64,000 nucleotides of DNA from Emticicia oligotrophica DSM 17448 (lineage in GTDB: Bacteria > Bacteroidota > Bacteroidia > Cytophagales > Spirosomataceae), in the NCBI RefSeq assembly GCF_000263195.1, contig NC_018748.1, positions 2,666,001-2,730,000 on the forward strand, written 5' to 3'. The notes under the pieces were generated by a model that saw nothing but the letters and a program-made list of their open reading frames with translations, was not told the origin of the DNA and did no database searches. This document shows positions 1 through 64,000 of this stretch, in pieces. Position 1 is the stretch's first letter. Every line of letters begins with the position of its first letter. The position numbers and the translations under genes are program-made.

Positions 1-733
1 GCAAATCCCATTTCCATAGACCTAAATTAGATAGGCAATAGCGAAATGAAACCCATAAAACGCCTAAACCGTATTTTGAACTTCTAACAAAATTGATAGA
101 AGAAGCTTCATCGAAATATTTAGTTGGACAAGTAACCTCAGCAATTTCAAAGCCTTTGGCAAAAATTTGGGCAATCATTTCATTATCGAAAATAAAATCA
201 TCATCACATTTTTTGAATGGAACGGCCTCAAGTACCTCACGTGAGAATGCACGATAACCCGTATGATACTCTGAAAGCTTTTGATTCATCAAAATATTTT
301 GCGTAAGTGTAAGAAAACGGTTAGCAATGTATTTATAAATTGGCATTCCGCCCTTCAAAGCACCTTTACCCAAAATTCTTGAACCAAAAACTACTGGATA
401 TAGGTCTTCACCAATAATACTCACCATAGCTCTGATTAGTTTTGGAGTATATTGATAATCTGGATGTACCATCACGACAATATCTGCTCCAATTTCAAGG
501 GCTTTATTGTAGCAAGTTTTTTGGTTGCCGCCATATCCTTTATTATTGTCATGACGAATAACGTGTTGAATACCAATGTTTTTGGCTACTTCTGAGGTGT
601 TGTCAGGGCTATAATCATCAACTAAAATTACTTCGTCAACAATATCAAAGGGAATTTCTTTGTAAGTACGTTCAAGAGTCAAAGATGCACGATAGGCTGG
701 CATTACGATGACTACTTTTTTACCATTATACAT
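1..733 (-). CDS. Family 2 glycosyltransferase, 3' end cut by window edge
   Basis: The frame is open from an ATG at 733 down to base 1, giving 244 codons with no stop, so the C-terminus lies outside the window. The start MYNGKKVVIVMPAYRA is the classic first strand of a GT-A fold. It is followed by EVILVDDYSPDNT (nucleotide-sugar binding acidic motif) and VVMVHPDYQY (position of the metal-binding DxD). The later segment SEYHTGYRAFSREVLE is typical of the dolichol-phosphate-mannose-synthase / DPG-synthase-like branch of GT2. These enzymes move a sugar from a nucleotide donor onto a lipid or polymer at the cytoplasmic membrane face. The acceptor and sugar cannot be told from sequence. A C-terminal membrane anchor, if present, is outside the window. 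Confidence 0.85.
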   Translation of the reverse strand, partial: MYNGKKVVIVMPAYRASLTLERTYKEIPFDIVDEVILVDDYSPDNTSEVAKNIGIQHVIRHDNNKGYGGNQKTCYNKALEIGADIVVMVHPDYQYTPKLIRAMVSIIGEDLYPVVFGSRILGKGALKGGMPIYKYIANRFLTLTQNILMNQKLSEYHTGYRAFSREVLEAVPFKKCDDDFIFDNEMIAQIFAKGFEIAEVTCPTKYFDEASSINFVRSSKYGLGVLWVSFRYCLSNLGLWKWDL

Positions 734-982
734 GAATTATTCGAGTTTTCGGTGCAATTTTGCAAATCAATTTAACTGAAATTGTGTTACAAAGTACAGC
801 ATGTTTCATCTGAATTGCAAATTCGAGAAATTTTATTAGTTATTAGAAATAGTTTTATTTACTCTCTAAGAGAACTAATATGTTAGTAGTCAACTGATAA
901 CAAGTGAATAAAGAACTAATCACAGTGTTATTAAAATAAAGTACAAAGATTTTAAGCAGTATATATTTTAAATTTTCCTTTT

Positions 983-2044
983 ATGAATTTTTCAAACGAA
1001 ACAATATTTTTCACCTGTTTTTCGATTTTTGTGGGTTTAGTGATGGCCTTCGATTTAGGAGCATTTAGCAAGTCGAATAGCCATAAAGTTAGTTTTAAAG
1101 AAGCAGGGCTTTGGAGTGCGGTTTGGGTAGCTTTAGCGGTTGGCTTTTTCTTTTTCTTACGCCAATATGGATATTTGATTCACGATATTAGTGATGCTTC
1201 ACACCTCGAGTCTGTTAGGTTAAAGTATTATGATAAACTGAAATTACCTACTGATTTTAATGCCGCTTTACAAGCTTTTGAAAATAGCATGGCTATTGAT
1301 TACCTGACGGGTTATTTAACTGAATATTCGCTTTCTGTTGATAATATTTTTGTGTTTATTCTTATCTTTAGTTCGTTTGGTGTACATGAGAAATTCTACA
1401 AAAAAGTATTGGTTTGGGGAATTTTAGGCTCAATAGTTTTGCGTTTTATTTTTATCTTTATCGGTGCGGCCTTGATTCAAGAATTTGAGTGGATTCTCTT
1501 CATTTTTGGTGGATTTTTGGTTTATACGGGACTAAAAATATTTTTTAGTAAAGAAGAGGAAGAAGAGAAAATTGAGCCTGCAAAGCACCCAGTTGTAAAA
1601 GCAGCATCAAAAATATTTAATGTTTACAAACGTAATGTAACAGATAATTTCTTTATTTATCACAAGCACTACAAAAAATGGTATATCACGCCACTTTTCT
1701 TGGTCATGCTCGTGATTGCAGGCACTGATGTTGTTTTTGCAGTAGATTCTATTCCAGCGATTTTCTCGATTACAAAAGACCCATACATCGTATTTTTCTC
1801 TAATGTTTTTGCTATTATGGGACTTCGCTCGATGTTCTTTTTCTTATCGAGTATTATGGGCTTATTCCGTTATTTGCCTTTAGGATTGGGCGTATTGCTT
1901 ACATTTATCGGTGCAAAAATGCTTTTACACCACCAAATGGAAGGCCTTGGGTTTACAAATACCCATTCATTGCTCGTCATTGTAGGTATATTAGCTACGA
2001 GTATCTTGGCTTCTATGATTATTCCTGAAAACAAAGAAGCTTAA
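983..2044 (+). CDS. TerC/Alx-family integral membrane protein
   Basis: This 353-residue protein has about nine hydrophobic segments and fits the TerC family, membrane proteins linked to metal ion (manganese) homeostasis and, in some plasmids, tellurite resistance. Family acidic residues inside the membrane are visible: an aspartate in MAFDLGAF near residue 24, EYSLSVDNIFVF near 115-124, and GTDVVFAVDSIPAIF near 248-261, the most conserved signature. An acidic run of five glutamates (191-195) and a basic stretch form a cytoplasmic loop. The gene stands alone and ends at a strong hairpin shared with the convergent helicase gene. Family assignment is secure, but the transported ion in this organism is unknown. 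Confidence 0.9.
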   Translation: MNFSNETIFFTCFSIFVGLVMAFDLGAFSKSNSHKVSFKEAGLWSAVWVALAVGFFFFLRQYGYLIHDISDASHLESVRLKYYDKLKLPTDFNAALQAFENSMAIDYLTGYLTEYSLSVDNIFVFILIFSSFGVHEKFYKKVLVWGILGSIVLRFIFIFIGAALIQEFEWILFIFGGFLVYTGLKIFFSKEEEEEKIEPAKHPVVKAASKIFNVYKRNVTDNFFIYHKHYKKWYITPLFLVMLVIAGTDVVFAVDSIPAIFSITKDPYIVFFSNVFAIMGLRSMFFFLSSIMGLFRYLPLGLGVLLTFIGAKMLLHHQMEGLGFTNTHSLLVIVGILATSILASMIIPENKEA

Positions 2045-2055
2045 GGTCATATATT

Positions 2056-2092
2056 ATAATGAAGTCTTCGCTTTAAGCGAAGACTTCATTAT
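2056..2092. terminator. Bidirectional hairpin terminator
   Basis: An 18-bp perfect inverted repeat (arms 2056-2073 and 2075-2092, single-base centre) lies between two convergent stop codons at 2044 and 2102. The flanks are A/T rich on both sides, so it can serve both genes. Confidence 0.8.
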
Positions 2093-2101
2093 TAAAACCT
2101 T

Positions 2102-5100
2102 TTATTTCTCCACAAAATTCCTACTCCAAAGTCGCTCAAACTTCCAACCTTTTGCTTGTAAATTAATCGGTAGATAAGCATGCGATTCTTTCGGAGAAAT
2201 GCCTTCAAAATACAAATCGTCGTCGGTCAAAATCAAGGATTCATAAGTGCCATTTTCTTTTTTTACGGTCAAATCTGCAAAAGGTAATTCGCTGATATAC
2301 TGATTATTACGTTTTTTTAATTGTTCTTTTAAAAACCAATCCAAGCGAAATTTATTCGGTAAAATAGATTGATGGAGAAATTCTCCATTAGAAATAGCAA
2401 GAGCGTATGATAAATACTTTTTTAAGAGTTTGGGCCCTTCGTTTTGGGCATTTTCTACATTAAGCTGGGCAGGTAAAATACTACTAATTACATAGATGTT
2501 TTCTCGGGCACGCGTAACTGCCACATTTAGTCTATTTTCACCCCCAATTTGATTTAAACTCCCGAAATTCATCAATAATCTGCCAGAAGTATCAGGAGCG
2601 TAACCTACTGAGAAAATAACAATATCAAACTCATCTCCTTGAATATTTTCGATATTTTTCACCAAAACCTGATGCATATCGACTTGATTTTTCCAAGCTA
2701 TGGTATCAATCAAATCTGCTTGGCGGTGGTTAAAAGTCACCACGCCAATGCTCTTAGTTACTGTTGTTTGTTGAAAATTCTTGATTAACTCTACTACCTT
2801 GATGGCTTCTTGCTCATTCGTGTTTTTCTCCCAAATGCCATTAACTTTTACGAATTGAATGGCTGGTTCTTTCTTGTTTATTTCCTGATAATGAGGTAAT
2901 AAGTTTAGTGTGTTCTTATAGAAATGTTGATTTGAAAAGCCAATTAAATCGAGCGATTTACTACGATAATGCCCCATCAATAATACTTGTGGAAGGTATT
3001 GTGACGCTAAATCGAGCAGAGAATCAATTTCAAGAATGGGCTCATCACTCAGGTCTTCTTCGTAGCGAATTTGATACAAATCATTGGGTTGTAGCTGTTT
3101 TGAATCGCCCGCAATCACCACTTGCTTGCCTCTAAAAATGGCAGGAATACCATATTCGGCAAAGCATTGAGAGGCTTCATCAAAAATCACCAAGTCGAAT
3201 AAACCTTCTTTCAATTCAAACATTGCCGAAACTGATTCGGGAGAAGCCATCCAGCACGGAATTAGCTTGAATAACTCGTCAGAATAGTTTTCTAAAAGCT
3301 TTCTAACAGACCAAAGTTTTCGCTTTTTTGTGGTTTGATGCAATAATTCTCGGTAACTAACTACATTTTGCAAACGATTAATTATAAGGTCTTTATAGGT
3401 TTGTTCGCGTAGTTTTAATAGAACAATTTCTTGACTTAAAGCTTGTTTTTGTATGACCGCTTCTTGAAGTTCCACCTCCATTTGTTCCATTTTTAGCGAA
3501 CTAACACTTCTCAAAATCGGGTAAAGCTTTTCAATATGTTCCATCCAAGCTAATCGTAATGAATTCTGAAAAACTTCGTTGGCAGTTTCGGCAAAAGGTT
3601 TGAGTTGTTCGATAATCTCTAATTCGGTATGACCAAAACTATTTTTTAAGCTATCAGCTTCTTGCAGGTAATCAAAAAGCTGGAAATTGTTTAAATCAGG
3701 TCTAAAGCCAGCTTGGAGTTGACTCAATTGTATATCGTTCAAAAATACCCGCCATTGGGGCAGTTTTTGCTTGGTTTCAATGATTAACCCAATGAGTTTT
3801 TGATAAAATTCTAAAGAAAAAGTATCTGTTTGTAAATACTCGTGAGTTGTATAAAGGGCATAAGCTTTATCAGCTAGAATATAATCTTCTAAATGTTCGT
3901 TGATACTTGCAAAATCATCTTTGGGGTCAATATCAATCGTTTTTTTTGCTAATTTCTCTCGTATATTTTCAAAGGCAATTCGATTATTAATTTTCTGGAT
4001 GAGTACTTCCAAATCATGACTTTGAAGCGAAAGCCTATTTTGGTAAAGTAAAGCTTCAACTTCTCTTTTGTCTTTAGAAAACATCTTCCAAGAAAACCAG
4101 CTCAGCCCTGATTTACTGGCAGCGAAAGCTTGCTCAACTTGTATTTTTTTAGCAAAGAGCAGTTCGTAAGGCAGAAATGTTTCTATCCAATGATTTTTTG
4201 CGAGTTCGCTTAGCTCGTAGTTTATTTTATTGAGGTCAAATTGTCGATTACTTAATGGTTTCTTTTCTTTTTTTATTACTTCGAATATATGGATAACCTC
4301 CTGACTAATAAATAATTCCGAGAATTGTTTTACGATATTTTCATCGAATTGATTTAGTTCTAATACCGAATAAGAGCTAAAATTTTTCGCTTGAAAATCA
4401 ACTACTTCATCAATAGCATTTTTTATTTTAGGAATATCGGTGAAGGTAAAGTTGGCGAACGAAACTCGGCTTGCCCAAAAATCATAATCTTTGCTCGATT
4501 GGAGCTTGTTTTCATATTGAAAACAGCGTTTGAGCCTACTTTCAAAATCGGCTAATTCGTTGAAATGAAATACCTTATACTTTTGTGCAAGGTCGATATA
4601 AGGGTTTGTTGTTTTACTGGTTAGATAAAGTTCTTTGACCGAAATCCCACAGATTGATTCATCAAAAAGGGCATTTTTGAAGTTTTGTAGTTCTTCCGAA
4701 AGTTTATCAATTCTTCGACTGGTATGGGCAAAATTCCGCTCCAAAAAAATAGCATCGAGGCTTTTATTCTTTTTTTGATAGTTGTCAACTTGCTCAATTT
4801 GATTCGTTATTTTTTCGAACAAAGCTTTGCGGTCATTCTTAAAATCATGAATTAGGGCCACAAAATCAGTCAAATCTGCTTTTTGTAAGCGTTGAAAAAC
4901 CGTATCAAGGGCAACTCGTTTCTGGCAGACAACCAAAACTTTTTTTCCTCTTGAAGTAAAATCTGCAATCAGGTTGGCAATCAACTGCGATTTGCCAGTT
5001 CCGGGAGGGCCTTGGACAACTAAAGATTGTCCTGCTTTTACCCGACTAATCGCCGCTTCTTGCGAGGCATCCACCGAAAAAGGCAAGAATTTAAACTCTT

Positions 5101-5938
5101 CTGCTAATGATAAAGAAGGGTTAGTTGCATTTTTTTCATCAGTAGAAATAAAGAATGTTTCTTCGTTGGGAATAGGGGTTGTCAATAATTGTTCATAATC
5201 AGGAACTAAATAGGAGCCAGCTTGTGGGAAAATACCCAAAACTGCCTGTGGAAAAAGCTTGAGTTCGCCGTTGAGTTCGAGTTGTTCTAAATCAGCTTTG
5301 GTAGTTTTTTGAAAATCTGTGAGTTGTTCGGAGAAATTATCTTGATTAAAATTAATCTCAATAGGGCTTTCCTTTAATAATTCATAGAGTTGCGTTCTGA
5401 AAACAAGGCTTTCTTTGCTGAAATCATCGAATGAGGTTTCGAGAAATTCATCATTAATTTTTACTTGATTAAAATGTGAATAAGCCAACAAAAAACTCCG
5501 ATTGAAACTAATATTTTCATCACGCTTTTCGAGTATCCATTTTTTGCCATTGTTGCTAAGGCTCACTGGAAAAAATAAAAGTGGGCACCTCACAACGGTT
5601 CCATCTGTGAGTTTCCCTTTGATAAATGGATAACCTACGTACAAATCTTCAGATCCTCTTTCTTGCTCGATAAATGCTTCTGTACGGGCAATTTTCCTTA
5701 AAATCTTACTTGTTTCGTTTACTTTTTCCATTCTGCTATCCATCAAATCGCATAGCGGAATCTGCGTTTTTTGAGCAATCAGTTGATTGATGAATTCAAA
5801 TGAAGGTTTATTATCTAAAAAATCGAGTTGGTGTAAATCAATAAATTGCTCTTGTGGTAAACTAAGCAATAAAAGCGACCTATTGCGAGAGGTAAGATTG
5901 GTAAGCCGACGAAGGTATGTTTTAAGGAGTTTTTGCAT
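2102..5938 (-). CDS. UPF1/DNA2-like superfamily 1 helicase with AAA domain and degenerate C-terminal nuclease-like tail
   Basis: This 1278-residue protein is a probable nucleic-acid helicase/ATPase. The N-terminus carries LRRLTNLTSRNRSLLLLSL, typical of the DUF4011-like start of large bacterial UPF1-type helicases. Walker A GPPGTGKS is at 310-317, and Walker B FDEASQ sits only at about 919-924, so some 600 residues, rich in charged helices, separate the two. Helicase motifs follow: GDSKQLQP, QGDEFDIVIFS and the arginine-finger motif NVAVTRARENIYV near 1140. The last 40 residues end GWKFERLWSRNF, which resembles the closing strand and helix of Vsr/MTES_1575-type endonuclease domains that often end such helicases, but I cannot place a full catalytic triad. 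Some relatives belong to defence or repair systems; here no defence partners are adjacent. A -7 box lies directly against the ATG. Confidence 0.85.
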   Translation of the reverse strand: MQKLLKTYLRRLTNLTSRNRSLLLLSLPQEQFIDLHQLDFLDNKPSFEFINQLIAQKTQIPLCDLMDSRMEKVNETSKILRKIARTEAFIEQERGSEDLYVGYPFIKGKLTDGTVVRCPLLFFPVSLSNNGKKWILEKRDENISFNRSFLLAYSHFNQVKINDEFLETSFDDFSKESLVFRTQLYELLKESPIEINFNQDNFSEQLTDFQKTTKADLEQLELNGELKLFPQAVLGIFPQAGSYLVPDYEQLLTTPIPNEETFFISTDEKNATNPSLSLAEEFKFLPFSVDASQEAAISRVKAGQSLVVQGPPGTGKSQLIANLIADFTSRGKKVLVVCQKRVALDTVFQRLQKADLTDFVALIHDFKNDRKALFEKITNQIEQVDNYQKKNKSLDAIFLERNFAHTSRRIDKLSEELQNFKNALFDESICGISVKELYLTSKTTNPYIDLAQKYKVFHFNELADFESRLKRCFQYENKLQSSKDYDFWASRVSFANFTFTDIPKIKNAIDEVVDFQAKNFSSYSVLELNQFDENIVKQFSELFISQEVIHIFEVIKKEKKPLSNRQFDLNKINYELSELAKNHWIETFLPYELLFAKKIQVEQAFAASKSGLSWFSWKMFSKDKREVEALLYQNRLSLQSHDLEVLIQKINNRIAFENIREKLAKKTIDIDPKDDFASINEHLEDYILADKAYALYTTHEYLQTDTFSLEFYQKLIGLIIETKQKLPQWRVFLNDIQLSQLQAGFRPDLNNFQLFDYLQEADSLKNSFGHTELEIIEQLKPFAETANEVFQNSLRLAWMEHIEKLYPILRSVSSLKMEQMEVELQEAVIQKQALSQEIVLLKLREQTYKDLIINRLQNVVSYRELLHQTTKKRKLWSVRKLLENYSDELFKLIPCWMASPESVSAMFELKEGLFDLVIFDEASQCFAEYGIPAIFRGKQVVIAGDSKQLQPNDLYQIRYEEDLSDEPILEIDSLLDLASQYLPQVLLMGHYRSKSLDLIGFSNQHFYKNTLNLLPHYQEINKKEPAIQFVKVNGIWEKNTNEQEAIKVVELIKNFQQTTVTKSIGVVTFNHRQADLIDTIAWKNQVDMHQVLVKNIENIQGDEFDIVIFSVGYAPDTSGRLLMNFGSLNQIGGENRLNVAVTRARENIYVISSILPAQLNVENAQNEGPKLLKKYLSYALAISNGEFLHQSILPNKFRLDWFLKEQLKKRNNQYISELPFADLTVKKENGTYESLILTDDDLYFEGISPKESHAYLPINLQAKGWKFERLWSRNFVEK

Positions 5939-5942
5939 GTAA

Positions 5943-5950
5943 CAAAGTTA
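5943..5950 (-). promoter_or_regulatory. Bacteroidota-type -7 box (TAACTTTG) abutting the helicase start
   Basis: On the minus strand the sequence reads TAACTTTG, a full match to the Bacteroidota -7 consensus TAnnTTTG. Its last base is four bases upstream of the start codon, so transcription would begin at or very near the ATG. No clear TTTG -33 box was found at the expected distance. Confidence 0.45.
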
Positions 5951-6139
5951 AGAAAAACCCGCAAGGTGTTTTTATTCCTTTTAGGTTTTGTGGTTTGACC
6001 CATTTATCCATCATAAACGCATTTTAACATTTTTTATTTGTGATTCATCATTCTAACCATTTTCTTCGTTATAGAATGCAGGTTGAGTTGTATTTATCTT
6101 CTTGCCTATTATTTACACAATTAATCAAAAGAAAAAGTT

Positions 6140-8989
6140 ATGTTAAACTATTACCGAACCCTCCAATTGAAGCAACTATCAGTAATGATGCTTCTTGGAC
6201 TTCTATTTGTCAATGGCGATGCTTTCGCTCAAAAAAAAGAAAAAAACAAAGGGAAAGTAAGTGCTACCGAAGAAAAAGCCCCAATTCCTGACCCAGTAAA
6301 GGTTACATCGGTTGAAGGTATCACGGAATATGTCTTGGGCAATGGCCTTAGAGTATTGCTTTTTCCTGACCCTTCGAAACAAACAGCTACCGTAAATATC
6401 ACTTATATGGTGGGCTCTCGCCACGAAGGCTACGGCGAAACGGGTATGGCACACTTGCTGGAGCACATGGTATTTAAAGGTTCTACCAAGCACCCAAATA
6501 TTCCGCAGGAATTGACCGACCACGGTGCAAGACCCAACGGCACTACTTGGCTCGACCGAACAAATTATTTCGAGACATTTGCTGCAACTGAAGAAAACTT
6601 ACGTTGGGCCTTAGACCTAGAGTCTGACCGTATGGTGAATTCATTTATTAAGAAAGAAGACCTTGAAAAAGAGTTTTCGGTTGTAAGAAATGAGTTTGAA
6701 ATGGGCGAAAATGACCCAGAAAGTGTATTGAGCGAACGTGTTATTTCAACGGCTTATTTATGGCATAACTACGGAAACTCAACAATTGGTTCACGTGAAG
6801 ATATTGAGCGAGTGCCAATTGATAATTTGCAGGCATTCTACAAAAAATATTATCAGCCAGATAACGCAATTTTATTAGTTGCTGGAAAAATCGACGAGGC
6901 TAAAACCTTGAAGATGATTAACGAGTATTTTGGGTCAATTCCACGCCCAACGCGTAAGTTGCAACCTACTTATACGGTTGAACCAGTTCAAGATGGCGAA
7001 CGCTCTGTTACGCTTCGTCGTGTAGGCGATATCCAAGCTATTGGAGTAGCGTATCATATTTGTTCAAATAGTCATCCAGATTATCCTGCTTTAGATGTTT
7101 TACAGGGAATTTTAGCCAGTGAGCCTTCTGGAAAGCTCTATAAGGCATTGGTTGAAACCAAATTAGCTTCAAGCCTTTATGCTTATTCTTTTACAAACCG
7201 TGACCCTACTTTTTTTTATATTGGTTTAAGTTTATTGAAAGAGAAAAATTTAGAGGAAACCAAGAAAACCTTAGTTTCAATGCTTGATGGCATTGGCACT
7301 ATGGAGTTTACAAAAGAAGAAGTAGAACGTGCGAAAAACGAAGCATTGAAAGGCTTAGAACTTACGCTTCGTAATAGCGAGCGTGTAGGTTTACAATTGA
7401 GCGAGTATATGGGTGCGGGCGATTGGCGTTTGATTTATATTTACCGCGATGCATTAGAGAAAATTACGGTTGATGATGTGAAACGGGTAGCAAAATATTA
7501 TTTCAAACCATCGAATCGTACGATTGGGGTATTTCTTCCAGAAGAAGCTCCTGACCGAGTAAAAGTGCCAGAATCACCAGATGTAGATGCTTTAGTGAAA
7601 AACTATAAAGGCCGTGCAGTTGTGGCACAAGGCGAAGCTTTTGACCCATCGCCCGCTAATATCGAAAATCGTACCAAACGTGGGCAAGAATCTAATGGTT
7701 TGGAGTATGCTTTATTGCCAAAATCTACTCGTGGAAATACCGTAAGAGCAAATATTACGCTACGTATTGGTGATGAGCAAAGTTTACAAAACAAAGCAAC
7801 AATTTCGCAATATACTGCTTCGATGCTCAATAAAGGGACTAAAAATCTTACTCGCCAACAAATAAAAGATACGCTAGATAAGCTAAAGTCGCAAGTAAAT
7901 GTTTTTGGTGGTGGAAATAATGTGAATGTAAGTATTGAATCTTCAAAAGATAACTTACCAAAAGCATTAGCCATCGTAACGGAAATTCTACGAAACCCAT
8001 CTTTTGATGAGAAAGAATTTGAAACTATGAAAACCGAGCGTTTGGCACAAGTAGAAGCACAAAAAAGTGACCCGCAAGCTTTAGCATTTACGGCATTCCA
8101 ACGCACGATGAATCCTTATCCGAAATCAGACGTGCGTTATGTACCAACGATTGAAGAAGATATCGAAAATAATAAAAATGTTAAACTTGAAGACCTTAAG
8201 AAATTCTACAATGATTTCTATGGTGCTTCGGCGGCAACCATTTCTGTGGTTGGAGACTTCGATGAAACAGCTATTCGTAAGGTAATTAGTAATAACTTTG
8301 GTACTTGGAAATCACCAATGCCATTTAAGCGTATTCAGGCGGTTTACCAAGATATTTCGCCATCAAATAATGCAATCAAAACACCTGATAAAGCAAATGC
8401 TCTTTTCTTAGCAGGACAAAACCTCCCACTACAAGAAACTGACGCCGATTATCCCGCTTTGGTAATGGCAAATTATATGTTAGGTGGAGGATTTTTGAGC
8501 TCACGTTTGGCGGTTAGAATTCGTCAGAAAGAAGGCATTAGCTACGGAGTTGGCTCAAACCTCAACGGAAGCCCATTCGATAAGTCGGGCAGTTTCATGA
8601 CTTATGCGATTTACGCCCCAGAAAATGCAGAAAAACTTGAAAAAGCTTTCTTCGAGGAAATCGAAAAAGTGGTTACCGAAGGTTTCACCGCCGATGAATT
8701 GAAAGCTGCCAAATCAGGTTGGTTGCAAAGCCGTAGTGTATCTCGTTCACAAGATAACGAATTATCAAGCCGTTTGAATAATTACCTTTACTACGACCGA
8801 ACACTAGCCTTTGATGCAGATTTCGAGAAAAAGGTAGATTCACTAACGCCAGAGCAAGTAAATAGTGCGATTAAGAAATACATTAACCCTAAGAAAATAT
8901 CAATCGTAAAAGCTGGCGATTTTGATAAAAAAGTGGGTAATCCTGCCGCTCCTTCAGTAGGAGGTGTAGGTGGAAGTAGCAAGAATTAA
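6140..8989 (+). CDS. M16-family zinc metallopeptidase, two-repeat form
   Basis: This 949-residue secreted or periplasmic zinc peptidase (pitrilysin/insulinase family) degrades peptides. A signal peptide covers residues 1-30 (hydrophobic LSVMMLLGLLF, then DAFAQ). The inverted zinc motif HLLEH is at 105-109 and the third ligand, glutamate, is at about 185 in VVRNEFE, the usual spacing of about 76 residues. The second half (from about 500) repeats the fold without a zinc motif, as in single-chain M16 proteins; it contains GGGFLSSRLAVRIRQKEGISYGVGS, the substrate-binding R/Y region of the inactive half. The tail is Gly/Ser rich (GGVGGSSKN). The gene is monocistronic, with a hairpin terminator after the stop. 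Substrate is unknown. Confidence 0.93.
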   Translation: MLNYYRTLQLKQLSVMMLLGLLFVNGDAFAQKKEKNKGKVSATEEKAPIPDPVKVTSVEGITEYVLGNGLRVLLFPDPSKQTATVNITYMVGSRHEGYGETGMAHLLEHMVFKGSTKHPNIPQELTDHGARPNGTTWLDRTNYFETFAATEENLRWALDLESDRMVNSFIKKEDLEKEFSVVRNEFEMGENDPESVLSERVISTAYLWHNYGNSTIGSREDIERVPIDNLQAFYKKYYQPDNAILLVAGKIDEAKTLKMINEYFGSIPRPTRKLQPTYTVEPVQDGERSVTLRRVGDIQAIGVAYHICSNSHPDYPALDVLQGILASEPSGKLYKALVETKLASSLYAYSFTNRDPTFFYIGLSLLKEKNLEETKKTLVSMLDGIGTMEFTKEEVERAKNEALKGLELTLRNSERVGLQLSEYMGAGDWRLIYIYRDALEKITVDDVKRVAKYYFKPSNRTIGVFLPEEAPDRVKVPESPDVDALVKNYKGRAVVAQGEAFDPSPANIENRTKRGQESNGLEYALLPKSTRGNTVRANITLRIGDEQSLQNKATISQYTASMLNKGTKNLTRQQIKDTLDKLKSQVNVFGGGNNVNVSIESSKDNLPKALAIVTEILRNPSFDEKEFETMKTERLAQVEAQKSDPQALAFTAFQRTMNPYPKSDVRYVPTIEEDIENNKNVKLEDLKKFYNDFYGASAATISVVGDFDETAIRKVISNNFGTWKSPMPFKRIQAVYQDISPSNNAIKTPDKANALFLAGQNLPLQETDADYPALVMANYMLGGGFLSSRLAVRIRQKEGISYGVGSNLNGSPFDKSGSFMTYAIYAPENAEKLEKAFFEEIEKVVTEGFTADELKAAKSGWLQSRSVSRSQDNELSSRLNNYLYYDRTLAFDADFEKKVDSLTPEQVNSAIKKYINPKKISIVKAGDFDKKVGNPAAPSVGGVGGSSKN

Positions 8990-9011
8990 AAAGCTATCAA
9001 TAAGTATATCC

Positions 9012-9047
9012 AAAACCTCTCTGATGTTTGTTCATTAGAGAGGTTTT
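9012..9047 (+). terminator. Intrinsic terminator after the M16 peptidase gene
   Basis: A 15-bp stem with one G-T wobble (AAAACCTCTCTGATG pairing with CATTAGAGAGGTTTT), a six-base loop and a following GTTTTC lies 22 bases after the stop codon. Confidence 0.8.
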
Positions 9048-9071
9048 GTTTTCATTATCAATAATGCCTAT

Positions 9072-9079
9072 TACTTTTG
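9072..9079 (+). promoter_or_regulatory. Candidate -7 box (TACTTTTG) for the small membrane protein gene
   Basis: TACTTTTG matches TAnnTTTG and is 13 bases before the first ATG (9093). TTTG elements near 9046-9050 are about 20 bases upstream, close to the -33 spacing. The very short leader would favour the second ATG at 9099. Confidence 0.4.
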
Positions 9080-9092
9080 TACTTTATCTTCT

Positions 9093-9425
9093 ATGATTAT
9101 GGATACTAAATTTATTCGCCATTTGGCAATTTCGGTGTGTGTTACTGCTTTAGTTGTGTATATCATTTATCATAGCTATGATGAAGGAGCCTATTTAATG
9201 ATGTCGGCTTTGGCAGTTTCAAGTTTCATTATTGGATATTTAGAACCTCGACGCGGTTGGATATTGGCTTTGACTCAAATAATAATTTTAGTGAGTGTAT
9301 ATTTGCTGCGTATTTTTACACCTGCAAGTCCCGATATGGCTATGTTTGGTACTTTTGCGGGTTGTGGGATTTCGTTGGTTTTTAGTTTTGTTGCAGGCCG
9401 AATAGCTCGACTTTGGGGTCGATAA
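9093..9425 (+). CDS. Small hypothetical inner-membrane protein
   Basis: This 110-residue protein has three to four predicted membrane helices (about 9-26, 33-48, 54-72 and 80-102) and no cysteine pair or enzyme motif. I do not recognise the family. A start at 9099 (MDTKFIRH...) would fit equally well, because the first two residues are MI followed by a second ATG and the promoter box lies close by. It sits in a 100-base gap after the M16 terminator and is convergent with mscL, with only two bases between the two stop codons and therefore no room for a terminator hairpin outside the coding sequences. The even hydrophobic pattern and codon usage like its neighbours support a real gene. Confidence 0.7.
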   Translation: MIMDTKFIRHLAISVCVTALVVYIIYHSYDEGAYLMMSALAVSSFIIGYLEPRRGWILALTQIIILVSVYLLRIFTPASPDMAMFGTFAGCGISLVFSFVAGRIARLWGR

Positions 9426-9427
9426 GT

Positions 9428-9784
9428 TTATTTTTTTGCATTTAGTTTTCTAAGTTCATCACGAATTTCAATCAGTAAATCATCTGCTTGTGGTTTTGCT
9501 TCGGTGTTTTGCCCGAGGGCTTTAAGAAAAAAGTAGAGAATTGTACCTACAACTACAAAATCGAAAGTAGATTGAAGAGCTTCTCCCCAGCCAATTTTTA
9601 CGGTTAATATTTCTGCGTATCTATCTTTCAGATTTACTCCACCGACTAAAACGCCTACGAATGGCATAAAGATTTTATCTATCATTGCCGAGATTATCTT
9701 CTGAAAAGCAGTACCAATCACCACTCCCGTTGCGAGGTCGATAATGTTGCCACGCATCAAAAAAACCTTGATTTTCTCCACCAT
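9428..9784 (-). CDS. mscL: Large-conductance mechanosensitive channel MscL
   Basis: This 118-residue protein matches MscL in length and layout. The N-terminal amphipathic helix plus TM1 reads FLMRGNIIDLATGVVIGTAF, with the conserved RGN and the glycine-rich constriction helix. A periplasmic loop (about 47-67) is followed by TM2 FDFVVVGTILYFFLKAL and a charged C-terminal helix ending EIRDELRKLNAKK. It forms a homopentameric pore in the inner membrane that opens at near-lytic tension and releases solutes during hypo-osmotic shock. On the minus strand upstream of the ATG (around 9825-9832) GAACTTTG resembles a -7 box with one mismatch. No operon partner is seen. Confidence 0.96.
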   Translation of the reverse strand: MVEKIKVFLMRGNIIDLATGVVIGTAFQKIISAMIDKIFMPFVGVLVGGVNLKDRYAEILTVKIGWGEALQSTFDFVVVGTILYFFLKALGQNTEAKPQADDLLIEIRDELRKLNAKK

Positions 9785-10064
9785 GTATATATTTATAAGT
9801 TCTTTGGTTTTTAATTCACTAGGGCAAAGTTCGTAAATATTGCTTCAAAACGCACGCTTTGACCTAGGTTTTTGGGTATCGTTCATCTTTGAAATAAACG
9901 TGCATATTCCATATTCTGTGAAAATGGAAAGAAGTACTTGTTAAATACGTGGAATTTTTTCTACAAATAACTCACAAAAATTTTTGGAATAATGTTTTAT
10001 CAATCAATGAAAATTTTAACAAGATTCAGATTTCCATTCATTTAAGTAAAAACAAAATAGTATT

Positions 10065-10673
10065 ATGAAAATTTTAAGAAAACTCTCATTAGCAATAGCA
10101 GTAGCTGTTTCAGGATTAAATACTTTACAGGCACAAACAACTTCAATCGGGCCATTATTGGGCGTAAATGTATCTACCTTTACGGGTGAACCTAATACCA
10201 AACCTTTAGCGGGCATTGCAGTAGGTGGTTTTATTAATCATAGCATTGATGAGCATTTTGGTGTAAATGCTAAATTGATTTATTCACAAATGGGAAGTTC
10301 TTACACTTATAATGATGATATTAACCGTCTTCACTATGTTCAATTTCCTGTAACGGGTGTTTATTATTTTGGAAAAAATGGACAAAACTTCAGACCCAAA
10401 GTTTATGCGGGTTTGTATGCAGGAAGTTTATTGAGTGCTAATCATAAAAGTGGTGATGTTGTTGTAGAAACCAATGGAAACCCTTATTATAAAAAGGCTG
10501 ATTTTGGCGGAATTTTAGGTTTAGGTTTTAATTATTTACTAAGTCCACGTACGTGGTTGAATGTAGATGCAGGCTATAATGGTGGTTTTTTAGATGTAAC
10601 CACTTCAGAAGCAACTGATTTTAAAAATAAAGGTTTTGCATTGAATGTTGGGATTAGCTTCCCGATAAAATAA
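10065..10673 (+). CDS. Outer-membrane beta-barrel protein, PorT-like family
   Basis: This 202-residue secreted protein has a signal peptide (residues 1-24, ending TLQAQ). The rest alternates short amphipathic strands with aromatic ends and glycine-rich turns (GPLLGVNVSTF, YVQFPVTGVYYFG, KVYAGLYAGSLLS, GGILGLGFNYLLS, LNVGISFPIK), the pattern of an eight- to ten-stranded barrel of the outer-membrane beta-barrel domain common in Bacteroidota. The C-terminus ends on a strand, as is usual for barrels. It stands alone, and a shared hairpin separates it from the convergent kinase gene. The role is unknown; many relatives are annotated simply as porin-like or PorT-family proteins. Confidence 0.8.
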   Translation: MKILRKLSLAIAVAVSGLNTLQAQTTSIGPLLGVNVSTFTGEPNTKPLAGIAVGGFINHSIDEHFGVNAKLIYSQMGSSYTYNDDINRLHYVQFPVTGVYYFGKNGQNFRPKVYAGLYAGSLLSANHKSGDVVVETNGNPYYKKADFGGILGLGFNYLLSPRTWLNVDAGYNGGFLDVTTSEATDFKNKGFALNVGISFPIK

Positions 10674-10684
10674 GTTAAACTAAA

Positions 10685-10730
10685 TACCTCGAAATCATTT
10701 TTTGCGGTGTAAAAAGGTGCTTTCGAGGCA
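10685..10730. terminator. Bidirectional hairpin terminator
   Basis: An imperfect inverted repeat (TACCTCGAAA ... TTTCGAGGCA with A/T-rich inner and outer parts) lies between the convergent stops of the barrel-protein gene and the kinase gene. Confidence 0.65.
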
Positions 10731-10733
10731 TTT

Positions 10734-12683
10734 TCATGTTTTATTTATAGGAAAAATACAGCAAAATTGTGTTTCTCCTTTATTCGAAATTTCAAGCTTT
10801 CCTCCATGAATTTCGATAAATTCTTTACATAAAATTAATCCTAAACCTGAGCCTTTTTCTTTGGCGGTTCCACGTGTAGAAGTGATATTCCCAAGAGAAT
10901 TCAACTTCTCAATTTGCTCATCCGAAATTCCAACACCTTCATCAATCACACAAATTCTATGTGAGTTAGCATTTTCTTCGACTAAAATTTTTACACCCCC
11001 ACCTTTATGGCTGAACTTTATGGCATTTCCTAATAGGTTTCGAACGATGAAATCAAGCATTTCGGCATCTGCAAAAATAGGTTTACGCAGTTGAAAACTG
11101 GTTTCAATTTGAATGTTTTTAAGCTCAATATCAAGCGAGTGTAATTTGATGCAACTTTCTACAAGCGTTTGAATATCAGTATTTTGTGGCGAAAAAGAGA
11201 CTTGGTTCATTTGTGAGCGAGACCACAAAAGTAAGTTGCTCAATAATTGGTTAAGATTCCCTAATGATTGTCGAGCTTTTTGAGTAAGCGTTATACGTTC
11301 GGGTTCTGAAAGCCTATCATGATGATTAATGAGTAGATTCAGAAATGAATCAAGCGAAACAAGTGGATTACGTAAATCGTGCGAGATGATTGATAAAAGC
11401 TTCGTTTTAAATACATTCAGTTCACGTAAATCGGCGGTTTGTTCGGCTACTTTTTGCTTTAAAATCTGACTTTGTTCTTCTAATAATTGCTTGCGTTCAC
11501 GTTCTTTTTCGAGTTCGAGTTGGGTTACTTTTACCTGTGCTTGATTCAATCTACTCGACAAACCCAATGAAAATAATACTACCTGTGCCAAAACGCCAAA
11601 CTGTACGGCATAGCGATTAAGACTATTATCTGGTAGCCAATTAAGTTCTCGGATAATAAAGAGGTTTCCGCCTAATACTAAAATCAGATTTGCTAAAGAA
11701 AAGTAAATGGCAGGGCTATAGCCTTTTCGAGCCACTAAAATTCCACACAAGAGCATCATAGTAAGTACCGAAGTACCTAAGAAACCAATTAAATCAATCA
11801 CCAGGTCGAGTAAATCGAAGTTCCCTAAATAGCAAATTGCCCCCAAGAGCATCGTGAATAAATACAATATACTAAAAATATTGAGACCTTTATTGAGCAA
11901 AGGTGATTGTTCTTCGAGGTGAAGGTACGATTTGGTGAAATAAATGCGTGCTAAGTTGGTTATAGGTACAATAAACGCAAATGAGTAGGTATCCCATTGC
12001 GGCGAATTTTGCCAAAGTAGCTCTATTCCAAAGCCATAATAGAAAAAGAAATAAATACCCACGCCAGCTATCGAAATTACATAGTAGAGATAGCTAATAT
12101 CTTGTACCGAAAGAAAAATGACGAAATTATACAAAGCCATGATGATAATGATGCCTAAGAAAATAGCTTGTAGCCAATATCGCATTTTATCATGCTCTTC
12201 GAATACTTCTAAAGTGCTTACCTTCAGTTCTATGCCAGTAGGTGTATAGATACTCAATTGTCCTTTGAGTTTTAGTAAAAAATGTTGTGTTTGATGTTTT
12301 TCGAGAATAACTTTAAATGCCGTCACGGAGCGTGGATAGGAGCGTTTTGAAAGGGGTAATAAACTTCCCGCAAAACCTATCACTTCTCTGGTAGCATTCA
12401 ACGAAATGTTGTTTCGCCATAAACTTGCTTCACCCCACTTACTGTTGGTGTAGAGAATATAGGTTTGGTCATATTGGGTGGGATTTTGTAGGTCGAATTT
12501 GAGCCAATAATCTTTGATTTTATTGAGTTTTTCTGGTTTATATGGTTTGAATATTGATGAGTCTGGTGAAGTAGCTATGAGGAAATTGATATTTTTTTGA
12601 GCCAATAAAATGCCGAAACTCATTGATAACAAGAGCGTTAAGAAAATTGATTTTCCAAGTGTTGACGAAGTTATTTTGTTCAT
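10734..12683 (-). CDS. 7TMR-DISM sensor histidine kinase
   Basis: This 649-residue hybrid sensor has a signal peptide (1-29), a periplasmic beta-sandwich ligand-binding domain (about 30-160, 7TMR-DISM extracellular type) and seven membrane helices (about 168-380). A coiled coil (380-420) leads to a HisKA domain with the phospho-acceptor H435 in SIISHDLRNPL, then a HATPase with N553 (NLLGNAIKFS), DEGVGI at 581 and GSGLGL at 611-616. All catalytic boxes are present, so it should be active. 7TMR-DISM receptors are thought to sense small, often carbohydrate-like ligands. It is divergent from a LytTR response regulator 47 bases away, which is the obvious candidate partner. This pairing is inferred from position only. 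Confidence 0.9.
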   Translation of the reverse strand: MNKITSSTLGKSIFLTLLLSMSFGILLAQKNINFLIATSPDSSIFKPYKPEKLNKIKDYWLKFDLQNPTQYDQTYILYTNSKWGEASLWRNNISLNATREVIGFAGSLLPLSKRSYPRSVTAFKVILEKHQTQHFLLKLKGQLSIYTPTGIELKVSTLEVFEEHDKMRYWLQAIFLGIIIIMALYNFVIFLSVQDISYLYYVISIAGVGIYFFFYYGFGIELLWQNSPQWDTYSFAFIVPITNLARIYFTKSYLHLEEQSPLLNKGLNIFSILYLFTMLLGAICYLGNFDLLDLVIDLIGFLGTSVLTMMLLCGILVARKGYSPAIYFSLANLILVLGGNLFIIRELNWLPDNSLNRYAVQFGVLAQVVLFSLGLSSRLNQAQVKVTQLELEKERERKQLLEEQSQILKQKVAEQTADLRELNVFKTKLLSIISHDLRNPLVSLDSFLNLLINHHDRLSEPERITLTQKARQSLGNLNQLLSNLLLWSRSQMNQVSFSPQNTDIQTLVESCIKLHSLDIELKNIQIETSFQLRKPIFADAEMLDFIVRNLLGNAIKFSHKGGGVKILVEENANSHRICVIDEGVGISDEQIEKLNSLGNITSTRGTAKEKGSGLGLILCKEFIEIHGGKLEISNKGETQFCCIFPINKT

Positions 12684-12730
12684 TCAAAATGATTTTGTGT
12701 AAATTTAGCATTTCATCTAACAAACTACTC

Positions 12731-13483
12731 ATGCCATCTGTAAGAATTCTTATTGCCGAAGATGATTGGATTATTGCCAAAGAGATTTCGCTTACCTTAC
12801 AAGACTTAGGTTTTGATGTAATCGGTACGTTTGATACTGGGGAAGAATTCGTGCAAAAACTACCTACTTTAAAACCTGATTTAGCACTACTTGATATTGA
12901 TTTGGCTGGAAGCATGACGGGCATTGATATTGCCGAAAAGCTTAAACCTTTGGGTATTCCGTTTGTATTTTTGACAGCCATGGCTGATATTCAGACGATA
13001 GAGAAAGCCAAGCAAACTGAACCTTACGCCTATTTGGTAAAGCCTGTTCGAGCGGAAAGTTTACTTTCTACAATTGAGGTGAGTTTATATAATTTTCACC
13101 GACAAAAATCACTTGATTCCTCTACACCATCAGCGGGGAGTCTGCCAATCAATCAAGCTATATTTTCGATTAATGAGGCCATTTTTGTAAAATCGAAAAA
13201 GCGATTAGAGAAAATAAAAATTGCCGACATTCTGTGGATAGAGGCCGAAGATATTTATGCCATTATTGTGACCAAAAATGGGAAATATATTTTGAGCCAA
13301 CCACTTAAGAGTATTGAAGAACGTTTACCAGCGGAGCATTTTATGCGGGTGCATCGCTCTTACATAGTGCAGCTTGATAAAATTCAGGCCATTGAAGAAA
13401 ACGATTTGATTATTGAAGGGAAATACATTGCCATTGGAAAAACATTTAAAGAAAAGCTCATGAGTCGATTGGCATTTTTATAA
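12731..13483 (+). CDS. LytTR-family response regulator
   Basis: This 250-residue two-domain regulator has a REC domain (4-120) with acidic pair D11/D12, phospho-acceptor D55 (LALLDIDLAG), T82 and K104. A LytTR DNA-binding domain (about 145-250) contains ILWIEAEDIYAIIV and FMRVHRSYIVQLDKI, typical of the family. I chose the ATG at 12731 (MPSVRILIAEDD) because REC domains begin right at the first strand. The open frame extends 36 codons further upstream, but that part would overlap the divergent kinase gene and resembles no domain. LytTR regulators bind direct repeats upstream of their targets. Here the kinase next door is the likely phosphate donor. Confidence 0.92.
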   Translation: MPSVRILIAEDDWIIAKEISLTLQDLGFDVIGTFDTGEEFVQKLPTLKPDLALLDIDLAGSMTGIDIAEKLKPLGIPFVFLTAMADIQTIEKAKQTEPYAYLVKPVRAESLLSTIEVSLYNFHRQKSLDSSTPSAGSLPINQAIFSINEAIFVKSKKRLEKIKIADILWIEAEDIYAIIVTKNGKYILSQPLKSIEERLPAEHFMRVHRSYIVQLDKIQAIEENDLIIEGKYIAIGKTFKEKLMSRLAFL

Positions 13484-13488
13484 AATCA

Positions 13489-13515
13489 ATGGGCGTGCTA
13501 TACCAGCACGCCCAT
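13489..13515. terminator. GC-rich hairpin between convergent genes
   Basis: An 11-bp perfect stem (ATGGGCGTGCT / AGCACGCCCAT, five-base loop) lies between the LytTR regulator stop and the susD-like stop. The U tract is weak on the plus side. Confidence 0.65.
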
Positions 13516-13552
13516 GAAAATTGTCCTTAATCATTTACTTAATCTATTCCAA

Positions 13553-15127
13553 TTATTTTGTATCCCAGAATAACTTAGTACTTAAGTTATCTTTCGCTTT
13601 TACTGAGCTATAATTAGTAGCATTATATGTTTGTTCGCTCGAAGGATAATTCCAACGGAAAGGTGGTTGCTTTTGTGCGTTGGCATCATCTACTTGGAAA
13701 TTAAATTTCGGTAAATCTAAACGGCGAATCTCTGCCCAGCTATCAACTGGCTGAACTACACTGAAGTGAATCCATTTTTGTGTTGCAATCAAGTTGAGTT
13801 TATCAGTAGCATTATCCCAACTTACATCTGCACTTGCCAAATATTTGCTTACTTCTTCTTCTGTGTAAGCTGTAAGAGTAGGTGCAGTATTATCATTACT
13901 CAATTTTCTTAAGTTATAATAAAACTCAATTGACTGACGTACGCCTTTTTCGTAAGCTGTTTTGGCAGCTGCTGCGTTATTGGCTTTCAAATAATACTCA
14001 GCTGCAATAAAGCTTGCTTCAGCAGCATTCATCAACATTCCAGGGAAAAACTGATTACGGCTCAAAGTAGAACGGTTGTAGATAGCCATTGTACCACCCG
14101 CAATCAAAGCTGTTTGAGTAGCATTATCCAAAAGTGGGTCTAAACCATTATACACACCTTTAGCATTTATCCCTGCTTCAAACATCGCTCTAAGGCGTGG
14201 GTCAGCGTTTTTATTCATGTGGTCAATCATCGCTTTTCCTGCAATGTTTCCGTCCCAATCTTCTAAGCCCGAACGGAAGTTTTTCGCATGAATATCAGTA
14301 TTCAAATCATAAACACCAATCTGAATATTCTCTGTATTACTGCCAATAGTTGGGTATTTTGAAGGATTATTCAAGATATCAGCAATTTCAGAAGTTGCAC
14401 GAGCTGAGAATGCTGAGGCTGCCGATGCTCTCATAAGGATTCTTAAACGTAATGAATTACAGTATTTTTTCCAAAGTGTTAGGTCGCCTTTGTTAACAAA
14501 ATCTTGTGTTTTGAAACCAGCCAAAATACCACTTTGTACATTAATTGAGTTTAGTTCATCAGAAAATGCCTTCAAATCATCCAACATTTTGGTGTAGATA
14601 GCTTCGGCAGTATCATATTTCGGATAAGATTTATCGTAATCACCACCATTGATGCTCAATTTACCCGCTTCGGTCATTGGAATATCACCGTGTAAATCAA
14701 CAACCTTTTGTGTGTGGTCGTAGAAATAAATGGCAGCAGCAATCATATAAATACGACGATCAGCTTGGTCTGTTGTACTCAATTTTCCATATACTTTTTC
14801 TAATTCACGGTATTGAGCCACAAAGCCATAGTAGTTATTCCAACGGTCATTTACACCCGCAGCACCTGGAATGTATTGGTTGGCACTATTGGCCCAACCT
14901 ACTGCTTGGTTATAACGGTTAAGGGTTGTACGCAATACTACGAAGTAGTTCCAATAGTCAGGTAATACATACCATTTATTGGCATTTAGGAAACCCGTAA
15001 ATTGTTTTTCTACTGTTGTTACAGAAATCTTCGATGGGTCGGTGTAGGCTTCTACGAAGTCTGTTTTCTGACATGCCGAAACAAATAAGGTAAGGGCAGC
15101 CGTAAAAATTAAATATATTTTCTTCAT
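13553..15127 (-). CDS. SusD/RagB-family nutrient-binding outer-membrane lipoprotein (SusD-like_2 type)
   Basis: This 524-residue surface lipoprotein has a lipobox LFVSAC with the lipidated cysteine at residue 19. The body is helix-rich, with TPR-like pairs typical of SusD proteins (for example AAIYFYDHTQKVVDLHGDIPMTEA near 130-155 and PGMLMNAAEASFIAAEYYLKA near 365-385). The C-terminal part ends in the aromatic SAEIRR-like segment VDSWAEIRRLDLPKF and RWNYPSSEQTYN, a hallmark of the SusD-like_2 branch. The protein caps the SusC channel and hands a bound oligomer (glycan or peptide) to it. It lies 39 bases downstream of the susC-like gene in the same operon. No glycoside hydrolase or protease is adjacent, so the substrate is open. 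Confidence 0.92.
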   Translation of the reverse strand: MKKIYLIFTAALTLFVSACQKTDFVEAYTDPSKISVTTVEKQFTGFLNANKWYVLPDYWNYFVVLRTTLNRYNQAVGWANSANQYIPGAAGVNDRWNNYYGFVAQYRELEKVYGKLSTTDQADRRIYMIAAAIYFYDHTQKVVDLHGDIPMTEAGKLSINGGDYDKSYPKYDTAEAIYTKMLDDLKAFSDELNSINVQSGILAGFKTQDFVNKGDLTLWKKYCNSLRLRILMRASAASAFSARATSEIADILNNPSKYPTIGSNTENIQIGVYDLNTDIHAKNFRSGLEDWDGNIAGKAMIDHMNKNADPRLRAMFEAGINAKGVYNGLDPLLDNATQTALIAGGTMAIYNRSTLSRNQFFPGMLMNAAEASFIAAEYYLKANNAAAAKTAYEKGVRQSIEFYYNLRKLSNDNTAPTLTAYTEEEVSKYLASADVSWDNATDKLNLIATQKWIHFSVVQPVDSWAEIRRLDLPKFNFQVDDANAQKQPPFRWNYPSSEQTYNATNYSSVKAKDNLSTKLFWDTK

Positions 15128-15166
15128 TGTATTTTTTTCTTAAATTTTGGTCTAATTATCAATTAC

Positions 15167-18100
15167 TTAGAAACTCGCTCTTAACATAATACCCATTGTA
15201 CGAGTAGATGGGTTTGTACCTGCGTTTGAGAGTGTTTGGAACCATCTCGAACCAGCAGTAGTTTGCTCCGCATCAAGGTCTTTCAAAGTGCGGTAGAAGT
15301 ACAATAAGTTACGACCGAATACTGAAACATTGAGTTTTTTAGCTCCAATTTTGTTGGCGAGTGTTGCTGGCAATGAATAACCAAAAGAAAGTTCTCTAAG
15401 TTTGATATAAGAGTTTTTCTGGATGTATAATTCATAGCGTGAAGAGCTATATTGTGGACCACCCCAGTTATAAGTATTCCAGTAATAGTAGGCTTGCGAA
15501 ACTACATTGGTGTTTTTCTCACCTTTGTCGGTCACACCTTCCATCAACATGCCATCATGGTAAACCGTTTCGCCGTTAGGGCCTTTATCACCCGTTGTTT
15601 GAATACCTTTTCCATTTGACATATAGTAGCTCAAACCACCACTTGCGGCATCCATGTATTTTGTACTTTCTTCTAATAAACCACGACTAATCATCCAGTT
15701 AATACCAGTAGGCATGATATAACCACCAAAACGGAAATCAGTAATCACATCAAGTGAGAAACCTTTGTAAGAGAAAGAGTTAATGAAACCACCAACAACC
15801 TTTGGCATGGCGTTGCCTATTTTAACCATTTTGTCTGGGTCAACTTTATACAAACCATCTGGATTGACGATTTTCTCGCCATTGGCATTAGTTGCAATTG
15901 GGTGAGCGTAGAAATCTCCCATTGGTTGACCTACAACCGAACGAAGTTGAGCGGCATTACCATCATAGTCAGCATGGAGTAATTCGGTTGCTCCATTGGC
16001 TAATTTTTCTACAATATTGGTGTTTTTAGCTAAGTTAAGTGTTGTTTGCCATACGAAATTACGAGTTTTATATGGAGTGGCAGTAATACCAACTTCGATG
16101 CCTTTATTGCGAAGTGTACCAATGTTGGTTAATACTGAAGTTGCCCCTGTAGTAGCAGGAAGGGTCAGCGGTAAAATTTGGTCAACGATTTGAGCATTGT
16201 AATATGATACATCTAGACCAATTCTGTTTTTCAAGAATTTAGCTTCTAAACCAAATTCAAATTCTCTTTTTTGTTCTGGACGAATACCATCGTTACCGAA
16301 GCTAGTCGGAATAGTTGTGTATAAAACTGGGCGGCCGCCAACAGCTTGAACACCCAAAGTATTTTGGTTATAAGCGATATTTGCACCATAAATATCTGGG
16401 TAGTTACCTACAATACCCCATGAGGCACGCAATTTACCGAAACTTACTACTTCTGGTAATTGGAAAGCTTCAGAGAAAATAAAGCTTGTATTAACCGATG
16501 GATAAACAAAGGTATTATTGTTTGGATTCATGGTTGAAGTACGGTCACGGCGGACAGTTCCTTCAACAAAGAAATATTCTTTAAAATCTAGGTGTGCAGT
16601 GGCTAAAAGGGCATCTTTTGATAAGCTCGAACGACCTGAACTACTACCAGGTGTATTGATAGAAGCAGCAATATCAAAAAGATTTTCGGTGCTAAGCCCT
16701 CCATTTGTTTCACGACCTAATCTTGAAGCGATTTCTTTGGTAGCAGTATAGCCTCCCATTAAATCTAAATTGAAGTTCTGCGAGAGTTTTTTATTATAAG
16801 TAAGCAATAAATCACCATAAACGATAGAATATAGGTTGGTTCCTAGCGAGAAATAACCAGAATTGTTGAATGCCAACGGAACTTCAGTTGATTGACGGTT
16901 TTCTACTTTTTCTGAAGTAAAATCAGTTGAAACTCTACCACGTAGTTTTAAACCTTTGGTTATTTGGTAATGGTTGGTCAAACTTGCAATCACCCTGTTG
17001 TTGTATTCGTCGAGATTGTGCTCTTTCAAACGCCAAACATAGTCAGCAATATCACCTTTAAAACCATTATATCTGATATTTTCATTAGGGGTTAAACTTT
17101 GATTGGTACCTGTCACGAAACGATATCCTTTGCTTGTTTTATACTTATTCATGTACCAGTCAGCATTATCAAATCTACCAATCATACCTGTAAAGTTATT
17201 CATCATACGATCGATTGAATATGGGCGGTTATGCGTGTATTGGTTGATGTAATTAATGATTACGTCCGTTGTCCATTTATTACCAACTTTAAAACTACTA
17301 TTGAAATTTGCGATATTTTTAGTGTTTTTCGAACCTAAACTGATGCCTTGGTTGTCTTGACGAGTCAACGAGAAACGAAGGTTTGAGTTATCAGTAGATT
17401 GTGAAACCGCTACGTTGATATTTGAATTTTGGCCTTGTTGGAATAAACCAGCATAATTATCTTTTTGTGCTTCATAAGGGCGAACAACACCATCCCAGCC
17501 CATAGTTGGTTTACCATCGAATTTTGGACCGAAGTTAATGCTAAAGTTCAAGATACCACGTGTATCTTTTACGCCATCGCCATTGGTATCATAGTAGATA
17601 AATCCTTCGGCATCTTGACCACCATTGTTTACATTTAAAGGAGCACCAGCACCTCTGATATTTTGGTATCTTGGTAAATAAGCAATATTGTCAACACTAT
17701 AACTTGTATTGAAATCTACGCCTAAACCTTTACGTCCTTTACCACTTTTAGTCGTGATTAAAACCACACCATTTACGGCTTCCGAGCCATACAATGCTGC
17801 CGCAGAAGCACCTTTCAAGATTGAAATATTATCAATGTCTTCTGGGTTAATATCTAATAGACCGTTACCTCTTAAACGTTGGTCTCCCCAGTAGTCGTTG
17901 TTTTTTACCTCACCATCACGAATCGGCACACCGTCCATGATAATAAGTGGTTGGTTACGGCCAGTAATTGAGTTGATACCACGAACTGTGATGTTTACTG
18001 CACTGGTTGCACCACCTGGTGTAGCCGAAATACGCACACCAGGAGCTTTTCCATAAAGTGCAGAGGCAAAGTTTGGCGAACCAGCTTTCACAAGTGCATC

Positions 18101-18478
18101 AGATTTGATTTTTACTGCTGCAAAACCCAAAGCTCGTTGTTCTCTTGACATACCAAAACCTGTTGCAACTACTTCATCAAGCATAGTGGCATCATCTTCT
18201 AATACTACATCAATAGCTGTTTGATTTCCTACCAAAACTTCTTTGGTTTTGAATCCAATGAATGAAAAAACTAAAGTGTTTTTAGAGCTTGCTTTGATGG
18301 TATAGCGACCTTGGTCATTGGTTGTTGTACCTGAGGTAGTTCCTTTGATAGAAATTGAAACGCCTGTCATGGGTTGCCCATCCTGTTTGGCGGTGACTAC
18401 ACCGGAGATAGTCTGTCCATAGATAGTAGTACCTATTAGCATAAACATACTAATAAGTGATAGTAGTTTTTGGTTCAT
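15167..18478 (-). CDS. SusC/RagA-family TonB-linked outer-membrane transporter
   Basis: This 1103-residue protein has a signal peptide (1-22) and a carboxypeptidase-D-like Ig domain (about 23-100, ISGVVTAKQDGQPMTGVSISIKGT). A TonB-box-like stretch precedes the plug domain (about 110-245), which contains VNITVRGINSITGRNQPLIIMDGVPI and LKGASAAALYGSEAVNGVVLITTK, both strong SusC signatures. A 22-strand barrel follows to the C-terminus, ending TRTMGIMLRASF. It imports the substrate bound by SusD using TonB energy. It is the first gene of the pair, and the long AT-rich spacer upstream probably holds its promoter. No anti-sigma factor or hybrid two-component regulator is adjacent, unlike many glycan-utilisation loci. 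Confidence 0.95.
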   Translation of the reverse strand: MNQKLLSLISMFMLIGTTIYGQTISGVVTAKQDGQPMTGVSISIKGTTSGTTTNDQGRYTIKASSKNTLVFSFIGFKTKEVLVGNQTAIDVVLEDDATMLDEVVATGFGMSREQRALGFAAVKIKSDALVKAGSPNFASALYGKAPGVRISATPGGATSAVNITVRGINSITGRNQPLIIMDGVPIRDGEVKNNDYWGDQRLRGNGLLDINPEDIDNISILKGASAAALYGSEAVNGVVLITTKSGKGRKGLGVDFNTSYSVDNIAYLPRYQNIRGAGAPLNVNNGGQDAEGFIYYDTNGDGVKDTRGILNFSINFGPKFDGKPTMGWDGVVRPYEAQKDNYAGLFQQGQNSNINVAVSQSTDNSNLRFSLTRQDNQGISLGSKNTKNIANFNSSFKVGNKWTTDVIINYINQYTHNRPYSIDRMMNNFTGMIGRFDNADWYMNKYKTSKGYRFVTGTNQSLTPNENIRYNGFKGDIADYVWRLKEHNLDEYNNRVIASLTNHYQITKGLKLRGRVSTDFTSEKVENRQSTEVPLAFNNSGYFSLGTNLYSIVYGDLLLTYNKKLSQNFNLDLMGGYTATKEIASRLGRETNGGLSTENLFDIAASINTPGSSSGRSSLSKDALLATAHLDFKEYFFVEGTVRRDRTSTMNPNNNTFVYPSVNTSFIFSEAFQLPEVVSFGKLRASWGIVGNYPDIYGANIAYNQNTLGVQAVGGRPVLYTTIPTSFGNDGIRPEQKREFEFGLEAKFLKNRIGLDVSYYNAQIVDQILPLTLPATTGATSVLTNIGTLRNKGIEVGITATPYKTRNFVWQTTLNLAKNTNIVEKLANGATELLHADYDGNAAQLRSVVGQPMGDFYAHPIATNANGEKIVNPDGLYKVDPDKMVKIGNAMPKVVGGFINSFSYKGFSLDVITDFRFGGYIMPTGINWMISRGLLEESTKYMDAASGGLSYYMSNGKGIQTTGDKGPNGETVYHDGMLMEGVTDKGEKNTNVVSQAYYYWNTYNWGGPQYSSSRYELYIQKNSYIKLRELSFGYSLPATLANKIGAKKLNVSVFGRNLLYFYRTLKDLDAEQTTAGSRWFQTLSNAGTNPSTRTMGIMLRASF

Positions 18479-18664
18479 TGAGTAGAAAGGTTAATTAAAA
18501 TATAAAAAAAGTAATTAGTTGCAATTGAATAGGTTAATACACCAAATGGACTTCATAAATGTTAATAGGTTCTCTTAGCTATACGCTTATAATTTTCTGC
18601 CTCAACCTTTCTATTAGAATTCTATAGATAGACCTGTAATTCGGTATATTTCAAAAATTTTATT

Positions 18665-18672
18665 CAAATATA
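18665..18672 (-). promoter_or_regulatory. Candidate -7 box for the SusC/SusD operon
   Basis: Minus-strand TATATTTG fits TAnnTTTG. No convincing -33 TTTG is present, and the background is so AT-rich that chance occurrence is possible. Confidence 0.25.
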
Positions 18673-18730
18673 AATCATTTATTAAGAAATTTTAAAATAA
18701 TTTATTAAATAAATTTTCTATGTTATTGTA

Positions 18731-18763
18731 TTTATTAATTTATTTTAAAAATAAATTAATAAA
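18731..18763. repeat. 33-bp perfect A/T palindrome
   Basis: Two perfect 16-base arms (TTTATTAATTTATTTT and its reverse complement) flank one central A, within the divergent promoter region. It could be a dyad operator, a cruciform or a weak terminator for neither gene. Confidence 0.6.
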
Positions 18764-19029
18764 ATTAGCATATGTAAATCGCTGATTATCAGTAGTTTAT
18801 GGGAAGTATGTTTTAACTGTTTTTTAATGCTTAGAATATTTAAAAAAAATATAAAAATCATTCAATTAATAAGGCCTTAATAGTCATTCACCTTAAATCC
18901 TACGCCTTTCACCCCTTTGTTTTGATACGTTCGCCTAAATTCCCCAAATCATCATTTTTATTAATAGTAGTTTTCCAATGTTTTTTATGACTATTTCAAT
19001 TCTATTCAATCTAAATAAGTACCAAAACA

Positions 19030-20523
19030 ATGGCAATGTGGGTAAGCCTTTTGGCGTATATGGGTGTAATTGTGTTTATCGTGATTCGTGGGGCTCTGCG
19101 AACCAAGAATATGGCCGATTATGCTGTTGGTAGTTTAAGTTTTTCGCCTTGGGCTGTGGGACTTTCGTTGGCGGCGGGCATGACGAGTGCCGCAACTTTC
19201 ATTATTAATCCAGGGTTTGTTGCTTATTATGGAATCAGTGGGGTGCTTTCGATGGCTATTTTTATGCCCATTGGTGCTTTGATTTCTTTGGTAGTTGTAT
19301 CGAAGGGTTTTCGGAAAATTGGAGCTAATATTAAGGCTACTACTTTGGCTCAGTGGATAGGAACTCGATATGAAAGTAAAGGTTTTGCTTTATTCTTTGG
19401 TTTTTTATCGCTACTCCTCATAACTTTTATTGTATTGATTTGTGTGGGCATGACCCAAGTATTGAGTAATGCACTTGGGACTGAAATATTACCAACGCTC
19501 GTTTGTAGTGTAGTTTTTATATTTGGTTATATGATGTTTGGTGGAGCCAACTCCATGGTTTATACAAACGTCATTCAAGCTTTTATCAAGGTTTTTGTGG
19601 GAGTTATCTTACTGTTTTCGGGCTATGAGCATTTCACAGGCGGCTTCGATGCATTCTTACAAAAACTATCGAATATTGACCCTTCTTTGGCGAGTGCATA
19701 CAATCCGAATAGTCCACTATTTCGTGATTTCTTCGAGGTAGTCATTTGTCAGTTGATAGTAGGGGTGGCTATAGTTTGTCAACCACATATCATTACACGT
19801 TCACTTTTCTTGAAAGACGAAAAAGATGTTAATCGCTATTTACTCATCAGTTGTTTGGTGCTTTTGTTTTTCTTTTCAGTAGTTTTTGTTGGGCTTTATG
19901 CACGCCTTGATTTTCCTGATTTGATGCAAAATGGGAAGAAAATAAGCGTAGATAAAATGATGTCGGCATATGTTACTACTCATTTTTCACCCACCATGAG
20001 TATTTTAATGGTGATTGGTATTTTTTCGGCGGGTATTGCCACGCTCGAAGGTTTGATTCAATCTATTTCGGCGACACTTACTTCTGACCTGATTAAACCT
20101 TTAGTTGGAGATTTTCTGATAAAAACTGAAGAAAACCCCAAAGGACTTTTTAGTGAATTTATCCTGCACAAATTGGTCATTATTTTATTAGCTATCATAG
20201 CCATTTTTATTTCATATAATCAATTAATAAACCCAGATTTAAGTGTTGGAATTTTTGCCCAAAATGGTGTTTATGGCTATTTCTCGGCCGCATTTGTGCC
20301 TGTTTTATTTGGTACATTCTTGAAAAATGTGCCCAAGATTGTGCCTTTGGTATCTTCAACTGTGGCCTTGGTAACACACTTTGGTATTTATTATGGTCGA
20401 TTAACGCCCTATATGCAAGAGGGTACACGAAACCCAGGTATTTCGACAGCTATTGCCATTGTGGTTTCGGTATTGGTGGGGAGTGTTTTATATTTGGTCA
20501 CTAAAAAAACGGATACAAAATGA
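19030..20523 (+). CDS. Sodium:solute symporter (SSS family)
   Basis: This 497-residue permease has 12-13 membrane helices. The N-terminal part NMADYAVGSLSFSPWAVGLSLAAGMTSAATF is the SSS signature for TM1-TM2 and the unwound sodium site, and GGANSMVYTNVIQAFIK is the second family block. It imports an organic solute with sodium, in the PanF/proline-permease-like broad group. Substrate cannot be told from the sequence. Its stop codon overlaps the ATG of the following alpha/beta hydrolase (ATGA), so the two proteins are translationally coupled and probably act on the same compound: import, then hydrolysis of a related ester or lactone outside, or the reverse order. The latter is inference. Confidence 0.9.
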   Translation: MAMWVSLLAYMGVIVFIVIRGALRTKNMADYAVGSLSFSPWAVGLSLAAGMTSAATFIINPGFVAYYGISGVLSMAIFMPIGALISLVVVSKGFRKIGANIKATTLAQWIGTRYESKGFALFFGFLSLLLITFIVLICVGMTQVLSNALGTEILPTLVCSVVFIFGYMMFGGANSMVYTNVIQAFIKVFVGVILLFSGYEHFTGGFDAFLQKLSNIDPSLASAYNPNSPLFRDFFEVVICQLIVGVAIVCQPHIITRSLFLKDEKDVNRYLLISCLVLLFFFSVVFVGLYARLDFPDLMQNGKKISVDKMMSAYVTTHFSPTMSILMVIGIFSAGIATLEGLIQSISATLTSDLIKPLVGDFLIKTEENPKGLFSEFILHKLVIILLAIIAIFISYNQLINPDLSVGIFAQNGVYGYFSAAFVPVLFGTFLKNVPKIVPLVSSTVALVTHFGIYYGRLTPYMQEGTRNPGISTAIAIVVSVLVGSVLYLVTKKTDTK

Positions 20524-21437
20524 AAACCTTTCTATCGCTCATATTGGTGGCTTTGATAAATGTTGTAACTCAGGCTCAAACCTGCGAACTCTCATATTTC
20601 AAAGAGGCAAAAACTATTAAACTCAACGATTCACTCACAATTGCTTATAAAGAGTTAGGTAAAGGAAAAGAAACAATTCTGATGGTTCATGGATTGGGCG
20701 GGAATATGAGCCATTGGATGCATAATTTCATTAAAAATCAGCATTGTATTGCCATTGATTTACCTTCGTATGGCCTTTCGACGATGCATGATTTCAAACC
20801 TAAAACAGATTTGCTTGATTTTTATGCCGATGTAATTTTGGCCTTTATTGATAAAAAGAAACTAAAAAATGTGGTTTTAGTAGGCCATTCGATGGGTGGG
20901 CAAACAGCAATTGTAACGGTTTTGAGAAAGCATCCAGCAATCAAGAAATTGATTCTAGCGGCACCCGCTGGATTTGAGACTTTTTCGGAAGCAGAGGCTC
21001 AATCACTCATTGATTTTGCTAAGCCAGAAACTTTTAAAAATCAGACAGAAACACTCGTGAAAGTGAGTTTAGCAAGAAATTTCTTTGAGATGCCTGCATC
21101 AGCAGAGAAACTAATTGCCGACCGATTGTTAATACCCCAATGCGAGTCTTTTAACCCATATTTTGTGGCTGTAGCGAAAGGTGTGCGTGGCATGCTTGAA
21201 CATCCAATACGCAAGGAATTAAACAAAATTGATGTGCCAACTTTAGTAATTTTTGGAGAAAATGATGCTTTAATTCCCAATAAATTTTTGCACAAAAGCC
21301 TTACAACCAAACAAATAGCTGATATGGGAGCTGAGATTCCTAAAGTTAAAATTACGATGATTCCGAAAGCTGGGCATTTACTGATGTTCGAACAAGCTCA
21401 ACGTTTCAACGAAGAAATTGCAACATTCTTAAAATAA
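20520..21437 (+). CDS. Secreted alpha/beta hydrolase
   Basis: This 305-residue hydrolase has a signal peptide (about 1-20, VVTQAQ), so it likely works in the periplasm. The oxyanion segment MVHGLGGNMSHW lies near 55-66, the nucleophile S124 is in the elbow VGHSMGGQ, the acid is in VIFGENDALIP near 255, and the catalytic histidine is in KAGHLLMFEQ near 290. The triad is complete. A four-base ATGA overlap with the upstream symporter gene indicates coupled translation. Ester, lactone or amide substrates are possible. The TonB-dependent receptor 67 bases downstream may import the same compound family. Confidence 0.88.
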   Translation: MKTFLSLILVALINVVTQAQTCELSYFKEAKTIKLNDSLTIAYKELGKGKETILMVHGLGGNMSHWMHNFIKNQHCIAIDLPSYGLSTMHDFKPKTDLLDFYADVILAFIDKKKLKNVVLVGHSMGGQTAIVTVLRKHPAIKKLILAAPAGFETFSEAEAQSLIDFAKPETFKNQTETLVKVSLARNFFEMPASAEKLIADRLLIPQCESFNPYFVAVAKGVRGMLEHPIRKELNKIDVPTLVIFGENDALIPNKFLHKSLTTKQIADMGAEIPKVKITMIPKAGHLLMFEQAQRFNEEIATFLK

Positions 21438-21504
21438 TTTATTCATTCTGTGGAGTACACAAAACACTTTAAAAACAATTCAACTCAATAAACCGAATTT
21501 CCAA

Positions 21505-24075
21505 ATGAAACAAAGATTACTAACTTTATTAAGTATGCTTTTGAGCGTAGTTGCCTTTGCTCAAAACGGCATTATTACAGGAAAAGTAAAAGATTCACAG
21601 TCGGGAGAGGCACTTTTAGGAGCATCTATTACAGTAAAAGGTACAAATTTAGGTACAGTAACTGGAAATGATGGTGGTTTTAGTCTAAAAGTTCCTGCTG
21701 GCAAACAAACAGTAATCGCATCGTTTGTTGGCTATGGTTCTGTGAGTAAAGAAGTAGAAGTAAGCGGCAATGTAACTGTTGATTTCTCGCTCGAAGCTTC
21801 AAATATTTTAGGAGATGAAGTCGTGGTTTCTGCTACTCGCCGTGCCGAAAAGCTAACCGAGGCTCCGGCATCAATTAGTGTAATTACTACCAAAGATATT
21901 GACCAACTGGCTTCCTTTAATGTGGGCGAATTGGCTTCAAAAATTCAAGGGGTGGAGTTTGTCCGTACAGGTGTCAATGGTGTGGGTATCAATGCTCGTG
22001 GGTTTAATAATGCTTTCAATGCAAAAGTATTAGCAATGACCGATGGACGTAACTCAATGATGGCTGGTGGTAGTGGTCTACCAGCTGGTATAATGAATAC
22101 GGTGGTGAAAGAAGATATTGAGCGTGTAGAAGTAGTTTTAGGGCCTAATTCGGCATTGTATGGCCCTAATGCACACAATGGAATTGTGAATACAATTACT
22201 AAAGACCCTCGCCGTTATCAAGGTACTACCGTGGCTATTAATGCGGGTAATCAAAGTGTGTTTTCGGCTCGTTTACGTCATGCTATGAAGCTTTCAGATA
22301 AATTTGCATTCAAAGTAACAGGCGAATTGACTCAAGGAAATGATTTCAAGTTTAATGATAGTGTTTATGTTGGAAACGGAACTTACTACGGAGCGGTGCG
22401 TGCTGTACCCGAAATGGTGAAAACTTTTAAGTTTAGTCACCGACGTGGAGAAGCGGGTTTGTATTATAGTCTTTCTCCGAAATCTGATATTATTGTATCT
22501 TATGGCGGTAGTATCAACGATTTCTTAGCGGTGAATAATGTAGGTCGCAATCAAATTGATGGTTGGAAGTTTTCGTACTTACAAGGGCGTTATGTATCGC
22601 CAAGAGTTTTTGCACAAGTGTATTATACATGGACAAACGTAGGAAATTCTTACGGAATTGCCCCATACACTCGCGATTACACGAACCGCATAAATAGTAC
22701 GATTCCTGCCACAACGCCAGTTTTAGGGCCATTAGTAGGTAAACTAACACCTGGTGAAGCTCAGGCATTTGCTTTACGTTATGGCAATAAGTTTAAAGAA
22801 GCCTCAGGTCGTTTGAACGGAGAAATTCAATACAATAATGCTTGGGAGAAAATCGGCTTATCAATGGTTGCCTCTATGAGCTACCAGAAAGATTATCCAA
22901 ATACTTTTGGTACATCGCTGGCTGATAGTAATGTGCCTGGTAAGGAAGGTGATAAATTAATTACGGTCGAACAAATTGGTGGTGCAGTGCAGTTTGAAAA
23001 AACTTTACCCGCAAAACTAAAACTTGTAGCTGCTGCTCGTGTAGATAATCATAGTGTTTTTGGTAATCTTTTTGCACCAAAATTGGCCCTGGTAAAAGGG
23101 GTAAAAAATGGTAGTTTCCGCCTTACTTATGGCCGTGCTAATGCCGCTCCGATTATTTTATTCCAATCGGCCAATGTGTTTGGTTTAGTGTTTGGAAATG
23201 GAAGTGGTGTGAGCTACATTCCAAATGGGTCTAACCCTGCCGACCCAGCAGCGGTAAAAGTAACGGATAAATTAAAAGTTGAACAAATTGGTACTTGGGA
23301 GATTGGTTACAAAGGTACAATTAGCAAAAAACTTTACCTTGATGTAAATGGTTACTATGGTCGTTCGAAAAACTTCCTCAGTCCAGCGATTACAGTGGGA
23401 GGGCGTGCTTTGAAAGTAGGAGATATTGCTATTCCAACGCAAAACCTCTTGTTGGGTGGTACCGTTACAAACAATGCTTTAGCGGGAGCAGCATTTAGTA
23501 CATATTTTAATTACGGACAAGTAGATGCTTGGGGTGTAGATTTAGGCATTAACTACTACTTCACTTCCAATGTTTCTTTAGGTGTGAAATACTCATACTT
23601 TGGCTCAGATATTACAGAGGATAACATCAAAAATGATGCAAACCGTGATGGATTCGTTTCTTCGGAAGAAAAAAGCTTAAATACCCCGAAAAATCGTTTG
23701 GCCGCTACTTTAAGTTTCCAAAACCTCATGAACAAAAAATTATTCATTAATCTTTCAATGCGTGCGGTTCAGAAGTTTGACTTTTATTCAGGCAACCAGA
23801 TTGCTACCGAAGCGGGAGCAGGTAAGCGAGGTGTAGTAACGGCTACATTGCCGAATGGTACAAAAGTAAATTATTTGAAAAACTTCGATTACGGCCCATT
23901 AGGTGGTTTCACCACATTTGATTTTAGTGCGGGATATGCTCTTAGTAAAAATATCACAGCAGGGGCAGCCGTAAGTAATATTTTCAATGTAAAACAACGT
24001 GAATTTGTTGGTTCACCACTCATTGGTCGCTTATTCTCAGTAGAATTAAAAGCCAATATCCCATATCATAAGTAA
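21505..24075 (+). CDS. TonB-dependent receptor with carboxypeptidase-D-like N-terminal domain
   Basis: This 856-residue outer-membrane protein has a signal peptide (1-19, VVAFAQ). A CarboxypepD_reg-like domain (about 22-105, ITGKVKDSQSGEALLGASITVKGTNLGTV) leads to a plug (about 113-240, EKLTEAPASISVITTKDIDQL and VEVVLGPNSALYGPNAHNGIVNTITK). A 22-strand barrel to the C-terminus ends FSVELKANIPYHK. The plug resembles siderophore/vitamin-type receptors (LYGPNAHNG) rather than SusC, and no SusD gene follows. It lies in the same direction as the symporter-hydrolase pair and ahead of an acyl-CoA-ligase-like gene, so a small organic compound is as likely a substrate as an iron chelate. Confidence 0.92.
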   Translation: MKQRLLTLLSMLLSVVAFAQNGIITGKVKDSQSGEALLGASITVKGTNLGTVTGNDGGFSLKVPAGKQTVIASFVGYGSVSKEVEVSGNVTVDFSLEASNILGDEVVVSATRRAEKLTEAPASISVITTKDIDQLASFNVGELASKIQGVEFVRTGVNGVGINARGFNNAFNAKVLAMTDGRNSMMAGGSGLPAGIMNTVVKEDIERVEVVLGPNSALYGPNAHNGIVNTITKDPRRYQGTTVAINAGNQSVFSARLRHAMKLSDKFAFKVTGELTQGNDFKFNDSVYVGNGTYYGAVRAVPEMVKTFKFSHRRGEAGLYYSLSPKSDIIVSYGGSINDFLAVNNVGRNQIDGWKFSYLQGRYVSPRVFAQVYYTWTNVGNSYGIAPYTRDYTNRINSTIPATTPVLGPLVGKLTPGEAQAFALRYGNKFKEASGRLNGEIQYNNAWEKIGLSMVASMSYQKDYPNTFGTSLADSNVPGKEGDKLITVEQIGGAVQFEKTLPAKLKLVAAARVDNHSVFGNLFAPKLALVKGVKNGSFRLTYGRANAAPIILFQSANVFGLVFGNGSGVSYIPNGSNPADPAAVKVTDKLKVEQIGTWEIGYKGTISKKLYLDVNGYYGRSKNFLSPAITVGGRALKVGDIAIPTQNLLLGGTVTNNALAGAAFSTYFNYGQVDAWGVDLGINYYFTSNVSLGVKYSYFGSDITEDNIKNDANRDGFVSSEEKSLNTPKNRLAATLSFQNLMNKKLFINLSMRAVQKFDFYSGNQIATEAGAGKRGVVTATLPNGTKVNYLKNFDYGPLGGFTTFDFSAGYALSKNITAGAAVSNIFNVKQREFVGSPLIGRLFSVELKANIPYHK

Positions 24076-24104
24076 GTAATACAATTCATCATAGATTAAC
24101 AGCC

Positions 24105-24148
24105 AAAACTAAAATGGCATTCGTTTGAGTGCCATTTTCTTAGTTTTT
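24105..24148 (+). terminator. Hairpin terminator after the TonB-dependent receptor
   Basis: AAAACTAAAATGGCA pairs with TGCCATTTTCTTAGTTTTT, with a three-base bulge and a T-rich end, 30 bases after the stop codon. Confidence 0.7.
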
Positions 24149-24182
24149 AATTTGAGGAAATTTATAGAAAATATTAATTAAA

Positions 24183-25697
24183 ATGCTCAACATCAGCCAA
24201 CTACTTACACGTAACGCACAATATCGTCCCAATCATTTAGCTTTTGTCTTCAATGACCAACGCCTCACGTATCGAGCATTTAATGCCTCGGTTAATCAGC
24301 TTTGCCATGCTTTCCTATCTATTGGCATTACCAAAGGAAGTAAGGTATCAACGCTTTTACCCAATAGCTTCGAATTATACGAAACCTACTGGGCTTGTGC
24401 TAAAATCGGTGCAGTATGTGTACCCAATAGCCCTATGTTGCGTGGTAGTGGTCTGATAAATTTATTGAATGATTCGGATACAGATTTAGTGATTACTAAC
24501 CAAAGCCTCATGCCTTATATCAACGAGGTGCGAAGTGAGCTTTTGTGTAAGAATTTTTGGCTTACAGATTCAACTCAAGATAGCTACAAAAACTATCATC
24601 AGCTAAAAGAAAACAAGCCAACATCAGAGCCTCCGAGGGTAGATATACAAAATGATGACCCCTATAATATCATGTATAGCAGTGGTACAACAGGCTTACC
24701 AAAGGGTATTGTGATTAGTCATCAAGTGCGTGCATTATACGGTTCATTATTTGCCAATTATTTCCGCATGACTCCCGAAAGTGTGGTAATGCACTCTGGC
24801 TCAATTGTATTCAATGGCTCTTTTCTTACACTTATGCCTGTCATGTTTGTGGGTGGAACGTACATTTTACTCGACCATTTTGACGCACACGCAGTGACCG
24901 AAGTAATCAAACAAGAAAAAGTTACTCACACGATTTTAGTACCATCGCAGATTGTTTCTTGCCTAAATCTTGAAGAATTTAACCAAGAAAACTTACAATC
25001 TTTAGAGTATATTCTTTCGGTAGGTGCACCACTTTTGCTCGAACATAAAGAAGAGCTCGACCGTCGAGCTCCTAATGTTTTTTACGAACTCTATGGCCTA
25101 ACTGAAGGCTTTATGACAATTTTGGATAAAACCGAATTTCGACTAAAATCAGGTTCGGTGGGTGCTCCTCCACAATTTATGGAAATAAAAATTGTAGATG
25201 ATGCAGGAAACGAATTACCGAATGGACAGATAGGGGAGATTGTAGGAAAAAGTCCACTTTTGATGACTGGGTATTATAAAAACCCAGAGAAAACCGCCGA
25301 GGCTATTCAAGATGATTGGCTCTTTACGGGAGACGTTGGGTACTTAGATGAAGATGGTTATTTATTTCTAACTGGTCGTAAGAAAGACCTCATCATTTCG
25401 GGAGGAGTAAATGTGTATCCTGTTGATATTGAAGAAGTAATTGCTCGTCACTCATCAGTAGAAAATGTATCAGTTTTTGGGGTTACTCATGCTGAATGGG
25501 GCGAAACGCCAATTGCGGCTGTGATTCTAAAAAAAGGTTCGACAATAACGGCCGAAGAAATAAAGAAGTTTGCAAATGATAACTTAGAAGCCCGCTATCA
25601 GAAGGTTTCGGATGTGTTTTTTGTTGATGATTTCCCGAAAAACGTGGCGGGTAAAATTTTAAAGCGAGAATTGAAAGATAATTATTTGAAAGAGTAG
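24183..25697 (+). CDS. AMP-forming acyl-CoA synthetase / ligase
   Basis: This 504-residue adenylate-forming enzyme has the P-loop-like A3 motif YSSGTTGLPKG at 165-175, the A5 motif YELYGLTEG near 303-311, and A7 WLFTGDVGYLDEDGYLFLTGRKKDLIISGG near 378-407. The C-terminal catalytic lysine is in NVAGKILKREL (about 491). All residues needed for adenylation and thioesterification are present. It activates a carboxylic acid to an acyl-AMP and then, probably, to acyl-CoA. Length and motifs match long/medium-chain or aryl-CoA ligases, but the acyl pocket cannot be read by eye. It is followed 127 bases later by an alpha/beta hydrolase, a common pair in degradation pathways. Confidence 0.93.
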   Translation: MLNISQLLTRNAQYRPNHLAFVFNDQRLTYRAFNASVNQLCHAFLSIGITKGSKVSTLLPNSFELYETYWACAKIGAVCVPNSPMLRGSGLINLLNDSDTDLVITNQSLMPYINEVRSELLCKNFWLTDSTQDSYKNYHQLKENKPTSEPPRVDIQNDDPYNIMYSSGTTGLPKGIVISHQVRALYGSLFANYFRMTPESVVMHSGSIVFNGSFLTLMPVMFVGGTYILLDHFDAHAVTEVIKQEKVTHTILVPSQIVSCLNLEEFNQENLQSLEYILSVGAPLLLEHKEELDRRAPNVFYELYGLTEGFMTILDKTEFRLKSGSVGAPPQFMEIKIVDDAGNELPNGQIGEIVGKSPLLMTGYYKNPEKTAEAIQDDWLFTGDVGYLDEDGYLFLTGRKKDLIISGGVNVYPVDIEEVIARHSSVENVSVFGVTHAEWGETPIAAVILKKGSTITAEEIKKFANDNLEARYQKVSDVFFVDDFPKNVAGKILKRELKDNYLKE

Positions 25698-25824
25698 ATT
25701 TCTCAATTATAGATTATTCAACAGAAAGTAGAAAAGGAGGAGGCTCAACAGGAAAAAGAGAAATCGTGAATCTAAGGTGGGCTGTTGAATTAAATATGGT
25801 TAAAAATCATAATCCAAATTAATA

Positions 25825-26664
25825 ATGATTAGCAAAAATATTCATACCAATAGCATCAATTTACATTATATAGATACTGAAACTGAAGGGCCAGTAATCA
25901 TCTTGATGCACGGACTTACGGCCAATTCTCATGCTTTTGATGGACTTTTGGCTGAAGGTTTGGGAAAAAAATGGCGAGTAATTAGTGTTGATTTAAGGGG
26001 TAGAGGCTTGAGTGATAAACCCACTGAAGGATATACGATGAAAGACCATGCCGAAGATATCTTAGGACTCATGGATGGTTTAGGTATTGAAAAATGTATC
26101 GTTGGTGGGCATTCTTTTGGGGCTTTATTGACTTTTTACATGGCCTTTCATCATGCTGAAAGATTAGAAAAGTTATTATTACTCGATGCCGCCGCCCGAT
26201 TACACCCACAAACCAAAGAAATGCTTGGCCCTGCCCTCAGCAGAATTGGACAAACGTATCCATCTTTTGAAACGTATCTTGAAAAAGTCAAAGCGGGAGC
26301 ATACATGACCTACTGGGAAGATACCATGCTAAGCTATTATCAGGCCGATGTAAAATTAAATAATGATGGAAGCGTAACTCAGCGTTCTACGCCCGAAAAT
26401 ATGACTGAGGCAATTTTGAAAGGCTCTTTTGGCGAACCTTGGCTTGATTATATCAAGGCGGTTGAGCAACCAGCTATTTTATTGAATGGAACTATGAATT
26501 ATGCACTCGATGCTCCTCTATTGCCTAAAGAATTTGCCTTAGAAACTGTATCTCTCATGAAAAATTGCCAGTATAAAGAAGTTTGGGGTAATCACCAAAC
26601 AATGCTTTATGGACAAGGAGCAAAAGATATTGTAGCAGGGATAGAGTCATTTTTGGCAAATTAA
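25825..26664 (+). CDS. Cytoplasmic alpha/beta hydrolase
   Basis: This 279-residue hydrolase lacks a signal peptide. The oxyanion-hole segment LMHGLTANSHAF is at 28-39, the nucleophile S97 is in GGHSFGA, and the catalytic histidine is likely in WGNHQTMLYG near 262. The acid is probably the aspartate following LNGTMNYALD, where the usual loop after strand 6 lies. The cap insertion (about 130-200) is helical. It resembles meta-cleavage-product hydrolases and lipase-like carboxylesterases. Its position after an acyl-CoA ligase gene suggests a catabolic role, but no aromatic-ring dioxygenase or other pathway gene is nearby. Confidence 0.85.
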   Translation: MISKNIHTNSINLHYIDTETEGPVIILMHGLTANSHAFDGLLAEGLGKKWRVISVDLRGRGLSDKPTEGYTMKDHAEDILGLMDGLGIEKCIVGGHSFGALLTFYMAFHHAERLEKLLLLDAAARLHPQTKEMLGPALSRIGQTYPSFETYLEKVKAGAYMTYWEDTMLSYYQADVKLNNDGSVTQRSTPENMTEAILKGSFGEPWLDYIKAVEQPAILLNGTMNYALDAPLLPKEFALETVSLMKNCQYKEVWGNHQTMLYGQGAKDIVAGIESFLAN

Positions 26665-26688
26665 TAGTACACAACTTCAAAGTAATAA

Positions 26689-26757
26689 ACTACTGAGGCA
26701 TAGAATTATACAAAATACTTGCTCTGTGTAAGTTTGTGTTGGTTGTGCCTTGGTAGT
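26689..26757 (+). terminator. Long-armed imperfect hairpin after the hydrolase gene
   Basis: Arms of 12 bases (26689-26700 and 26746-26757) pair with G-T wobbles around a 45-base loop. The loop carries the wording CTCTGTGTAAGTTTGTGTTGG, similar to degenerate TGTG-rich intergenic repeats seen in Bacteroidota genomes. Role as terminator is uncertain. Confidence 0.35.
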
Positions 26758-26838
26758 AAATTTATTTTCAATCGGTAATTTATAGCTAAACTTAAAGAAT
26801 TTAGCCCTCCAATTTCCTTATTTCTCCACTTCAATCAC

Positions 26839-26846
26839 TAACTTTG
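26839..26846 (+). promoter_or_regulatory. -7 promoter box (TAACTTTG) for aroB
   Basis: TAACTTTG matches TAnnTTTG exactly and ends 23 bases before the aroB ATG, giving a leader of roughly 15-20 bases. The -33 region has only TTTC. Confidence 0.45.
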
Positions 26847-26869
26847 AATTTTAATCAAAAAAAGTTCAA

Positions 26870-27895
26870 ATGTCAGTAATTATTTCTCCAATTTCCGAAA
26901 GTTTAAAAACTTTTCTCGAAACAAAAAGTTATTCTAAAATCATAGTATTGACCGATACAAATACAAAGCGTTTTTGTTATCCAGTTATCAAAGATTCTTT
27001 ACCGAAACACACGGTGATTACTGTAAAAAATGGTGAAGAACACAAGAACTTACAAACCTGTGAAGTAATCTGGTCGGCCATGACTGAGGCTCAACTTGAC
27101 CGTCATGCTTTGATGATAAATTTAGGTGGAGGTGTAATTGGCGATATGGGAGGCTTTTGTGCCGCAACTTACAAACGTGGTATTGATTTTATTCAAATTC
27201 CTACCACTTTGCTTTCGCAAGTAGATGCCAGCGTAGGAGGGAAATTAGGAATTGATTTTCAGGGTTTCAAAAATCATTTAGGTGTTTTTACATTACCCAA
27301 TGCCGTTTTAATTGACCCTGTATTTTTAGAAACGCTTTCGGAAAGAGAAAAACGTTCTGGTTTTGCTGAAATCTTGAAACATTGCTTGATTCAAGATGGC
27401 GATAAATGGCAGGTGATAAGAAAAAGAGATTTAGCCGACCAAGACCTGCCAGATTTAATTGCTCATTCGGTTGAAATTAAGAAAAAAGTTGTTGAGCAAG
27501 ACCCAACCGAAAAAGGTTTACGTAAAATTCTGAACTTCGGACATACGCTAGGGCATGCAGTAGAAACATTTTTTCTACCAAAAGGCAAAAAAAAGTTACT
27601 TCATGGCGAAGCCATTGCAACCGGAATGGTCTGCGAGTCGTATATAGCTTATGAAAGGGGTTTGATTGATGAAAAAACACTCGAACAAATTGAAGAATTT
27701 ATATTTTCGATATACGGAAAAGTAGAAATGGATGCTGCTGATTTTGATACAATCATTGCATTAACTCAGCAGGATAAAAAGAATAAAGGAAAAGAGGTGA
27801 GATTTTCGTTGATTAATGCCGCAGGTAGTTGCTTATATGATATAGTAGTGACAAAAAATGAAATGAAAAAAGCCTTAGAATATTACAAAGGCTGA
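26870..27895 (+). CDS. aroB: 3-dehydroquinate synthase
   Basis: This 341-residue enzyme is the second step of the shikimate pathway. It converts DAHP to 3-dehydroquinate with NAD and a divalent metal in the cytoplasm. The NAD-binding glycine motif GGGVIGD lies at 86-92 and is followed by the signature FIQIPTTLLSQVDASVGGKLGID (107-129). The metal-ligand regions are the glutamate in FAEILKHCLI and the histidines in FGHTLGHAVE and LHGEAIATGM. All are intact. The protein is slightly short against the usual 350-370 residues but complete at both ends. No other aro gene is adjacent, so it is expressed alone from the -7 box just upstream. Confidence 0.96.
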   Translation: MSVIISPISESLKTFLETKSYSKIIVLTDTNTKRFCYPVIKDSLPKHTVITVKNGEEHKNLQTCEVIWSAMTEAQLDRHALMINLGGGVIGDMGGFCAATYKRGIDFIQIPTTLLSQVDASVGGKLGIDFQGFKNHLGVFTLPNAVLIDPVFLETLSEREKRSGFAEILKHCLIQDGDKWQVIRKRDLADQDLPDLIAHSVEIKKKVVEQDPTEKGLRKILNFGHTLGHAVETFFLPKGKKKLLHGEAIATGMVCESYIAYERGLIDEKTLEQIEEFIFSIYGKVEMDAADFDTIIALTQQDKKNKGKEVRFSLINAAGSCLYDIVVTKNEMKKALEYYKG

Positions 27896-28133
27896 TGAAG
27901 AAATGGGTGTAGAAAAATAATTGAATGTTTGCTACCGAAGATGGAAGGCAAAGAGGCGAGATAAAGCAACAAAAACTTGATTTTTTAGAAGAAATTAATT
28001 AGTTTTGAATATACTGCAATGGTAGGCTGCTTTCCATTGAGATATTTGTAAGTAGTTGATAGAAAGTCTTTTCATGGTTTTTCCATGGTTTGAAAATCAT
28101 TTTGTTTAAAAATCAATTCAATTTATAAGCCTT

Positions 28134-28688
28134 ATGAAAAAATTCTATTTATTGTCTGCACTCATTGTTTTAGCATTATCAAGCTGTAATTCTATCAAAC
28201 TTATGGTCGATAACGATTATAGTTATGAGACCGACTTCACAAAATATCGCACTTACAATTTTCTTAACTGCGAGATTGATACTTCATTTGTATGTACCGA
28301 AATTCAAGATGCTATTCGTCGTCAGATGAAAGCTCGTGGCTACAAGGTAGTTGCCGAAGACCCAGGCCTTTTGGTAAGCTACAGTATCATCCGTGACCGT
28401 GTAGACTATAAAGGGTATTTCCAACCATCTCTTGAACGTTGGGTGAATCGTTTCGATGGTGATGATACTTATAAAATTCAAAATTTTCATTTTGGCGGTG
28501 GAATGATTTTAGTATCACTTTTGGATGCTGAAACGAGTCGACTCATTTGGCGAGGTTATGCTTCGGGGGTATTCAATAAACAGGTGAATAAACCCATAAA
28601 CTACTATCGCAGCATTGTTCGAAATATTTTCGACCAATACCCACTTTTTGCTGCGGGCGAAAAACCACGTAGGTTAGAAGATTTATAG
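28134..28688 (+). CDS. DUF4136 lipoprotein (first copy)
   Basis: This 184-residue lipoprotein has a lipobox ALSSC with the lipidated cysteine at residue 18. The DUF4136 domain follows (YETDFTKYRTYNFL, then IQDAIRRQMKARGYKVVAEDPGLLVSYSI, GGGMILVSLLDAETSRLIWRGYASG and IVRNIFDQYPLF). These proteins are common cell-envelope lipoproteins of Bacteroidota; no molecular function is established that I know of. The next gene, 79 bases downstream, is a clear paralogue with the same blocks in the same order (RQMKARGY / YQMRARGY, LIWRGYASGVFNK / VVWRGYATGIFNK), pointing to a tandem duplication. Confidence 0.88.
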   Translation: MKKFYLLSALIVLALSSCNSIKLMVDNDYSYETDFTKYRTYNFLNCEIDTSFVCTEIQDAIRRQMKARGYKVVAEDPGLLVSYSIIRDRVDYKGYFQPSLERWVNRFDGDDTYKIQNFHFGGGMILVSLLDAETSRLIWRGYASGVFNKQVNKPINYYRSIVRNIFDQYPLFAAGEKPRRLEDL

Positions 28689-28767
28689 TAGTCTCTACTA
28701 TCGCTCATTTCTAATGCTTTTGATATTTACTATCAAAAATAAAGGAATAAAAAAACCGTAAATCAAG

Positions 28768-29319
28768 ATGAAGAAACTACTATTATTTATCATAACAGGG
28801 GTTTTAATGAGTAGTTGTATGAGAGTATTTGTAGAAAATGATTACCGCTACTCAACTCAGTTTAAGAAATATAAAACCTACGCTTTTGTTGATTGTGAAC
28901 GTGATACGAATATTCTGTGTGAAGATGTACAACAGGCAATTCAGTATCAGATGCGTGCTCGTGGTTATGAGTTTAACGCTCAAAAACCCAATATTTTTGT
29001 CAATTTTTCAATTTATTATGACCGTCTGAAATACAAGGGCTACGAACAACCTGCACTTGTAAGTTGGGTTTCAACCGAAGACGATAGTTATTTGTATAAA
29101 CCTGTAAAATACGAATTAGGAAAAGGCACACTCATGATTTCAATGATTGAGGCCGAAACTAGCGAAGTTGTTTGGCGTGGGTATGCTACAGGTATTTTTA
29201 ATAAAGCATCTTCAAAGAAAAATTATTTTAAGAGTATTGTACGAAATATCTTTGACCAGTATCCACTTTTCGCAACCAACGAAAAGTCTATTAGTTTTAG
29301 GGAAAATAGCCGCTATTGA
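28768..29319 (+). CDS. DUF4136 lipoprotein (second copy)
   Basis: This 183-residue paralogue of the preceding gene has a lipobox LMSSC with the lipidated cysteine at residue 17. The domain blocks are the same: YSTQFKKYKTYAFVDCERDTN, QQAIQYQMRARGYEFNAQKPNIFVNFSI, LMISMIEAETSEVVWRGYATG and SIVRNIFDQYPLFATNEK. Both copies keep a cysteine in the DCERDTN/NCEIDTS region and a second one shortly after, spaced alike, so a conserved disulfide is possible. A hairpin formed by the last codons and the following bases (29305-29336) may end transcription. Function unknown. Confidence 0.88.
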   Translation: MKKLLLFIITGVLMSSCMRVFVENDYRYSTQFKKYKTYAFVDCERDTNILCEDVQQAIQYQMRARGYEFNAQKPNIFVNFSIYYDRLKYKGYEQPALVSWVSTEDDSYLYKPVKYELGKGTLMISMIEAETSEVVWRGYATGIFNKASSKKNYFKSIVRNIFDQYPLFATNEKSISFRENSRY

Positions 29320-29336
29320 ATATCTTAGCGGCTATT
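29305..29336 (+). terminator. Hairpin overlapping the stop codon of the second DUF4136 gene
   Basis: AATAGCCGCT (29305-29314) pairs perfectly with AGCGGCTATT (29327-29336); the TGA stop is in the loop. ACTCAAATATTTTT follows. It would lie 23 bases before the next gene, so it may be a terminator or attenuator. Confidence 0.5.
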
Positions 29337-29358
29337 ACTCAAATATTTTTAGAAAAGA

Positions 29359-29706
29359 ATGCTAACAGTTTACGGAATTCCAAATTGTGATACAGTAAAA
29401 AAAGCCCTTACTTGGCTCAAAGACCATAACATTGCTTTCGAGTTTCATGATTATAAAAAGAAAGGTATCACGCCCGAGAAACTCGAAGAATGGCTTACTC
29501 AGGTTCCTTACGATAAACTTGTCAATCGAGCAGGCACTACATTCAAAAAACTCACCGAAGAAGAAAAAGCAAACATTACAGATAATGCTTCTGCAATTGC
29601 ATTGATGCTTGAAAAGACTTCAGTTATTAAACGTCCAATTGTAGAATCAGATAAGATTTTAGCAATGGGATTTAAGGCTGAAGATTATGAAGAAGTATTT
29701 GGTTAA
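29359..29706 (+). CDS. ArsC/Spx-like thioredoxin-fold protein (YffB type)
   Basis: This 115-residue protein has the ArsC/Spx/YffB fold. It starts MLTVYGIPNCDTVKKAL with a single redox cysteine at residue 10 (no CxxC), followed by FEFHDYKKKGITPEKLEEWL and VIKRPIVE, the arginine loop of arsenate reductases. The lone cysteine and length fit the YffB-like subgroup of unknown function better than true arsenate reductase or Spx. It is convergent with the sigma-54 regulator gene; the two coding regions overlap by four bases at their 3' ends. No arsenic-resistance genes are near. Confidence 0.9.
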   Translation: MLTVYGIPNCDTVKKALTWLKDHNIAFEFHDYKKKGITPEKLEEWLTQVPYDKLVNRAGTTFKKLTEEEKANITDNASAIALMLEKTSVIKRPIVESDKILAMGFKAEDYEEVFG

Positions 29707-31049
29707 ATGCCGTACTTCTCCACTCTTCTATAAAGAGCCTGTCGAGTGAGTCCCATTTCTCTTGCTGCTTCAGTGATATTTCCATTGAATTTTTTCAATG
29801 TCTTAATAATCAGCATCTTCTCTACTTCTTCCAATTGGTAAGTTTGGTCGAATGAAGGTGCTGTTTCTTGTCTAGCCTCAAAGAAAAAATCTTCAGGCTG
29901 AAGAGCTGCTCCTTGCGAAAGGATAACGGCACGCTCAACGGCGTGTTGAAGTTCACGCACATTGCCTGCCCAATGATAGCGTTGCAACTGTTTGGCCAAG
30001 TTAGCACTGATACTATTTACTGGACGATTGTATTTCTTTCGATAAATTTTCAAGAAATGTTCGGCTAGAGGAATAATATCTTCGGGGCGTTCACGGAGTG
30101 GTGGGAGTTTTATTTCAATAGTATTGATTCTGTACAATAAATCTTGTCGGAATGTACGTTGACCAACTCTGTCATAGATGGGTTCGTTGGTAGCACAAAT
30201 CAATCGAATATCAATATTTTTAGGTTTGTTTGAACCTACTTTCGTAACATTTCTATTTTGCAAAACGGTTAAAAGTTTGGCTTGTAATGGAAGAGGAATA
30301 TTGCCAATTTCATCTAAAAATATTGTTCCTCCATTAGCTTCCTCAAATCTTCCTGCACGGTCTTCTCGGGCATCAGTAAATGCCCCTTTTACGTGCCCAA
30401 AAAGCTCACTTTCAAATAAAGTTTCTGAAATTGCACCTAAATCTGAATGTACGAATGGCATTTCCGCACGATTAGATTTTTCGTGTATCAATCTGGCAAT
30501 GAGGTCTTTGCCCGTTCCGTTTTCTCCCAAAATTAAAATATTGGCATCAGTATTGGCTACTCGCTCAATAGTTTCGAAAATTTTAAGCATAGCTTGGCTA
30601 CTCCCAATAATTTGTGTAGAGGATGTGCTTTTTTTTGTATTAGTTACTGGTAATTTTTCACCAAGTTTTTCTTGTCGAATTTCATACGCCGATTGCATCG
30701 TTTCGAGCAGTTTGGTGTTTTCCCAAGGCTTCAAAACAAAATCTACGGCCCCTACTTTGATTGCTCGTACGGCCATTTCTACATCACCATAAGCTGTGAA
30801 AAGTACTACCGAAATGTTGGGGTCAATATCTAAAATTCGGTCGAGCCATTCAAAACCTTCTTTGCCAGTATTTACATCACGCGTGAAGTTCATGTCGAGC
30901 AAGACTACATCGTATTGTCCGTTATTAATTAAAAATGGAATTCTTTCGGGGTTTTTCTCAATATCTACTTGGCTAAAGTGGCGTTTTAAGAATAACTTAG
31001 CTGCACTTAGTACATCAACATCATCATCAATTATTAAGAGTTTCGACAT
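29703..31049 (-). CDS. Sigma-54-dependent response regulator (NtrC family)
   Basis: This 448-residue activator has three domains. REC (1-120) has DDD at 8-10, phospho-acceptor D52 and K107. The AAA+ domain (about 147-385) has Walker A GENGTGKD at 175-182, ESELFGH at 213-219, the sigma-54 contact loop GAFTDA at 222-227 (a variant of GAFTGA), Walker B IFLDEI near 243-248 and arginine fingers in FRQDLLYRI. The C-terminal Fis-type helix-turn-helix is GNITEAAREMGLTRQALYRRVEKYGI. It should activate sigma-54 promoters from upstream sites when phosphorylated. No histidine kinase gene is adjacent. It is divergent from the adaptor-ATPase-permease array, whose two candidate promoters carry matching dyad sites. 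Confidence 0.95.
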   Translation of the reverse strand: MSKLLIIDDDVDVLSAAKLFLKRHFSQVDIEKNPERIPFLINNGQYDVVLLDMNFTRDVNTGKEGFEWLDRILDIDPNISVVLFTAYGDVEMAVRAIKVGAVDFVLKPWENTKLLETMQSAYEIRQEKLGEKLPVTNTKKSTSSTQIIGSSQAMLKIFETIERVANTDANILILGENGTGKDLIARLIHEKSNRAEMPFVHSDLGAISETLFESELFGHVKGAFTDAREDRAGRFEEANGGTIFLDEIGNIPLPLQAKLLTVLQNRNVTKVGSNKPKNIDIRLICATNEPIYDRVGQRTFRQDLLYRINTIEIKLPPLRERPEDIIPLAEHFLKIYRKKYNRPVNSISANLAKQLQRYHWAGNVRELQHAVERAVILSQGAALQPEDFFFEARQETAPSFDQTYQLEEVEKMLIIKTLKKFNGNITEAAREMGLTRQALYRRVEKYGI

Positions 31050-31358
31050 AGTTTTATAGGTTTTTAGCTATCAGCCATTGGCTTTTAGCGAGAAAGACAT
31101 TGAAATTGTCACAGAATGAGTTTTGTTTCAAAAGAAACTTCAATAATGCTTGTTTGATTACGAATGTAATTAATTCAGCTATTAATTTTTGATATAAAAA
31201 TAACTAAATGATAAGAACTAATAGCCAAATGTTTATTTAATCTACGGCAAAAATTATTCCGTTACTTGTTCCTACTAATTTACTTTTGCTAATTGTTTGA
31301 TAATTAGGCGGTTGTGAGATAATTTAATTTTTAGATGAAAAACCTGTAAGATATATTC

Positions 31359-31395
31359 CGTCCGACAACGTACAAAGTATGTCCGAAAACGGACA
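31359..31395. promoter_or_regulatory. Paired dyad sites, probable activator binding sites (upstream copy)
   Basis: Site 2 (31380-31395) is the dyad TGTCCGAAAACGGACA. Site 1 (31359-31374) is CGTCC-N6-GTACA, a weaker version of the same dyad, with centres 21 bases apart (two helical turns). The centre of site 2 is 63 bases before the GG of a TTGGCAT box. An almost identical arrangement recurs before the fourth permease gene. I infer these are enhancer sites for the adjacent NtrC-family regulator. Confidence 0.65.
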
Positions 31396-31447
31396 GTTTA
31401 AAATAAATAATATTTTGTAAGTATCTGATAATGAATGCTTTGTGTTT

Positions 31448-31464
31448 TTGGCATAGCTTTGGAA
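31448..31464 (+). promoter_or_regulatory. Sigma-54-like promoter of the adaptor/ATPase/permease array
   Basis: TTGGCATAGCTTTGGAA has a near-perfect -24 half (TTGGCA) and a non-consensus -12 half (TTGGA where TTGCA is usual). GG sits at 31450-31451, so transcription would start near 31475. The second copy in this window has the same two halves and the same spacing, which supports it as a real element. Confidence 0.6.
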
Positions 31465-31588
31465 TGTTGTAGATGTAAATACTTTTAAAGATATACAAAT
31501 AAGTATTTTTCGAGAATTTAGTATTTTAATAAAATTTAATAGTTGCAAGAACAATAAGCTTTAAGAACTAAAAGCCTAAATTAAAACA

Positions 31589-32836
31589 ATGGACAGACAG
31601 ATACAGAAAAAGTTTTGGAATACACAACGTATAGCAATGATTAGCGGAGGTGCGTTATTAACCATCTTTTTGGTGTGGCAATTCGCCTTTGCTGATAAAC
31701 GTTCAAAACTCAATGTTGAAAAAGATAAACTTACGGTATCGACAGTTACCCAAGGTGATTTCGATGAATTTATTGTAGTAACTGGCGTTGTCTTGCCATT
31801 GAAAACCATTCGTTTGGATGCCATCGTAGGAGGTTATGTAAAAGAAAAAGTAGTTGATGGTGGAAATATGGTGAAACAAGGACAAGTAATTTTGAAGCTT
31901 GAAAATCAAAATTTAAAACTTAGTTTCTTGCAATCAGAAACAGAGGCGAGCCGATTGGTAAATGACCTCCAAAATACACGTCAACGATTGAAAGTTGAAA
32001 AGTTTACGATTCGCCAAACAATTAATGACCTCGATTATCAAATTGACCAAGCAAAAGACTTATACGATAGAAATAAAAAGCTCAATAATGATAAAGTAAT
32101 TGCGGAGTCAGAATTCTTGAAGTCGAAACGTGACTATGAAAAATTAATGAAACAACGTGAAATCACGTTCGAGTCCTCAAAATATCAAGAAGAAAATGCC
32201 ACAATGCAAATAAAGCAATTGGAAGGAACGCTTGAAAGAACGCAAAAAAATGTTCAATTATGGCGTGAAACGCTCGAAAACTTAGTAGTGAAAGCTCCAG
32301 TTGGCGGTTTACTTTCAAGCATTGATGTAGAAGTGGGCTCAAATATTAATCAAGGGCAAAATATCGGACAAATTGATGATTTGAATGGTTTTAAGATGCG
32401 TGTGGATATTGATGAGCATTATATTTCAAGAATTTTTGCTGGCCTAGGAGGTTCTTTTGAGTTCAATGGAAAAGATTATGCTCTAGAAATTACGAAAATT
32501 TATCCAGAAGTTCGCAATGGCCGTTTTCAAGTAGATATGATTTTTTCTAAGGGTGTTCCAGAAGGAATCAAACGTGGACAATCATCACCCATTCGTTTAG
32601 AATTAGGCAAAGCAACCAAAGCAATACTTTTACCAGTAGGAGGTTTCTTCTCAGATACTGGCGGAAACTGGGTGTATGTTTTAGATAAATCGGGCAAAAA
32701 AGCATCTAAACGTAAGATTACATTAGGCCGTAAAAATCCAGAATATTTTGAAGTTTTGGAAGGCTTACAAGTAGGCGAACAGGTAATTACAAGTTCATAC
32801 GAAAACTTTGGAGAAAACGAAGTTTTGAGCTTCTAG
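31589..32836 (+). CDS. MacA/HlyD-like periplasmic adaptor of an ABC efflux system
   Basis: This 415-residue membrane-fusion protein has an N-terminal signal anchor (about 13-35). A lipoyl-like hairpin half (VVLPLKTIRLDAIVGGYVKEKVVDGGNMVKQGQVILKLE, about 68-107) leads to a long coiled-coil hairpin (about 108-230, many K/E/Q heptads). The second lipoyl half follows (LVVKAPVGGLLSSIDVEVGSNINQGQNIGQID), then beta-barrel and membrane-proximal domains ending GLQVGEQVITSSYENFGENEVLSF. It bridges the inner-membrane transporter and an outer-membrane channel. It is the first gene of the array, 108 bases before the ATPase gene. No TolC-type gene is in this cluster. MacA-like is preferred over RND adaptor because an ABC ATPase and FtsX permeases follow. 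Confidence 0.9.
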   Translation: MDRQIQKKFWNTQRIAMISGGALLTIFLVWQFAFADKRSKLNVEKDKLTVSTVTQGDFDEFIVVTGVVLPLKTIRLDAIVGGYVKEKVVDGGNMVKQGQVILKLENQNLKLSFLQSETEASRLVNDLQNTRQRLKVEKFTIRQTINDLDYQIDQAKDLYDRNKKLNNDKVIAESEFLKSKRDYEKLMKQREITFESSKYQEENATMQIKQLEGTLERTQKNVQLWRETLENLVVKAPVGGLLSSIDVEVGSNINQGQNIGQIDDLNGFKMRVDIDEHYISRIFAGLGGSFEFNGKDYALEITKIYPEVRNGRFQVDMIFSKGVPEGIKRGQSSPIRLELGKATKAILLPVGGFFSDTGGNWVYVLDKSGKKASKRKITLGRKNPEYFEVLEGLQVGEQVITSSYENFGENEVLSF

Positions 32837-32920
32837 CGTACGACTATTGGCAAATTTACAGTTAAGTTTAAATAATTTGAAACAAAAATAAGGCAAAAAG
32901 CAAAGAGGTATATCGCCCCA

Positions 32921-32942
32921 AGCTAATAGCCAAAAGCTAATA
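32921..32942. repeat. AGCTAATAGC-type intergenic repeat before the ATPase gene
   Basis: AGCTAATAGCCAAAAGCTAA lies directly before the ATPase start codon. Related words occur at 31061-31090 and 33633-33717, so it belongs to a small degenerate repeat family. Confidence 0.5.
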
Positions 32943-32944
32943 AA

Positions 32945-33622
32945 ATGATAAAAACTACCAACCTTCAGAAAGTATTTACAACTGAGGAAGTTGAAACAAC
33001 TGCCCTCAACGGAATTTCGATTGAAATAAAAGATGGTGAATTTGTAGCCATTATGGGGCCATCTGGCTGTGGTAAGTCAACATTACTAAATATCTTGGGC
33101 TTGCTTGATAATCCATCGGGTGGAAGCTATGATTTTTATGGCAATGAAGTAGCTACTATGTCGGAGCGTCAGCGTGCTTCGCTTCGTAAAGGGTCTATCG
33201 GATTCGTATTTCAAAGTTTCAATTTGATTGATGAATTAACAGTTTACGAAAACGTTGAACTTCCATTGTTATATTTAAAGACTCCTGCTGACGAACGTAA
33301 GCAAAAAGTAGAAACCGCTCTCGAGCGTATGAACATGATGCACCGACGAAACCATTTTCCACAACAACTTTCGGGTGGTCAGCAGCAGCGTGTAGCCATC
33401 GCTCGTGCGGTAGTAGCCAAGCCAAAAATGATTTTAGCCGATGAGCCTACTGGTAATTTAGATTCATCAAATGGCGAAGAAGTAATGAAGCTTTTGCAAG
33501 AACTTAACAATGAGGGCACAACGATAGTAATGGTTACGCACTCACCTTATGATGCAGGTTTCTCGCACCGCGTTATCAATTTGTTTGATGGAAAAGTAGT
33601 TACCGAAAACTTCCATGTATAG
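32945..33622 (+). CDS. ABC transporter ATP-binding protein (MacB/LolD type)
   Basis: This 225-residue nucleotide-binding subunit has Walker A GPSGCGKST at 38-46, Q-loop FVFQSFN at 88-94, signature LSGGQ at 142-146, Walker B MILADEPTGNLD at 162-173 and switch histidine in VTHSPYD. All are intact. The wording GLLDNPSGGSY and FVFQSFNLIDELTVYENVELPL is that of the MacB/LolD/FtsE group, whose members energise FtsX-domain permeases by mechanotransmission rather than carrying the substrate through the membrane. It is the only ATPase in the cluster and must serve all seven permeases unless others come from elsewhere. It lies between the adaptor gene and the first permease gene. Confidence 0.95.
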   Translation: MIKTTNLQKVFTTEEVETTALNGISIEIKDGEFVAIMGPSGCGKSTLLNILGLLDNPSGGSYDFYGNEVATMSERQRASLRKGSIGFVFQSFNLIDELTVYENVELPLLYLKTPADERKQKVETALERMNMMHRRNHFPQQLSGGQQQRVAIARAVVAKPKMILADEPTGNLDSSNGEEVMKLLQELNNEGTTIVMVTHSPYDAGFSHRVINLFDGKVVTENFHV

Positions 33623-33632
33623 AATAGCTTTA

Positions 33633-33717
33633 GGCTATTAGCTTTTAGCTATTGATTTGAGTTTACTTCAACTAATTTATAACTGCTCTTTAGCTAGTTT
33701 GCTAAAAGCTAATTGCC
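33633..33717. repeat. Inverted repeat between ATPase and first permease genes
   Basis: Arms 33633-33649 and 33701-33717 pair over 17 bases with one mismatch (GGCTATTAGCTTTTAGC), enclosing about 50 bases. The arm sequence is the AGCTAATAGC-type repeat in both orientations. The RNA could fold between the two genes. Confidence 0.6.
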
Positions 33718-33728
33718 ATTGACTAAAT

Positions 33729-36158
33729 ATGTTATTTAATTATATAAAAATTGCATTTCGAAACCTCATTCGAAACAAAGTATATAGCTTCATCAATATT
33801 GTTGGTTTGGCTATGGGTATATCGGCATTTTTATTTATTCTAGAATACATTAGCCTTGAGAAAAGTGTGAATAAATTTCATGCGAACCTACCCAACATCT
33901 ATCGTTTGCTTAATCAGAATCCTCAGGGGGTAACTTGGGCCGATATGGAGCCGGGTTGGGCTCTGAAAGCAAAAGAGAGTTTTCCGGAGGTAAAAGATTT
34001 CTGCCGTTTTGAGCAAGGTGTAACCAAAGGAGTAGTAAAACGTGCCAATAGCAGAAGCGAACCATTTAGAGAAGCGGGTATTGGTTTTGCTGAAGGAAAT
34101 TTCTTTGAGTTCTTTAGTTTTCCTCTATTAGAAGGTAATGCGAAATCATTGGCGAAGCCCAATGTAGTTTTTATTTCTGAATCAAGTGCGAAGAAATATT
34201 TTGGAAAGGAAAACCCTATGGGGCAAATACTCATACTTGATAATCAGTTCGGTAACGCATCTTATACGGTTGAAGGTGTATTTGCTGATATGCTTGATAA
34301 CTCAGATATTCGATATGATATGGTGTTTTCGCTCGAAACACTTAAAAATCCAGCCAATCTGAAGGATAATAGTTGGGCGAGATTGGATAATTTAGATTCC
34401 CAGTACATTAGTACGTACTTTCTACTTAATGAGGGCGTAAATGTGAAAAATTTTGAGAAGAAACTCACAAATCTTCGCCAAAAATTAGGTAAAGAAAATG
34501 ATGGAGTGATTTTTAGATTACAAGCCTTAGCGAATATTCATTTAGGAGAATCTTTTTCCGATACCCTCCGAACAACAGGTAATATTAAATATGTGTATAT
34601 GTTAGGCGGAATTGCCTTTCTGATACTTATTATTGCTTGGTTTAATTACATCAATATTTCAACAGCTAATTCATTAAAACGTGCCAACGAGATTGGGGTA
34701 AGAAAAGTAATAGGGGCTAAACAGTCTGATTTACTCAAACAATTTTTGGCAGAATCATTACTTACAAACCTCTTAGGTTTTGGGGTATCGCTTTTATTGG
34801 TTATTATTCTACAGCCAGTATTTAATGATTTAATTGAAAAAAAGCTTTCATTTACGACTCTTCAATTTTCAAAAGATTGGATGATAGGTGTTGGACTATT
34901 GGCTTTGGGTTCAATTGGTTCGGGTGTACTAACTGCTTATTTTCTATCTTCGTTTAGCCCAGTAGAAACACTGAAAGGAAAATTTAATAAGTATTCGAAA
35001 GGGGTATTACTTCGTAAATCATTGGTTGTTTCACAGTTTGCAATTTCAATCATCTTGATTTTAGCAACTTGTATAATTTATCGACAACTGCAATTCATGC
35101 AGCAAAAAGATTTAGGTATGAATGTTAGTCAACTCTTGGTGATAAGAGGTGCAGAAGTTGGTAAAGATAGTACTTATAAAACTCGTAAAGACGCATTTAT
35201 TAATACTATTTCGCAGCAAAGCTATGTAAAAGATTATGCACTTTCGGGTAGCGTGCCGAGTAGTTGGTATAATTTCATGACTACTGGTCTTACTCAACCT
35301 AATTCGAAGCAAGGAGATGAACAAAAGACCTATGCTTTTGCAATTATCGGTGATAGATATTTACAAACCTATGGAATAAAATTAAAAGTGGGCAGAAATT
35401 TCACGCACGATGAATGTGATGTTGAATGGAATCAGAATAGTAAAGTGATGTTGAATGAAAGTGCAGTTGAGGCTTTAGGTTTCAAGACTCCAGAAGAGGC
35501 TATTCGAACAAAAATTCAATGGGATGAGCGTGTGCTTGAAGTAATAGGTGTAGTAAAAGATTATAATCACATGGGTGTTCAGCGAGCAATTGACCCAGTG
35601 ATATTCTATCCACAAAATAGTAGTTCATACTTTACGCTTAAGCTTTCTTCTAACGAAATTCAATCAAAAGTAGCAAGTTTAGAGAAAATCTATAAGACTT
35701 ATTTTGAGGGAAATCCGTACGAATACTTCTTTGTGGATGATAATTTTAATCGACAATACCTTTCTGAAGAGCAATATACTAAAATCTTTACAACTGCCTC
35801 GGTTTGGGCAATTATCATCGCTTGCTTAGGTCTTTTTGGCTTAGCCACTTTCACCGCTGAAAGCAGAACTAAAGAAATTGGCGTGCGAAAGGTTTTAGGG
35901 GCTTCGGTGGTGAGTATCATTACGCTTTTATCAAAAGATTTCCTTAAGTTGGTGTTTATTGCTATTGTGGTAGCCAGCCCTATAGCATACTATTTTATGA
36001 ATCAATGGCTGCAAGACTTTGCTTATAAGGCTGAAATCTCATGGTGGCTGTTTGCCATTGGAGGGGGCGTTGCCGTAATCATTGCTTTATTTACGGTGAG
36101 TTTTCAAGCCATTAAGGCCGCCCTGCTGAATCCTGTAAAATCACTCAAGACGGAATAA
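33729..36158 (+). CDS. FtsX/MacB-type ABC permease, array copy 1
   Basis: This 809-residue permease is built as two fused half-units, each a membrane helix, a periplasmic MacB-core domain and an FtsX three-helix domain. The first helix is at about 20-40. The EIGVRKV coupling motif is present in both halves (321-327 and 716-722), each after a helix pair like the one ending LLGLFGLATFT. It ends NPVKSLKTE, the tail shared by most copies. Fusion of two halves means one chain plus an ATPase dimer could form a complete MacB-like pump. It is the first of seven tandem paralogues, directly after the ATPase gene, and its start MLFNYIKIAFRN differs slightly from the MIRNY- start of most others. Substrate unknown. 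Confidence 0.93.
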   Translation: MLFNYIKIAFRNLIRNKVYSFINIVGLAMGISAFLFILEYISLEKSVNKFHANLPNIYRLLNQNPQGVTWADMEPGWALKAKESFPEVKDFCRFEQGVTKGVVKRANSRSEPFREAGIGFAEGNFFEFFSFPLLEGNAKSLAKPNVVFISESSAKKYFGKENPMGQILILDNQFGNASYTVEGVFADMLDNSDIRYDMVFSLETLKNPANLKDNSWARLDNLDSQYISTYFLLNEGVNVKNFEKKLTNLRQKLGKENDGVIFRLQALANIHLGESFSDTLRTTGNIKYVYMLGGIAFLILIIAWFNYINISTANSLKRANEIGVRKVIGAKQSDLLKQFLAESLLTNLLGFGVSLLLVIILQPVFNDLIEKKLSFTTLQFSKDWMIGVGLLALGSIGSGVLTAYFLSSFSPVETLKGKFNKYSKGVLLRKSLVVSQFAISIILILATCIIYRQLQFMQQKDLGMNVSQLLVIRGAEVGKDSTYKTRKDAFINTISQQSYVKDYALSGSVPSSWYNFMTTGLTQPNSKQGDEQKTYAFAIIGDRYLQTYGIKLKVGRNFTHDECDVEWNQNSKVMLNESAVEALGFKTPEEAIRTKIQWDERVLEVIGVVKDYNHMGVQRAIDPVIFYPQNSSSYFTLKLSSNEIQSKVASLEKIYKTYFEGNPYEYFFVDDNFNRQYLSEEQYTKIFTTASVWAIIIACLGLFGLATFTAESRTKEIGVRKVLGASVVSIITLLSKDFLKLVFIAIVVASPIAYYFMNQWLQDFAYKAEISWWLFAIGGGVAVIIALFTVSFQAIKAALLNPVKSLKTE

Positions 36159-36164
36159 ACTTCC

Positions 36165-36190
36165 GTAGAGACAAGCCATAGCCTATCTAC
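36165..36190. repeat. Degenerate GTAGAGAC palindrome between permease copies 1 and 2
   Basis: GTAGAGACAAGCC ... CTATCTAC is a worn copy of the GTAGAGAC...GTCTCTAC palindrome seen after copies 4 and 5, in the same position just after the permease stop codon. Confidence 0.6.
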
Positions 36191-36210
36191 ACATTAAAAA
36201 ATACAAAATT

Positions 36211-38652
36211 ATGATACGCAATTACTTTAAAACAGCTTGGAGAAATCTCCTCAAAAATAAAACCTTTAGCTCTATTAATATTATTGGGTTGGCAGTGAGT
36301 ATGTCGGTATGTTTATTAATACTTTCAATCATTGCTGAGCAAAAGAGTTATGACCAATTCCATCAAAATAAAGACCGAATCTATCGTATTTTATCTACTA
36401 GAAAGAATAATAGTCAGATGAAGGATATGGCTTCATCGGCGTTACCGTTGGGTGAAGAATTACGCAAGAATTATACAGGGGTAGACGCATCGGCAAGCTT
36501 AGTAAGAAACATTGGAGGAGATATTTTTTATAATGATAAAATAGCTTCAGGTGGTGGATATTTTACAGATGGTAATTTATTTAAAATATTAGATTTTAAG
36601 CTGGCTGCTGGTGATGCTGCAACTGCTTTGGAAAATCCTCGCTCATTAGTCATTAGCGAAGAGCTTGCCTCCCAACTGTTTTATAATGAGAATCCGATTG
36701 GGAAAATCGTTAATTTCAAAAATACCGATTTGAGTCCAACAGGGATAGACAACGGAAACAGAGAAACAGAATATGGACTTTTTACGATTACAGGTGTTTT
36801 GAAACCCGTTGAAGGTAAAACACATCTTCCATTCAAAATATTGGCTTCACTTAGCACGCTTAATGCACTTGCTAAAGATTCGATAGTAAATTATAAGATG
36901 AATGACTGGGGTAATATTTGGTCAAATTATACCTATGTATTGATGCAAAAAGGGAAAAGTGAGGCCGATTTACAACAAATTTTAAATAAGGTATCCGATA
37001 AATATTTCCCAAAGGGCGAAACAAATCAATATGCGTTTAAGGCTCAATCTATTACCGAAATTACTCCAGGTAGTGCTATTGGAAATGAAACGCACATTTC
37101 AATACCCAAAATAGTCTTAGTGATTCTAGGCGTATTATGTTTAATAGTAATGTTATCGGCCTGTTTAAATTACACTAATCTTTCGGTGGCAAGGTCATTG
37201 ACTCGAGCTAAAGAGGTGGGGGTAAGAAAAGTTTCAGGGGCCACTCGTAATCAAATATTTGGACAGTTTATTGCTGAATCTGTATTAATATCATTGGTTT
37301 CATTGGTTTTTTCTATTGTTATTTTGTTTGTTCTTCAATCACTTTTCGCAAACTTGGTTGTTAACAAATACCTAAACATTACATTTTCTCAGAATATTTC
37401 TCTTTACTTAATATTTATTGCCTTTAGTATTTTAGTAGGTGTTGTAGCGGGTATTTTACCATCTATTTATATTTCGGCTTTCAACCCAATTCAGATTTTA
37501 AAAAACTTTAGTGGTGTAAAAATCTTCAAGCGTCTTACAATCCGTAAAGCCTTGCTAGTCGTACAATTTTCGGTTTCATTGATTTTTATTATTTCAACAA
37601 CATTAATCTACCTTCAAACAGACCGAATTTTCAATTTTGATTATGGTTTTAATAAAGAAAATGTAGTAAACGTAAATCTCTATAAACAAGAAAACTATAA
37701 GCGATTTGCCCAAGCTATTGCTACAAATAAAGATGTTGTATCTGTTTCGGCTTGTATGTTTTTGCCAGCTACTGGTATGCAAAATGGCACAATTATAAAG
37801 AAATCTGATAGTCCGAAAGATAGTTTACAAGTTAATTTTATTGATATAGATGCTAAGTGCGTAGATGTATGGGGATTGAAACTTGTGGCGGGTAAAAACC
37901 TACCTGAGATTCCAAGTACTAATGGCGAAAAATATACACTTATCAATGAGAAAATGGTGAGTAATTTTAAGTTAGGAACTCCTAAGCAGGCAATCGGCCA
38001 ACGTATTTTGGTAGATGGCAATAACTTAGAAATTGTGGGTGTTGTAAAAGACTTTCAGTACCTCGATGTTATGCGTGCTATCGAGCCTCTGATGCTCCGT
38101 AATCGTCAATCAGAATTTAATTTCGCAACTATCAGAATCAACGGAAATAACCAAACAGAAACGCTTAAATTCCTTGAAGCTACTTGGAAAAAGGTAAATC
38201 CAATGACAAGGTTTGAATATGAGTTTTTCGACCAAGAATTATTACTAATTCATACAATGTTTAGCAATATAGCCAATGTATTAGGTTTCATCGCATTCTT
38301 GGCTGTTTTCATTTCTTGCTTGGGTTTGCTTGGTATGGCCGCCTACACCGCCGAAACTCGTCGTAAAGAAATGGGCATCAGAAAAGTTTTAGGCTCAGGT
38401 GTGTTTCAGATAATTATGTTGTTATCAAAAAGCTATATGATTTTGCTTGGAGTTGCCGTGTTTATTGCTACCCCATTGGCTTATTTTATTAATACTTTAT
38501 GGCTTGATTTCTTTGTCTCAAGGGTTTCAATAAGTCCTGCCGTAATAGGCTTTAGTATATTTATTTTATTGCTGATAAGTATTTTAACGGTAATTTCTCA
38601 GTCTTGGCGAGCAGCTAGGGTAAACCCAGTAGAGTCATTGAAAACGGAATAA
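36211..38652 (+). CDS. FtsX/MacB-type ABC permease, array copy 2
   Basis: This 813-residue paralogue starts MIRNYFKTAWRNLLKNK and shows the YDQFHQNKDRIYRI block after the first helix. Coupling motifs are EVGVRKV at 335-341 and EMGIRKV at 720-726; the isoleucine-glycine pattern is kept, but the second has E-M in place of E-I. The tail is VNPVESLKTE. Two periplasmic core domains lie at about 45-285 and 470-680. It lies 52 bases after copy 1, with the worn palindrome between. Its second FtsX domain continues LLSKSYMILLGVAVF rather than the LLSKDFLKLV of copies 1 and 3, so it is one of the more divergent members. Confidence 0.93.
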   Translation: MIRNYFKTAWRNLLKNKTFSSINIIGLAVSMSVCLLILSIIAEQKSYDQFHQNKDRIYRILSTRKNNSQMKDMASSALPLGEELRKNYTGVDASASLVRNIGGDIFYNDKIASGGGYFTDGNLFKILDFKLAAGDAATALENPRSLVISEELASQLFYNENPIGKIVNFKNTDLSPTGIDNGNRETEYGLFTITGVLKPVEGKTHLPFKILASLSTLNALAKDSIVNYKMNDWGNIWSNYTYVLMQKGKSEADLQQILNKVSDKYFPKGETNQYAFKAQSITEITPGSAIGNETHISIPKIVLVILGVLCLIVMLSACLNYTNLSVARSLTRAKEVGVRKVSGATRNQIFGQFIAESVLISLVSLVFSIVILFVLQSLFANLVVNKYLNITFSQNISLYLIFIAFSILVGVVAGILPSIYISAFNPIQILKNFSGVKIFKRLTIRKALLVVQFSVSLIFIISTTLIYLQTDRIFNFDYGFNKENVVNVNLYKQENYKRFAQAIATNKDVVSVSACMFLPATGMQNGTIIKKSDSPKDSLQVNFIDIDAKCVDVWGLKLVAGKNLPEIPSTNGEKYTLINEKMVSNFKLGTPKQAIGQRILVDGNNLEIVGVVKDFQYLDVMRAIEPLMLRNRQSEFNFATIRINGNNQTETLKFLEATWKKVNPMTRFEYEFFDQELLLIHTMFSNIANVLGFIAFLAVFISCLGLLGMAAYTAETRRKEMGIRKVLGSGVFQIIMLLSKSYMILLGVAVFIATPLAYFINTLWLDFFVSRVSISPAVIGFSIFILLLISILTVISQSWRAARVNPVESLKTE

Positions 38653-38706
38653 TATCTTGGTAATTATTACAAATACATCAGTTTCCCAGTAAACAATCAA
38701 AAAACC

Positions 38707-41142
38707 ATGATACGCAATTATTTAAAAATCGCTTGGAGAAATATTTTGAAGAATAAGTTATATAGCTTTATCAATATTTTTGGTCTAGCTATTGGTCTTA
38801 CCTGTTTTTTGTTGATAACACTTTATGTTGTTGATGAACTTAGTTATGACCGTCAGTTTAAAGATGCAGAGCGAATTTATCGTATCAATTCTGATATTAA
38901 GTTTGGAGGAGCTGAGCAACGAATGGCAGTGAGTTCTGACCCATTTGGGGCAATACTAAAAAAAGATTATGCGGAGGTTGAGCAGTATGTTCGCCTTTAT
39001 GCCAATAATAGTCGTAGATTTATCAAAAAAGGTAATGAATTTTTGGTTGAAAATAATTGCTTGCACGCAGATTCTACACTTTTAGATGTTTTTCCTTTGA
39101 ATATCATAGAAGGTGATTCGAGAAGGATTTTGACTGAACCTAACACGCTTGTTATTAGTCAAACCGCTGCTAAAAAATATTTTGGAAATGCTTCAGCTTT
39201 GGGTAAAACATTGACAATAGGAATCAATAACCCTATTGAATATAAAATTACAGCGGTTTATGAAGATATGCCTTCTAATATCCATTTTCAGACTGATATG
39301 TTTTTCCCATTCAAGAATATCAATGATTATAAATTTGATAATTTCTTGAATCATAATTTTTATACTTATATAAAACTTCGAAAAGGAGTTGATTATAAGG
39401 AGTTTGAAAAGAAATTTGATGTAGTGATTGATAAGTATATTTTACCACAAGCAAAGGTGTTCATGGATATTAATAGCATGGAAGACTTCAAAAAAGGTGG
39501 TAATTATTTGAAATATTCACTTACGCCGCTGTTGGATATTCACTTAAAATCTGACCGAATTTACGAGCTAAGTCCCAACGGCGATATTCAATATGTGTAT
39601 ATTTTTTCAGTAGTAGCCTTGTTTTTATTACTGATTGCGTGTATAAACTTTATGAATTTAAGTACGGCTCGTTCGGCCAATCGTGCCAAAGAAGTAGGAA
39701 TTCGTAAGGTAATGGGTACCCAACGAAATAGTCTTATTATACAATTTATGTCAGAGTCTGTACTTACTAGCTATTTAGCTTTTATGATTGCTCTTACAAT
39801 TGCTATTTTGTTGATTCCCTACTTTAATGATATTGCAGGAAAACAATTTACTATTCAGTCGCTTTTTCAGGTACAATATCTACCGTTTTTAATTCTTTTA
39901 CCTATGGCTGTTGGAGTTTTGGCGGGCTATTATCCTTCGTTTTTCTTGTCATCTTTCCGTCCTATCGAGGTATTGAAAAGTAAACTTAATGCCAATTACC
40001 GTCGTTCAAACTTTCGAAATACTTTAGTTACATTTCAATTTGTCACCTCGTTGGTTTTGGTTATTTCAACCTTTATCATTTATCGTCAACTCAATTATAT
40101 TCAAAATAAAAACTTGGGTTTCTCGAAAGACCAAATTTTAGTGGTCACGGGCACTTCTTCCTTACGAGATAATAATCATGTATTTAAAGAAGAAGTAAAG
40201 AAAATGGCGGGTGTAAAAAATGCCACTTTTGCTGGTTTTTTACCAGTAGCTAACTCATCTAGAACCGATAATACTTTTTCTAAGGAAGCTCTATTTAATA
40301 CCCAAAATAGCTTCAATATGCAAGCATGGGAAATTGATGAAGATTATATTCCTACCCTTGACATGAAAGTTTTACAAGGAAGGAATTTTTCAAAAGTATT
40401 TAGCACAGATTCTTCGGCCGTTATCATCAACGAAAAGGCCGCAAAAATGATTGGATACGATAACCCAATCGGTAAAAAACTTTATATCAATAATGGTAAT
40501 ATTAATGATGTGAAGGCTTTGACAATTATTGGCGTAGTCAAGAATTTTCATTATGAGTCGATGCGAGAATCGGTTGGTCCGCTATGTTTTCGCTATGGAA
40601 AAAGTGCTTGGGTAACGGCCTTCAAAATTAACACTGATGAGCCACAAACCCTTGTGAAACAAATCGAAGCAAAATGGAAGACTTTCGCCCCCGAAATACC
40701 ATTTAATTATCACTTTATGAACGAATCATTTGATGAAATGTATCGAGCCGAACAAAGAATCGGTACTATCGCAATGGTTTTTTCTTTACTTACTGTCTTT
40801 ATAGCTTGTTTGGGTTTGTTTGGTTTAATTACTTACATTGCCGAACAGCGTACAAAAGAAATTGGTGTAAGAAAAGTACTCGGAGCAAGTGTTTGGAGTA
40901 TAGTTCAACTGCTATCGAAAGACTTTCTGAAATTGGTTTGTTTAGCCTTTTTAATAGCCTCTCCGCTGGCCTATTATGCTATGAATATTTGGTTGAAAAG
41001 CTTTGCTTTTAGAACAGAAATTTCGATTTGGATATTTTTAGGGGCAGGAGTCGTTACTATTTTAATTGCAATCTTTACTGTTAGCCTCCAATCAATGAAA
41101 GCGGCCTTGATGAATCCCATAAAATCATTGAAAAGTGAATAA
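38707..41142 (+). CDS. FtsX/MacB-type ABC permease, array copy 3
   Basis: This 811-residue paralogue starts MIRNYLKIAWRNILKNKLYSFINIFGLAIGLT. The YDRQFKDAERIYRIN block follows the first helix. Coupling motifs are EVGIRKV at 329-335 and EIGVRKV at 718-724. It ends MNPIKSLKSE. It follows copy 2 by 54 bases with no palindrome between. After its stop codon come the second set of paired TGTCC dyads and the internal sigma-54-like promoter, so it closes the first transcription unit in the model proposed here, although read-through into copy 4 is also possible. Confidence 0.93.
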   Translation: MIRNYLKIAWRNILKNKLYSFINIFGLAIGLTCFLLITLYVVDELSYDRQFKDAERIYRINSDIKFGGAEQRMAVSSDPFGAILKKDYAEVEQYVRLYANNSRRFIKKGNEFLVENNCLHADSTLLDVFPLNIIEGDSRRILTEPNTLVISQTAAKKYFGNASALGKTLTIGINNPIEYKITAVYEDMPSNIHFQTDMFFPFKNINDYKFDNFLNHNFYTYIKLRKGVDYKEFEKKFDVVIDKYILPQAKVFMDINSMEDFKKGGNYLKYSLTPLLDIHLKSDRIYELSPNGDIQYVYIFSVVALFLLLIACINFMNLSTARSANRAKEVGIRKVMGTQRNSLIIQFMSESVLTSYLAFMIALTIAILLIPYFNDIAGKQFTIQSLFQVQYLPFLILLPMAVGVLAGYYPSFFLSSFRPIEVLKSKLNANYRRSNFRNTLVTFQFVTSLVLVISTFIIYRQLNYIQNKNLGFSKDQILVVTGTSSLRDNNHVFKEEVKKMAGVKNATFAGFLPVANSSRTDNTFSKEALFNTQNSFNMQAWEIDEDYIPTLDMKVLQGRNFSKVFSTDSSAVIINEKAAKMIGYDNPIGKKLYINNGNINDVKALTIIGVVKNFHYESMRESVGPLCFRYGKSAWVTAFKINTDEPQTLVKQIEAKWKTFAPEIPFNYHFMNESFDEMYRAEQRIGTIAMVFSLLTVFIACLGLFGLITYIAEQRTKEIGVRKVLGASVWSIVQLLSKDFLKLVCLAFLIASPLAYYAMNIWLKSFAFRTEISIWIFLGAGVVTILIAIFTVSLQSMKAALMNPIKSLKSE

Positions 41143-41151
41143 GGACGTGCA

Positions 41152-41187
41152 TGTCCAAAGACGTACAATAGTGTCCATTTTCGGACA
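41152..41187. promoter_or_regulatory. Paired dyad sites, probable activator binding sites (internal copy)
   Basis: Site 1 (41152-41167) is TGTCC-N6-GTACA. Site 2 (41172-41187) is TGTCCATTTTCGGACA, whose reverse complement differs from the upstream site 2 by one base. Centres are 20 bases apart. The site 2 centre is 63 bases before the GG of a TTGGCAT box, exactly as in the upstream copy. The stem ATAGTGTCC / GGACACTAT followed by T-rich sequence could also act as a terminator for copy 3. Confidence 0.65.
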
Positions 41188-41239
41188 CTATTATATTTTA
41201 TTTTCTTTATAAATTACTGATAGTAAGTGTTTTGAAAAT

Positions 41240-41256
41240 TTGGCATGTAGTTGGAT
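41240..41256 (+). promoter_or_regulatory. Internal sigma-54-like promoter before permease copy 4
   Basis: TTGGCATGTAGTTGGAT has the same TTGGCAT and TTGGA halves with the same seven-base gap as the upstream promoter. Expected start of transcription is near 41267, 16 bases before the ATG at 41283. Confidence 0.6.
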
Positions 41257-41282
41257 TGAATAAAATAAATTATGAAAAAGCT

Positions 41283-43715
41283 ATGTTAAAAAACTACTTC
41301 AAAGTTGCAGTTCGAAACCTACTCAAAAACAAAGCATTGTTTGGTATCAATGTTTTGGGTCTAGCAATTGGTTTAGCTACATTCCTAACAATAAGTCTTT
41401 TTGTGTTAGATGAGTGGAGCTATGATACATTCAATTCCGAGAATATTGCTAGGATTGTTTTGCAAGCCAAAATGGGTGAAGAAAAAATCAATGAAGCAGC
41501 TGTTATGGCTCCTGTAGCAGCTACGCTCAAACAGGCTATTCCTGAAATAAAAGAAACCACTCGAATTCATAAAATTACTGATGCAGCTAAAGTGAAATTA
41601 GCTCAAAAAACTATTCGAAACGGGAAATTATTTTTTGCTGATGAAACATTTTTTGATGTTTTCTCCATAAAAATGATTCAAGGTAATCCTAAAACTGCCT
41701 TGAAAGAACCTTATTCGATTGTACTGACACAAGAGCAAGCCAAGCTTTATTTTGGCGATACAGACCCCCTGAATAAAACAATTACTATCGAGGGTATTGG
41801 CATTTATGGACTCAATGGTTTTAATAATTTTTCTGGGCAATATACGGTAAGTGGCATTATTGAAAAAATTCCAGCAAATGCACATTTTCATTTTGATTTA
41901 CTTGGTTCGATGGCTACGAATTCGGCAGCTAATTCGCCTAGTTGGCTTGCAGGTCAATATTATACTTATTTGAGCCTAAAAGGAAATAGTGATTTGAAGC
42001 AAATCGAAAGCAAAATCAAATCAGTGACAGACAAATATTTTAGTGCTGACCTCAAGGCACAAATGGGTATGAATTTAAGTGAATTTGAAGCAAAAGGTAA
42101 TAAAGTAAATTTGGTCTTACAACCCATTAAGGATATCCATCTTTACTCTAATCTTAGCGGAGAATTTGAAGCAGGAGGTAGTTATAAAACTGTACTTATA
42201 TTCAGTACTGTTGCTCTCTTTATGCTTTTAATTGCTTGCATTAATTTCATAAATCTAAGTACTGCTTCGGCTTCAAAACGCCTCAAGGAAATTGGTATGC
42301 GTAAAGTACTGGGTTCAGCCCAACAACAATTAATCATACAGTTTTTAGTTGAGTCGTTTTTAGCTACTTTTTTTGCACTTCTACTCGGACTCGGAATTTT
42401 CTATTTCACACTTCCTTTATTTAATCAGTTAAGTGGAAAAGCATTTTATATATGGCAATTATTATCGTTGCAAAATCTTGCTTTATTGGTGGGTCTTGTC
42501 TTTGCTATAAGCTTATTGGCTGGTGGATATCCAGCATTCTTTATGTCTTCGTTTAATCCTTTAGGGGCTTTAAAAAGTCGATTTACATCAGGTAGAAGCA
42601 AAGGGGTTAGAAGTACTTTGGTAGTTTTTCAGTTTGGCATTTCAGCCATTCTAATTATTGGGACAATCGTAGTGAACCAGCAAATGGATTATATCCAGAA
42701 AAAAGACATTGGTTATGACCGTAATTCACTTATTGTTATACGTGATGCAGGTTTTTTAGGAAATAAGCTTAGTGTTTTTAGAGACGAACTAAAAAAAGAC
42801 CCACGAGTAAAGAATATTACCACATCGGCATATGTACCTGCGGGTCCGACCGATGATAATATGAATTCATTTTTAAAATCAGATGACCCTACACAACACA
42901 TTCGTATGAGAATTTATAGTGTAGATGAGGCTTATGTGCCCACTTTGGGAATGAAAATCAATTTTGGACGAAATCTTTCTGATGCGTTAGACCAAAAATC
43001 AAATAATGTTTTAATCAACGAAACGGCAATAAAGGCTCTGGGATTACCTAAAAATCCAGTAGGTGAAATAATCAAATTAGATGATAACTCTACCAAAACA
43101 GTCATAGGTGTTGTCAAAGATTTTCATGCACGCTCTTTGCGTGAGCCAATCGAGCCACTTATCATGCAATATGGGCCATATTATGGTCTAATTTTAAAAG
43201 CCGAAAACAAAGATATGGCTAGCTTATTGGCTAAAATGGAAAGTATTTGGAAGAGTTTTGGTACGGGCGAAACCTTTAGATATGCTTTTTTAGATGAACT
43301 ATACAATGAAACTTATCTGAAAGAAGCCAATATGTTAATTATTCTGCGGGCTTTTGCAATTCTTACCATTTTTATTGCGTGTTTAGGTTTGTTCGGGCTA
43401 ATTACCTACACTACTCAACAGCGTACAAAAGAAATTGGGATTCGTAAAACATTAGGAGCCACAGTTCTACAAATTGTGATTTTATTAGCCAAAGATTTTA
43501 TAAAGTTAGTAGGTTTCTCATTGTTGATAGCTTTTCCGTTGGGCTATTATTTAATGAATAATTGGCTACAAGATTTTGAATATAGGGTTGGAATTAGTAC
43601 TTGGGTTTTTGTACTATCAGGACTGATGACCTTAGCAATAGCTTTTTTAACAATTGCCTTTCGAAGTATAGAGGCGGCGTTGATGAATCCTGTAAAATCA
43701 TTGAAAACAGAATAA
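41283..43715 (+). CDS. FtsX/MacB-type ABC permease, array copy 4
   Basis: This 810-residue paralogue has its start placed at 41283 (MLKNYFKVAVRNLLKNK). This aligns with the MIRNY- starts of the other copies and lies just downstream of the internal promoter. An in-frame ATG at 41232 would add 17 residues but lies upstream of the promoter box. Coupling motifs are EIGMRKV at 336-342 and EIGIRKT at 717-723; the threonine in the second is unique in the array. It ends MNPVKSLKTE. It is the first gene of the proposed second unit. Confidence 0.93.
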   Translation: MLKNYFKVAVRNLLKNKALFGINVLGLAIGLATFLTISLFVLDEWSYDTFNSENIARIVLQAKMGEEKINEAAVMAPVAATLKQAIPEIKETTRIHKITDAAKVKLAQKTIRNGKLFFADETFFDVFSIKMIQGNPKTALKEPYSIVLTQEQAKLYFGDTDPLNKTITIEGIGIYGLNGFNNFSGQYTVSGIIEKIPANAHFHFDLLGSMATNSAANSPSWLAGQYYTYLSLKGNSDLKQIESKIKSVTDKYFSADLKAQMGMNLSEFEAKGNKVNLVLQPIKDIHLYSNLSGEFEAGGSYKTVLIFSTVALFMLLIACINFINLSTASASKRLKEIGMRKVLGSAQQQLIIQFLVESFLATFFALLLGLGIFYFTLPLFNQLSGKAFYIWQLLSLQNLALLVGLVFAISLLAGGYPAFFMSSFNPLGALKSRFTSGRSKGVRSTLVVFQFGISAILIIGTIVVNQQMDYIQKKDIGYDRNSLIVIRDAGFLGNKLSVFRDELKKDPRVKNITTSAYVPAGPTDDNMNSFLKSDDPTQHIRMRIYSVDEAYVPTLGMKINFGRNLSDALDQKSNNVLINETAIKALGLPKNPVGEIIKLDDNSTKTVIGVVKDFHARSLREPIEPLIMQYGPYYGLILKAENKDMASLLAKMESIWKSFGTGETFRYAFLDELYNETYLKEANMLIILRAFAILTIFIACLGLFGLITYTTQQRTKEIGIRKTLGATVLQIVILLAKDFIKLVGFSLLIAFPLGYYLMNNWLQDFEYRVGISTWVFVLSGLMTLAIAFLTIAFRSIEAALMNPVKSLKTE

Positions 43716-43721
43716 ATCCAC

Positions 43722-43749
43722 GTAGAGACAAAGCATGCCTTGTCTCTAC
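43722..43749. repeat. GTAGAGAC...GTCTCTAC palindrome between permease copies 4 and 5
   Basis: A 28-base dyad with outer arms GTAGAGACAA / TTGTCTCTAC and centre GCATGC, one mismatch pair inside. It belongs to the same family as 36165-36190 and 46162-46189. Confidence 0.75.
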
Positions 43750-43774
43750 AATCGAAATATAAAATCACAAAATT

Positions 43775-46156
43775 ATGATACGCAATTACTTTAAAATCGC
43801 TTGGAGAAACATTATCAACAACAAACTCTATTCTGTCATTAATATTTTGGGACTGAGTTTGGGTTTGACTGTTTGTTTACTTATCACCTTATTTGTGAAA
43901 GATGAACTTAGTTACGATCAATTTCAAAGTAAAAAACACAGCATTTATCGCTTAGTTTCTGATGAAATAAGTCCGAGTGGAGAAGTCCATAAAATAGGCA
44001 TTTCGGGAATGGTACAGGGGGCAACTTTTAAACGACAAGTTCCGGAATTAGAAGAAATGGTAAGAATTGTAGGGGATAGATTTAATATTCGCCATAACAA
44101 CGAAATCTTTATTCAAGAGGTTACGAAAGTAGATAGTAGTTTCTTCAAAATTTTTGATGCTGAATTTGTGGAAGGGTCTCCTTACAGAGCCCTATCTGAC
44201 CCACAATCGGTTGTTATATCGGAAGAAGTAGCCGAACGTTTTTTTGGGAAAAACAAGGCTTTAGGAAAGCCGCTTTCTATCTTTTACGATAATGAATTTC
44301 AGAATTTTACCGTTTCGGGTGTTACAAAAAAATCACCGATTAATTCAAGTATTCAGATAAACTTATTATTGCCATTGCATCATGATAAAGTACAAGATGA
44401 CCAATGGATTAACTTTTATATGAATACATTTTTCACGGTAAAAGAAGGAGCTAATCCCGCTATAATTGAGCAAAAATTTGCTAAAATCTATGCTGCGGAG
44501 GCTAAAGAACAAATAGCTCAGGCCTTGAAAGATTGGGGTTATAAAGGCAAATTAGTCTGGAAATTACAGCCATTTCTTGAAATGCACCTAAGTAAAGATT
44601 ATCAAGCTCAAAATGGAATTAAAGAGTCTGGAAATAAGCTTTTTTCTTATTTTTTAACTGGTATTGCGGCGTTTATTCTAATAATTGCTTGTATAAACTT
44701 TGTGAATATTGCTATTTCTCGTTCGATGAAACGTGCCAAAGAAATTGGTGTTAGGAAAGTAATGGGCAGCGAACGCAAGCAACTAATTATACAATTTTTA
44801 TCCGAGTCGGCACTTTTGAGTTTAATAGCTTTTATTGTAGCTATTTGCATTTCTGTTTTGGCATTGCCAACTTTTAATCAACTTTCCGATAAAACACTTT
44901 CATTTAGCTATTTATTAGACACTAAGTTGGTGCTACTTTATCTAGCTATCTTTATTCTAACTGCTTTTTTATCTGGTTTTTATCCTGCCTTGGTTTTATC
45001 GGGTTTTCAGCCAGTAGAAACACTTTATGGGCGATTTAGATTTGGAGGTAAAAATTTGCTACAAAAATCGCTCACGGTTTTGCAATTTGGTTTAGCTACT
45101 TTCTTTATTCTACTCACGATAGTGCAGTTTAAGCAAGTAGATTTATTCATGAACCAGAGTTTGGGTTATGATGATTCGAATATTATGATTGTGAATGCTG
45201 GAAACGTTGAACGTTCGAAAGCCAACGTTTTTATCAGTGAATTAGAGAAATACCCAACGATTCAGCAAGTGGCTCCACGTCAGCAAGGTTTTTGGTTTAC
45301 GCTATCTACCGTTAATGGTGATAAACAGCTCAACCATGATTTAGAAGTAGTTGATAATAGATACATTGAGTTACTTGGATTAAAAGTGTTACAAGGACGT
45401 AATTTTTCGCCATCTTTTCCAAGTGATACTGCTACTGCGGTATTAGTCAATGAAGCGTTTGTCAAGGAAGCTAATTGGAAAAATCCAATCGGTCAGACGA
45501 TTGCTTTCCATAATAAAGATAAATACCAAGTTATAGGAGTTATTAAAGATTATCATTATAGTTCATTATACGAAAAGGTACGTCCACAACTTTTCATTGC
45601 CGACCCTAAGCATGGAGGTTACGGTGCTTTCTATATTCGAATAACTGGACAGAATATCTCGCAAACAATTGCTTATGTAAGAGAAAAATTCAAGAGTTCG
45701 ATGCCAACAAAACCATTTGAGTATGAATTTTTACATGAAACCAATGCAAAGAACTACACGAAGGAAATAAAAATGAAGCAAATAATTGGCTGGGCTGCAT
45801 GGCTAACAATTTTTATTTCTTGTATCGGACTTTTCGGTCTTTCTTCTTTAGCTACTGAAAAGCGTTTCAAAGAAATTGGTGTACGAAAAGTTCTTGGAGC
45901 AAGTACTAATAGTATCGTAAGAATTTTGTCGATTGATTTTCTAAAACTCATTCTTATTGCTTATTTGATAGCTGCACCAGCTGCCTACTATGCGGCAGAA
46001 CAATTGCTACAAAGTTATCCATATCGCATTCAACAAGGGGCTGACATGTTTTTACTAACCATTATAGGATTATTGATGGTTGGTTTACTTACGGTAAGTT
46101 ATCAGGCAATGAAAGCTGCCATGATGAACCCAGTAAAATCATTAAAAACAGAATAA
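43775..46156 (+). CDS. FtsX/MacB-type ABC permease, array copy 5
   Basis: This 793-residue paralogue starts MIRNYFKIAWRNIINNKLYSVINILGLSLGLT. The YDQFQSKKHSIYRLV block follows. Coupling motifs are EIGVRKV at 323-329 and EIGVRKV at 700-706. It ends MNPVKSLKTE. The first periplasmic domain is shorter than in copies 2-4, which accounts for most of the length difference. DNA around its start (AAAATTATGATACGCAATTAC) is nearly identical to that of copies 2 and 6, showing recent duplication or conversion of the gene edges. Confidence 0.93.
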   Translation: MIRNYFKIAWRNIINNKLYSVINILGLSLGLTVCLLITLFVKDELSYDQFQSKKHSIYRLVSDEISPSGEVHKIGISGMVQGATFKRQVPELEEMVRIVGDRFNIRHNNEIFIQEVTKVDSSFFKIFDAEFVEGSPYRALSDPQSVVISEEVAERFFGKNKALGKPLSIFYDNEFQNFTVSGVTKKSPINSSIQINLLLPLHHDKVQDDQWINFYMNTFFTVKEGANPAIIEQKFAKIYAAEAKEQIAQALKDWGYKGKLVWKLQPFLEMHLSKDYQAQNGIKESGNKLFSYFLTGIAAFILIIACINFVNIAISRSMKRAKEIGVRKVMGSERKQLIIQFLSESALLSLIAFIVAICISVLALPTFNQLSDKTLSFSYLLDTKLVLLYLAIFILTAFLSGFYPALVLSGFQPVETLYGRFRFGGKNLLQKSLTVLQFGLATFFILLTIVQFKQVDLFMNQSLGYDDSNIMIVNAGNVERSKANVFISELEKYPTIQQVAPRQQGFWFTLSTVNGDKQLNHDLEVVDNRYIELLGLKVLQGRNFSPSFPSDTATAVLVNEAFVKEANWKNPIGQTIAFHNKDKYQVIGVIKDYHYSSLYEKVRPQLFIADPKHGGYGAFYIRITGQNISQTIAYVREKFKSSMPTKPFEYEFLHETNAKNYTKEIKMKQIIGWAAWLTIFISCIGLFGLSSLATEKRFKEIGVRKVLGASTNSIVRILSIDFLKLILIAYLIAAPAAYYAAEQLLQSYPYRIQQGADMFLLTIIGLLMVGLLTVSYQAMKAAMMNPVKSLKTE

Positions 46157-46161
46157 CGCCC

Positions 46162-46189
46162 GTAGAGACGTTTCATGAAACGTCTCTAC
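46162..46189. repeat. Perfect 28-bp GTAGAGAC...GTCTCTAC palindrome between permease copies 5 and 6
   Basis: GTAGAGACGTTTCA followed by its exact reverse complement, just after the stop of copy 5. It is the best-preserved member of the family in this window. Confidence 0.85.
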
Positions 46190-46205
46190 AAATCACCATA
46201 AAATT

Positions 46206-48632
46206 ATGATACGCAATTACCTAAAAATCGCTGTTAGAAATTTGTTGAAAAACAAATCTTACGCACTTATCAATATCGTAGGTTTATCGGTAGCTTTTGG
46301 AGCTGCCATTTTGTTATTTCTTACCGCTCATTTCGAATTTTCTTTCGATAATTTCCACACTAATAAAGAGCGTATTTATAAAGTTTTTTATAAGCTAAAC
46401 TTGGCAGAAAAACAACAAATGGGTACTTCTGTTCCTGCACCACTGCGTGGGGCATTAGCTTCTGAGTTTAAGTCAGAAATCAAATACCTAACACGCATTA
46501 TGGATAGTGGCGTGCAGATAGTTCAAGGCGAAAAAACAATTGATAATGACCTAAATTATGTTGATGCCGACTTCTTGAAAATGTTTTCGTTTAAAATGCT
46601 AAAAGGCGACCCAAATACGGCTTTAAACGATTTACGTAGCATTGTAATTAATGAATCAACATCCAAGAAATTATTTGGCGATTCGGAGCCATTAGGCCAA
46701 ACACTTAAGCTGAATTTTGGTGAAAAAATGGAGGCTTTTATTGTAAGTGGAGTAATTGCCGATGCCCCCGAAAATTCAAGTGTTGAAAGTGAAATGATGC
46801 TTAGGTTTGAAAATAATCCGTCCTACCATGATTTGAAAGATGGATGGAATAACCAAAATCACCAACTCTATGTACAACTAGCGGATAATATTACACACGA
46901 TAACTTTGAAAAAAGACTTAAACCTTTCACTCGTAAATATTATAAAACCTCGATTGAGCAAATTCTGAAAGAAGGAGGAAAACCCGATGAACGAGGCGAA
47001 GTTTTTAGTATAAGACTTATGCCTTTATTAGAAGAGCATTTTATAAAAAACTTGGGCGGAATACAGGTTTTAGATAAAACCTACCCATATATGTTGTTGA
47101 TTATTAGTGTATTGGTAGTTTTGGTAGCTTGTATCAATTTTATTAATTTATCAATTGCTCGTTCGCTCGAACGTGCCAAAGAAGTAGGCATGCGAAAAGC
47201 TTTAGGGGCGGTAAAAAATCAGATTCTAGCTCAGTTTTGGGGTGAGGCTTTTATTTTATGTATCATTGGTTTTACGATAGGAGGGGTATTGGCCGTAACT
47301 CTGATGCCAAGCTATAATTCTATTTTTCAGAGTTTTATTTCTTTTAAAAGTCTGCTTAACCCTTGGGTAGCGGTTTTATTGTTGGCGAGTTTCCTAATTG
47401 TTACACTCGTTGCTGGAGGTTACCCAGCATTAATTGTTACAAAATTCAACATTATTGAAGTTTTAAAAGGAAAAGTAAAGGTGAGTACACGCTCAGGTGG
47501 ACTAAGAAATACTCTAATTATTGTCCAATTTAGTATTGCTACCTTGCTTATTAGCAGCACTTTGATTGTTTGGAAACAAATTGATTATTTAAGAAATAAA
47601 CCTTTAGGTTTTGATGAAAGTCAAGTAATTAGTATTCCCGTTGGACATGAAGTTCAAGGTACAAAAATGCTTGAATTTATGAGAAATAAGCTGGCCAATT
47701 ATCCACAAATTCAGAGTATTACTGCCGCCGATATTAATATTGGCAGAGGAAAAGATAATTCGATGTCGCACTCGGGTTATGGGTTTGAAATGGAAGGAAA
47801 AACTTATCATACCAATGGACTAAACGTTGATTATGATTACATCAAAACACTTGGGCTAAGCCTCACGAATGGACGTGATTTTTCAAGAGAATTTCAATCT
47901 GATAAATCAAGAAGTATTGTTGTAAATGAGTCTATGGTGAAACAGTTAGGCTTCAAGAATCCAATCGGGAAAAATATCCCAATTGGTGATAGTTTAGGCC
48001 GAACTATTGTGGGCGTGGTGAAAGATTATCATTTCGAATCACTAAAAAATAAAATCGAATCTATGACCTTCTTCCTGCAAGGCGATTTTGGCTATAGTTA
48101 TATTTTTGTCAAATTAGCTCCGCAGGCATCGCCCAAAGAAACAATGGATTTATTAGCAAAAGCCTACAAAGAAATCGCTCCTAAATCGGTATTTCAAGCT
48201 TCGTTTTTAGATGAAAACACTAACAATCTTTATAGAAAAGAGGAGCGTTTTTCTCAAATTATTATGAGTGCTGCAGCCTTAGCTATTTTATTATCTTGTA
48301 TGGGTTTATTTGCCATTGCTTTAATGATGATTGCCCAACGTACCAAAGAGATTGGTATTCGAAAAGTATTAGGAGCGAGTATCCCAAGTTTAGTGCTTTT
48401 ACTTTCTAAAGATTTCTTGGTTTTGGTTTCAATTGCTATAATGATAGCCTCTCCAATTGCTTATTATCTCATGGAAAAATGGCTAACAGATTTTGTCTAT
48501 CGCATTAATATTGGCTGGAATGTATTTTTAATGGCAGGTCTAACTGCTGTCGTAATTGCCTTATTGACAGTTAGTTATCAGGCAGTAAAAGCGGCTTTGA
48601 TGAATCCTGTAAATAGTTTGCAAAATGAATAG
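46206..48632 (+). CDS. FtsX/MacB-type ABC permease, array copy 6
   Basis: This 808-residue paralogue starts MIRNYLKIAVRNLLKNKSYALINIVGLSVAFGAA. The FDNFHTNKERIYKVF block follows the first helix. Coupling motifs are EVGMRKA at 326-332 (alanine at the last place) and EIGIRKV at 715-721. The tail reads MNPVNSLQNE, unlike the NPVKSLKTE of the other copies. Its last eight bases (ATGAATAG) contain the start codon of the methyltransferase gene, so the altered tail probably arose when the two genes became overlapped. Confidence 0.93.
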   Translation: MIRNYLKIAVRNLLKNKSYALINIVGLSVAFGAAILLFLTAHFEFSFDNFHTNKERIYKVFYKLNLAEKQQMGTSVPAPLRGALASEFKSEIKYLTRIMDSGVQIVQGEKTIDNDLNYVDADFLKMFSFKMLKGDPNTALNDLRSIVINESTSKKLFGDSEPLGQTLKLNFGEKMEAFIVSGVIADAPENSSVESEMMLRFENNPSYHDLKDGWNNQNHQLYVQLADNITHDNFEKRLKPFTRKYYKTSIEQILKEGGKPDERGEVFSIRLMPLLEEHFIKNLGGIQVLDKTYPYMLLIISVLVVLVACINFINLSIARSLERAKEVGMRKALGAVKNQILAQFWGEAFILCIIGFTIGGVLAVTLMPSYNSIFQSFISFKSLLNPWVAVLLLASFLIVTLVAGGYPALIVTKFNIIEVLKGKVKVSTRSGGLRNTLIIVQFSIATLLISSTLIVWKQIDYLRNKPLGFDESQVISIPVGHEVQGTKMLEFMRNKLANYPQIQSITAADINIGRGKDNSMSHSGYGFEMEGKTYHTNGLNVDYDYIKTLGLSLTNGRDFSREFQSDKSRSIVVNESMVKQLGFKNPIGKNIPIGDSLGRTIVGVVKDYHFESLKNKIESMTFFLQGDFGYSYIFVKLAPQASPKETMDLLAKAYKEIAPKSVFQASFLDENTNNLYRKEERFSQIIMSAAALAILLSCMGLFAIALMMIAQRTKEIGIRKVLGASIPSLVLLLSKDFLVLVSIAIMIASPIAYYLMEKWLTDFVYRINIGWNVFLMAGLTAVVIALLTVSYQAVKAALMNPVNSLQNE

Positions 48633-49215
48633 AGAATCATATAATAAAATTGCCGAAATATGGGCTGAGCATAGGCATAGTTCATTTGTGAGCCAGATTA
48701 TTGTAGATTTTGCAGAAAAGTTAAGTCTGAATGCTAAAGTATTAGATATAGGATGTGGAACTGGTATGCCTGTGGCAGGTTATTTAGCTTCAAAAGGCTT
48801 GCTTGTAACTGGTATTGATTTCGCCGAAAAAATGATAGAAATAGCTCAAAGTCAACAGATTCCCCAAACTCAATTTCTTGTTTCTGATTTTTTCGACTTC
48901 GAAACCAAGGAAACATTTGATGGTATTTTAGCTTGGGATTCGTTCTTCCATTTTCCAAAAGAAAAGCAAGCAATGATTTACCCTAAAGTGGCTCGATTAC
49001 TCAATTCTGGCGGATATTTACTTTTTACCCACGGTGATGATGATGGCGAGCATACAAATCCAATGATGGGCGAGGAGTTTTATTACAGTGCTATTTTGAA
49101 AGAAGATATTATACAATTACTTGAGGCTAATGGATGCGAAGTTATTGATATGATAAAAGATTACCGAGAAAAAGACACACATCGAGGTTTGGTAGTTTTA
49201 GCACAGAAGAAATAA
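48625..49215 (+). CDS. Class I SAM-dependent methyltransferase inside the permease array
   Basis: This 196-residue methyltransferase has motif I VLDIGCGTGMP at 39-49, an acidic residue at the end of strand 2 (VTGIDFAEKMIEIA), then FLVSDFFDF and FDGILAWDSFFHFPKEKQ (motifs II and III). It is complete and short, like ubiquinone/biotin-type small-molecule methyltransferases, with no membrane segment. It overlaps the sixth permease gene by eight bases and is followed 14 bases later by the seventh, so it is embedded in the operon and translationally coupled. It could modify the exported molecule or be a passenger. The target cannot be named from sequence. Confidence 0.9.
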   Translation: MNRESYNKIAEIWAEHRHSSFVSQIIVDFAEKLSLNAKVLDIGCGTGMPVAGYLASKGLLVTGIDFAEKMIEIAQSQQIPQTQFLVSDFFDFETKETFDGILAWDSFFHFPKEKQAMIYPKVARLLNSGGYLLFTHGDDDGEHTNPMMGEEFYYSAILKEDIIQLLEANGCEVIDMIKDYREKDTHRGLVVLAQKK

Positions 49216-49229
49216 ACTTAAATTAAACG

Positions 49230-51596
49230 ATGATTCGTAATTACTTAAAAGTAGCGATTAGAAACCTTTGGAAAAATAAGCTTTTCTCCTTTATCAATAT
49301 TATGGGGTTAGGTTTAGCCATTCCATTTGCTTTGATGGCATTAATGCAGCTTCAAGGAGCATTTGAATTTGATAATTTTCATCCTAATTCTGAGCGAATT
49401 TATAGAATTATTACCGATGAAAAAAATCAAGAAAATGGCACGCAACACTATGCTTCTTCTCCATATTTATTAGCCGATAATCTTCGAAACAATTATGCTT
49501 CAGTTGAGAAAGCCACGAAAGTTGTTCGTGAATTTGGCTGGGAGCTAAATAATCAATTAAAAAATATTCGGGTAAACACGATTTATATTGAGCCTTCTTT
49601 CTTTGATATTTTTGGATTTAGGCTAGCCAAAGGTTCAATACCAATGGAGCCTAATAGTTTGATTTTAAGTCATGAAACGGCTGTCAAGTTTTTTAATGAT
49701 AGTAATCCAATTGGGCAGTTTCTCTCGCATCCAACCTATGGAAGTTTTAAAATCACAGGTGTTTTGAAACCTTTCAAAAGAGGTACACAATTTCGGAGTG
49801 ATGTGATGGTTTCGATGGCTACTTATGAGAAACTTAATGCCGAGCAGTTAAAGCCAACTTCATGGGAAAGATTAGAAACACACACTTTTGTGCGACTTTC
49901 TCCCAATGCCTCAACTCAAGCTTTAGATGTAGCTTTGAATGAGATTGCTAAGAAAACCAATACTTTAATTAGTAAGGCCCAAAAGAGCAATACTTTTCGT
50001 AAACAAAAGTTAGTGGATATCTCGCCAAGTACAGAAAAACTCCGTAATAATCCTTATGTAGAAGATATGCAGGATATTTATTTCAACTTTACTATTCCAC
50101 TCATGATTTTATTATTGGCTGGGTTTAATTATACAAATCTGACTTTAGCGAGGTCATTGAGCCGCTCGAAAGAGGTAGGAGTAAGAAAAGTAATGGGAGC
50201 ATTCAGAAGCCAATTAATCACACAATTTATCGCCGAGGCTATCGTGATTGCTTTTTTATCACTTTTTGTTGGTGTTATCATTTTACAAATTATAAAATCA
50301 TCTATACACGTCAATTGGGTAACTTGGGAAGTAGAAAACCAGACTAAGATTTGGGTACTTTTCATTGTATTTGCTTTATTTTTAGGAATTTTAGCAGGTA
50401 GCTTACCTGCTTGGATTTTATCGAGTTTTCAGCCTGTAAAAGTTCTTAAAGGGAATGTTTTACCCGCTAGTTTCGGAAAAATAGGTTTTCGAAAGGTATT
50501 GGTTGTCATTCAGTTTGTGGCTTCGCTGGGGTTCATTTTTCAAATTGGGCATCTTTATAATCAGTTTGAATATATGGCAACAGAAAATGAGAATTTTAAT
50601 CGGAAAGGAATTTTTAACATTTCTCTTACCGCTCATAATTATGCTTTATTAGCGAATGAAGTAGCAACAAATAAGGATGTAGAAAAAATAGGATTTGTGT
50701 CGGTACCTTTTGGTGGAATCTCGACCGAATATGCAATCAAAGCAAAAGATAAAAGTGAAAATATCGCTTCATATTATTATGCCGCCGATGCCAATTTTAT
50801 TGAAAATATGGGTTTAAATATTCTGGCGGGTACAAATCTACCCAAAACAGAATCAGATACAGCAACCAACTTTGTATTGCTCAATGAACAAGCACTTAAA
50901 CGCCTACATTTAGGTACTCCACAAGAAGCCATCGGAAAAGCTATTTATCTTAATAATTCATCCAATGCTTCGCAAATAGTGGGTATAGTGAAAGACTTTT
51001 GTCATTTTAATTATCAATTTGAAAAGCAGCCAGTGGTATTTCAATATAATCCTGCTCAGTTTCATGTAATGGTTGTTAAAACTAATATTAATACATCCAA
51101 AACTGACTTTTTGTCTGATATTCAGCGTATCTGGAAGAAACAAAATCCATATCAACAATTAAGTTACTCATGGTTTGAGCAAGAACTTTACGAACGTTAT
51201 TATCCAGCCGAAGATATGAAAATGATGGGTATGGCAGCACTCGTAATCATCGTCATTGCGGTTATGGGTTTGTTGGGTATGGTGAATTACAGTACAGAGA
51301 AACGTACTAAAGAAATCGGAATTAGAAAAGTAATGGGGGCATCGGTTGGAGAAATTGTGCGAATACTTTCTTGGAGTTTCATGAAACTCCTTATTTGGGC
51401 TGGAATCATAGCTATTCCGATTGGTTTTGCTGAAAGCTTGGTTTTAGACAATTTATTTACCTTTTATGCTGGACTCAATATTGGTTTAATGACTATCTTT
51501 TTTATCTGTATTTTCTGTATTGCGGGCAGTACGATTGCATATTACGCTATCCGAACAGCGAATCTAAATCCAGTGAAAACTTTGAGGACGGAATAA
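49230..51596 (+). CDS. FtsX/MacB-type ABC permease, array copy 7
   Basis: This 788-residue paralogue is the shortest and most divergent. It starts MIRNYLKVAIRNLWKNKLFSFINIMGLGLAIPFALMALMQL, with FDNFHPNSERIYRI after the first helix. Coupling motifs are EVGVRKV at 315-321 and EIGIRKV at 695-701. The second FtsX domain continues ILSWSFMKLLIWAGIIAIPIGFAESLVLDNL in place of the LLSKDFLKL... pattern. It ends LNPVKTLRTE. It is the last gene of the array; a strong terminator follows 25 bases after the stop codon. Confidence 0.93.
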   Translation: MIRNYLKVAIRNLWKNKLFSFINIMGLGLAIPFALMALMQLQGAFEFDNFHPNSERIYRIITDEKNQENGTQHYASSPYLLADNLRNNYASVEKATKVVREFGWELNNQLKNIRVNTIYIEPSFFDIFGFRLAKGSIPMEPNSLILSHETAVKFFNDSNPIGQFLSHPTYGSFKITGVLKPFKRGTQFRSDVMVSMATYEKLNAEQLKPTSWERLETHTFVRLSPNASTQALDVALNEIAKKTNTLISKAQKSNTFRKQKLVDISPSTEKLRNNPYVEDMQDIYFNFTIPLMILLLAGFNYTNLTLARSLSRSKEVGVRKVMGAFRSQLITQFIAEAIVIAFLSLFVGVIILQIIKSSIHVNWVTWEVENQTKIWVLFIVFALFLGILAGSLPAWILSSFQPVKVLKGNVLPASFGKIGFRKVLVVIQFVASLGFIFQIGHLYNQFEYMATENENFNRKGIFNISLTAHNYALLANEVATNKDVEKIGFVSVPFGGISTEYAIKAKDKSENIASYYYAADANFIENMGLNILAGTNLPKTESDTATNFVLLNEQALKRLHLGTPQEAIGKAIYLNNSSNASQIVGIVKDFCHFNYQFEKQPVVFQYNPAQFHVMVVKTNINTSKTDFLSDIQRIWKKQNPYQQLSYSWFEQELYERYYPAEDMKMMGMAALVIIVIAVMGLLGMVNYSTEKRTKEIGIRKVMGASVGEIVRILSWSFMKLLIWAGIIAIPIGFAESLVLDNLFTFYAGLNIGLMTIFFICIFCIAGSTIAYYAIRTANLNPVKTLRTE

Positions 51597-51621
51597 TATT
51601 TTAGCTTGTTTCTAACCATTC

Positions 51622-51670
51622 TTGCGGAATGTATTAGCATATATACTGCGAATACATTCCGCAATTTTTT
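51622..51670 (+). terminator. Strong intrinsic terminator of the permease array
   Basis: A perfect 14-bp stem (TTGCGGAATGTATT / AATACATTCCGCAA) with a 15-base loop, followed by TTTTTT. No comparable terminator with a long perfect stem and T run lies between the adaptor gene and this point. Confidence 0.9.
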
Positions 51671-51828
51671 ATAAAACTATCTAAACAATTTTGTTATCAT
51701 TAATCGTTTTACAATTGAGAGGTTGTTTTTATTTTCTAAAATTATTGCTTTGGGCACAGTTTTTGAACAACTGAGCTTAAATGTACAATGCCCTAAAAGC
51801 GTTTATTTTAAATACGAATCAAAATTTT

Positions 51829-53082
51829 ATGGATATACTTGGGCTCATCAAAGACAAATTAACTGACTCAAACATTAAAAAAGTCAGTAATTTTTTGGGT
51901 GAACACCCCGATAATATTGGCTCTGCTCTGAATAGTTCTGTACCGATAGTTTTAGGCTGCATTATCAGAAGTGCATCTAATGATGAGGAAACTGGAAAGG
52001 TGATGGATGTTTTGAAAGATGGAGGGCATACAGGTGAAATATTAGATGATTTGCCAGTTTTATTAAATAATTTTGAGAAAACACAATTATTACTTACGAT
52101 TGGAACAAATATTTTTAATCACTTCACTGGTAATCAAGCGAATGGAATTGTTGAGAAATTATCGACATTTACAGGTATAAGAAAAACTTCTGCCTTCTCA
52201 TTGGTTGGTTTGGCTGCTCCACTTGTTTTAGGGGCATTAGGTAAGGTGGTAAGTAAGGAAGGATTAGGCGTGTCGGGTCTTTCTAAATTACTTAATGAGC
52301 AACGTGAAGCGGTATTTGTAGAAATACCTCCTGCCATTGCTAATCAATTGAATTTCAAAAGCTCTGAACCTTTAAAGCCAGTAATTAATAAAGAAGAAAA
52401 ATCTAAAGAGAATAAAAATAATAGTAAAGATGCAGGAAATCGTGGATTGGGTGCTTGGATTCCATGGATTTTAATTGGATTTGTATTTCTAGGCGGAGTT
52501 GCGTACTTTATGAAGTATCGACGTACCGTAAAACCAGTTGAGCCAGTAGTGAATAATACAGGATTATCAACAGAACCAGATTCAATAGCGATAGATACTA
52601 CATTTTCAAATATAGTACCTGTAGATACAGCAAGTAATCTTGAGCCTATATCAACGCCAAATACTGATATTCCTATTACAACAATTGAGTCTAAGGAAGT
52701 TGAAAAGGTGAAAAGAGTAGAGAAGGAAGTTGAAGAGCCCAAAAAAGAACAGAAGAAAGTAACTTTTGATCATATATCAGTTGAAGACCAATTAAAAAAT
52801 GCAAAATCTTGGATTGCATTAGCTACCGATTTTAAGAAGAATAGTGCAGAAGTAAGTGCTAAAACAGACTTAGAAGTTGTAGTGAAATTCTTGAAAGCTA
52901 ACCGAAAAGCAGTTGTAATTGTTGCGGGTGGTTCGCAAAGCTCGAAGGGCACATTAGGCGAAGACCGTGCTTATGCTGTAAGAGATGTATTAATCGAAAA
53001 AGGGGTAAACGAGGGGCAAATCGTTATTCAAAGCTCTTCAGTGAAAGAAGTTGATGCTAAGGTAGTAGTGAAAGTGAAGTAA
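51829..53082 (+). CDS. DUF937 membrane protein with OmpA-like C-terminal region
   Basis: This protein is 417 residues from the ATG at 51829. The DUF937 domain starts right there (MDILGLIKDKLTDSNIKKVSNFLGE), and an in-frame ATG at 51781 would add 16 residues of no clear character. The DUF937 domain (1-160) contains VPIVLGCIIRSA and LVGLAAPLVLGALGKVV. A basic/asparagine-rich linker is followed by one membrane helix (WIPWILIGFVFLGGVAYF, about 210-228), a Thr/Pro/Val-rich spacer (about 235-300) and a C-terminal region (about 315-417, ending in LGEDRAYAVRDVLIEKGVNEGQIVIQSS) that resembles an OmpA-type peptidoglycan-binding domain. The family has no assigned biochemical role. Topology suggests a cytoplasmic DUF937 part tethered to the cell wall. 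Confidence 0.8.
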   Translation: MDILGLIKDKLTDSNIKKVSNFLGEHPDNIGSALNSSVPIVLGCIIRSASNDEETGKVMDVLKDGGHTGEILDDLPVLLNNFEKTQLLLTIGTNIFNHFTGNQANGIVEKLSTFTGIRKTSAFSLVGLAAPLVLGALGKVVSKEGLGVSGLSKLLNEQREAVFVEIPPAIANQLNFKSSEPLKPVINKEEKSKENKNNSKDAGNRGLGAWIPWILIGFVFLGGVAYFMKYRRTVKPVEPVVNNTGLSTEPDSIAIDTTFSNIVPVDTASNLEPISTPNTDIPITTIESKEVEKVKRVEKEVEEPKKEQKKVTFDHISVEDQLKNAKSWIALATDFKKNSAEVSAKTDLEVVVKFLKANRKAVVIVAGGSQSSKGTLGEDRAYAVRDVLIEKGVNEGQIVIQSSSVKEVDAKVVVKVK

Positions 53083-53102
53083 TTTTATTGAAATAGATTT
53101 CT

Positions 53103-53135
53103 AACGTCGGCAAAGTTTCAAACCTTGCCGACGTT
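53103..53135. terminator. Bidirectional hairpin terminator
   Basis: An 11-bp perfect stem (AACGTCGGCAA / TTGCCGACGTT), followed by ATTTTTT on the plus side, lies between convergent stop codons at 53082 and 53141. Confidence 0.85.
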
Positions 53136-53140
53136 ATTTT

Positions 53141-54403
53141 TTAGGCGGCTAATTCTTTTAAAGCTGCTACAAATTTATCAAGTTCGGCAGTAGAAGTATA
53201 AACATTTGGCGTGATTCTACATCCATGAACGTTGGCATAATCAATGGCAACTGTCCAAACATTATATTTTGTCAGCAATGTTTTAGCTAAATCTGCTGGT
53301 TTCATTGTCTTGATGCCCACATTCGCAATGCCACAGGCTCTTTGTGCATCAGCAGGTGTATTAAGTAAGATATTAGGTAAATTTCTTACTTGTTTGGTCC
53401 AATATTCTTGAAGAAAGCGAAGACGTGCTTCTTTTCTTTCAATACCAATTTTCTGATGAAAGTCAATAGCATTACTAATGGTTAGGTCGGTGTGCACAGG
53501 ATGTGTGCCAGTATGATTTAGCTTTCTAATATCATCATCTTGATAACCCATATCGCCGAACATTTGCCAAAGCTTACTGATTTTATCTTTTTTTACATAT
53601 AAAATCCCTGCTCCAAGCGGTACACTTAGCCACTTATGAAGACTACTACCATAATAATCACAACCTAAATCACTGATTTTGTATTGAATTTGAGCGAAAG
53701 CATGAGCTCCATCAACCATAACCTCAACACCTTTGGCGTGTGCCATATCACAAATTTTCTTAATTGGTAAAATATGTCCTGTGATGTTTATCATGTGGCA
53801 TACCATTAAGAGACGAGTTTTTGGAGTAATAGCTTTTTCGTAAATTTCTACAATTTCTTCATCAGATTTTGGATGGTTCGGAATCGAAACGATTTTATTC
53901 ACAATACCATATCTACGAGCTTGTAATTTAAACATATCAAGCATGGCACCGTAGTCTTGCTCAGCCATCACCGCTTCATCTCCAGCTTTCCAATCAATTC
54001 CTGCAATGACTGTATCAAGCGATTCAGTTGTATTTCGAGTAATAATCAATTCTTCTACTGAGCAACCAGCAATTTCGGCTAATTTACGTCGAGCTTCGGC
54101 CTTATCATCAAATTGTCGTGTTCGCATATAATACGAAGCTTGGTAGTTTATTTCCTTCACATTAGCAATGAAAGCATTTAGTGTACTTTCTGGTGTAAAT
54201 GAATAATAGCCATTTTCGAGATTAATGTAATCAGGCTTGATTCGATAAGATTTCCTGATTTCTGACCAAAAATCTTCGTTTTGAGCTAATTCTTCGGCCG
54301 ATTGCTTAGATACTTTATTTAAAGAGCGGTCGATGTTTTTACCTAATACAGAGTAAGAAACACTGGTTGCTGTAAGGGTTTTTAAAAACTGGCGTTTGTT
54401 CAT
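53141..54403 (-). CDS. Class V aminotransferase-fold PLP enzyme, probably exported
   Basis: This 420-residue fold-type I PLP enzyme has an N-terminus MNKRQFLKTLTATSVSYSVLG with a KR pair and a hydrophobic stretch, looking like a degenerate Tat-type signal. A mature region from about 40 follows. The PLP lysine is K257 in SSLHKWLSVPLGAGILY, with D231 and H234 in MVDGAHAFAQ (cofactor-ring aspartate and stacking histidine). Relatives are annotated as isopenicillin-N epimerase-like or cysteine-desulfurase-like proteins, but no persulfide cysteine loop is evident. Substrate is unknown. It is followed upstream (62 bases) by the AlkD-like gene on the same strand, probably by chance. Confidence 0.88.
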   Translation of the reverse strand: MNKRQFLKTLTATSVSYSVLGKNIDRSLNKVSKQSAEELAQNEDFWSEIRKSYRIKPDYINLENGYYSFTPESTLNAFIANVKEINYQASYYMRTRQFDDKAEARRKLAEIAGCSVEELIITRNTTESLDTVIAGIDWKAGDEAVMAEQDYGAMLDMFKLQARRYGIVNKIVSIPNHPKSDEEIVEIYEKAITPKTRLLMVCHMINITGHILPIKKICDMAHAKGVEVMVDGAHAFAQIQYKISDLGCDYYGSSLHKWLSVPLGAGILYVKKDKISKLWQMFGDMGYQDDDIRKLNHTGTHPVHTDLTISNAIDFHQKIGIERKEARLRFLQEYWTKQVRNLPNILLNTPADAQRACGIANVGIKTMKPADLAKTLLTKYNVWTVAIDYANVHGCRITPNVYTSTAELDKFVAALKELAA

Positions 54404-54465
54404 AGGAAGTGTTGGGTATTTAGGGTTATTGTTTAGATAGTCTAATGGTATTTATAAAAAGATTT

Positions 54466-55167
54466 TTATTTCAAAGTCATAAAATATTTTTTCTGTTCAT
54501 CGGTCATTTTTTCAATGGCATAGCGAAGAGCTGTACGAGGAATTCGACCAATGTTTTTCTCCAGAAAAACCTCTACTTGCTGGTTCGCTCCTTTTTTCCA
54601 TGCTTCACGTAATGCCCACCCAACTGCCTTATGAATGAGGTCATGCTTGTGGGTAAGTAGAATTTCAGAGATTTTAAGCGTATCAAGAAATTGTTTTTTA
54701 TTAATGAAATAGAAAGTGGCAATAATGGCAATCCGTTGTGTCCATAAGTGATTTGTGCGTGCCATATCATATAATATACTTCGGTCTTTATCGAATAAAT
54801 ATAAGCCTACGATATCTCGAGCCGAGCAATCAACCAAATCCCAATTATTAATTCGATGCGTGTTATCTAAATAAAATTCATAGATTTTACTGCGTAAATC
54901 TTCAGATTTGGCTTTTTTCATTTGTTCCACCAAAATAATTAATGCTGCAAATCTATACTCATGAATTGGACTGTTGAGTAAATCTTGTAATTCTGAAAAA
55001 TTTAAAGAGTTGTATTTTTTACAAATGGTTCGTAAATCAGGATTTGATATGCCAATAAATATATCTCCTTCACCGTATTGCCCTTTGCCAGTTTTAAAAA
55101 ACCATGCTGAGGCTTGGGCTCTTTCTTCGGTAGCGATTGCTTTTAGGGCATCAGTAATGGAGGTCAT
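54466..55167 (-). CDS. DNA alkylation repair protein (AlkD-like)
   Basis: This 233-residue all-helical HEAT-like-repeat protein belongs to the AlkC/AlkD family of DNA glycosylases, which remove N3- and N7-alkylated purines without base flipping. Typical blocks are GISNPDLRTICKKY (about 39-52), HEYRFAALIILVEQMKKA (about 68-85), NNWDLVDCSARDIVGLYL (about 106-124), HLWTQRIAIIATFYFI (about 137-152) and LIHKAVGWALREAWKKG (about 175-192). The conserved aspartate in NWDLVD and tryptophan positions agree with AlkD. Length is normal. It is alone in function here; no other repair gene is near. Confidence 0.92.
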   Translation of the reverse strand: MTSITDALKAIATEERAQASAWFFKTGKGQYGEGDIFIGISNPDLRTICKKYNSLNFSELQDLLNSPIHEYRFAALIILVEQMKKAKSEDLRSKIYEFYLDNTHRINNWDLVDCSARDIVGLYLFDKDRSILYDMARTNHLWTQRIAIIATFYFINKKQFLDTLKISEILLTHKHDLIHKAVGWALREAWKKGANQQVEVFLEKNIGRIPRTALRYAIEKMTDEQKKYFMTLK

Positions 55168-55277
55168 TTTCTGTGATTAAAAGTATTTGAGGAAGTTTTA
55201 TGAACTGCTGCGAGCGAGATGCAAAATAGGATTTTTTTTATTGAAAAAGAAGCCAAAACCAAGGTTTTGAAAATAAG

Positions 55278-55308
55278 AAAGGCTATGGGTAAAACTCCCA
55301 TAGCCTTT
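55278..55308. terminator. Orphan hairpin terminator
   Basis: A perfect 12-bp stem (AAAGGCTATGGG / CCCATAGCCTTT, seven-base loop) ends in TTTTC on the plus side. Both flanking genes point away from it, so it should end some other, unannotated transcript. Confidence 0.6.
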
Positions 55309-55478
55309 TCTACTACTAAATCCACACAACTTTAATTCAAAAGTATAAACTATAAATGAATTGTGCAAGTATTTTAGATTAAAATTTTTTTTTCTTTCTG
55401 AAATAAATACAAATTATTGTTTGTATTATTCCATTATTGTCTCAAGTAGAGCCAATGAAAAGTTTGGCAAAAGATTAG

Positions 55479-55486
55479 TAGCTTTG
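55479..55486 (+). promoter_or_regulatory. -7 box (TAGCTTTG) for the amidohydrolase gene
   Basis: An exact TAnnTTTG match 28 bases before the ATG. The nearest TTTG upstream is only 12 bases away, so the -33 element is not convincing. Confidence 0.4.
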
Positions 55487-55514
55487 TGAAAACATTAAGA
55501 ACCAAATTAGAACT

Positions 55515-56342
55515 ATGATCATTGATTCGCACCAACATTTTTGGACATTCGATCCTATCCGTGATTCTTGGATTAATGAAGAGATGTCGGTTATTCAAAG
55601 AAATTTTTATCCTGAAGATTTAAAGCCCGTTTTACAACAAAATGGAGTTGATGCTTGCGTGGCCGTACAAGCTGACCAAAGTTTAACAGAAACAAAATTT
55701 TTACTCGATTTAGCAGCTAAAAATGATTTTATAAAAGCGGTAGTCGGCTGGATTGACCTACAAGCAGAAAATATTGAAGATCAACTTGCTGAATGGCAAT
55801 CAGAGAAAAAATTAGCTGGTTTTAGACATATTCTACAAGGTGAGCCTGAACTTGAATACATGCTTCGCCCTAATTTCATGAGAGGTATTTCGGCTCTTTT
55901 AAAACATAATTTTACTTATGATATTCTGATTTTCCCTAAACATCTGCCTGTTGCTCAACAATTTGTGAAGCATTTTCCAGACCAAGCTTTTGTGCTTGAC
56001 CATTTGGCTAAACCTTATATCAAAGCTGGTATGATTGATGAGTGGAAACGAGATATAGAAGTATTGGCAAAATTTGAGAATGTCATGTGTAAAGTTTCAG
56101 GAATCATTACGGAAGCCGATTGGAAAAACTGGACTTACGAGCAAATTGAGCCTTATTTGGAGGTTGTCTTTGAAGCTTTTGGTATTGATAGAATCATGTA
56201 TGGTTCTGACTGGCCAGTTTGCTTAGTAGCTGGTGAGTATGCTCAAGTGAAAGGAATTGTGGAAAAATATACTCAAAACTTTTCTGAAATGGAAAAAGCC
56301 AAGATTTTTGGTGGAAATGCTGCTAAATTTTATAAAATCTGA
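55515..56342 (+). CDS. Amidohydrolase-family lactonase, L-fuconolactonase-like
   Basis: This 275-residue TIM-barrel hydrolase of the COG3618 group begins MIIDSHQHFWTFDP with the HxH metal pair at H6 and H8. The core FVLDHLAKPYIKAG carries the third barrel histidine, and IMYGSDWPVC has the catalytic aspartate near residue 233. Relatives hydrolyse L-fucono-1,5-lactone and similar sugar lactones, the second step of the non-phosphorylating L-fucose or L-rhamnose pathway. A FucP-like permease and a GMC oxidoreductase lie just beyond, which supports sugar-lactone chemistry. The exact sugar is not determined. It is convergent with the GMC gene across a short hairpin. Confidence 0.87.
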   Translation: MIIDSHQHFWTFDPIRDSWINEEMSVIQRNFYPEDLKPVLQQNGVDACVAVQADQSLTETKFLLDLAAKNDFIKAVVGWIDLQAENIEDQLAEWQSEKKLAGFRHILQGEPELEYMLRPNFMRGISALLKHNFTYDILIFPKHLPVAQQFVKHFPDQAFVLDHLAKPYIKAGMIDEWKRDIEVLAKFENVMCKVSGIITEADWKNWTYEQIEPYLEVVFEAFGIDRIMYGSDWPVCLVAGEYAQVKGIVEKYTQNFSEMEKAKIFGGNAAKFYKI

Positions 56343-56346
56343 AAAA

Positions 56347-56370
56347 GAGAGGAGGCTCTAACCTCCTCTC
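56347..56370. terminator. Bidirectional hairpin terminator
   Basis: GAGAGGAGG / CCTCCTCTC, nine perfect pairs with a six-base loop, between convergent stops at 56342 and 56376. Confidence 0.7.
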
Positions 56371-56375
56371 AATGT

Positions 56376-58073
56376 TTAAAATCGTTGTTTGACCGCATAA
56401 TCTACGGCACGAGCCGTGAGAGCCATGTATGTAAGCGATGGATTTTGCGTTGAAGTAGAGGTCATGCAAGCTCCATCTGTCACGAATACATTTTTGCAGG
56501 CATGAAGTTGGTTCCATTGATTGAGTAATGAGGTTTTTGGGTCTCTGCCCATTCTCACGCCACCCATTTCGTGGTTTTCATTCCCCGGTAAACGTTTCGT
56601 ATCAATTGGTTGAATATTCTTGAATCCTGCTTCATGATACATTTCTGAAAATTGCTCATGAAAATCTTTCAAAACTTTTTCATCATTCTCGTCATAACCA
56701 ATCGAAATTCTTAGCTGAGGAATTCCGTATTTATCAACGAATTGTTTATCTAATTGCACCATACTGCTTTCTTTTGGAATGGTTTCGGCCATCATACTGG
56801 CACCAATTCCCCATAGCCCTAAACTTGATTTATTGAGGTTAGATTTAAGTTCTTCACCCATTCCTTCTTTATTGGTCAGTTCAATTCTTGATGCCGTAAG
56901 CGAAGTGGCATAGCCCCTTAGAAAATCGGTTTCTTGTTTTAGTACATTTCTGAATCTAGGAATATAACTACCATTGGGGCGGCGACCGTCGGTAGTAGAA
57001 TCGAGATTTCCTTCATATTCGGCCGAAATTCTGCCACGATAGCTGTGAAATGCCATAAATTTGCCTAATAAACCATTATCATTTCCCAAACCATTCGGAA
57101 AGCGGTTTGAGTTGGAGTTGAGTAAAATCAAATTCGTATTCAATGCAGAAGCATTTAAGAAAATAATTTTGGCATAAAACTCAATCATTTCATTGGTTTG
57201 AGTGTCTATTACACGCACACCAGTGGCCTGGCCTTTGGTGTCATCATAAATAACCGAATGAACCACAGAATGGGGGCGAAGAGTCATTTTACCCGTCTTT
57301 TCAGCCCAAGGAATGGTTGAAGAATTACTGCTATAATAACCTCCATATGGACAGCCACGCTCACAAATTGTGCGGTTTTGGCAAGCAGCTCTACCTTGTT
57401 GATAATGTATTTTTTGAGGGTTAGTTAAATGTGCAACTCGTCCAATTATCACATGCCGATTGTTATATTTTGAGGTGATTTTTTGTTTGAAATGCTTTTC
57501 AACGCATGACATTTCGTGGGGCTGTAAAAACTCTCCATCGGGTAAAATAGAAAGACCATCACGATTTCCCGAAACGCCAATGAATTTTTCTACATAACTA
57601 TACCAAGGGGCAATATCGGCATATCTTATCGGCCAATCTGTTGCATAACCATCTCGTGCTGGGCCTTCAAAATCAAAATCACTCCATCGTTGAGTCATAC
57701 GGCCCCAAAGCAACGAACGACCACCTACTTGGTAGGCACGAATCCAATCGTAAGGGCGGTCTTGGATATAAGCTTGCTCGGCATCTTTAGTTAGAAAATG
57801 AGCAGTAGCTTCAGTAAAAATGAAATTTTTACTAGCAATGTGGTAGTCTTTTTTTATTTCGAGTGGAACTTGTCCTCTGTGTTCAAATTCCCAAGGTTGT
57901 TTGAGGGTGGTGGGATAATCAATGACGTGTTTGACATCACGCCCGCGTTCGAGAACGAGTGTGCGGAGACCTTTCTGCGTAAGTTCTTTTGCTGCCCAGC
58001 CGCCGCTCATTCCAGTACCTACCACAATGGCATCGAACGTGCGAGCTTTTACACTATCTAAATTTAAGTTCAT
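56376..58073 (-). CDS. GMC-family FAD-dependent oxidoreductase
   Basis: This 565-residue flavoprotein is read from the ATG at 58073 (MNLNLDSVKARTFDAIVVGTG). An ATG at 58112 would add 13 residues rich in hydrophobics and lysine, with no clear role. The FAD dinucleotide motif VVGTGMSGGWAAKEL is followed by a cysteine-rich segment CQNRTICERGCPYGG (about 233-247) as in gluconate-dehydrogenase-like members. The C-terminal active-site histidine is in ENHEMGGVRMG and the partner asparagine in TSTQNPSLTYMAL. It oxidises a sugar or alcohol at a CH-OH group. No Tat signal or cytochrome/small subunit gene is adjacent. It is divergent from the FucP-like permease gene. Confidence 0.9.
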   Translation of the reverse strand: MNLNLDSVKARTFDAIVVGTGMSGGWAAKELTQKGLRTLVLERGRDVKHVIDYPTTLKQPWEFEHRGQVPLEIKKDYHIASKNFIFTEATAHFLTKDAEQAYIQDRPYDWIRAYQVGGRSLLWGRMTQRWSDFDFEGPARDGYATDWPIRYADIAPWYSYVEKFIGVSGNRDGLSILPDGEFLQPHEMSCVEKHFKQKITSKYNNRHVIIGRVAHLTNPQKIHYQQGRAACQNRTICERGCPYGGYYSSNSSTIPWAEKTGKMTLRPHSVVHSVIYDDTKGQATGVRVIDTQTNEMIEFYAKIIFLNASALNTNLILLNSNSNRFPNGLGNDNGLLGKFMAFHSYRGRISAEYEGNLDSTTDGRRPNGSYIPRFRNVLKQETDFLRGYATSLTASRIELTNKEGMGEELKSNLNKSSLGLWGIGASMMAETIPKESSMVQLDKQFVDKYGIPQLRISIGYDENDEKVLKDFHEQFSEMYHEAGFKNIQPIDTKRLPGNENHEMGGVRMGRDPKTSLLNQWNQLHACKNVFVTDGACMTSTSTQNPSLTYMALTARAVDYAVKQRF

Positions 58074-58120
58074 GAGGTTGAATAGTTTTACGAAAATACA
58101 GATTTTCATCAAAAACTAAG

Positions 58121-58128
58121 CAAATTTA
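58121..58128 (-). promoter_or_regulatory. Candidate -7 box (TAAATTTG) for the GMC oxidoreductase
   Basis: The minus-strand TAAATTTG matches TAnnTTTG, about 48 bases before the chosen ATG at 58073, which supports the shorter start or either one. Confidence 0.35.
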
Positions 58129-58240
58129 TTCGAGCAGTTTTAAAGCTATGTATTTTTAAAATCAATAAGTTTTATCAATTCCTATTTTTCGGCTATCTTC
58201 GCCCAATTCAACTCTTATCAGCCCTTATTACGCCTTTCTT

Positions 58241-59476
58241 ATGAAAAACAAGTATTTTGTTCCGTTTGTATTACTTACTTCTTTATTCTTTTTATGGGGT
58301 TTCGCCCATAATCTCAACCCAATTCTTATTCCGCATTTGAAAAAAGCTTGTCAGCTTACAGATTTTCAGTCGGCTATGATTGATAGTGCTTTCTTTGTGG
58401 CATATTTTGTAATGGCCATTCCGGCAGGTATGGTAATGAAGAAATACGGATATAAAACAGGCATTATTGCAGGGCTTTTGTTATTTGCTTTAGGTGCATT
58501 TTTGTTTGTTCCTGCGGCCAATACACGAGTTTTTGTGTTTTTTCTTACTGCACTTTTTGTGATAGCTTCTGGTTTAACATTTCTTGAAACCGCAGCAAAC
58601 CCCTATATGACAGTGCTTGGCGAACCCGAAGGTGCAACACAACGCCTTAACTTTGCCCAATCATTCAATGGTTTGGCGGCTTCATTAGCACCAAAAATTG
58701 GTGGTGTTTTTATTCTTTCGGGAGTCACGCTTTCGGAAGCAGAAAAAGCAGGAATGTCGGTTGAGCAACTGAACGCTTACTTAGATAATGAAGCCGCGGC
58801 AGTAAAAATGCCTTATATTGTCATTGGCGTGATTGTTTTGATTGTTGCGGCAATTTTATACAAAACAAACTTGCCAGAAGTAACGGATGATTCACATGAG
58901 GTTGATATGAAGGGGGGCTCTCAATCTATTTGGCGACACAGCCACCTGACTTGGGGCGTAATTACTCAGTTTTTTTACGTAGGAGCTCAGGTATGTGTAT
59001 CGAGTTTCTTTATTAGATATTTGTTTCAAACTGCACAAATTGATGAAAAATCGGCGGCTAATTATTTAGCGATTGCTTTGTTTGGCTTTATGATTGGTCG
59101 ATTTGTTGGCACTTTCTTGATGCGTTTTATTAGTCCTAATCGACTTTTAGCTATTTATGCGGCATTATGCATCATTTTATTAGCTATTATTGTGCTTAAC
59201 GGTGGAATGATTTCGGTTTATGGATTGATTGGCGTGGAGTTTTTTATGTCAATTATGTTCCCAACGATTTTCTCATTAAGTGTACAATCATTGGGCGAAG
59301 AAACAAAGCTTGGCTCTTCGTTGGTGATTATGTCAATTGTAGGTGGAGCGATTTTCCCGCTAATTATGGGTAGAGTTTCTGATGTAAGCAATATTCAAAC
59401 GGCTTATGTAGTTCCTTTGGCTTGCTTTGCCGTAGTTTTATACTTCGGAATGAGGGGTTATAAAGTAAAAGCTTGA
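58241..59476 (+). CDS. MFS sugar permease, FucP (L-fucose/proton symporter) family
   Basis: This 411-residue transporter has twelve membrane helices. The start FVPFVLLTSLFFLWGFAHNLNPILIPHLKKACQLTDFQSAMI is the FucP signature, including the conserved aspartate region in helix 1-2. ETAANPYMTVLG (about 120-131) and LNFAQSFNGLAASLAP (about 136-151) are further FucP hallmarks. It imports a hexose or deoxyhexose with protons. Relatives carry L-fucose, glucose/galactose or N-acetylglucosamine, and the exact sugar cannot be read here. The neighbouring fuconolactonase-like gene favours L-fucose. It lies alone on the plus strand, ending at a hairpin shared with the metal efflux operon. Confidence 0.9.
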   Translation: MKNKYFVPFVLLTSLFFLWGFAHNLNPILIPHLKKACQLTDFQSAMIDSAFFVAYFVMAIPAGMVMKKYGYKTGIIAGLLLFALGAFLFVPAANTRVFVFFLTALFVIASGLTFLETAANPYMTVLGEPEGATQRLNFAQSFNGLAASLAPKIGGVFILSGVTLSEAEKAGMSVEQLNAYLDNEAAAVKMPYIVIGVIVLIVAAILYKTNLPEVTDDSHEVDMKGGSQSIWRHSHLTWGVITQFFYVGAQVCVSSFFIRYLFQTAQIDEKSAANYLAIALFGFMIGRFVGTFLMRFISPNRLLAIYAALCIILLAIIVLNGGMISVYGLIGVEFFMSIMFPTIFSLSVQSLGEETKLGSSLVIMSIVGGAIFPLIMGRVSDVSNIQTAYVVPLACFAVVLYFGMRGYKVKA

Positions 59477-59489
59477 GTATTTATAGCAA

Positions 59490-59516
59490 GAAAGGCTACT
59501 TCATCAGTAGCCTTTC
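59490..59516. terminator. Bidirectional hairpin terminator
   Basis: GAAAGGCTACT / AGTAGCCTTTC, 11 perfect pairs with loop TCATC, between convergent stops at 59476 and 59539. Confidence 0.8.
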
Positions 59517-59538
59517 TCGTTAAGTTTATAGGATTAAA

Positions 59539-60720
59539 TTACTCTTCTGCCTTATTTTTTAAACTCATCAAGAGCGAATAAGCACCCTTAACTACAAAGT
59601 TTTGATTGTTTAGTTTTTCGGCATTTATGATTTCAGTATAGCCTTTTTCTGTATTTCCTGCCTGAACTTCTACCATTTCGTATTGTGAATCAGACTTTTT
59701 GATAAATACATATTGCTTACCTTCAAATCTTACTAAGGCATCCTCTGGTAATACATTGGCTTTTGCGTTATTGATAGCAATTTCTGCATTCATGTAAGTA
59801 CCAGGAATAAGGGCTTTATCGTAAGTTTCGAAGTGACAATGTATGTCGGTATTACGTTCTTCATTTAAGTTTTTACCGATTAATATAATCTCGCAAGGAT
59901 ATTTTTTATTCGGATAAGTGTTGGTGTATGCCGTTACTTTTTGCCCGATGTTGAGTTTGTCTAAATCTTTCTCAAAAACTTTTAATGCCAAGTGAATATC
60001 GCTGGTATTTACTAATTCAAACATTACTTCTGTTGGAGAAATGTATTTACCAATATTTACATTTACCTTACTAACATAGCCATTGATAGGCGAGAGGATG
60101 TTAATACTTTTTGAAATAGTATTTTCGGTTAGTTTTTCAGGATTTATTCCTGCTAATTTTAACTTTTCAGCTAAAGATTTTACCAAAATTCGCTGTGTTT
60201 TTAGTTCCATTTCTGCTTGTTGGAAAACCTTATCACTACTTGCTTTGCTTTGGTTGAGTTCTCTTTGGCGTTGATATTCGTTTTCAAGAAAACTAATTTT
60301 TGATTGTGTTGTCAAATAATCTTGCTGAAGCTGGATATACTGTTGGTCTTCAATAATGGCAATACTTTCGCCTTTACGCACGAACATTCCTGGAATCAGA
60401 TGCGAAGATTTCAGATAGCCACCCATCGGTACACTTACTGAAACCAAATTTTGTGGCGGAACATCAACTCTACCACTTACTTTCAAAATCGTAGAGAAAG
60501 ATTTTTGCTCAATGGGAGCAGTTTCTATACCTATACTCTTGATTTGTTGAGGCGTAAGATTAGCAATGCTTGATTCAACAACTGTTGAATCGGTAGCTGC
60601 TGCTTCGTTAGATGTTTTTTTACCACAAGAGATTGTGAGTAAAGAAATAAGGCCAAGGCCTAGCATCGAATATTGTATATTAAGCATCGAAAATCTATTT
60701 ATTTTAACTGAATTTTTCAT
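59539..60720 (-). CDS. CusB/CzcB-type periplasmic adaptor lipoprotein of a metal RND pump
   Basis: This 393-residue adaptor is read from the ATG at 60720. The lipobox LLTISCGKK places the lipidated cysteine at about residue 32, after MLGLGLISLL. The frame stays open to 60852, but those 44 extra residues would lie inside the cation-transporter gene and before the signal peptide. Lipoyl halves (VPMGGYLKSSHLIPGMFVRKGESIAIIEDQ and INGYVSKVNVNIGKYISPTEVMFELVNTSDIHLALKV) flank a coiled coil rich in Q/R/E. It links the RND pump and outer-membrane factor. It is the last gene of the metal-efflux operon and overlaps the upstream cation-transporter gene by 17 bases. Confidence 0.9.
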   Translation of the reverse strand: MKNSVKINRFSMLNIQYSMLGLGLISLLTISCGKKTSNEAAATDSTVVESSIANLTPQQIKSIGIETAPIEQKSFSTILKVSGRVDVPPQNLVSVSVPMGGYLKSSHLIPGMFVRKGESIAIIEDQQYIQLQQDYLTTQSKISFLENEYQRQRELNQSKASSDKVFQQAEMELKTQRILVKSLAEKLKLAGINPEKLTENTISKSINILSPINGYVSKVNVNIGKYISPTEVMFELVNTSDIHLALKVFEKDLDKLNIGQKVTAYTNTYPNKKYPCEIILIGKNLNEERNTDIHCHFETYDKALIPGTYMNAEIAINNAKANVLPEDALVRFEGKQYVFIKKSDSQYEMVEVQAGNTEKGYTEIINAEKLNNQNFVVKGAYSLLMSLKNKAEE

Positions 60721-61711
60721 TTTTGAGCGAGTGTTTGTTGTTTGACAAAATGTTGTCGTGTGTCCACTGCACATGACTAAGAAATGGTGATTGTCGAACT
60801 GGGCAGTTCGAGATATTACAAATACTACATTGTTTTTGAGGGATACAACCATCTACATGAATAAAAAACTCAACTTTATTCTCGAAGTGTTCTTTAAACA
60901 ATGCGGTGAGTCGGTCTAAAATCTCATGTGCTTCATTGACATTAATGTAGTACGGAACCGTTAGATGGCAGTCAATGTGATAAAAACCAGCGTAGTCAAT
61001 CACACGCATATTGTGTACATCAATCCATTCTAATTGGCGGTGTTCATTTAGAATATCTACAATTTGGTTGATAATCGCATGGTCAGATTCATCCATAATA
61101 CCTGAAATCGACTTGCGTATTATTTTATAGCCAGTGTAGATGATAATAAATGAAAATACAATTGCTACCACACTATCAAGCCAAGCATAGCCAGTAAGCA
61201 TGATTAGACCTACACCTATTAGTAATCCTAATGAAGAGTAAGTATCCGATTGTAAATGTGAACCACTGGCAATAAGAATAGGAGAGTTCTCCTCTCTACC
61301 TTTTTTTATACATAGATAGCCAACTAAGTAATTCACAGCCCCTGTGATGGCCACTAAAATTAAACCGAAATCAAGTTTTTTGAGTTGATGCGGGTGGATG
61401 AAATTATCAATACCTTCGTAAATTATGATAAAACCTGCAATCGAAATCAAAATACCCTCAATGGCTGATGACAGAAATTCAACTTTACCATGACCATAAG
61501 GGTGTTCTCTATCTCGTGGTTTCGCTGATAATATGATGCTATAAAGTCCGATAAAGCCTGCAATCACGTTGACGCTACTTTCTAGGGCATCAGTTAAAAT
61601 AGCCACCGATGAAGTAAGCCACCATGCGATAATTTTCAGTATAAATAATGCTACCGATACGCCAACTAAAATTTGCTGCATCCGAATCGGATTTACTTTT
61701 TTTTCTGCCAT
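60704..61711 (-). CDS. Cation diffusion facilitator (CDF) metal exporter
   Basis: This 335-residue CDF protein has six membrane helices (about 15-200). TM2 reads ILTDALESSVNVIAGF and TM5 has GSHLQSDTYSS, the HxxxD half of the metal site. HPYGHGKVEFLSSAIEG is the loop-TM3 signature. The cytoplasmic domain follows (about 205-285), then a cysteine-rich tail CIPQKQCSICNISNCPV, which is unusual and may bind a soft metal. It exports divalent metals from cytoplasm to periplasm by proton antiport and lies between the RND and adaptor genes of the operon, so it could feed the periplasm-spanning pump. It overlaps the adaptor gene by 17 bases. Confidence 0.92.
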   Translation of the reverse strand: MAEKKVNPIRMQQILVGVSVALFILKIIAWWLTSSVAILTDALESSVNVIAGFIGLYSIILSAKPRDREHPYGHGKVEFLSSAIEGILISIAGFIIIYEGIDNFIHPHQLKKLDFGLILVAITGAVNYLVGYLCIKKGREENSPILIASGSHLQSDTYSSLGLLIGVGLIMLTGYAWLDSVVAIVFSFIIIYTGYKIIRKSISGIMDESDHAIINQIVDILNEHRQLEWIDVHNMRVIDYAGFYHIDCHLTVPYYINVNEAHEILDRLTALFKEHFENKVEFFIHVDGCIPQKQCSICNISNCPVRQSPFLSHVQWTHDNILSNNKHSLKNEKFS

Positions 61712-61777
61712 GATATGAATAGGTATAAAAGCTGAAGTAGATAATCTATTAAAGCTTACATAACCACTGATAACTTA

Positions 61778-64000
61778 TTAATATTGCGTCAATGAATTAA
61801 TCTGAATAATGCTTTGATTGAGATTCCTGATAGCCTCAATATAATCATTCCGAATAGTTGTTGCCTGATTGGTAAGTGTCACCCATTCGAGGTAATTAAT
61901 ACTACCATTTATCAACTGTTGCTGAGCCGTACCATTGATTATATTGGCGTTATTTAAAGCGGTTTTTTCATAATACTCTACCGTTTTCGTGAATTTATTA
62001 TATTCTCCAAGTGCTGTAAGATAGGCATTATTGAGTGTTTGCAAACCAACTTCATAATTACTTTCGGCCACAAGTTTATTCACTTTTTCGCTATTAATTT
62101 TAGCTTTTTGGGCTGTTGCAAAAATGGGAATACCCATGCCTACTTGAACAGATTGAAAGCGATACCAACCATTATACACTACATTGTCAGCCCCTGTTCC
62201 TCGAATACTTCCATTGTTATAAACCATCGAAAGGGTAGGTAGCAGTTTCTTTTTTTCTATATCTATGGCAGCATCGGCAATTTGCTGTTGCTGGCTCAGA
62301 AATTTTAAACTTGGGTGTTCTTTTAAGACATCAATAATCGGCTGATTTTTCAGTGATAGTTTGTATGAATTATTGGCTGGAACAAAATTCTCTGCTGAAT
62401 TGAGTAAGTATTGAAAACGAAGTCTGGTTAAGGCTTCATCATCTTCCACTTGTTTTAACTGAACATTGATTTGTCCTAGTTGATTTTCGGCAGTTACCTT
62501 CTCTAAAATATTACTTTCTCCTTTTGCAAACCTTAATTCTGCTCGATTAAGAAATGCCTTATATAAACTATCTGCAAATTGTAGTAATTGACGCTTTTGT
62601 TGGAGATATACCCAGTGATAATATACTTGTCCAACTTGTTTCTTTAACTCATGTTCAGTCAGTGCTATGCTCAATGTGCTACTTTTCCAAAGTTCGTTAT
62701 AGTAATTTTTTTGGCTTTCATACACCTTTGGGAAACTTAGTGTTTGCCCCAAACTTAGTCTTGAGTCTAAATAAATACTATTAATTTGTCCAACTTCCGC
62801 AGCAATATTAGTTGTTGGAATCATCTTAGCAGTATTAATGAGGCTTTTCTGATATTCAGCTTTTATTTTTTCGTTTTTTACCGAAAGATTATTTTTTAAA
62901 GCTATTTCTACCGCAGACTCTAAACTTACAGGTTTTTGTGCATTGGCAGAAGCACCCGCCAATAGGAGCAATACGATGATGGTTGCTTTTGGCGAAATTA
63001 CTTTGGTTGTGCCTTCAAAAACCATGTAGAGAATCGGTAAAACGAAGAGCGTTAAGAAAGTGGCAATTAATAATCCACCGATAACTACCGTGGCAAGTGG
63101 ACGTTGTACTTCAGCTCCTGCTCCATTGCTAAGTGCCATTGGTAAGAAACCTAAAGAAGCAACAAAGGCTGTCATCAATACCGGACGAAGGCGGAGATTT
63201 GTTCCCTCAAGTACAACTTTCCGAAGGTCATGTTCACCATCGTGTTTAATTCGGTTGAATTCGGCAATTAATACAATTCCATTCAAAACGGCTACACCAA
63301 ATAAAGCAATGAAACCAACCCCCGCACTAATACTAAATGGAAGGCCACGAAGAGCCAAGAAGAATATACCACCAATAGCCGAGAGCGGAATAGCCGAATA
63401 AATAAGCAATCCATGTTTGATGGAATTGAAAGCAAAGAAAAGCAACAAGAAAATCAGAATCAATGATACTGGAACCGCAATCATGAGGCGTTGTTTAGCA
63501 GCATTGAGGTTTTCGAAAGCTCCACCATAAGTAACATAGTAGCCAGCAGAGAAACGAATTTTCTTATCTACTTTGCCTTGAAGTTCGGTTACGATACTTT
63601 GTACATCTCGTCCTCTCACATTAAAGCCTACCACAATTCTGCGTTTGGCATCTTCTCTTTGAATTTGGTTAGGTCCATCTTTGATAGCTACATCGGCTAG
63701 TTGCGAAAGAGCAATTTGAGTACCGTTAGGTGTTGGAATTAGTAAATTCTGAATGTCTTCTAAATTCTTCTTTTGGTCACCTGCTAATCTAACTACTAAA
63801 TCGAAACGTTTTTCTCCTTCAAAAACTAATCCTGTACTTTGGCCAGCTAATGCCGTATTTACAACCCTATTGATATCTGCAACACTCAGATTATATTGGG
63901 CAATCATATTACGTTTATATTCGATTAGTACCTGTGGCATGCCCGAAACAGTTTCCACGTAAAGGTTTTTAGCTCCTTCAACTGTATTAATAATTTCACC
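61778..64000 (-). CDS. CusA/CzcA-type RND metal pump fused to a TolC-type outer-membrane factor, 5' part outside window
   Basis: The frame is open from base 64000, giving 740 residues visible, so the N-terminal part of the pump is missing. Numbered from the first visible residue, about 1-328 is the RND second half: GEIINTVEGAKNLYVETVSGMPQV, NVRGRDVQSIVTELQGKV, then six membrane helices with GLPFSISAGVGFIALFGVAVLNGIVL and LRPVLMTAFVASLGFLPMALS. A hydrophobic segment (about 336-354, TIIVLLLLAGASANAQ) then looks like an internal signal peptide with an ANA-Q cleavage site. The rest (about 355-740) is a TolC/OEP domain: SLESAVEIALKNN, long helices and coiled coil. Such fusions are found in Bacteroidota metal pumps. 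The pump, outer channel, CDF and adaptor together form one efflux route for heavy metals. Confidence 0.92.
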   Translation of the reverse strand, partial: GEIINTVEGAKNLYVETVSGMPQVLIEYKRNMIAQYNLSVADINRVVNTALAGQSTGLVFEGEKRFDLVVRLAGDQKKNLEDIQNLLIPTPNGTQIALSQLADVAIKDGPNQIQREDAKRRIVVGFNVRGRDVQSIVTELQGKVDKKIRFSAGYYVTYGGAFENLNAAKQRLMIAVPVSLILIFLLLFFAFNSIKHGLLIYSAIPLSAIGGIFFLALRGLPFSISAGVGFIALFGVAVLNGIVLIAEFNRIKHDGEHDLRKVVLEGTNLRLRPVLMTAFVASLGFLPMALSNGAGAEVQRPLATVVIGGLLIATFLTLFVLPILYMVFEGTTKVISPKATIIVLLLLAGASANAQKPVSLESAVEIALKNNLSVKNEKIKAEYQKSLINTAKMIPTTNIAAEVGQINSIYLDSRLSLGQTLSFPKVYESQKNYYNELWKSSTLSIALTEHELKKQVGQVYYHWVYLQQKRQLLQFADSLYKAFLNRAELRFAKGESNILEKVTAENQLGQINVQLKQVEDDEALTRLRFQYLLNSAENFVPANNSYKLSLKNQPIIDVLKEHPSLKFLSQQQQIADAAIDIEKKKLLPTLSMVYNNGSIRGTGADNVVYNGWYRFQSVQVGMGIPIFATAQKAKINSEKVNKLVAESNYEVGLQTLNNAYLTALGEYNKFTKTVEYYEKTALNNANIINGTAQQQLINGSINYLEWVTLTNQATTIRNDYIEAIRNLNQSIIQINSLTQY

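Follow-up and report, generated by a model that had tools for sequence, protein, structure and literature searches.

Among the described machines, the closest solved fold to the permeases reported here is that of E. coli YbbAP(-TesA), in which a single pseudosymmetric YbbP chain of 10 TM helices is bound by two copies of one ATPase, YbbA (PMC12646458). Such homologues work by mechanotransmission, in which the cycle of ATP binding and hydrolysis drives movement of the periplasmic domains, with no passage of substrate through the inner membrane (PMC12646458, PMC8277102). Other relatives join their parts in different ways: in MacAB-TolC the 4-TM permease carries the ATPase at its N-terminus; the DarBCD darobactin exporter (NF038008, NF038010, NF038007) consists of a fused permease, an adaptor, and an ATPase as separate proteins; and the ADOP family (TIGR03434) comprises full-length two-half proteins. 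For the service of several transporters by one ATPase, MsmK and MsmX provide a precedent (PMC8579813), although these drive CUT1 importers, which are of another ABC type and have unrelated permeases.

We analyzed a 64,000-nt stretch of DNA (hereafter the window) from the 5.2-Mb genome (labelled G000) of Emticicia oligotrophica DSM 17448 (NC_018748.1). As summarized in Table 1, the window contains seven full-length permeases of 788-813 aa behind one adaptor and one linked ATPase, and inspection of the sequences located two coupling motifs in every one of the seven, which confirmed what a preliminary description of the locus had claimed; that description had omitted the methyltransferase gene and the divergent response regulator. 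A whole-genome profile search identified MacB_PCD in both the first and the second half of all seven permeases, and Pfam recognized two FtsX stretches apiece in P1 and P7, so that together with the LolD/MacB-type ATPase the system falls within the type VII ABC (MacB/FtsX) superfamily. Exactly seven such two-domain permeases occur in the genome, all within the array, and its remaining six MacB_PCD proteins are single-domain proteins of 403-420 aa. For P4, the TTG start at 41232 given by the mechanical ORF call was rejected in favor of ATG 41283, since a sigma54-like box covers 41240-41254 and a conserved MLKNY start lies at the ATG. A gene for a protein with DUF937 and OmpA domains (51781-53082) lies immediately 3' of the array, and two neighboring, similar small lipoprotein-like ORFs (28134-29319) are found close to the regulator.

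Table 1. Genes and putative regulatory sites of the permease array (positions within the window).
Feature	Coordinates	Strand	Length and characteristics
Sigma54-type response regulator	29703..31049	-	receiver, AAA+, Fis HTH (Pfam); divergent from pump genes
Perfect palindrome TGTCCGAAAACGGACA	31380..31395	+	upstream of adaptor; proposed activator site
Sigma54-like -24/-12 box TTGGCATAGCTTTGG	31448..31462	+	52 bp 3' of palindrome
HlyD/MacA-like periplasmic adaptor	31589..32836	+	415 aa; Pfam HlyD_3
Class A ATPase, LolD/MacB/DarD-like	32945..33622	+	225 aa; LSGGQQQRVA, D-loop NLDS
Permease P1	33729..36158	+	809 aa; two MacB_PCD and two FtsX (Pfam, genome profile search)
Permease P2	36211..38652	+	813 aa; MacB_PCD, family profiles, coupling motifs, tree
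Permease P3	38707..41142	+	811 aa; MacB_PCD, family profiles, coupling motifs, tree
Internal palindrome TGTCCATTTTCGGACA	41172..41187	+	1 mismatch; upstream of P4
Internal sigma54-like box TTGGCATGTAGTTGG	41240..41254	+	52 bp 3' of internal palindrome; proposed second array promoter
Permease P4	41283..43715	+	810 aa; start ATG 41283; structure model, closest fold YbbP
Permease P5	43775..46156	+	793 aa; MacB_PCD, family profiles, coupling motifs, tree
Permease P6	46206..48632	+	808 aa; MacB_PCD, family profiles, coupling motifs, tree
SAM-dependent methyltransferase	48625..49215	+	196 aa; Pfam; between P6 and P7, overlaps P6 stop
Permease P7	49230..51596	+	788 aa; two FtsX in Pfam, MacB_PCD, coupling motifs, tree

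The system resembles MacAB-TolC in its MacB_PCD and FtsX domains, its HlyD-type adaptor, and the TolC of its regulon, but departs from it in having a separate ATPase, a fused 8-TM two-half permease, many permeases per adaptor, an unlinked TolC, and a second ATPase. The adaptor belongs to the HlyD/RND_mfp family, scoring above the cut-off for RND_mfp, and reached only 45 bits against the cut-off of 342 for the MacA equivalog. DarBCD, with its similar division into proteins, was the best equivalog for the adaptor and the ATPase, yet the scores lay far below the curated cut-offs (permeases 95-152 of 700 bits, adaptor 211 of 450, and ATPase 280 of 375); furthermore, it has one permease against the seven found here, and no darobactin genes were noticed on reading the window. 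The permeases themselves scored best with ADOP (260-312 bits against a cut-off of 622.3), from which they differ in being accompanied by an ATPase and an adaptor, and the linked ATPase gave 222 bits with the LolD equivalog, whose cut-off is 307.75.

A structural model of P4 (mean pLDDT 82.5, pTM 0.74) displayed eight long TM-like helices and two periplasmic domains. Its best match in the PDB was YbbAP (E 2.8e-17), followed by MacB, LolCDE, and BceAB, with TM-scores of about 0.4, the low values probably arising from differing relative positions of the domains. YbbAP likewise has a single fused permease and a separate ATPase, whereas YbbP has 10 TM helices against eight in the model, and YbbAP works without an adaptor or TolC. 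A YbbP-like single chain implies that one permease should form one complete transporter, which argues against the assembly of permeases in combinations that had been considered in the preliminary description. The many paralogues, probably expressed together, would suit such assembly; however, each chain is a complete fused pair holding both halves and both coupling helices, and YbbP works as a single chain (PMC12646458), and we thus regard combinatorial assembly as very improbable.

The permeases P2-P7 share 28-37% identity with P1. In trees of 438 and 484 sequences drawn from related loci, the copies were distributed over distinct clades, most of them well supported, that also contain orthologues from other genera and, for several copies, from other families, and only P2 and P7 shared a fairly small clade (11-13 members). 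Comparison of each copy with its nearest orthologue gave dN of 0.07-0.18 against dS of about 1.7-3.7 or saturated. The seven permeases are thus, as judged from these comparisons, old lineages under purifying selection, in agreement with the specialization that distinct ancient clades had been expected to indicate; recent tandem duplication was rejected because the copies belong to old clades. Decay of several copies into relics, which the preliminary description had named as a finding that would speak against it, has its counterpart in the large arrays of relatives, in which some permease ORFs are split or shortened (G013a, G018a; L095-L096, L104-L113), where birth and death of copies seems to be ongoing, but in this genome the idea is contradicted by seven intact copies with both motifs and low dN relative to dS, leaving it a negligible probability. 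The order of the permeases is not kept within the genus, save for P6-methyltransferase-P7 in G004, suggesting that the permease set turns over while the rest of the system stays. A methyltransferase gene also adjoins permeases in L001 and G004, and a second permease size class of about 880-910 aa is scattered in relatives (L122, L123, L136), in some cases with the same palindrome upstream.

Seven permeases proved to be a modest number: four other genomes of the genus carry 6 (G007), 14 (G003), 15 (G004), and about 26 (G001) full-length permeases, one class A ATPase being found with each array, and a 200-kb stretch of G013 holds 36. The layout with the regulator divergent from an adaptor, ATPase, and permeases, in some cases with TolC ahead of the adaptor, recurs at loci of named Flavobacteriaceae, Spirosoma, Chitinophagaceae, and an Ignavibacteriales bin, and in a locus search relatives of the permeases turned up across a broader range of the phylum. 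Of 238 evenly sampled Bacteroidota genomes, 68 contain the permease, and exactly the same 68 contain the class A ATPase. Arrays of this kind are thus common in Bacteroidota, and the literature searched contained no functional description of them. A computed sigma54 enrichment for FtsX-like permeases (COG0577) has been noted in this phylum (PMC12316311).

A composite promoter signature, made up of the palindrome TGTCCGN4CGGACA, a spacer of 50-54 bp, and a sigma54-like box, precedes both the adaptor and P4. The exact palindrome occurs twice in the 5.2-Mb genome, at window position 31380 and at C5:1646370, where it precedes an unlinked operon, DUF5916-ATPase a-TolC. The box alone, with 11 matches at one mismatch or fewer against 5.4 expected, is weak evidence; it is the palindrome with its fixed spacing that stands out. 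Within the genus, all eight array-bearing genomes carry an exact palindrome by the array and a second by the unlinked ATPase-TolC operon; further palindrome sites in G003 and G008 lie nearly all upstream of permeases, and the three array-less genomes have no palindrome site, no class a ATPase, and no module kinase. Across 2.9 Mb of loci, 65 composite sites were found against 5 in the reversed sequences, mostly with a spacing of 50-54 bp, and since the loci had been picked for these genes it is the reversed control, not the site count, that carries weight. Fifty-six of the 65 lie at most 450 bp upstream of adaptor, permease, class a, or DUF5916 genes on the correct strand, among them sites ahead of class a genes from other genera (L143, L144, L145, L164). 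The DUF5916 gene (L100:4689-7268) heads the a-TolC operon in G000, G004, G005, and G007, and is missing from it in G001, G002, G003, and G008.

Unlike many of its relatives, the array has neither TolC nor a kinase alongside. Because the genome encodes many TolC-type proteins by profile search, presence alone cannot single out the partner, whereas the regulatory site points to a candidate, the unlinked TolC gene standing under the same promoter signature. The response regulator, whose divergence from the adaptor gene was seen again in related loci, is probably the activator of the pump genes, and would act by binding the palindromes. It reads GAFTDA at the sigma54-contact motif, the textbook form of which is GAFTGA. 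The best match in this genome to array-associated kinases is an orphan kinase (L101:13338-14663; G000:C5:1995337), which probably drives the regulator; within the genus, genomes with an array encode the module kinase at an unlinked position, but its gene adjoins the regulator in G012-G014, which belong to other genera of the family, and its presence pattern across the genus matches that of class a. In the module kinases, two TM segments are joined by a very short loop and a periplasmic sensor domain is absent, which hints, as a lead only, that the signal probably lies in the membrane or cytoplasm. This kinase architecture, together with BceAB among the fold matches of P4, would also suit several permeases being flux sensors that signal to the kinase, as in Bce-type modules; however, the kinase of this genus is encoded away from the array and has a cytoplasmic region of considerable size, and the permeases bear two MacB-like periplasmic domains, and we consider this reading quite unlikely.

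The ATPase of the unlinked operon is of a class (class a) distinct from that of the array-linked enzyme, and stands under the same palindrome, and the view that the linked ATPase is the whole motor supply is not supported. The earlier picture of seven alternative pumps on one ATPase hence survives in its many permeases, one adaptor, and one linked ATPase, and gives way at the second, co-regulated ATPase; dedicated co-regulated ATPases elsewhere for each copy, which would have spoken against that picture, were encountered once, as one extra enzyme and not one per copy. One dedicated ATPase per permease was rejected, the genome search having found this single extra ATPase sharing the promoter signature, and service of class a to the single-domain permeases was disfavored because array-less congeners keep six MacB_PCD matches each without class a.

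Class a formed one clade with support of 1.0 in the ATPase tree. In the alignment, the D-loop Asp was present in 56/56 class A proteins and in 0/34 class a proteins; all 56 of the former have Cys in Walker A, Arg after LSGGQQQ, and the D-loop NLDS, and all 34 of the latter have Ser or Ala and Leu or Ile at those positions, with NLH or NLN as the D-loop. Class a is single-copy in 46 of the 68 genomes with permease and class A, and none of the 238 has it without class A. With absence of class a called by a score threshold and permeases scored as up to four or more per genome, at least four permeases were counted in 40 of the 46 genomes with class a against none of the 22 without it (Fisher p = 9e-13, kinship ignored). 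The two genes are adjacent in the order A-a-permease in L166, L167, L168, and L010, and class a lies at the 3' end of the array in L047, L050, L053, and L070. Two distinct ATPase classes, one of them non-canonical, are thus co-inherited, as looked for in a heterodimer. For TAP and other heterodimeric ABC exporters, the D-loop Asp is important at the consensus site, and the degenerate site tolerates its loss (PMC4242082, PMC7756269); the extension of this rule to type VII ABC systems is our inference. Most probably A and a supply the motor jointly, possibly with an A:a heterodimer as its leading form.

A motor of A:A homodimers driving all seven permeases, with class a as an accessory (a brake, a regulator of A, or a participant in TolC-linked assembly), is the alternative to which we attach appreciable weight, though we doubt it. 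Class A is the array-linked enzyme, and the 22 genomes with no detected class a keep one to three permeases, so that A alone can presumably drive a pump. The two coupling motifs of a permease moreover look alike; they did not differ clearly between permeases of genomes with and without class a, and coupling-helix differences as a marker of which half binds which ATPase gave no clear signal. Nevertheless, class a retains Walker A, LSGGQ, and the Walker B Glu, tracks array size, and adjoins class A and permeases in other lineages. Two parallel motors, with some permeases on A:A and others on a:a, would be in keeping with two ATPase classes per array genome and with widely divergent permease lineages, but an ATPase without the D-loop Asp is a poor fit to an efficient homodimer, to judge from other ABC exporters (PMC4242082, PMC7756269), and class a never occurs without A in the sample, which makes this arrangement unlikely.

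Taken together, the gene content, promoter signatures, and co-inheritance lead us to favor, as the probable reading, a sigma54-controlled, MacAB-TolC-like type VII ABC export regulon in which exchangeable permeases, each a fused protein, would use a shared motor. Each permease, a predicted complete pair of MacB-like halves with 8 TM helices and two periplasmic domains, would dock in turn on the shared cytoplasmic A and a motor, the single MacA-like adaptor, and a TolC, and would pick up a particular class of envelope substrate, either in the periplasm or in the outer leaflet; by homology it would work by mechanotransmission, and given the adaptor and TolC the substrate would probably be exported across the outer membrane. 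The regulon would comprise three transcription units sharing the activator palindrome and box, namely adaptor-A-P1-P2-P3, P4-P5-P6-methyltransferase-P7 from the internal promoter, and the unlinked DUF5916-ATPase a-TolC. The extension of this scheme to a modular exporter found throughout the phylum, with one A:a motor, one adaptor, one TolC, a sigma54 activator site, and from a few to tens of permeases, is put forward tentatively, as a possibility rather than an expectation.

What this account adds is the proposed split regulon, a further class of ATPase that lacks the D-loop Asp, and the association of that class with array size. If true, it connects this ATPase and a TolC with the array, a connection that gene-by-gene annotation would miss, the promoter signature can be used to find the regulon in related genomes, and an array lacking a described function becomes a testable system. 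To our knowledge, the characterized type VII ABC members all use two copies of one ATPase, and a heterodimeric motor, if true, would be unusual among these machines. If the reading holds, export in Bacteroidota would follow a general plug-in design, in which the substrate modules multiply while there is still only one motor, one adaptor, one exit channel, and one switch.

Follow-up and report, generated by a model that had tools for sequence, protein, structure and literature searches.

The window analysed here is a stretch of 64,000 nucleotides from Emticicia oligotrophica DSM 17448 (contig NC_018748.1, positions 2,666,001 to 2,730,000 of the forward strand). It harbors an array of seven permease genes together with genes for a periplasmic adaptor, an ABC ATPase and a methyltransferase, and two predicted sigma54 promoters, named P1 and P2. 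The features, in window coordinates, are the following:

29703..31049, minus strand: NtrC-type sigma54 activator, divergent to P1 (Pfam Response_reg, Sigma54_activat, HTH_8)
31359..31374, plus strand: putative P1 distal (weaker) enhancer dyad CGTCCGACAACGTACA, by direct reading
31380..31395, plus strand: putative P1 proximal enhancer dyad TGTCCGAAAACGGACA
31418..31430, plus strand: P1 IHF-like box (reverse complement of WATCARNNNNTTR), by direct reading and class enrichment
31449..31463, plus strand: predicted P1 sigma54 -24/-12 element TGGCATAGCTTTGGA, predicted start ~31475
31589..32836, plus strand: periplasmic adaptor (HlyD/RND type), by family profile matches
32945..33622, plus strand: ABC ATPase of the unit, by family profile matches
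33729..36158, plus strand: permease copy 1 (MacB_PCD and FtsX, two stretches each)
36211..38652, plus strand: permease copy 2
38707..41142, plus strand: permease copy 3, last gene of the predicted first unit
41152..41167, plus strand: putative P2 distal (weaker) enhancer dyad TGTCCAAAGACGTACA, preceding the main dyad by 20 bp
41167..41192, plus strand: extended dyad forming a 10-bp stem with a T-rich tail, predicted intrinsic terminator of the first unit
41172..41187, plus strand: putative P2 proximal enhancer dyad TGTCCATTTTCGGACA (TGTCC-N6-GGACA)
41210..41222, plus strand: P2 IHF-like box (reverse complement of WATCARNNNNTTR), by direct reading and class enrichment
41241..41255, plus strand: predicted P2 sigma54 -24/-12 element TGGCATGTAGTTGGA, predicted start ~41267, by direct reading and class profile
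41283..43715, plus strand: permease copy 4, first gene of the predicted second unit
43775..46156, plus strand: permease copy 5
46206..48632, plus strand: permease copy 6
48625..49215, plus strand: methyltransferase, its start overlapping the end of copy 6
49230..51596, plus strand: permease copy 7

The permeases possessed MacB_PCD and FtsX domains above cut-off, with a weak sequence match to the solved MacB structure. At the edges of the locus, the gene at 29359 may be ArsC, and 51781-53082 matched the DUF937 and OmpA domain profiles. Copy 3 ended at 41142 and was followed by copy 4 after 140 nt, the largest gap within the permease array, compared with 49-59 nt between the other directly adjoining permeases that had nothing between them. 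Palindromes of the form GTAGAGAC-N12-GTCTCTAC were also observed at the copy 4/copy 5 junction (43722-43749) and the copy 5/copy 6 junction (46162-46189); with 24 copies in the genome and none in the reversed control, they represent a dispersed repeat outside the promoter system.

All seven permeases began with M(I/L)(R/K/F)NY, and copy 4 read from 41283 began with MLKNYFK, while the 17 additional residues obtained by reading from 41232 were encoded by the promoter sequence itself. These observations fit a start of copy 4 at 41283, as in a preliminary description of this DNA; the in-frame ATG mentioned there at 41232 turned out to be a TTG codon. A mini-ORF ATGAAAAAGCTATGTTAA (MKKLC, 41272-41289) has a stop that overlaps the ATG of copy 4, and translational coupling is possible.

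Within the copy 3/copy 4 gap, the TGGCA -24 element at 41241 and the -12 G at canonical spacing placed the predicted start near 41267 by position counting, in agreement with the 5' end proposed in the preliminary description. The -24 GG and -12 G of TGGCATGTAGTTGGA, at fixed spacing, are those of a sigma54-type promoter. P2 was missed by a sigma70-type promoter scan of the region, which gave 45 promoter-like matches, fewer than in shuffled sequences (mean = 60.4). A reading of the -12 element as TTG one base early was dropped in view of the fixed spacing of the class profile. P1, the adaptor promoter, was located in the interval separating the adaptor gene from the divergently oriented regulator gene, and had the same layout as P2, with a dyad, a tandem weak dyad and 69 nt from dyad to TGGCA. 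In the whole 5.22-Mb genome, the dyad alone occurred 3 times against ~1.9 expected, and its count alone was rejected as evidence as it was not rare. When TGGCA was required at 45-75 nt from the dyad, 3 sites were found against ~0.07 expected, with none in the reversed control. These three composite sites were P1, P2 and one at a distant operon with genes for an ABC ATPase and a TolC-type channel. The layout of P1, the 69-bp spacing and the genomic rarity of the composite site bear out, at the sequence level, the promoter previously suggested between copies 3 and 4.

The composite pattern was found in 28 of 30 relatives' genomes (162 matches, against 13 in the reversed control), these genomes having been reached through 30 of 80 named loci and some sites being counted at more than one gap length. 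Across 161 loci, 210 oriented dyad contexts were collected, 63 of which had TGGCA at 67-72 nt, the distance being 69 nt at 25 sites, 70 nt at 25, 71 nt at seven and 68 nt at six. Additional spacing peaks at 80-83 and 90-92 nt followed at intervals of about one helix turn, consistent with helical phasing and tandem dyads. With only the dyad and TGGCA required and nothing imposed at -12, the profile of the 63 sites recovered the canonical -12 G in 87% and a T two positions ahead of it in 92%, then mostly A or G. A box matching the reverse complement of the IHF consensus WATCARNNNNTTR was present in 29 of the 63 spacers and lay, in every case, 31 or 32 nt ahead of TGGCA (mean = 0.45 and maximum = 3 in 200 shuffles).

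Six Emticicia relatives were compared at the locus, and the regulator, enhancer, adaptor and ATPase were kept in all six. The number and order of permeases varied among them, and with the order differing, no orthologous junction was assigned to P2. Further enhancer-bearing permease units lay downstream in five of the six relatives, and none was seen downstream in G002. Among the Larkinella sites listed (L171, L177, L182, L186, L190 and others), many preceded a gene of ~112 aa and not a permease.

The regulator (29703-31049) possessed the receiver, AAA+ and Fis HTH domains of the NtrC family, and its nearest named relatives, 80-91% identical, were found in Emticicia. GAFTGA is the sigma54-contact motif. 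The regulator carried GAFTDA instead, as did most of its relatives (GAFTDA or GSFTDA), while the four other strong activator-domain matches in the genome had GAFTGA or GSFTGA (three) and GAFTSA (the fourth). Among 150 family genomes, composite sites occurred in 93 of the 116 with a close relative of the regulator and in 5 of the 34 without (Fisher p = 4e-12, the relatives being non-independent samples). Within the genus Emticicia, sites were present in 8/8 genomes with the regulator and 0/3 without; regulator, kinase and sites occurred together in 8 of the 11 genomes, and all were missing from the same other three. The kinase, so called from its sequence, adjoined the regulator at loci L024 and L028. 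None was found beside the regulator in the window, and a relative of the kinase, 63% identical, was encoded at an unlinked position of the same genome (C5:1995337). At L098, a 649-aa ORF beside the regulator was rejected as a kinase, its sequence suggesting a secreted enzyme. Two strong matches to the RpoN DNA-binding domain indicated that the genome encodes sigma54. The two genes lie at C5:2226918 and C5:966848, and the domain match of the second was ~500 bp from a sigma54-activator domain match. The co-occurrence of regulator and sites suggests that the regulator may bind the dyads and is probably the activator of both P1 and P2.

Downstream of the third composite site (C5:1646370, L102:6371) were genes encoding a DUF5916 protein, a second ABC ATPase, which shared 52% identity with the first, and an outer-membrane efflux protein. 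In G002, a site was followed by DUF5916 and ATPase genes, the start of the same order, and among the sites listed, those of G001, G003, G004, G005 and G037 preceded a DUF5916 or second-ATPase gene. The efflux-channel family had 42 matches in the genome, as a rule two per protein, so that the channel of the third operon is one of many. Joint activation may therefore cover the adaptor, the first ATPase and the permeases as well as the second ATPase and the channel. The preliminary description had the second unit, devoid of adaptor and ATPase, rely on the motor proteins of the first. The second unit was confirmed to lack these genes and could plausibly depend on the ATPase of the first, but the genome also encodes another ATPase marked by the same motif.

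At P2, the dyad was flanked by AATAG/CTATT, giving a stem of 10 pairs (41167-41192; -14.0 kcal/mol; 0 of 200 shuffles as stable), compared with -8.2 for the P1 dyad. Four of the 10 pairs were G-C, the stem being A+T-rich outside its core, and the T-rich tail began with A. For comparison, 165 non-redundant dyads (226 before removal of near-identical sites) were grouped by flanking genes, promoter not required, the set being limited to exact, intergenic dyads no more than 700 nt from a gene. Arms extended by at least 4 bp were found at 7 of 10 permease-to-permease sites, a count that includes the P2 of the window (6 of 9 without it), compared with none of 24 adaptor promoters. They also occurred at 3/32 sites behind other co-directional genes, 0/24 adaptor promoters read towards the regulator and 3/75 other divergent sites (7/10 against 3/99: Fisher 4e-7). 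Sets C and D of this sort (D being the other divergent sites) can hold both strands of one site, and L222, counted on both strands, supplied two of the three extended other-divergent sites, while the third (L098) came from a likely spurious ORF. The dyads at L103:13573 and L222:871 had extended arms without a co-directional gene directly upstream, and may be relics of an internal junction. When a promoter was required (98 sites, from 127 before removal of near-identical ones), the extension was found at 10/41 co-directional and 1/57 divergent sites (p = 0.0006). Hairpins had a median energy of -13.3 at internal sites, compared with -7.9 at adaptor promoters, and the 10 nt after the hairpin held 6.8 and 3.2 T, respectively.

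The six outer pairs of the arms covaried across the 10 internal sites (0.481, shuffled mean = 0.252; 0 of 500 shuffles as high), with 75% of outer-pair cells paired. At adaptor promoters, where 22 of the 24 sites were aligned, 36% were paired and covariation was absent (0.136, shuffled mean = 0.177; 418 of 500 as high). The arm sequences varied between Emticicia, Runella and Dyadobacter, yet still paired. In G048, G094, G106 and G116, genomes of the same family, a hairpin with a T run lay instead between the enhancer and the -24 element. Among 146 non-redundant modules with looser promoters (192 before removal of near-identical ones), terminator-like hairpins were found at 15 of 30 sites behind a permease (nine in the dyad, six in the spacer), 10/36 behind other co-directional genes, 0/22 adaptor promoters and 9/58 other divergent sites (15/30 against 9/80: p = 4e-5), the scan missing some spacer hairpins plain by eye (L261). 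The site sets of the dyad sort, the promoter-required sort and the hairpin count overlap and include the P2 of the window. The proposal that the stem at 41167-41192 would also end the first transcript gains support from the arm extension and covariation across relatives, which together suggest that the array is probably composed of several separately ended units switched on together.

The best explanation for the interval 41143-41283 is that it separates two co-activated transcription units as a compact punctuation module. The NtrC-type activator (29703-31049), once phosphorylated, would bind the tandem TGTCC-N6-GGACA sites and, with the DNA bent over the IHF-like box, open the sigma54 RNA polymerase waiting at TGGCA-N8-G, so that copies 4-7 and the methyltransferase would be transcribed from near 41267. 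The same activator would also drive P1, with the adaptor, the ATPase and copies 1-3, and the distant operon (DUF5916, ATPase, TolC-type channel), so that the parts of a three-part exporter would all increase in concert. Once transcribed, the enhancer dyad, lengthened by its outer arms and followed by the T-rich tail, would end the transcript from P1 fully or partly. The common motif and its spacing, the co-occurrence of motif and regulator and the longer arms at internal junctions are seen by comparison, whereas binding, phosphorylation, initiation, termination and the role in export are steps that we infer. For the module as a whole, that is, a sigma54 promoter with an activator enhancer doubling as terminator between co-activated units, we estimate a probability of about 0.78. 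The division of the array into two separately expressed units, as first described, is supported by sequence as regards the split; as the stem core is a putative enhancer site common to P1 and P2, joint activation is expected in place of independent switching.

Several observations weigh against this explanation. The regulator carries GAFTDA and not the sigma54-contact motif, 3 of the 10 internal junctions have no arm extension, and half of the post-permease sites (15/30) have no terminator-like hairpin at the threshold used while 9/58 other divergent sites have one. An intrinsic terminator has a G+C-rich stem ahead of a T run, and here the stem is A+T-rich around its core and its tail opens with A. 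The relatives are also non-independent samples.

Some of these points would also suit P2 as a sigma54 promoter whose dyad is an activator site alone, the longer stem being due to chance or to a tighter DNA palindrome, with transcripts from P1 continuing into copy 4. The core dyad and spacing are the same as at P1, some internal sites have no arm extension, and just 4 of the 10 stem pairs are G-C. We regard this as unlikely, as the extension is concentrated at internal junctions (7/10, against 0/24 adaptor promoters), the arm sequences change and yet pair, a T-rich tail is present, and a stronger DNA palindrome should help at P1 too. The converse, in which the stem serves to end transcription from P1 and the promoter match is fortuitous, would agree with the good hairpin and its T-rich tail, and would leave copies 4-7 in need of read-through or another promoter. 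It appears highly improbable, since P1 has the same core dyad and spacing where a terminator is not needed, and the composite site is both rare in the genome (3 found, 0.07 expected) and recurrent in relatives (28/30 genomes).

The module could also be a relic of fusion, with copies 4-7 once a separate unit whose promoter was inherited and whose present use may be minor. G001 has a unit of p6, methyltransferase and p7 that carries its own enhancer and is preceded by unrelated genes; in G003 and G006, other module-bearing units are found at a distance of tens of kb. Conservation of the dyad, box and -24/-12 element argues for current use, however, and the arm extension suits internal junctions; as the full account of P2, fusion is possible but doubtful, while it is compatible with the punctuation module as its history. 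Extending the punctuation module to this Bacteroidota group, in which internal junctions would have co-opted the activator's palindromic enhancer to form the core of an intrinsic terminator and other genera would place the terminator inside the enhancer-promoter spacer, has somewhat better than even odds of being correct.

If this is true, one element of 26 to 46 bp would stop the upstream unit as RNA and start the downstream unit as DNA, a modular punctuation letting permease arrays grow, move and stay co-activated. Large permease arrays of Bacteroidota would follow a readable expression rule, in which a single activator serves several insulated units and the adaptor, ATPase and channel are provided in trans. 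The DNA motif is concrete enough for finding the whole regulon, and P2 would offer a testable case in which one palindrome serves as an enhancer at the DNA level and as a terminator at the RNA level.

In the available portions of a 2025 study (PMC12316311), predicted sigma54 enrichment was described at COG0577 FtsX-like permease genes in Bacteroidia and other classes, a link called previously unrecognized. Permease class, phylum and sigma factor are the same as in the array described here, which means that, as far as those portions go, control of such permeases by sigma54 is already in print. They name no dyad or enhancer motif, activator, internal promoter or terminator for COG0577 genes; putative elements of these kinds are proposed here. 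No report of such arrays with an enhancer that also serves as terminator was found in the literature covered, most subscription journals lying outside coverage. P1 and P2 resemble known sigma54/NtrC-family promoters in their predicted -24/-12 elements, upstream tandem dyads at helical phase, intervening IHF-like box and NtrC-type response regulator, and differ from them in the GAFTDA found in place of GAFTGA and in the location of the enhancer inside a terminator-like hairpin at internal junctions.

Regarding the exporter itself, the permeases are similar to ADOP duplicated permeases (TIGR03434) in length (~800 aa) and in their two MacB_PCD/FtsX halves, but several copies here share one adaptor and one ATPase, and copies 1 and 4 scored 260 bits for a cut-off of 622. 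Scores against the darobactin exporter models (NF038007, NF038008, NF038010) were also below cut-off for the ATPase (280/375 bits), copy 4 (152/700) and the adaptor (211/450). Compared with DarBCD and MacAB-TolC, the array differs in having many permeases for each ATPase, in keeping the two as separate proteins and in a channel encoded ~1 Mb away. Below these curated cut-offs, the permeases, adaptor and ATPase resemble those of ADOP and the darobactin exporter, and as in DarBCD and MacAB-TolC, an adaptor, a LolD/MacB-type ATPase, MacB-like permeases and a TolC-type channel are found, here under the same motif.
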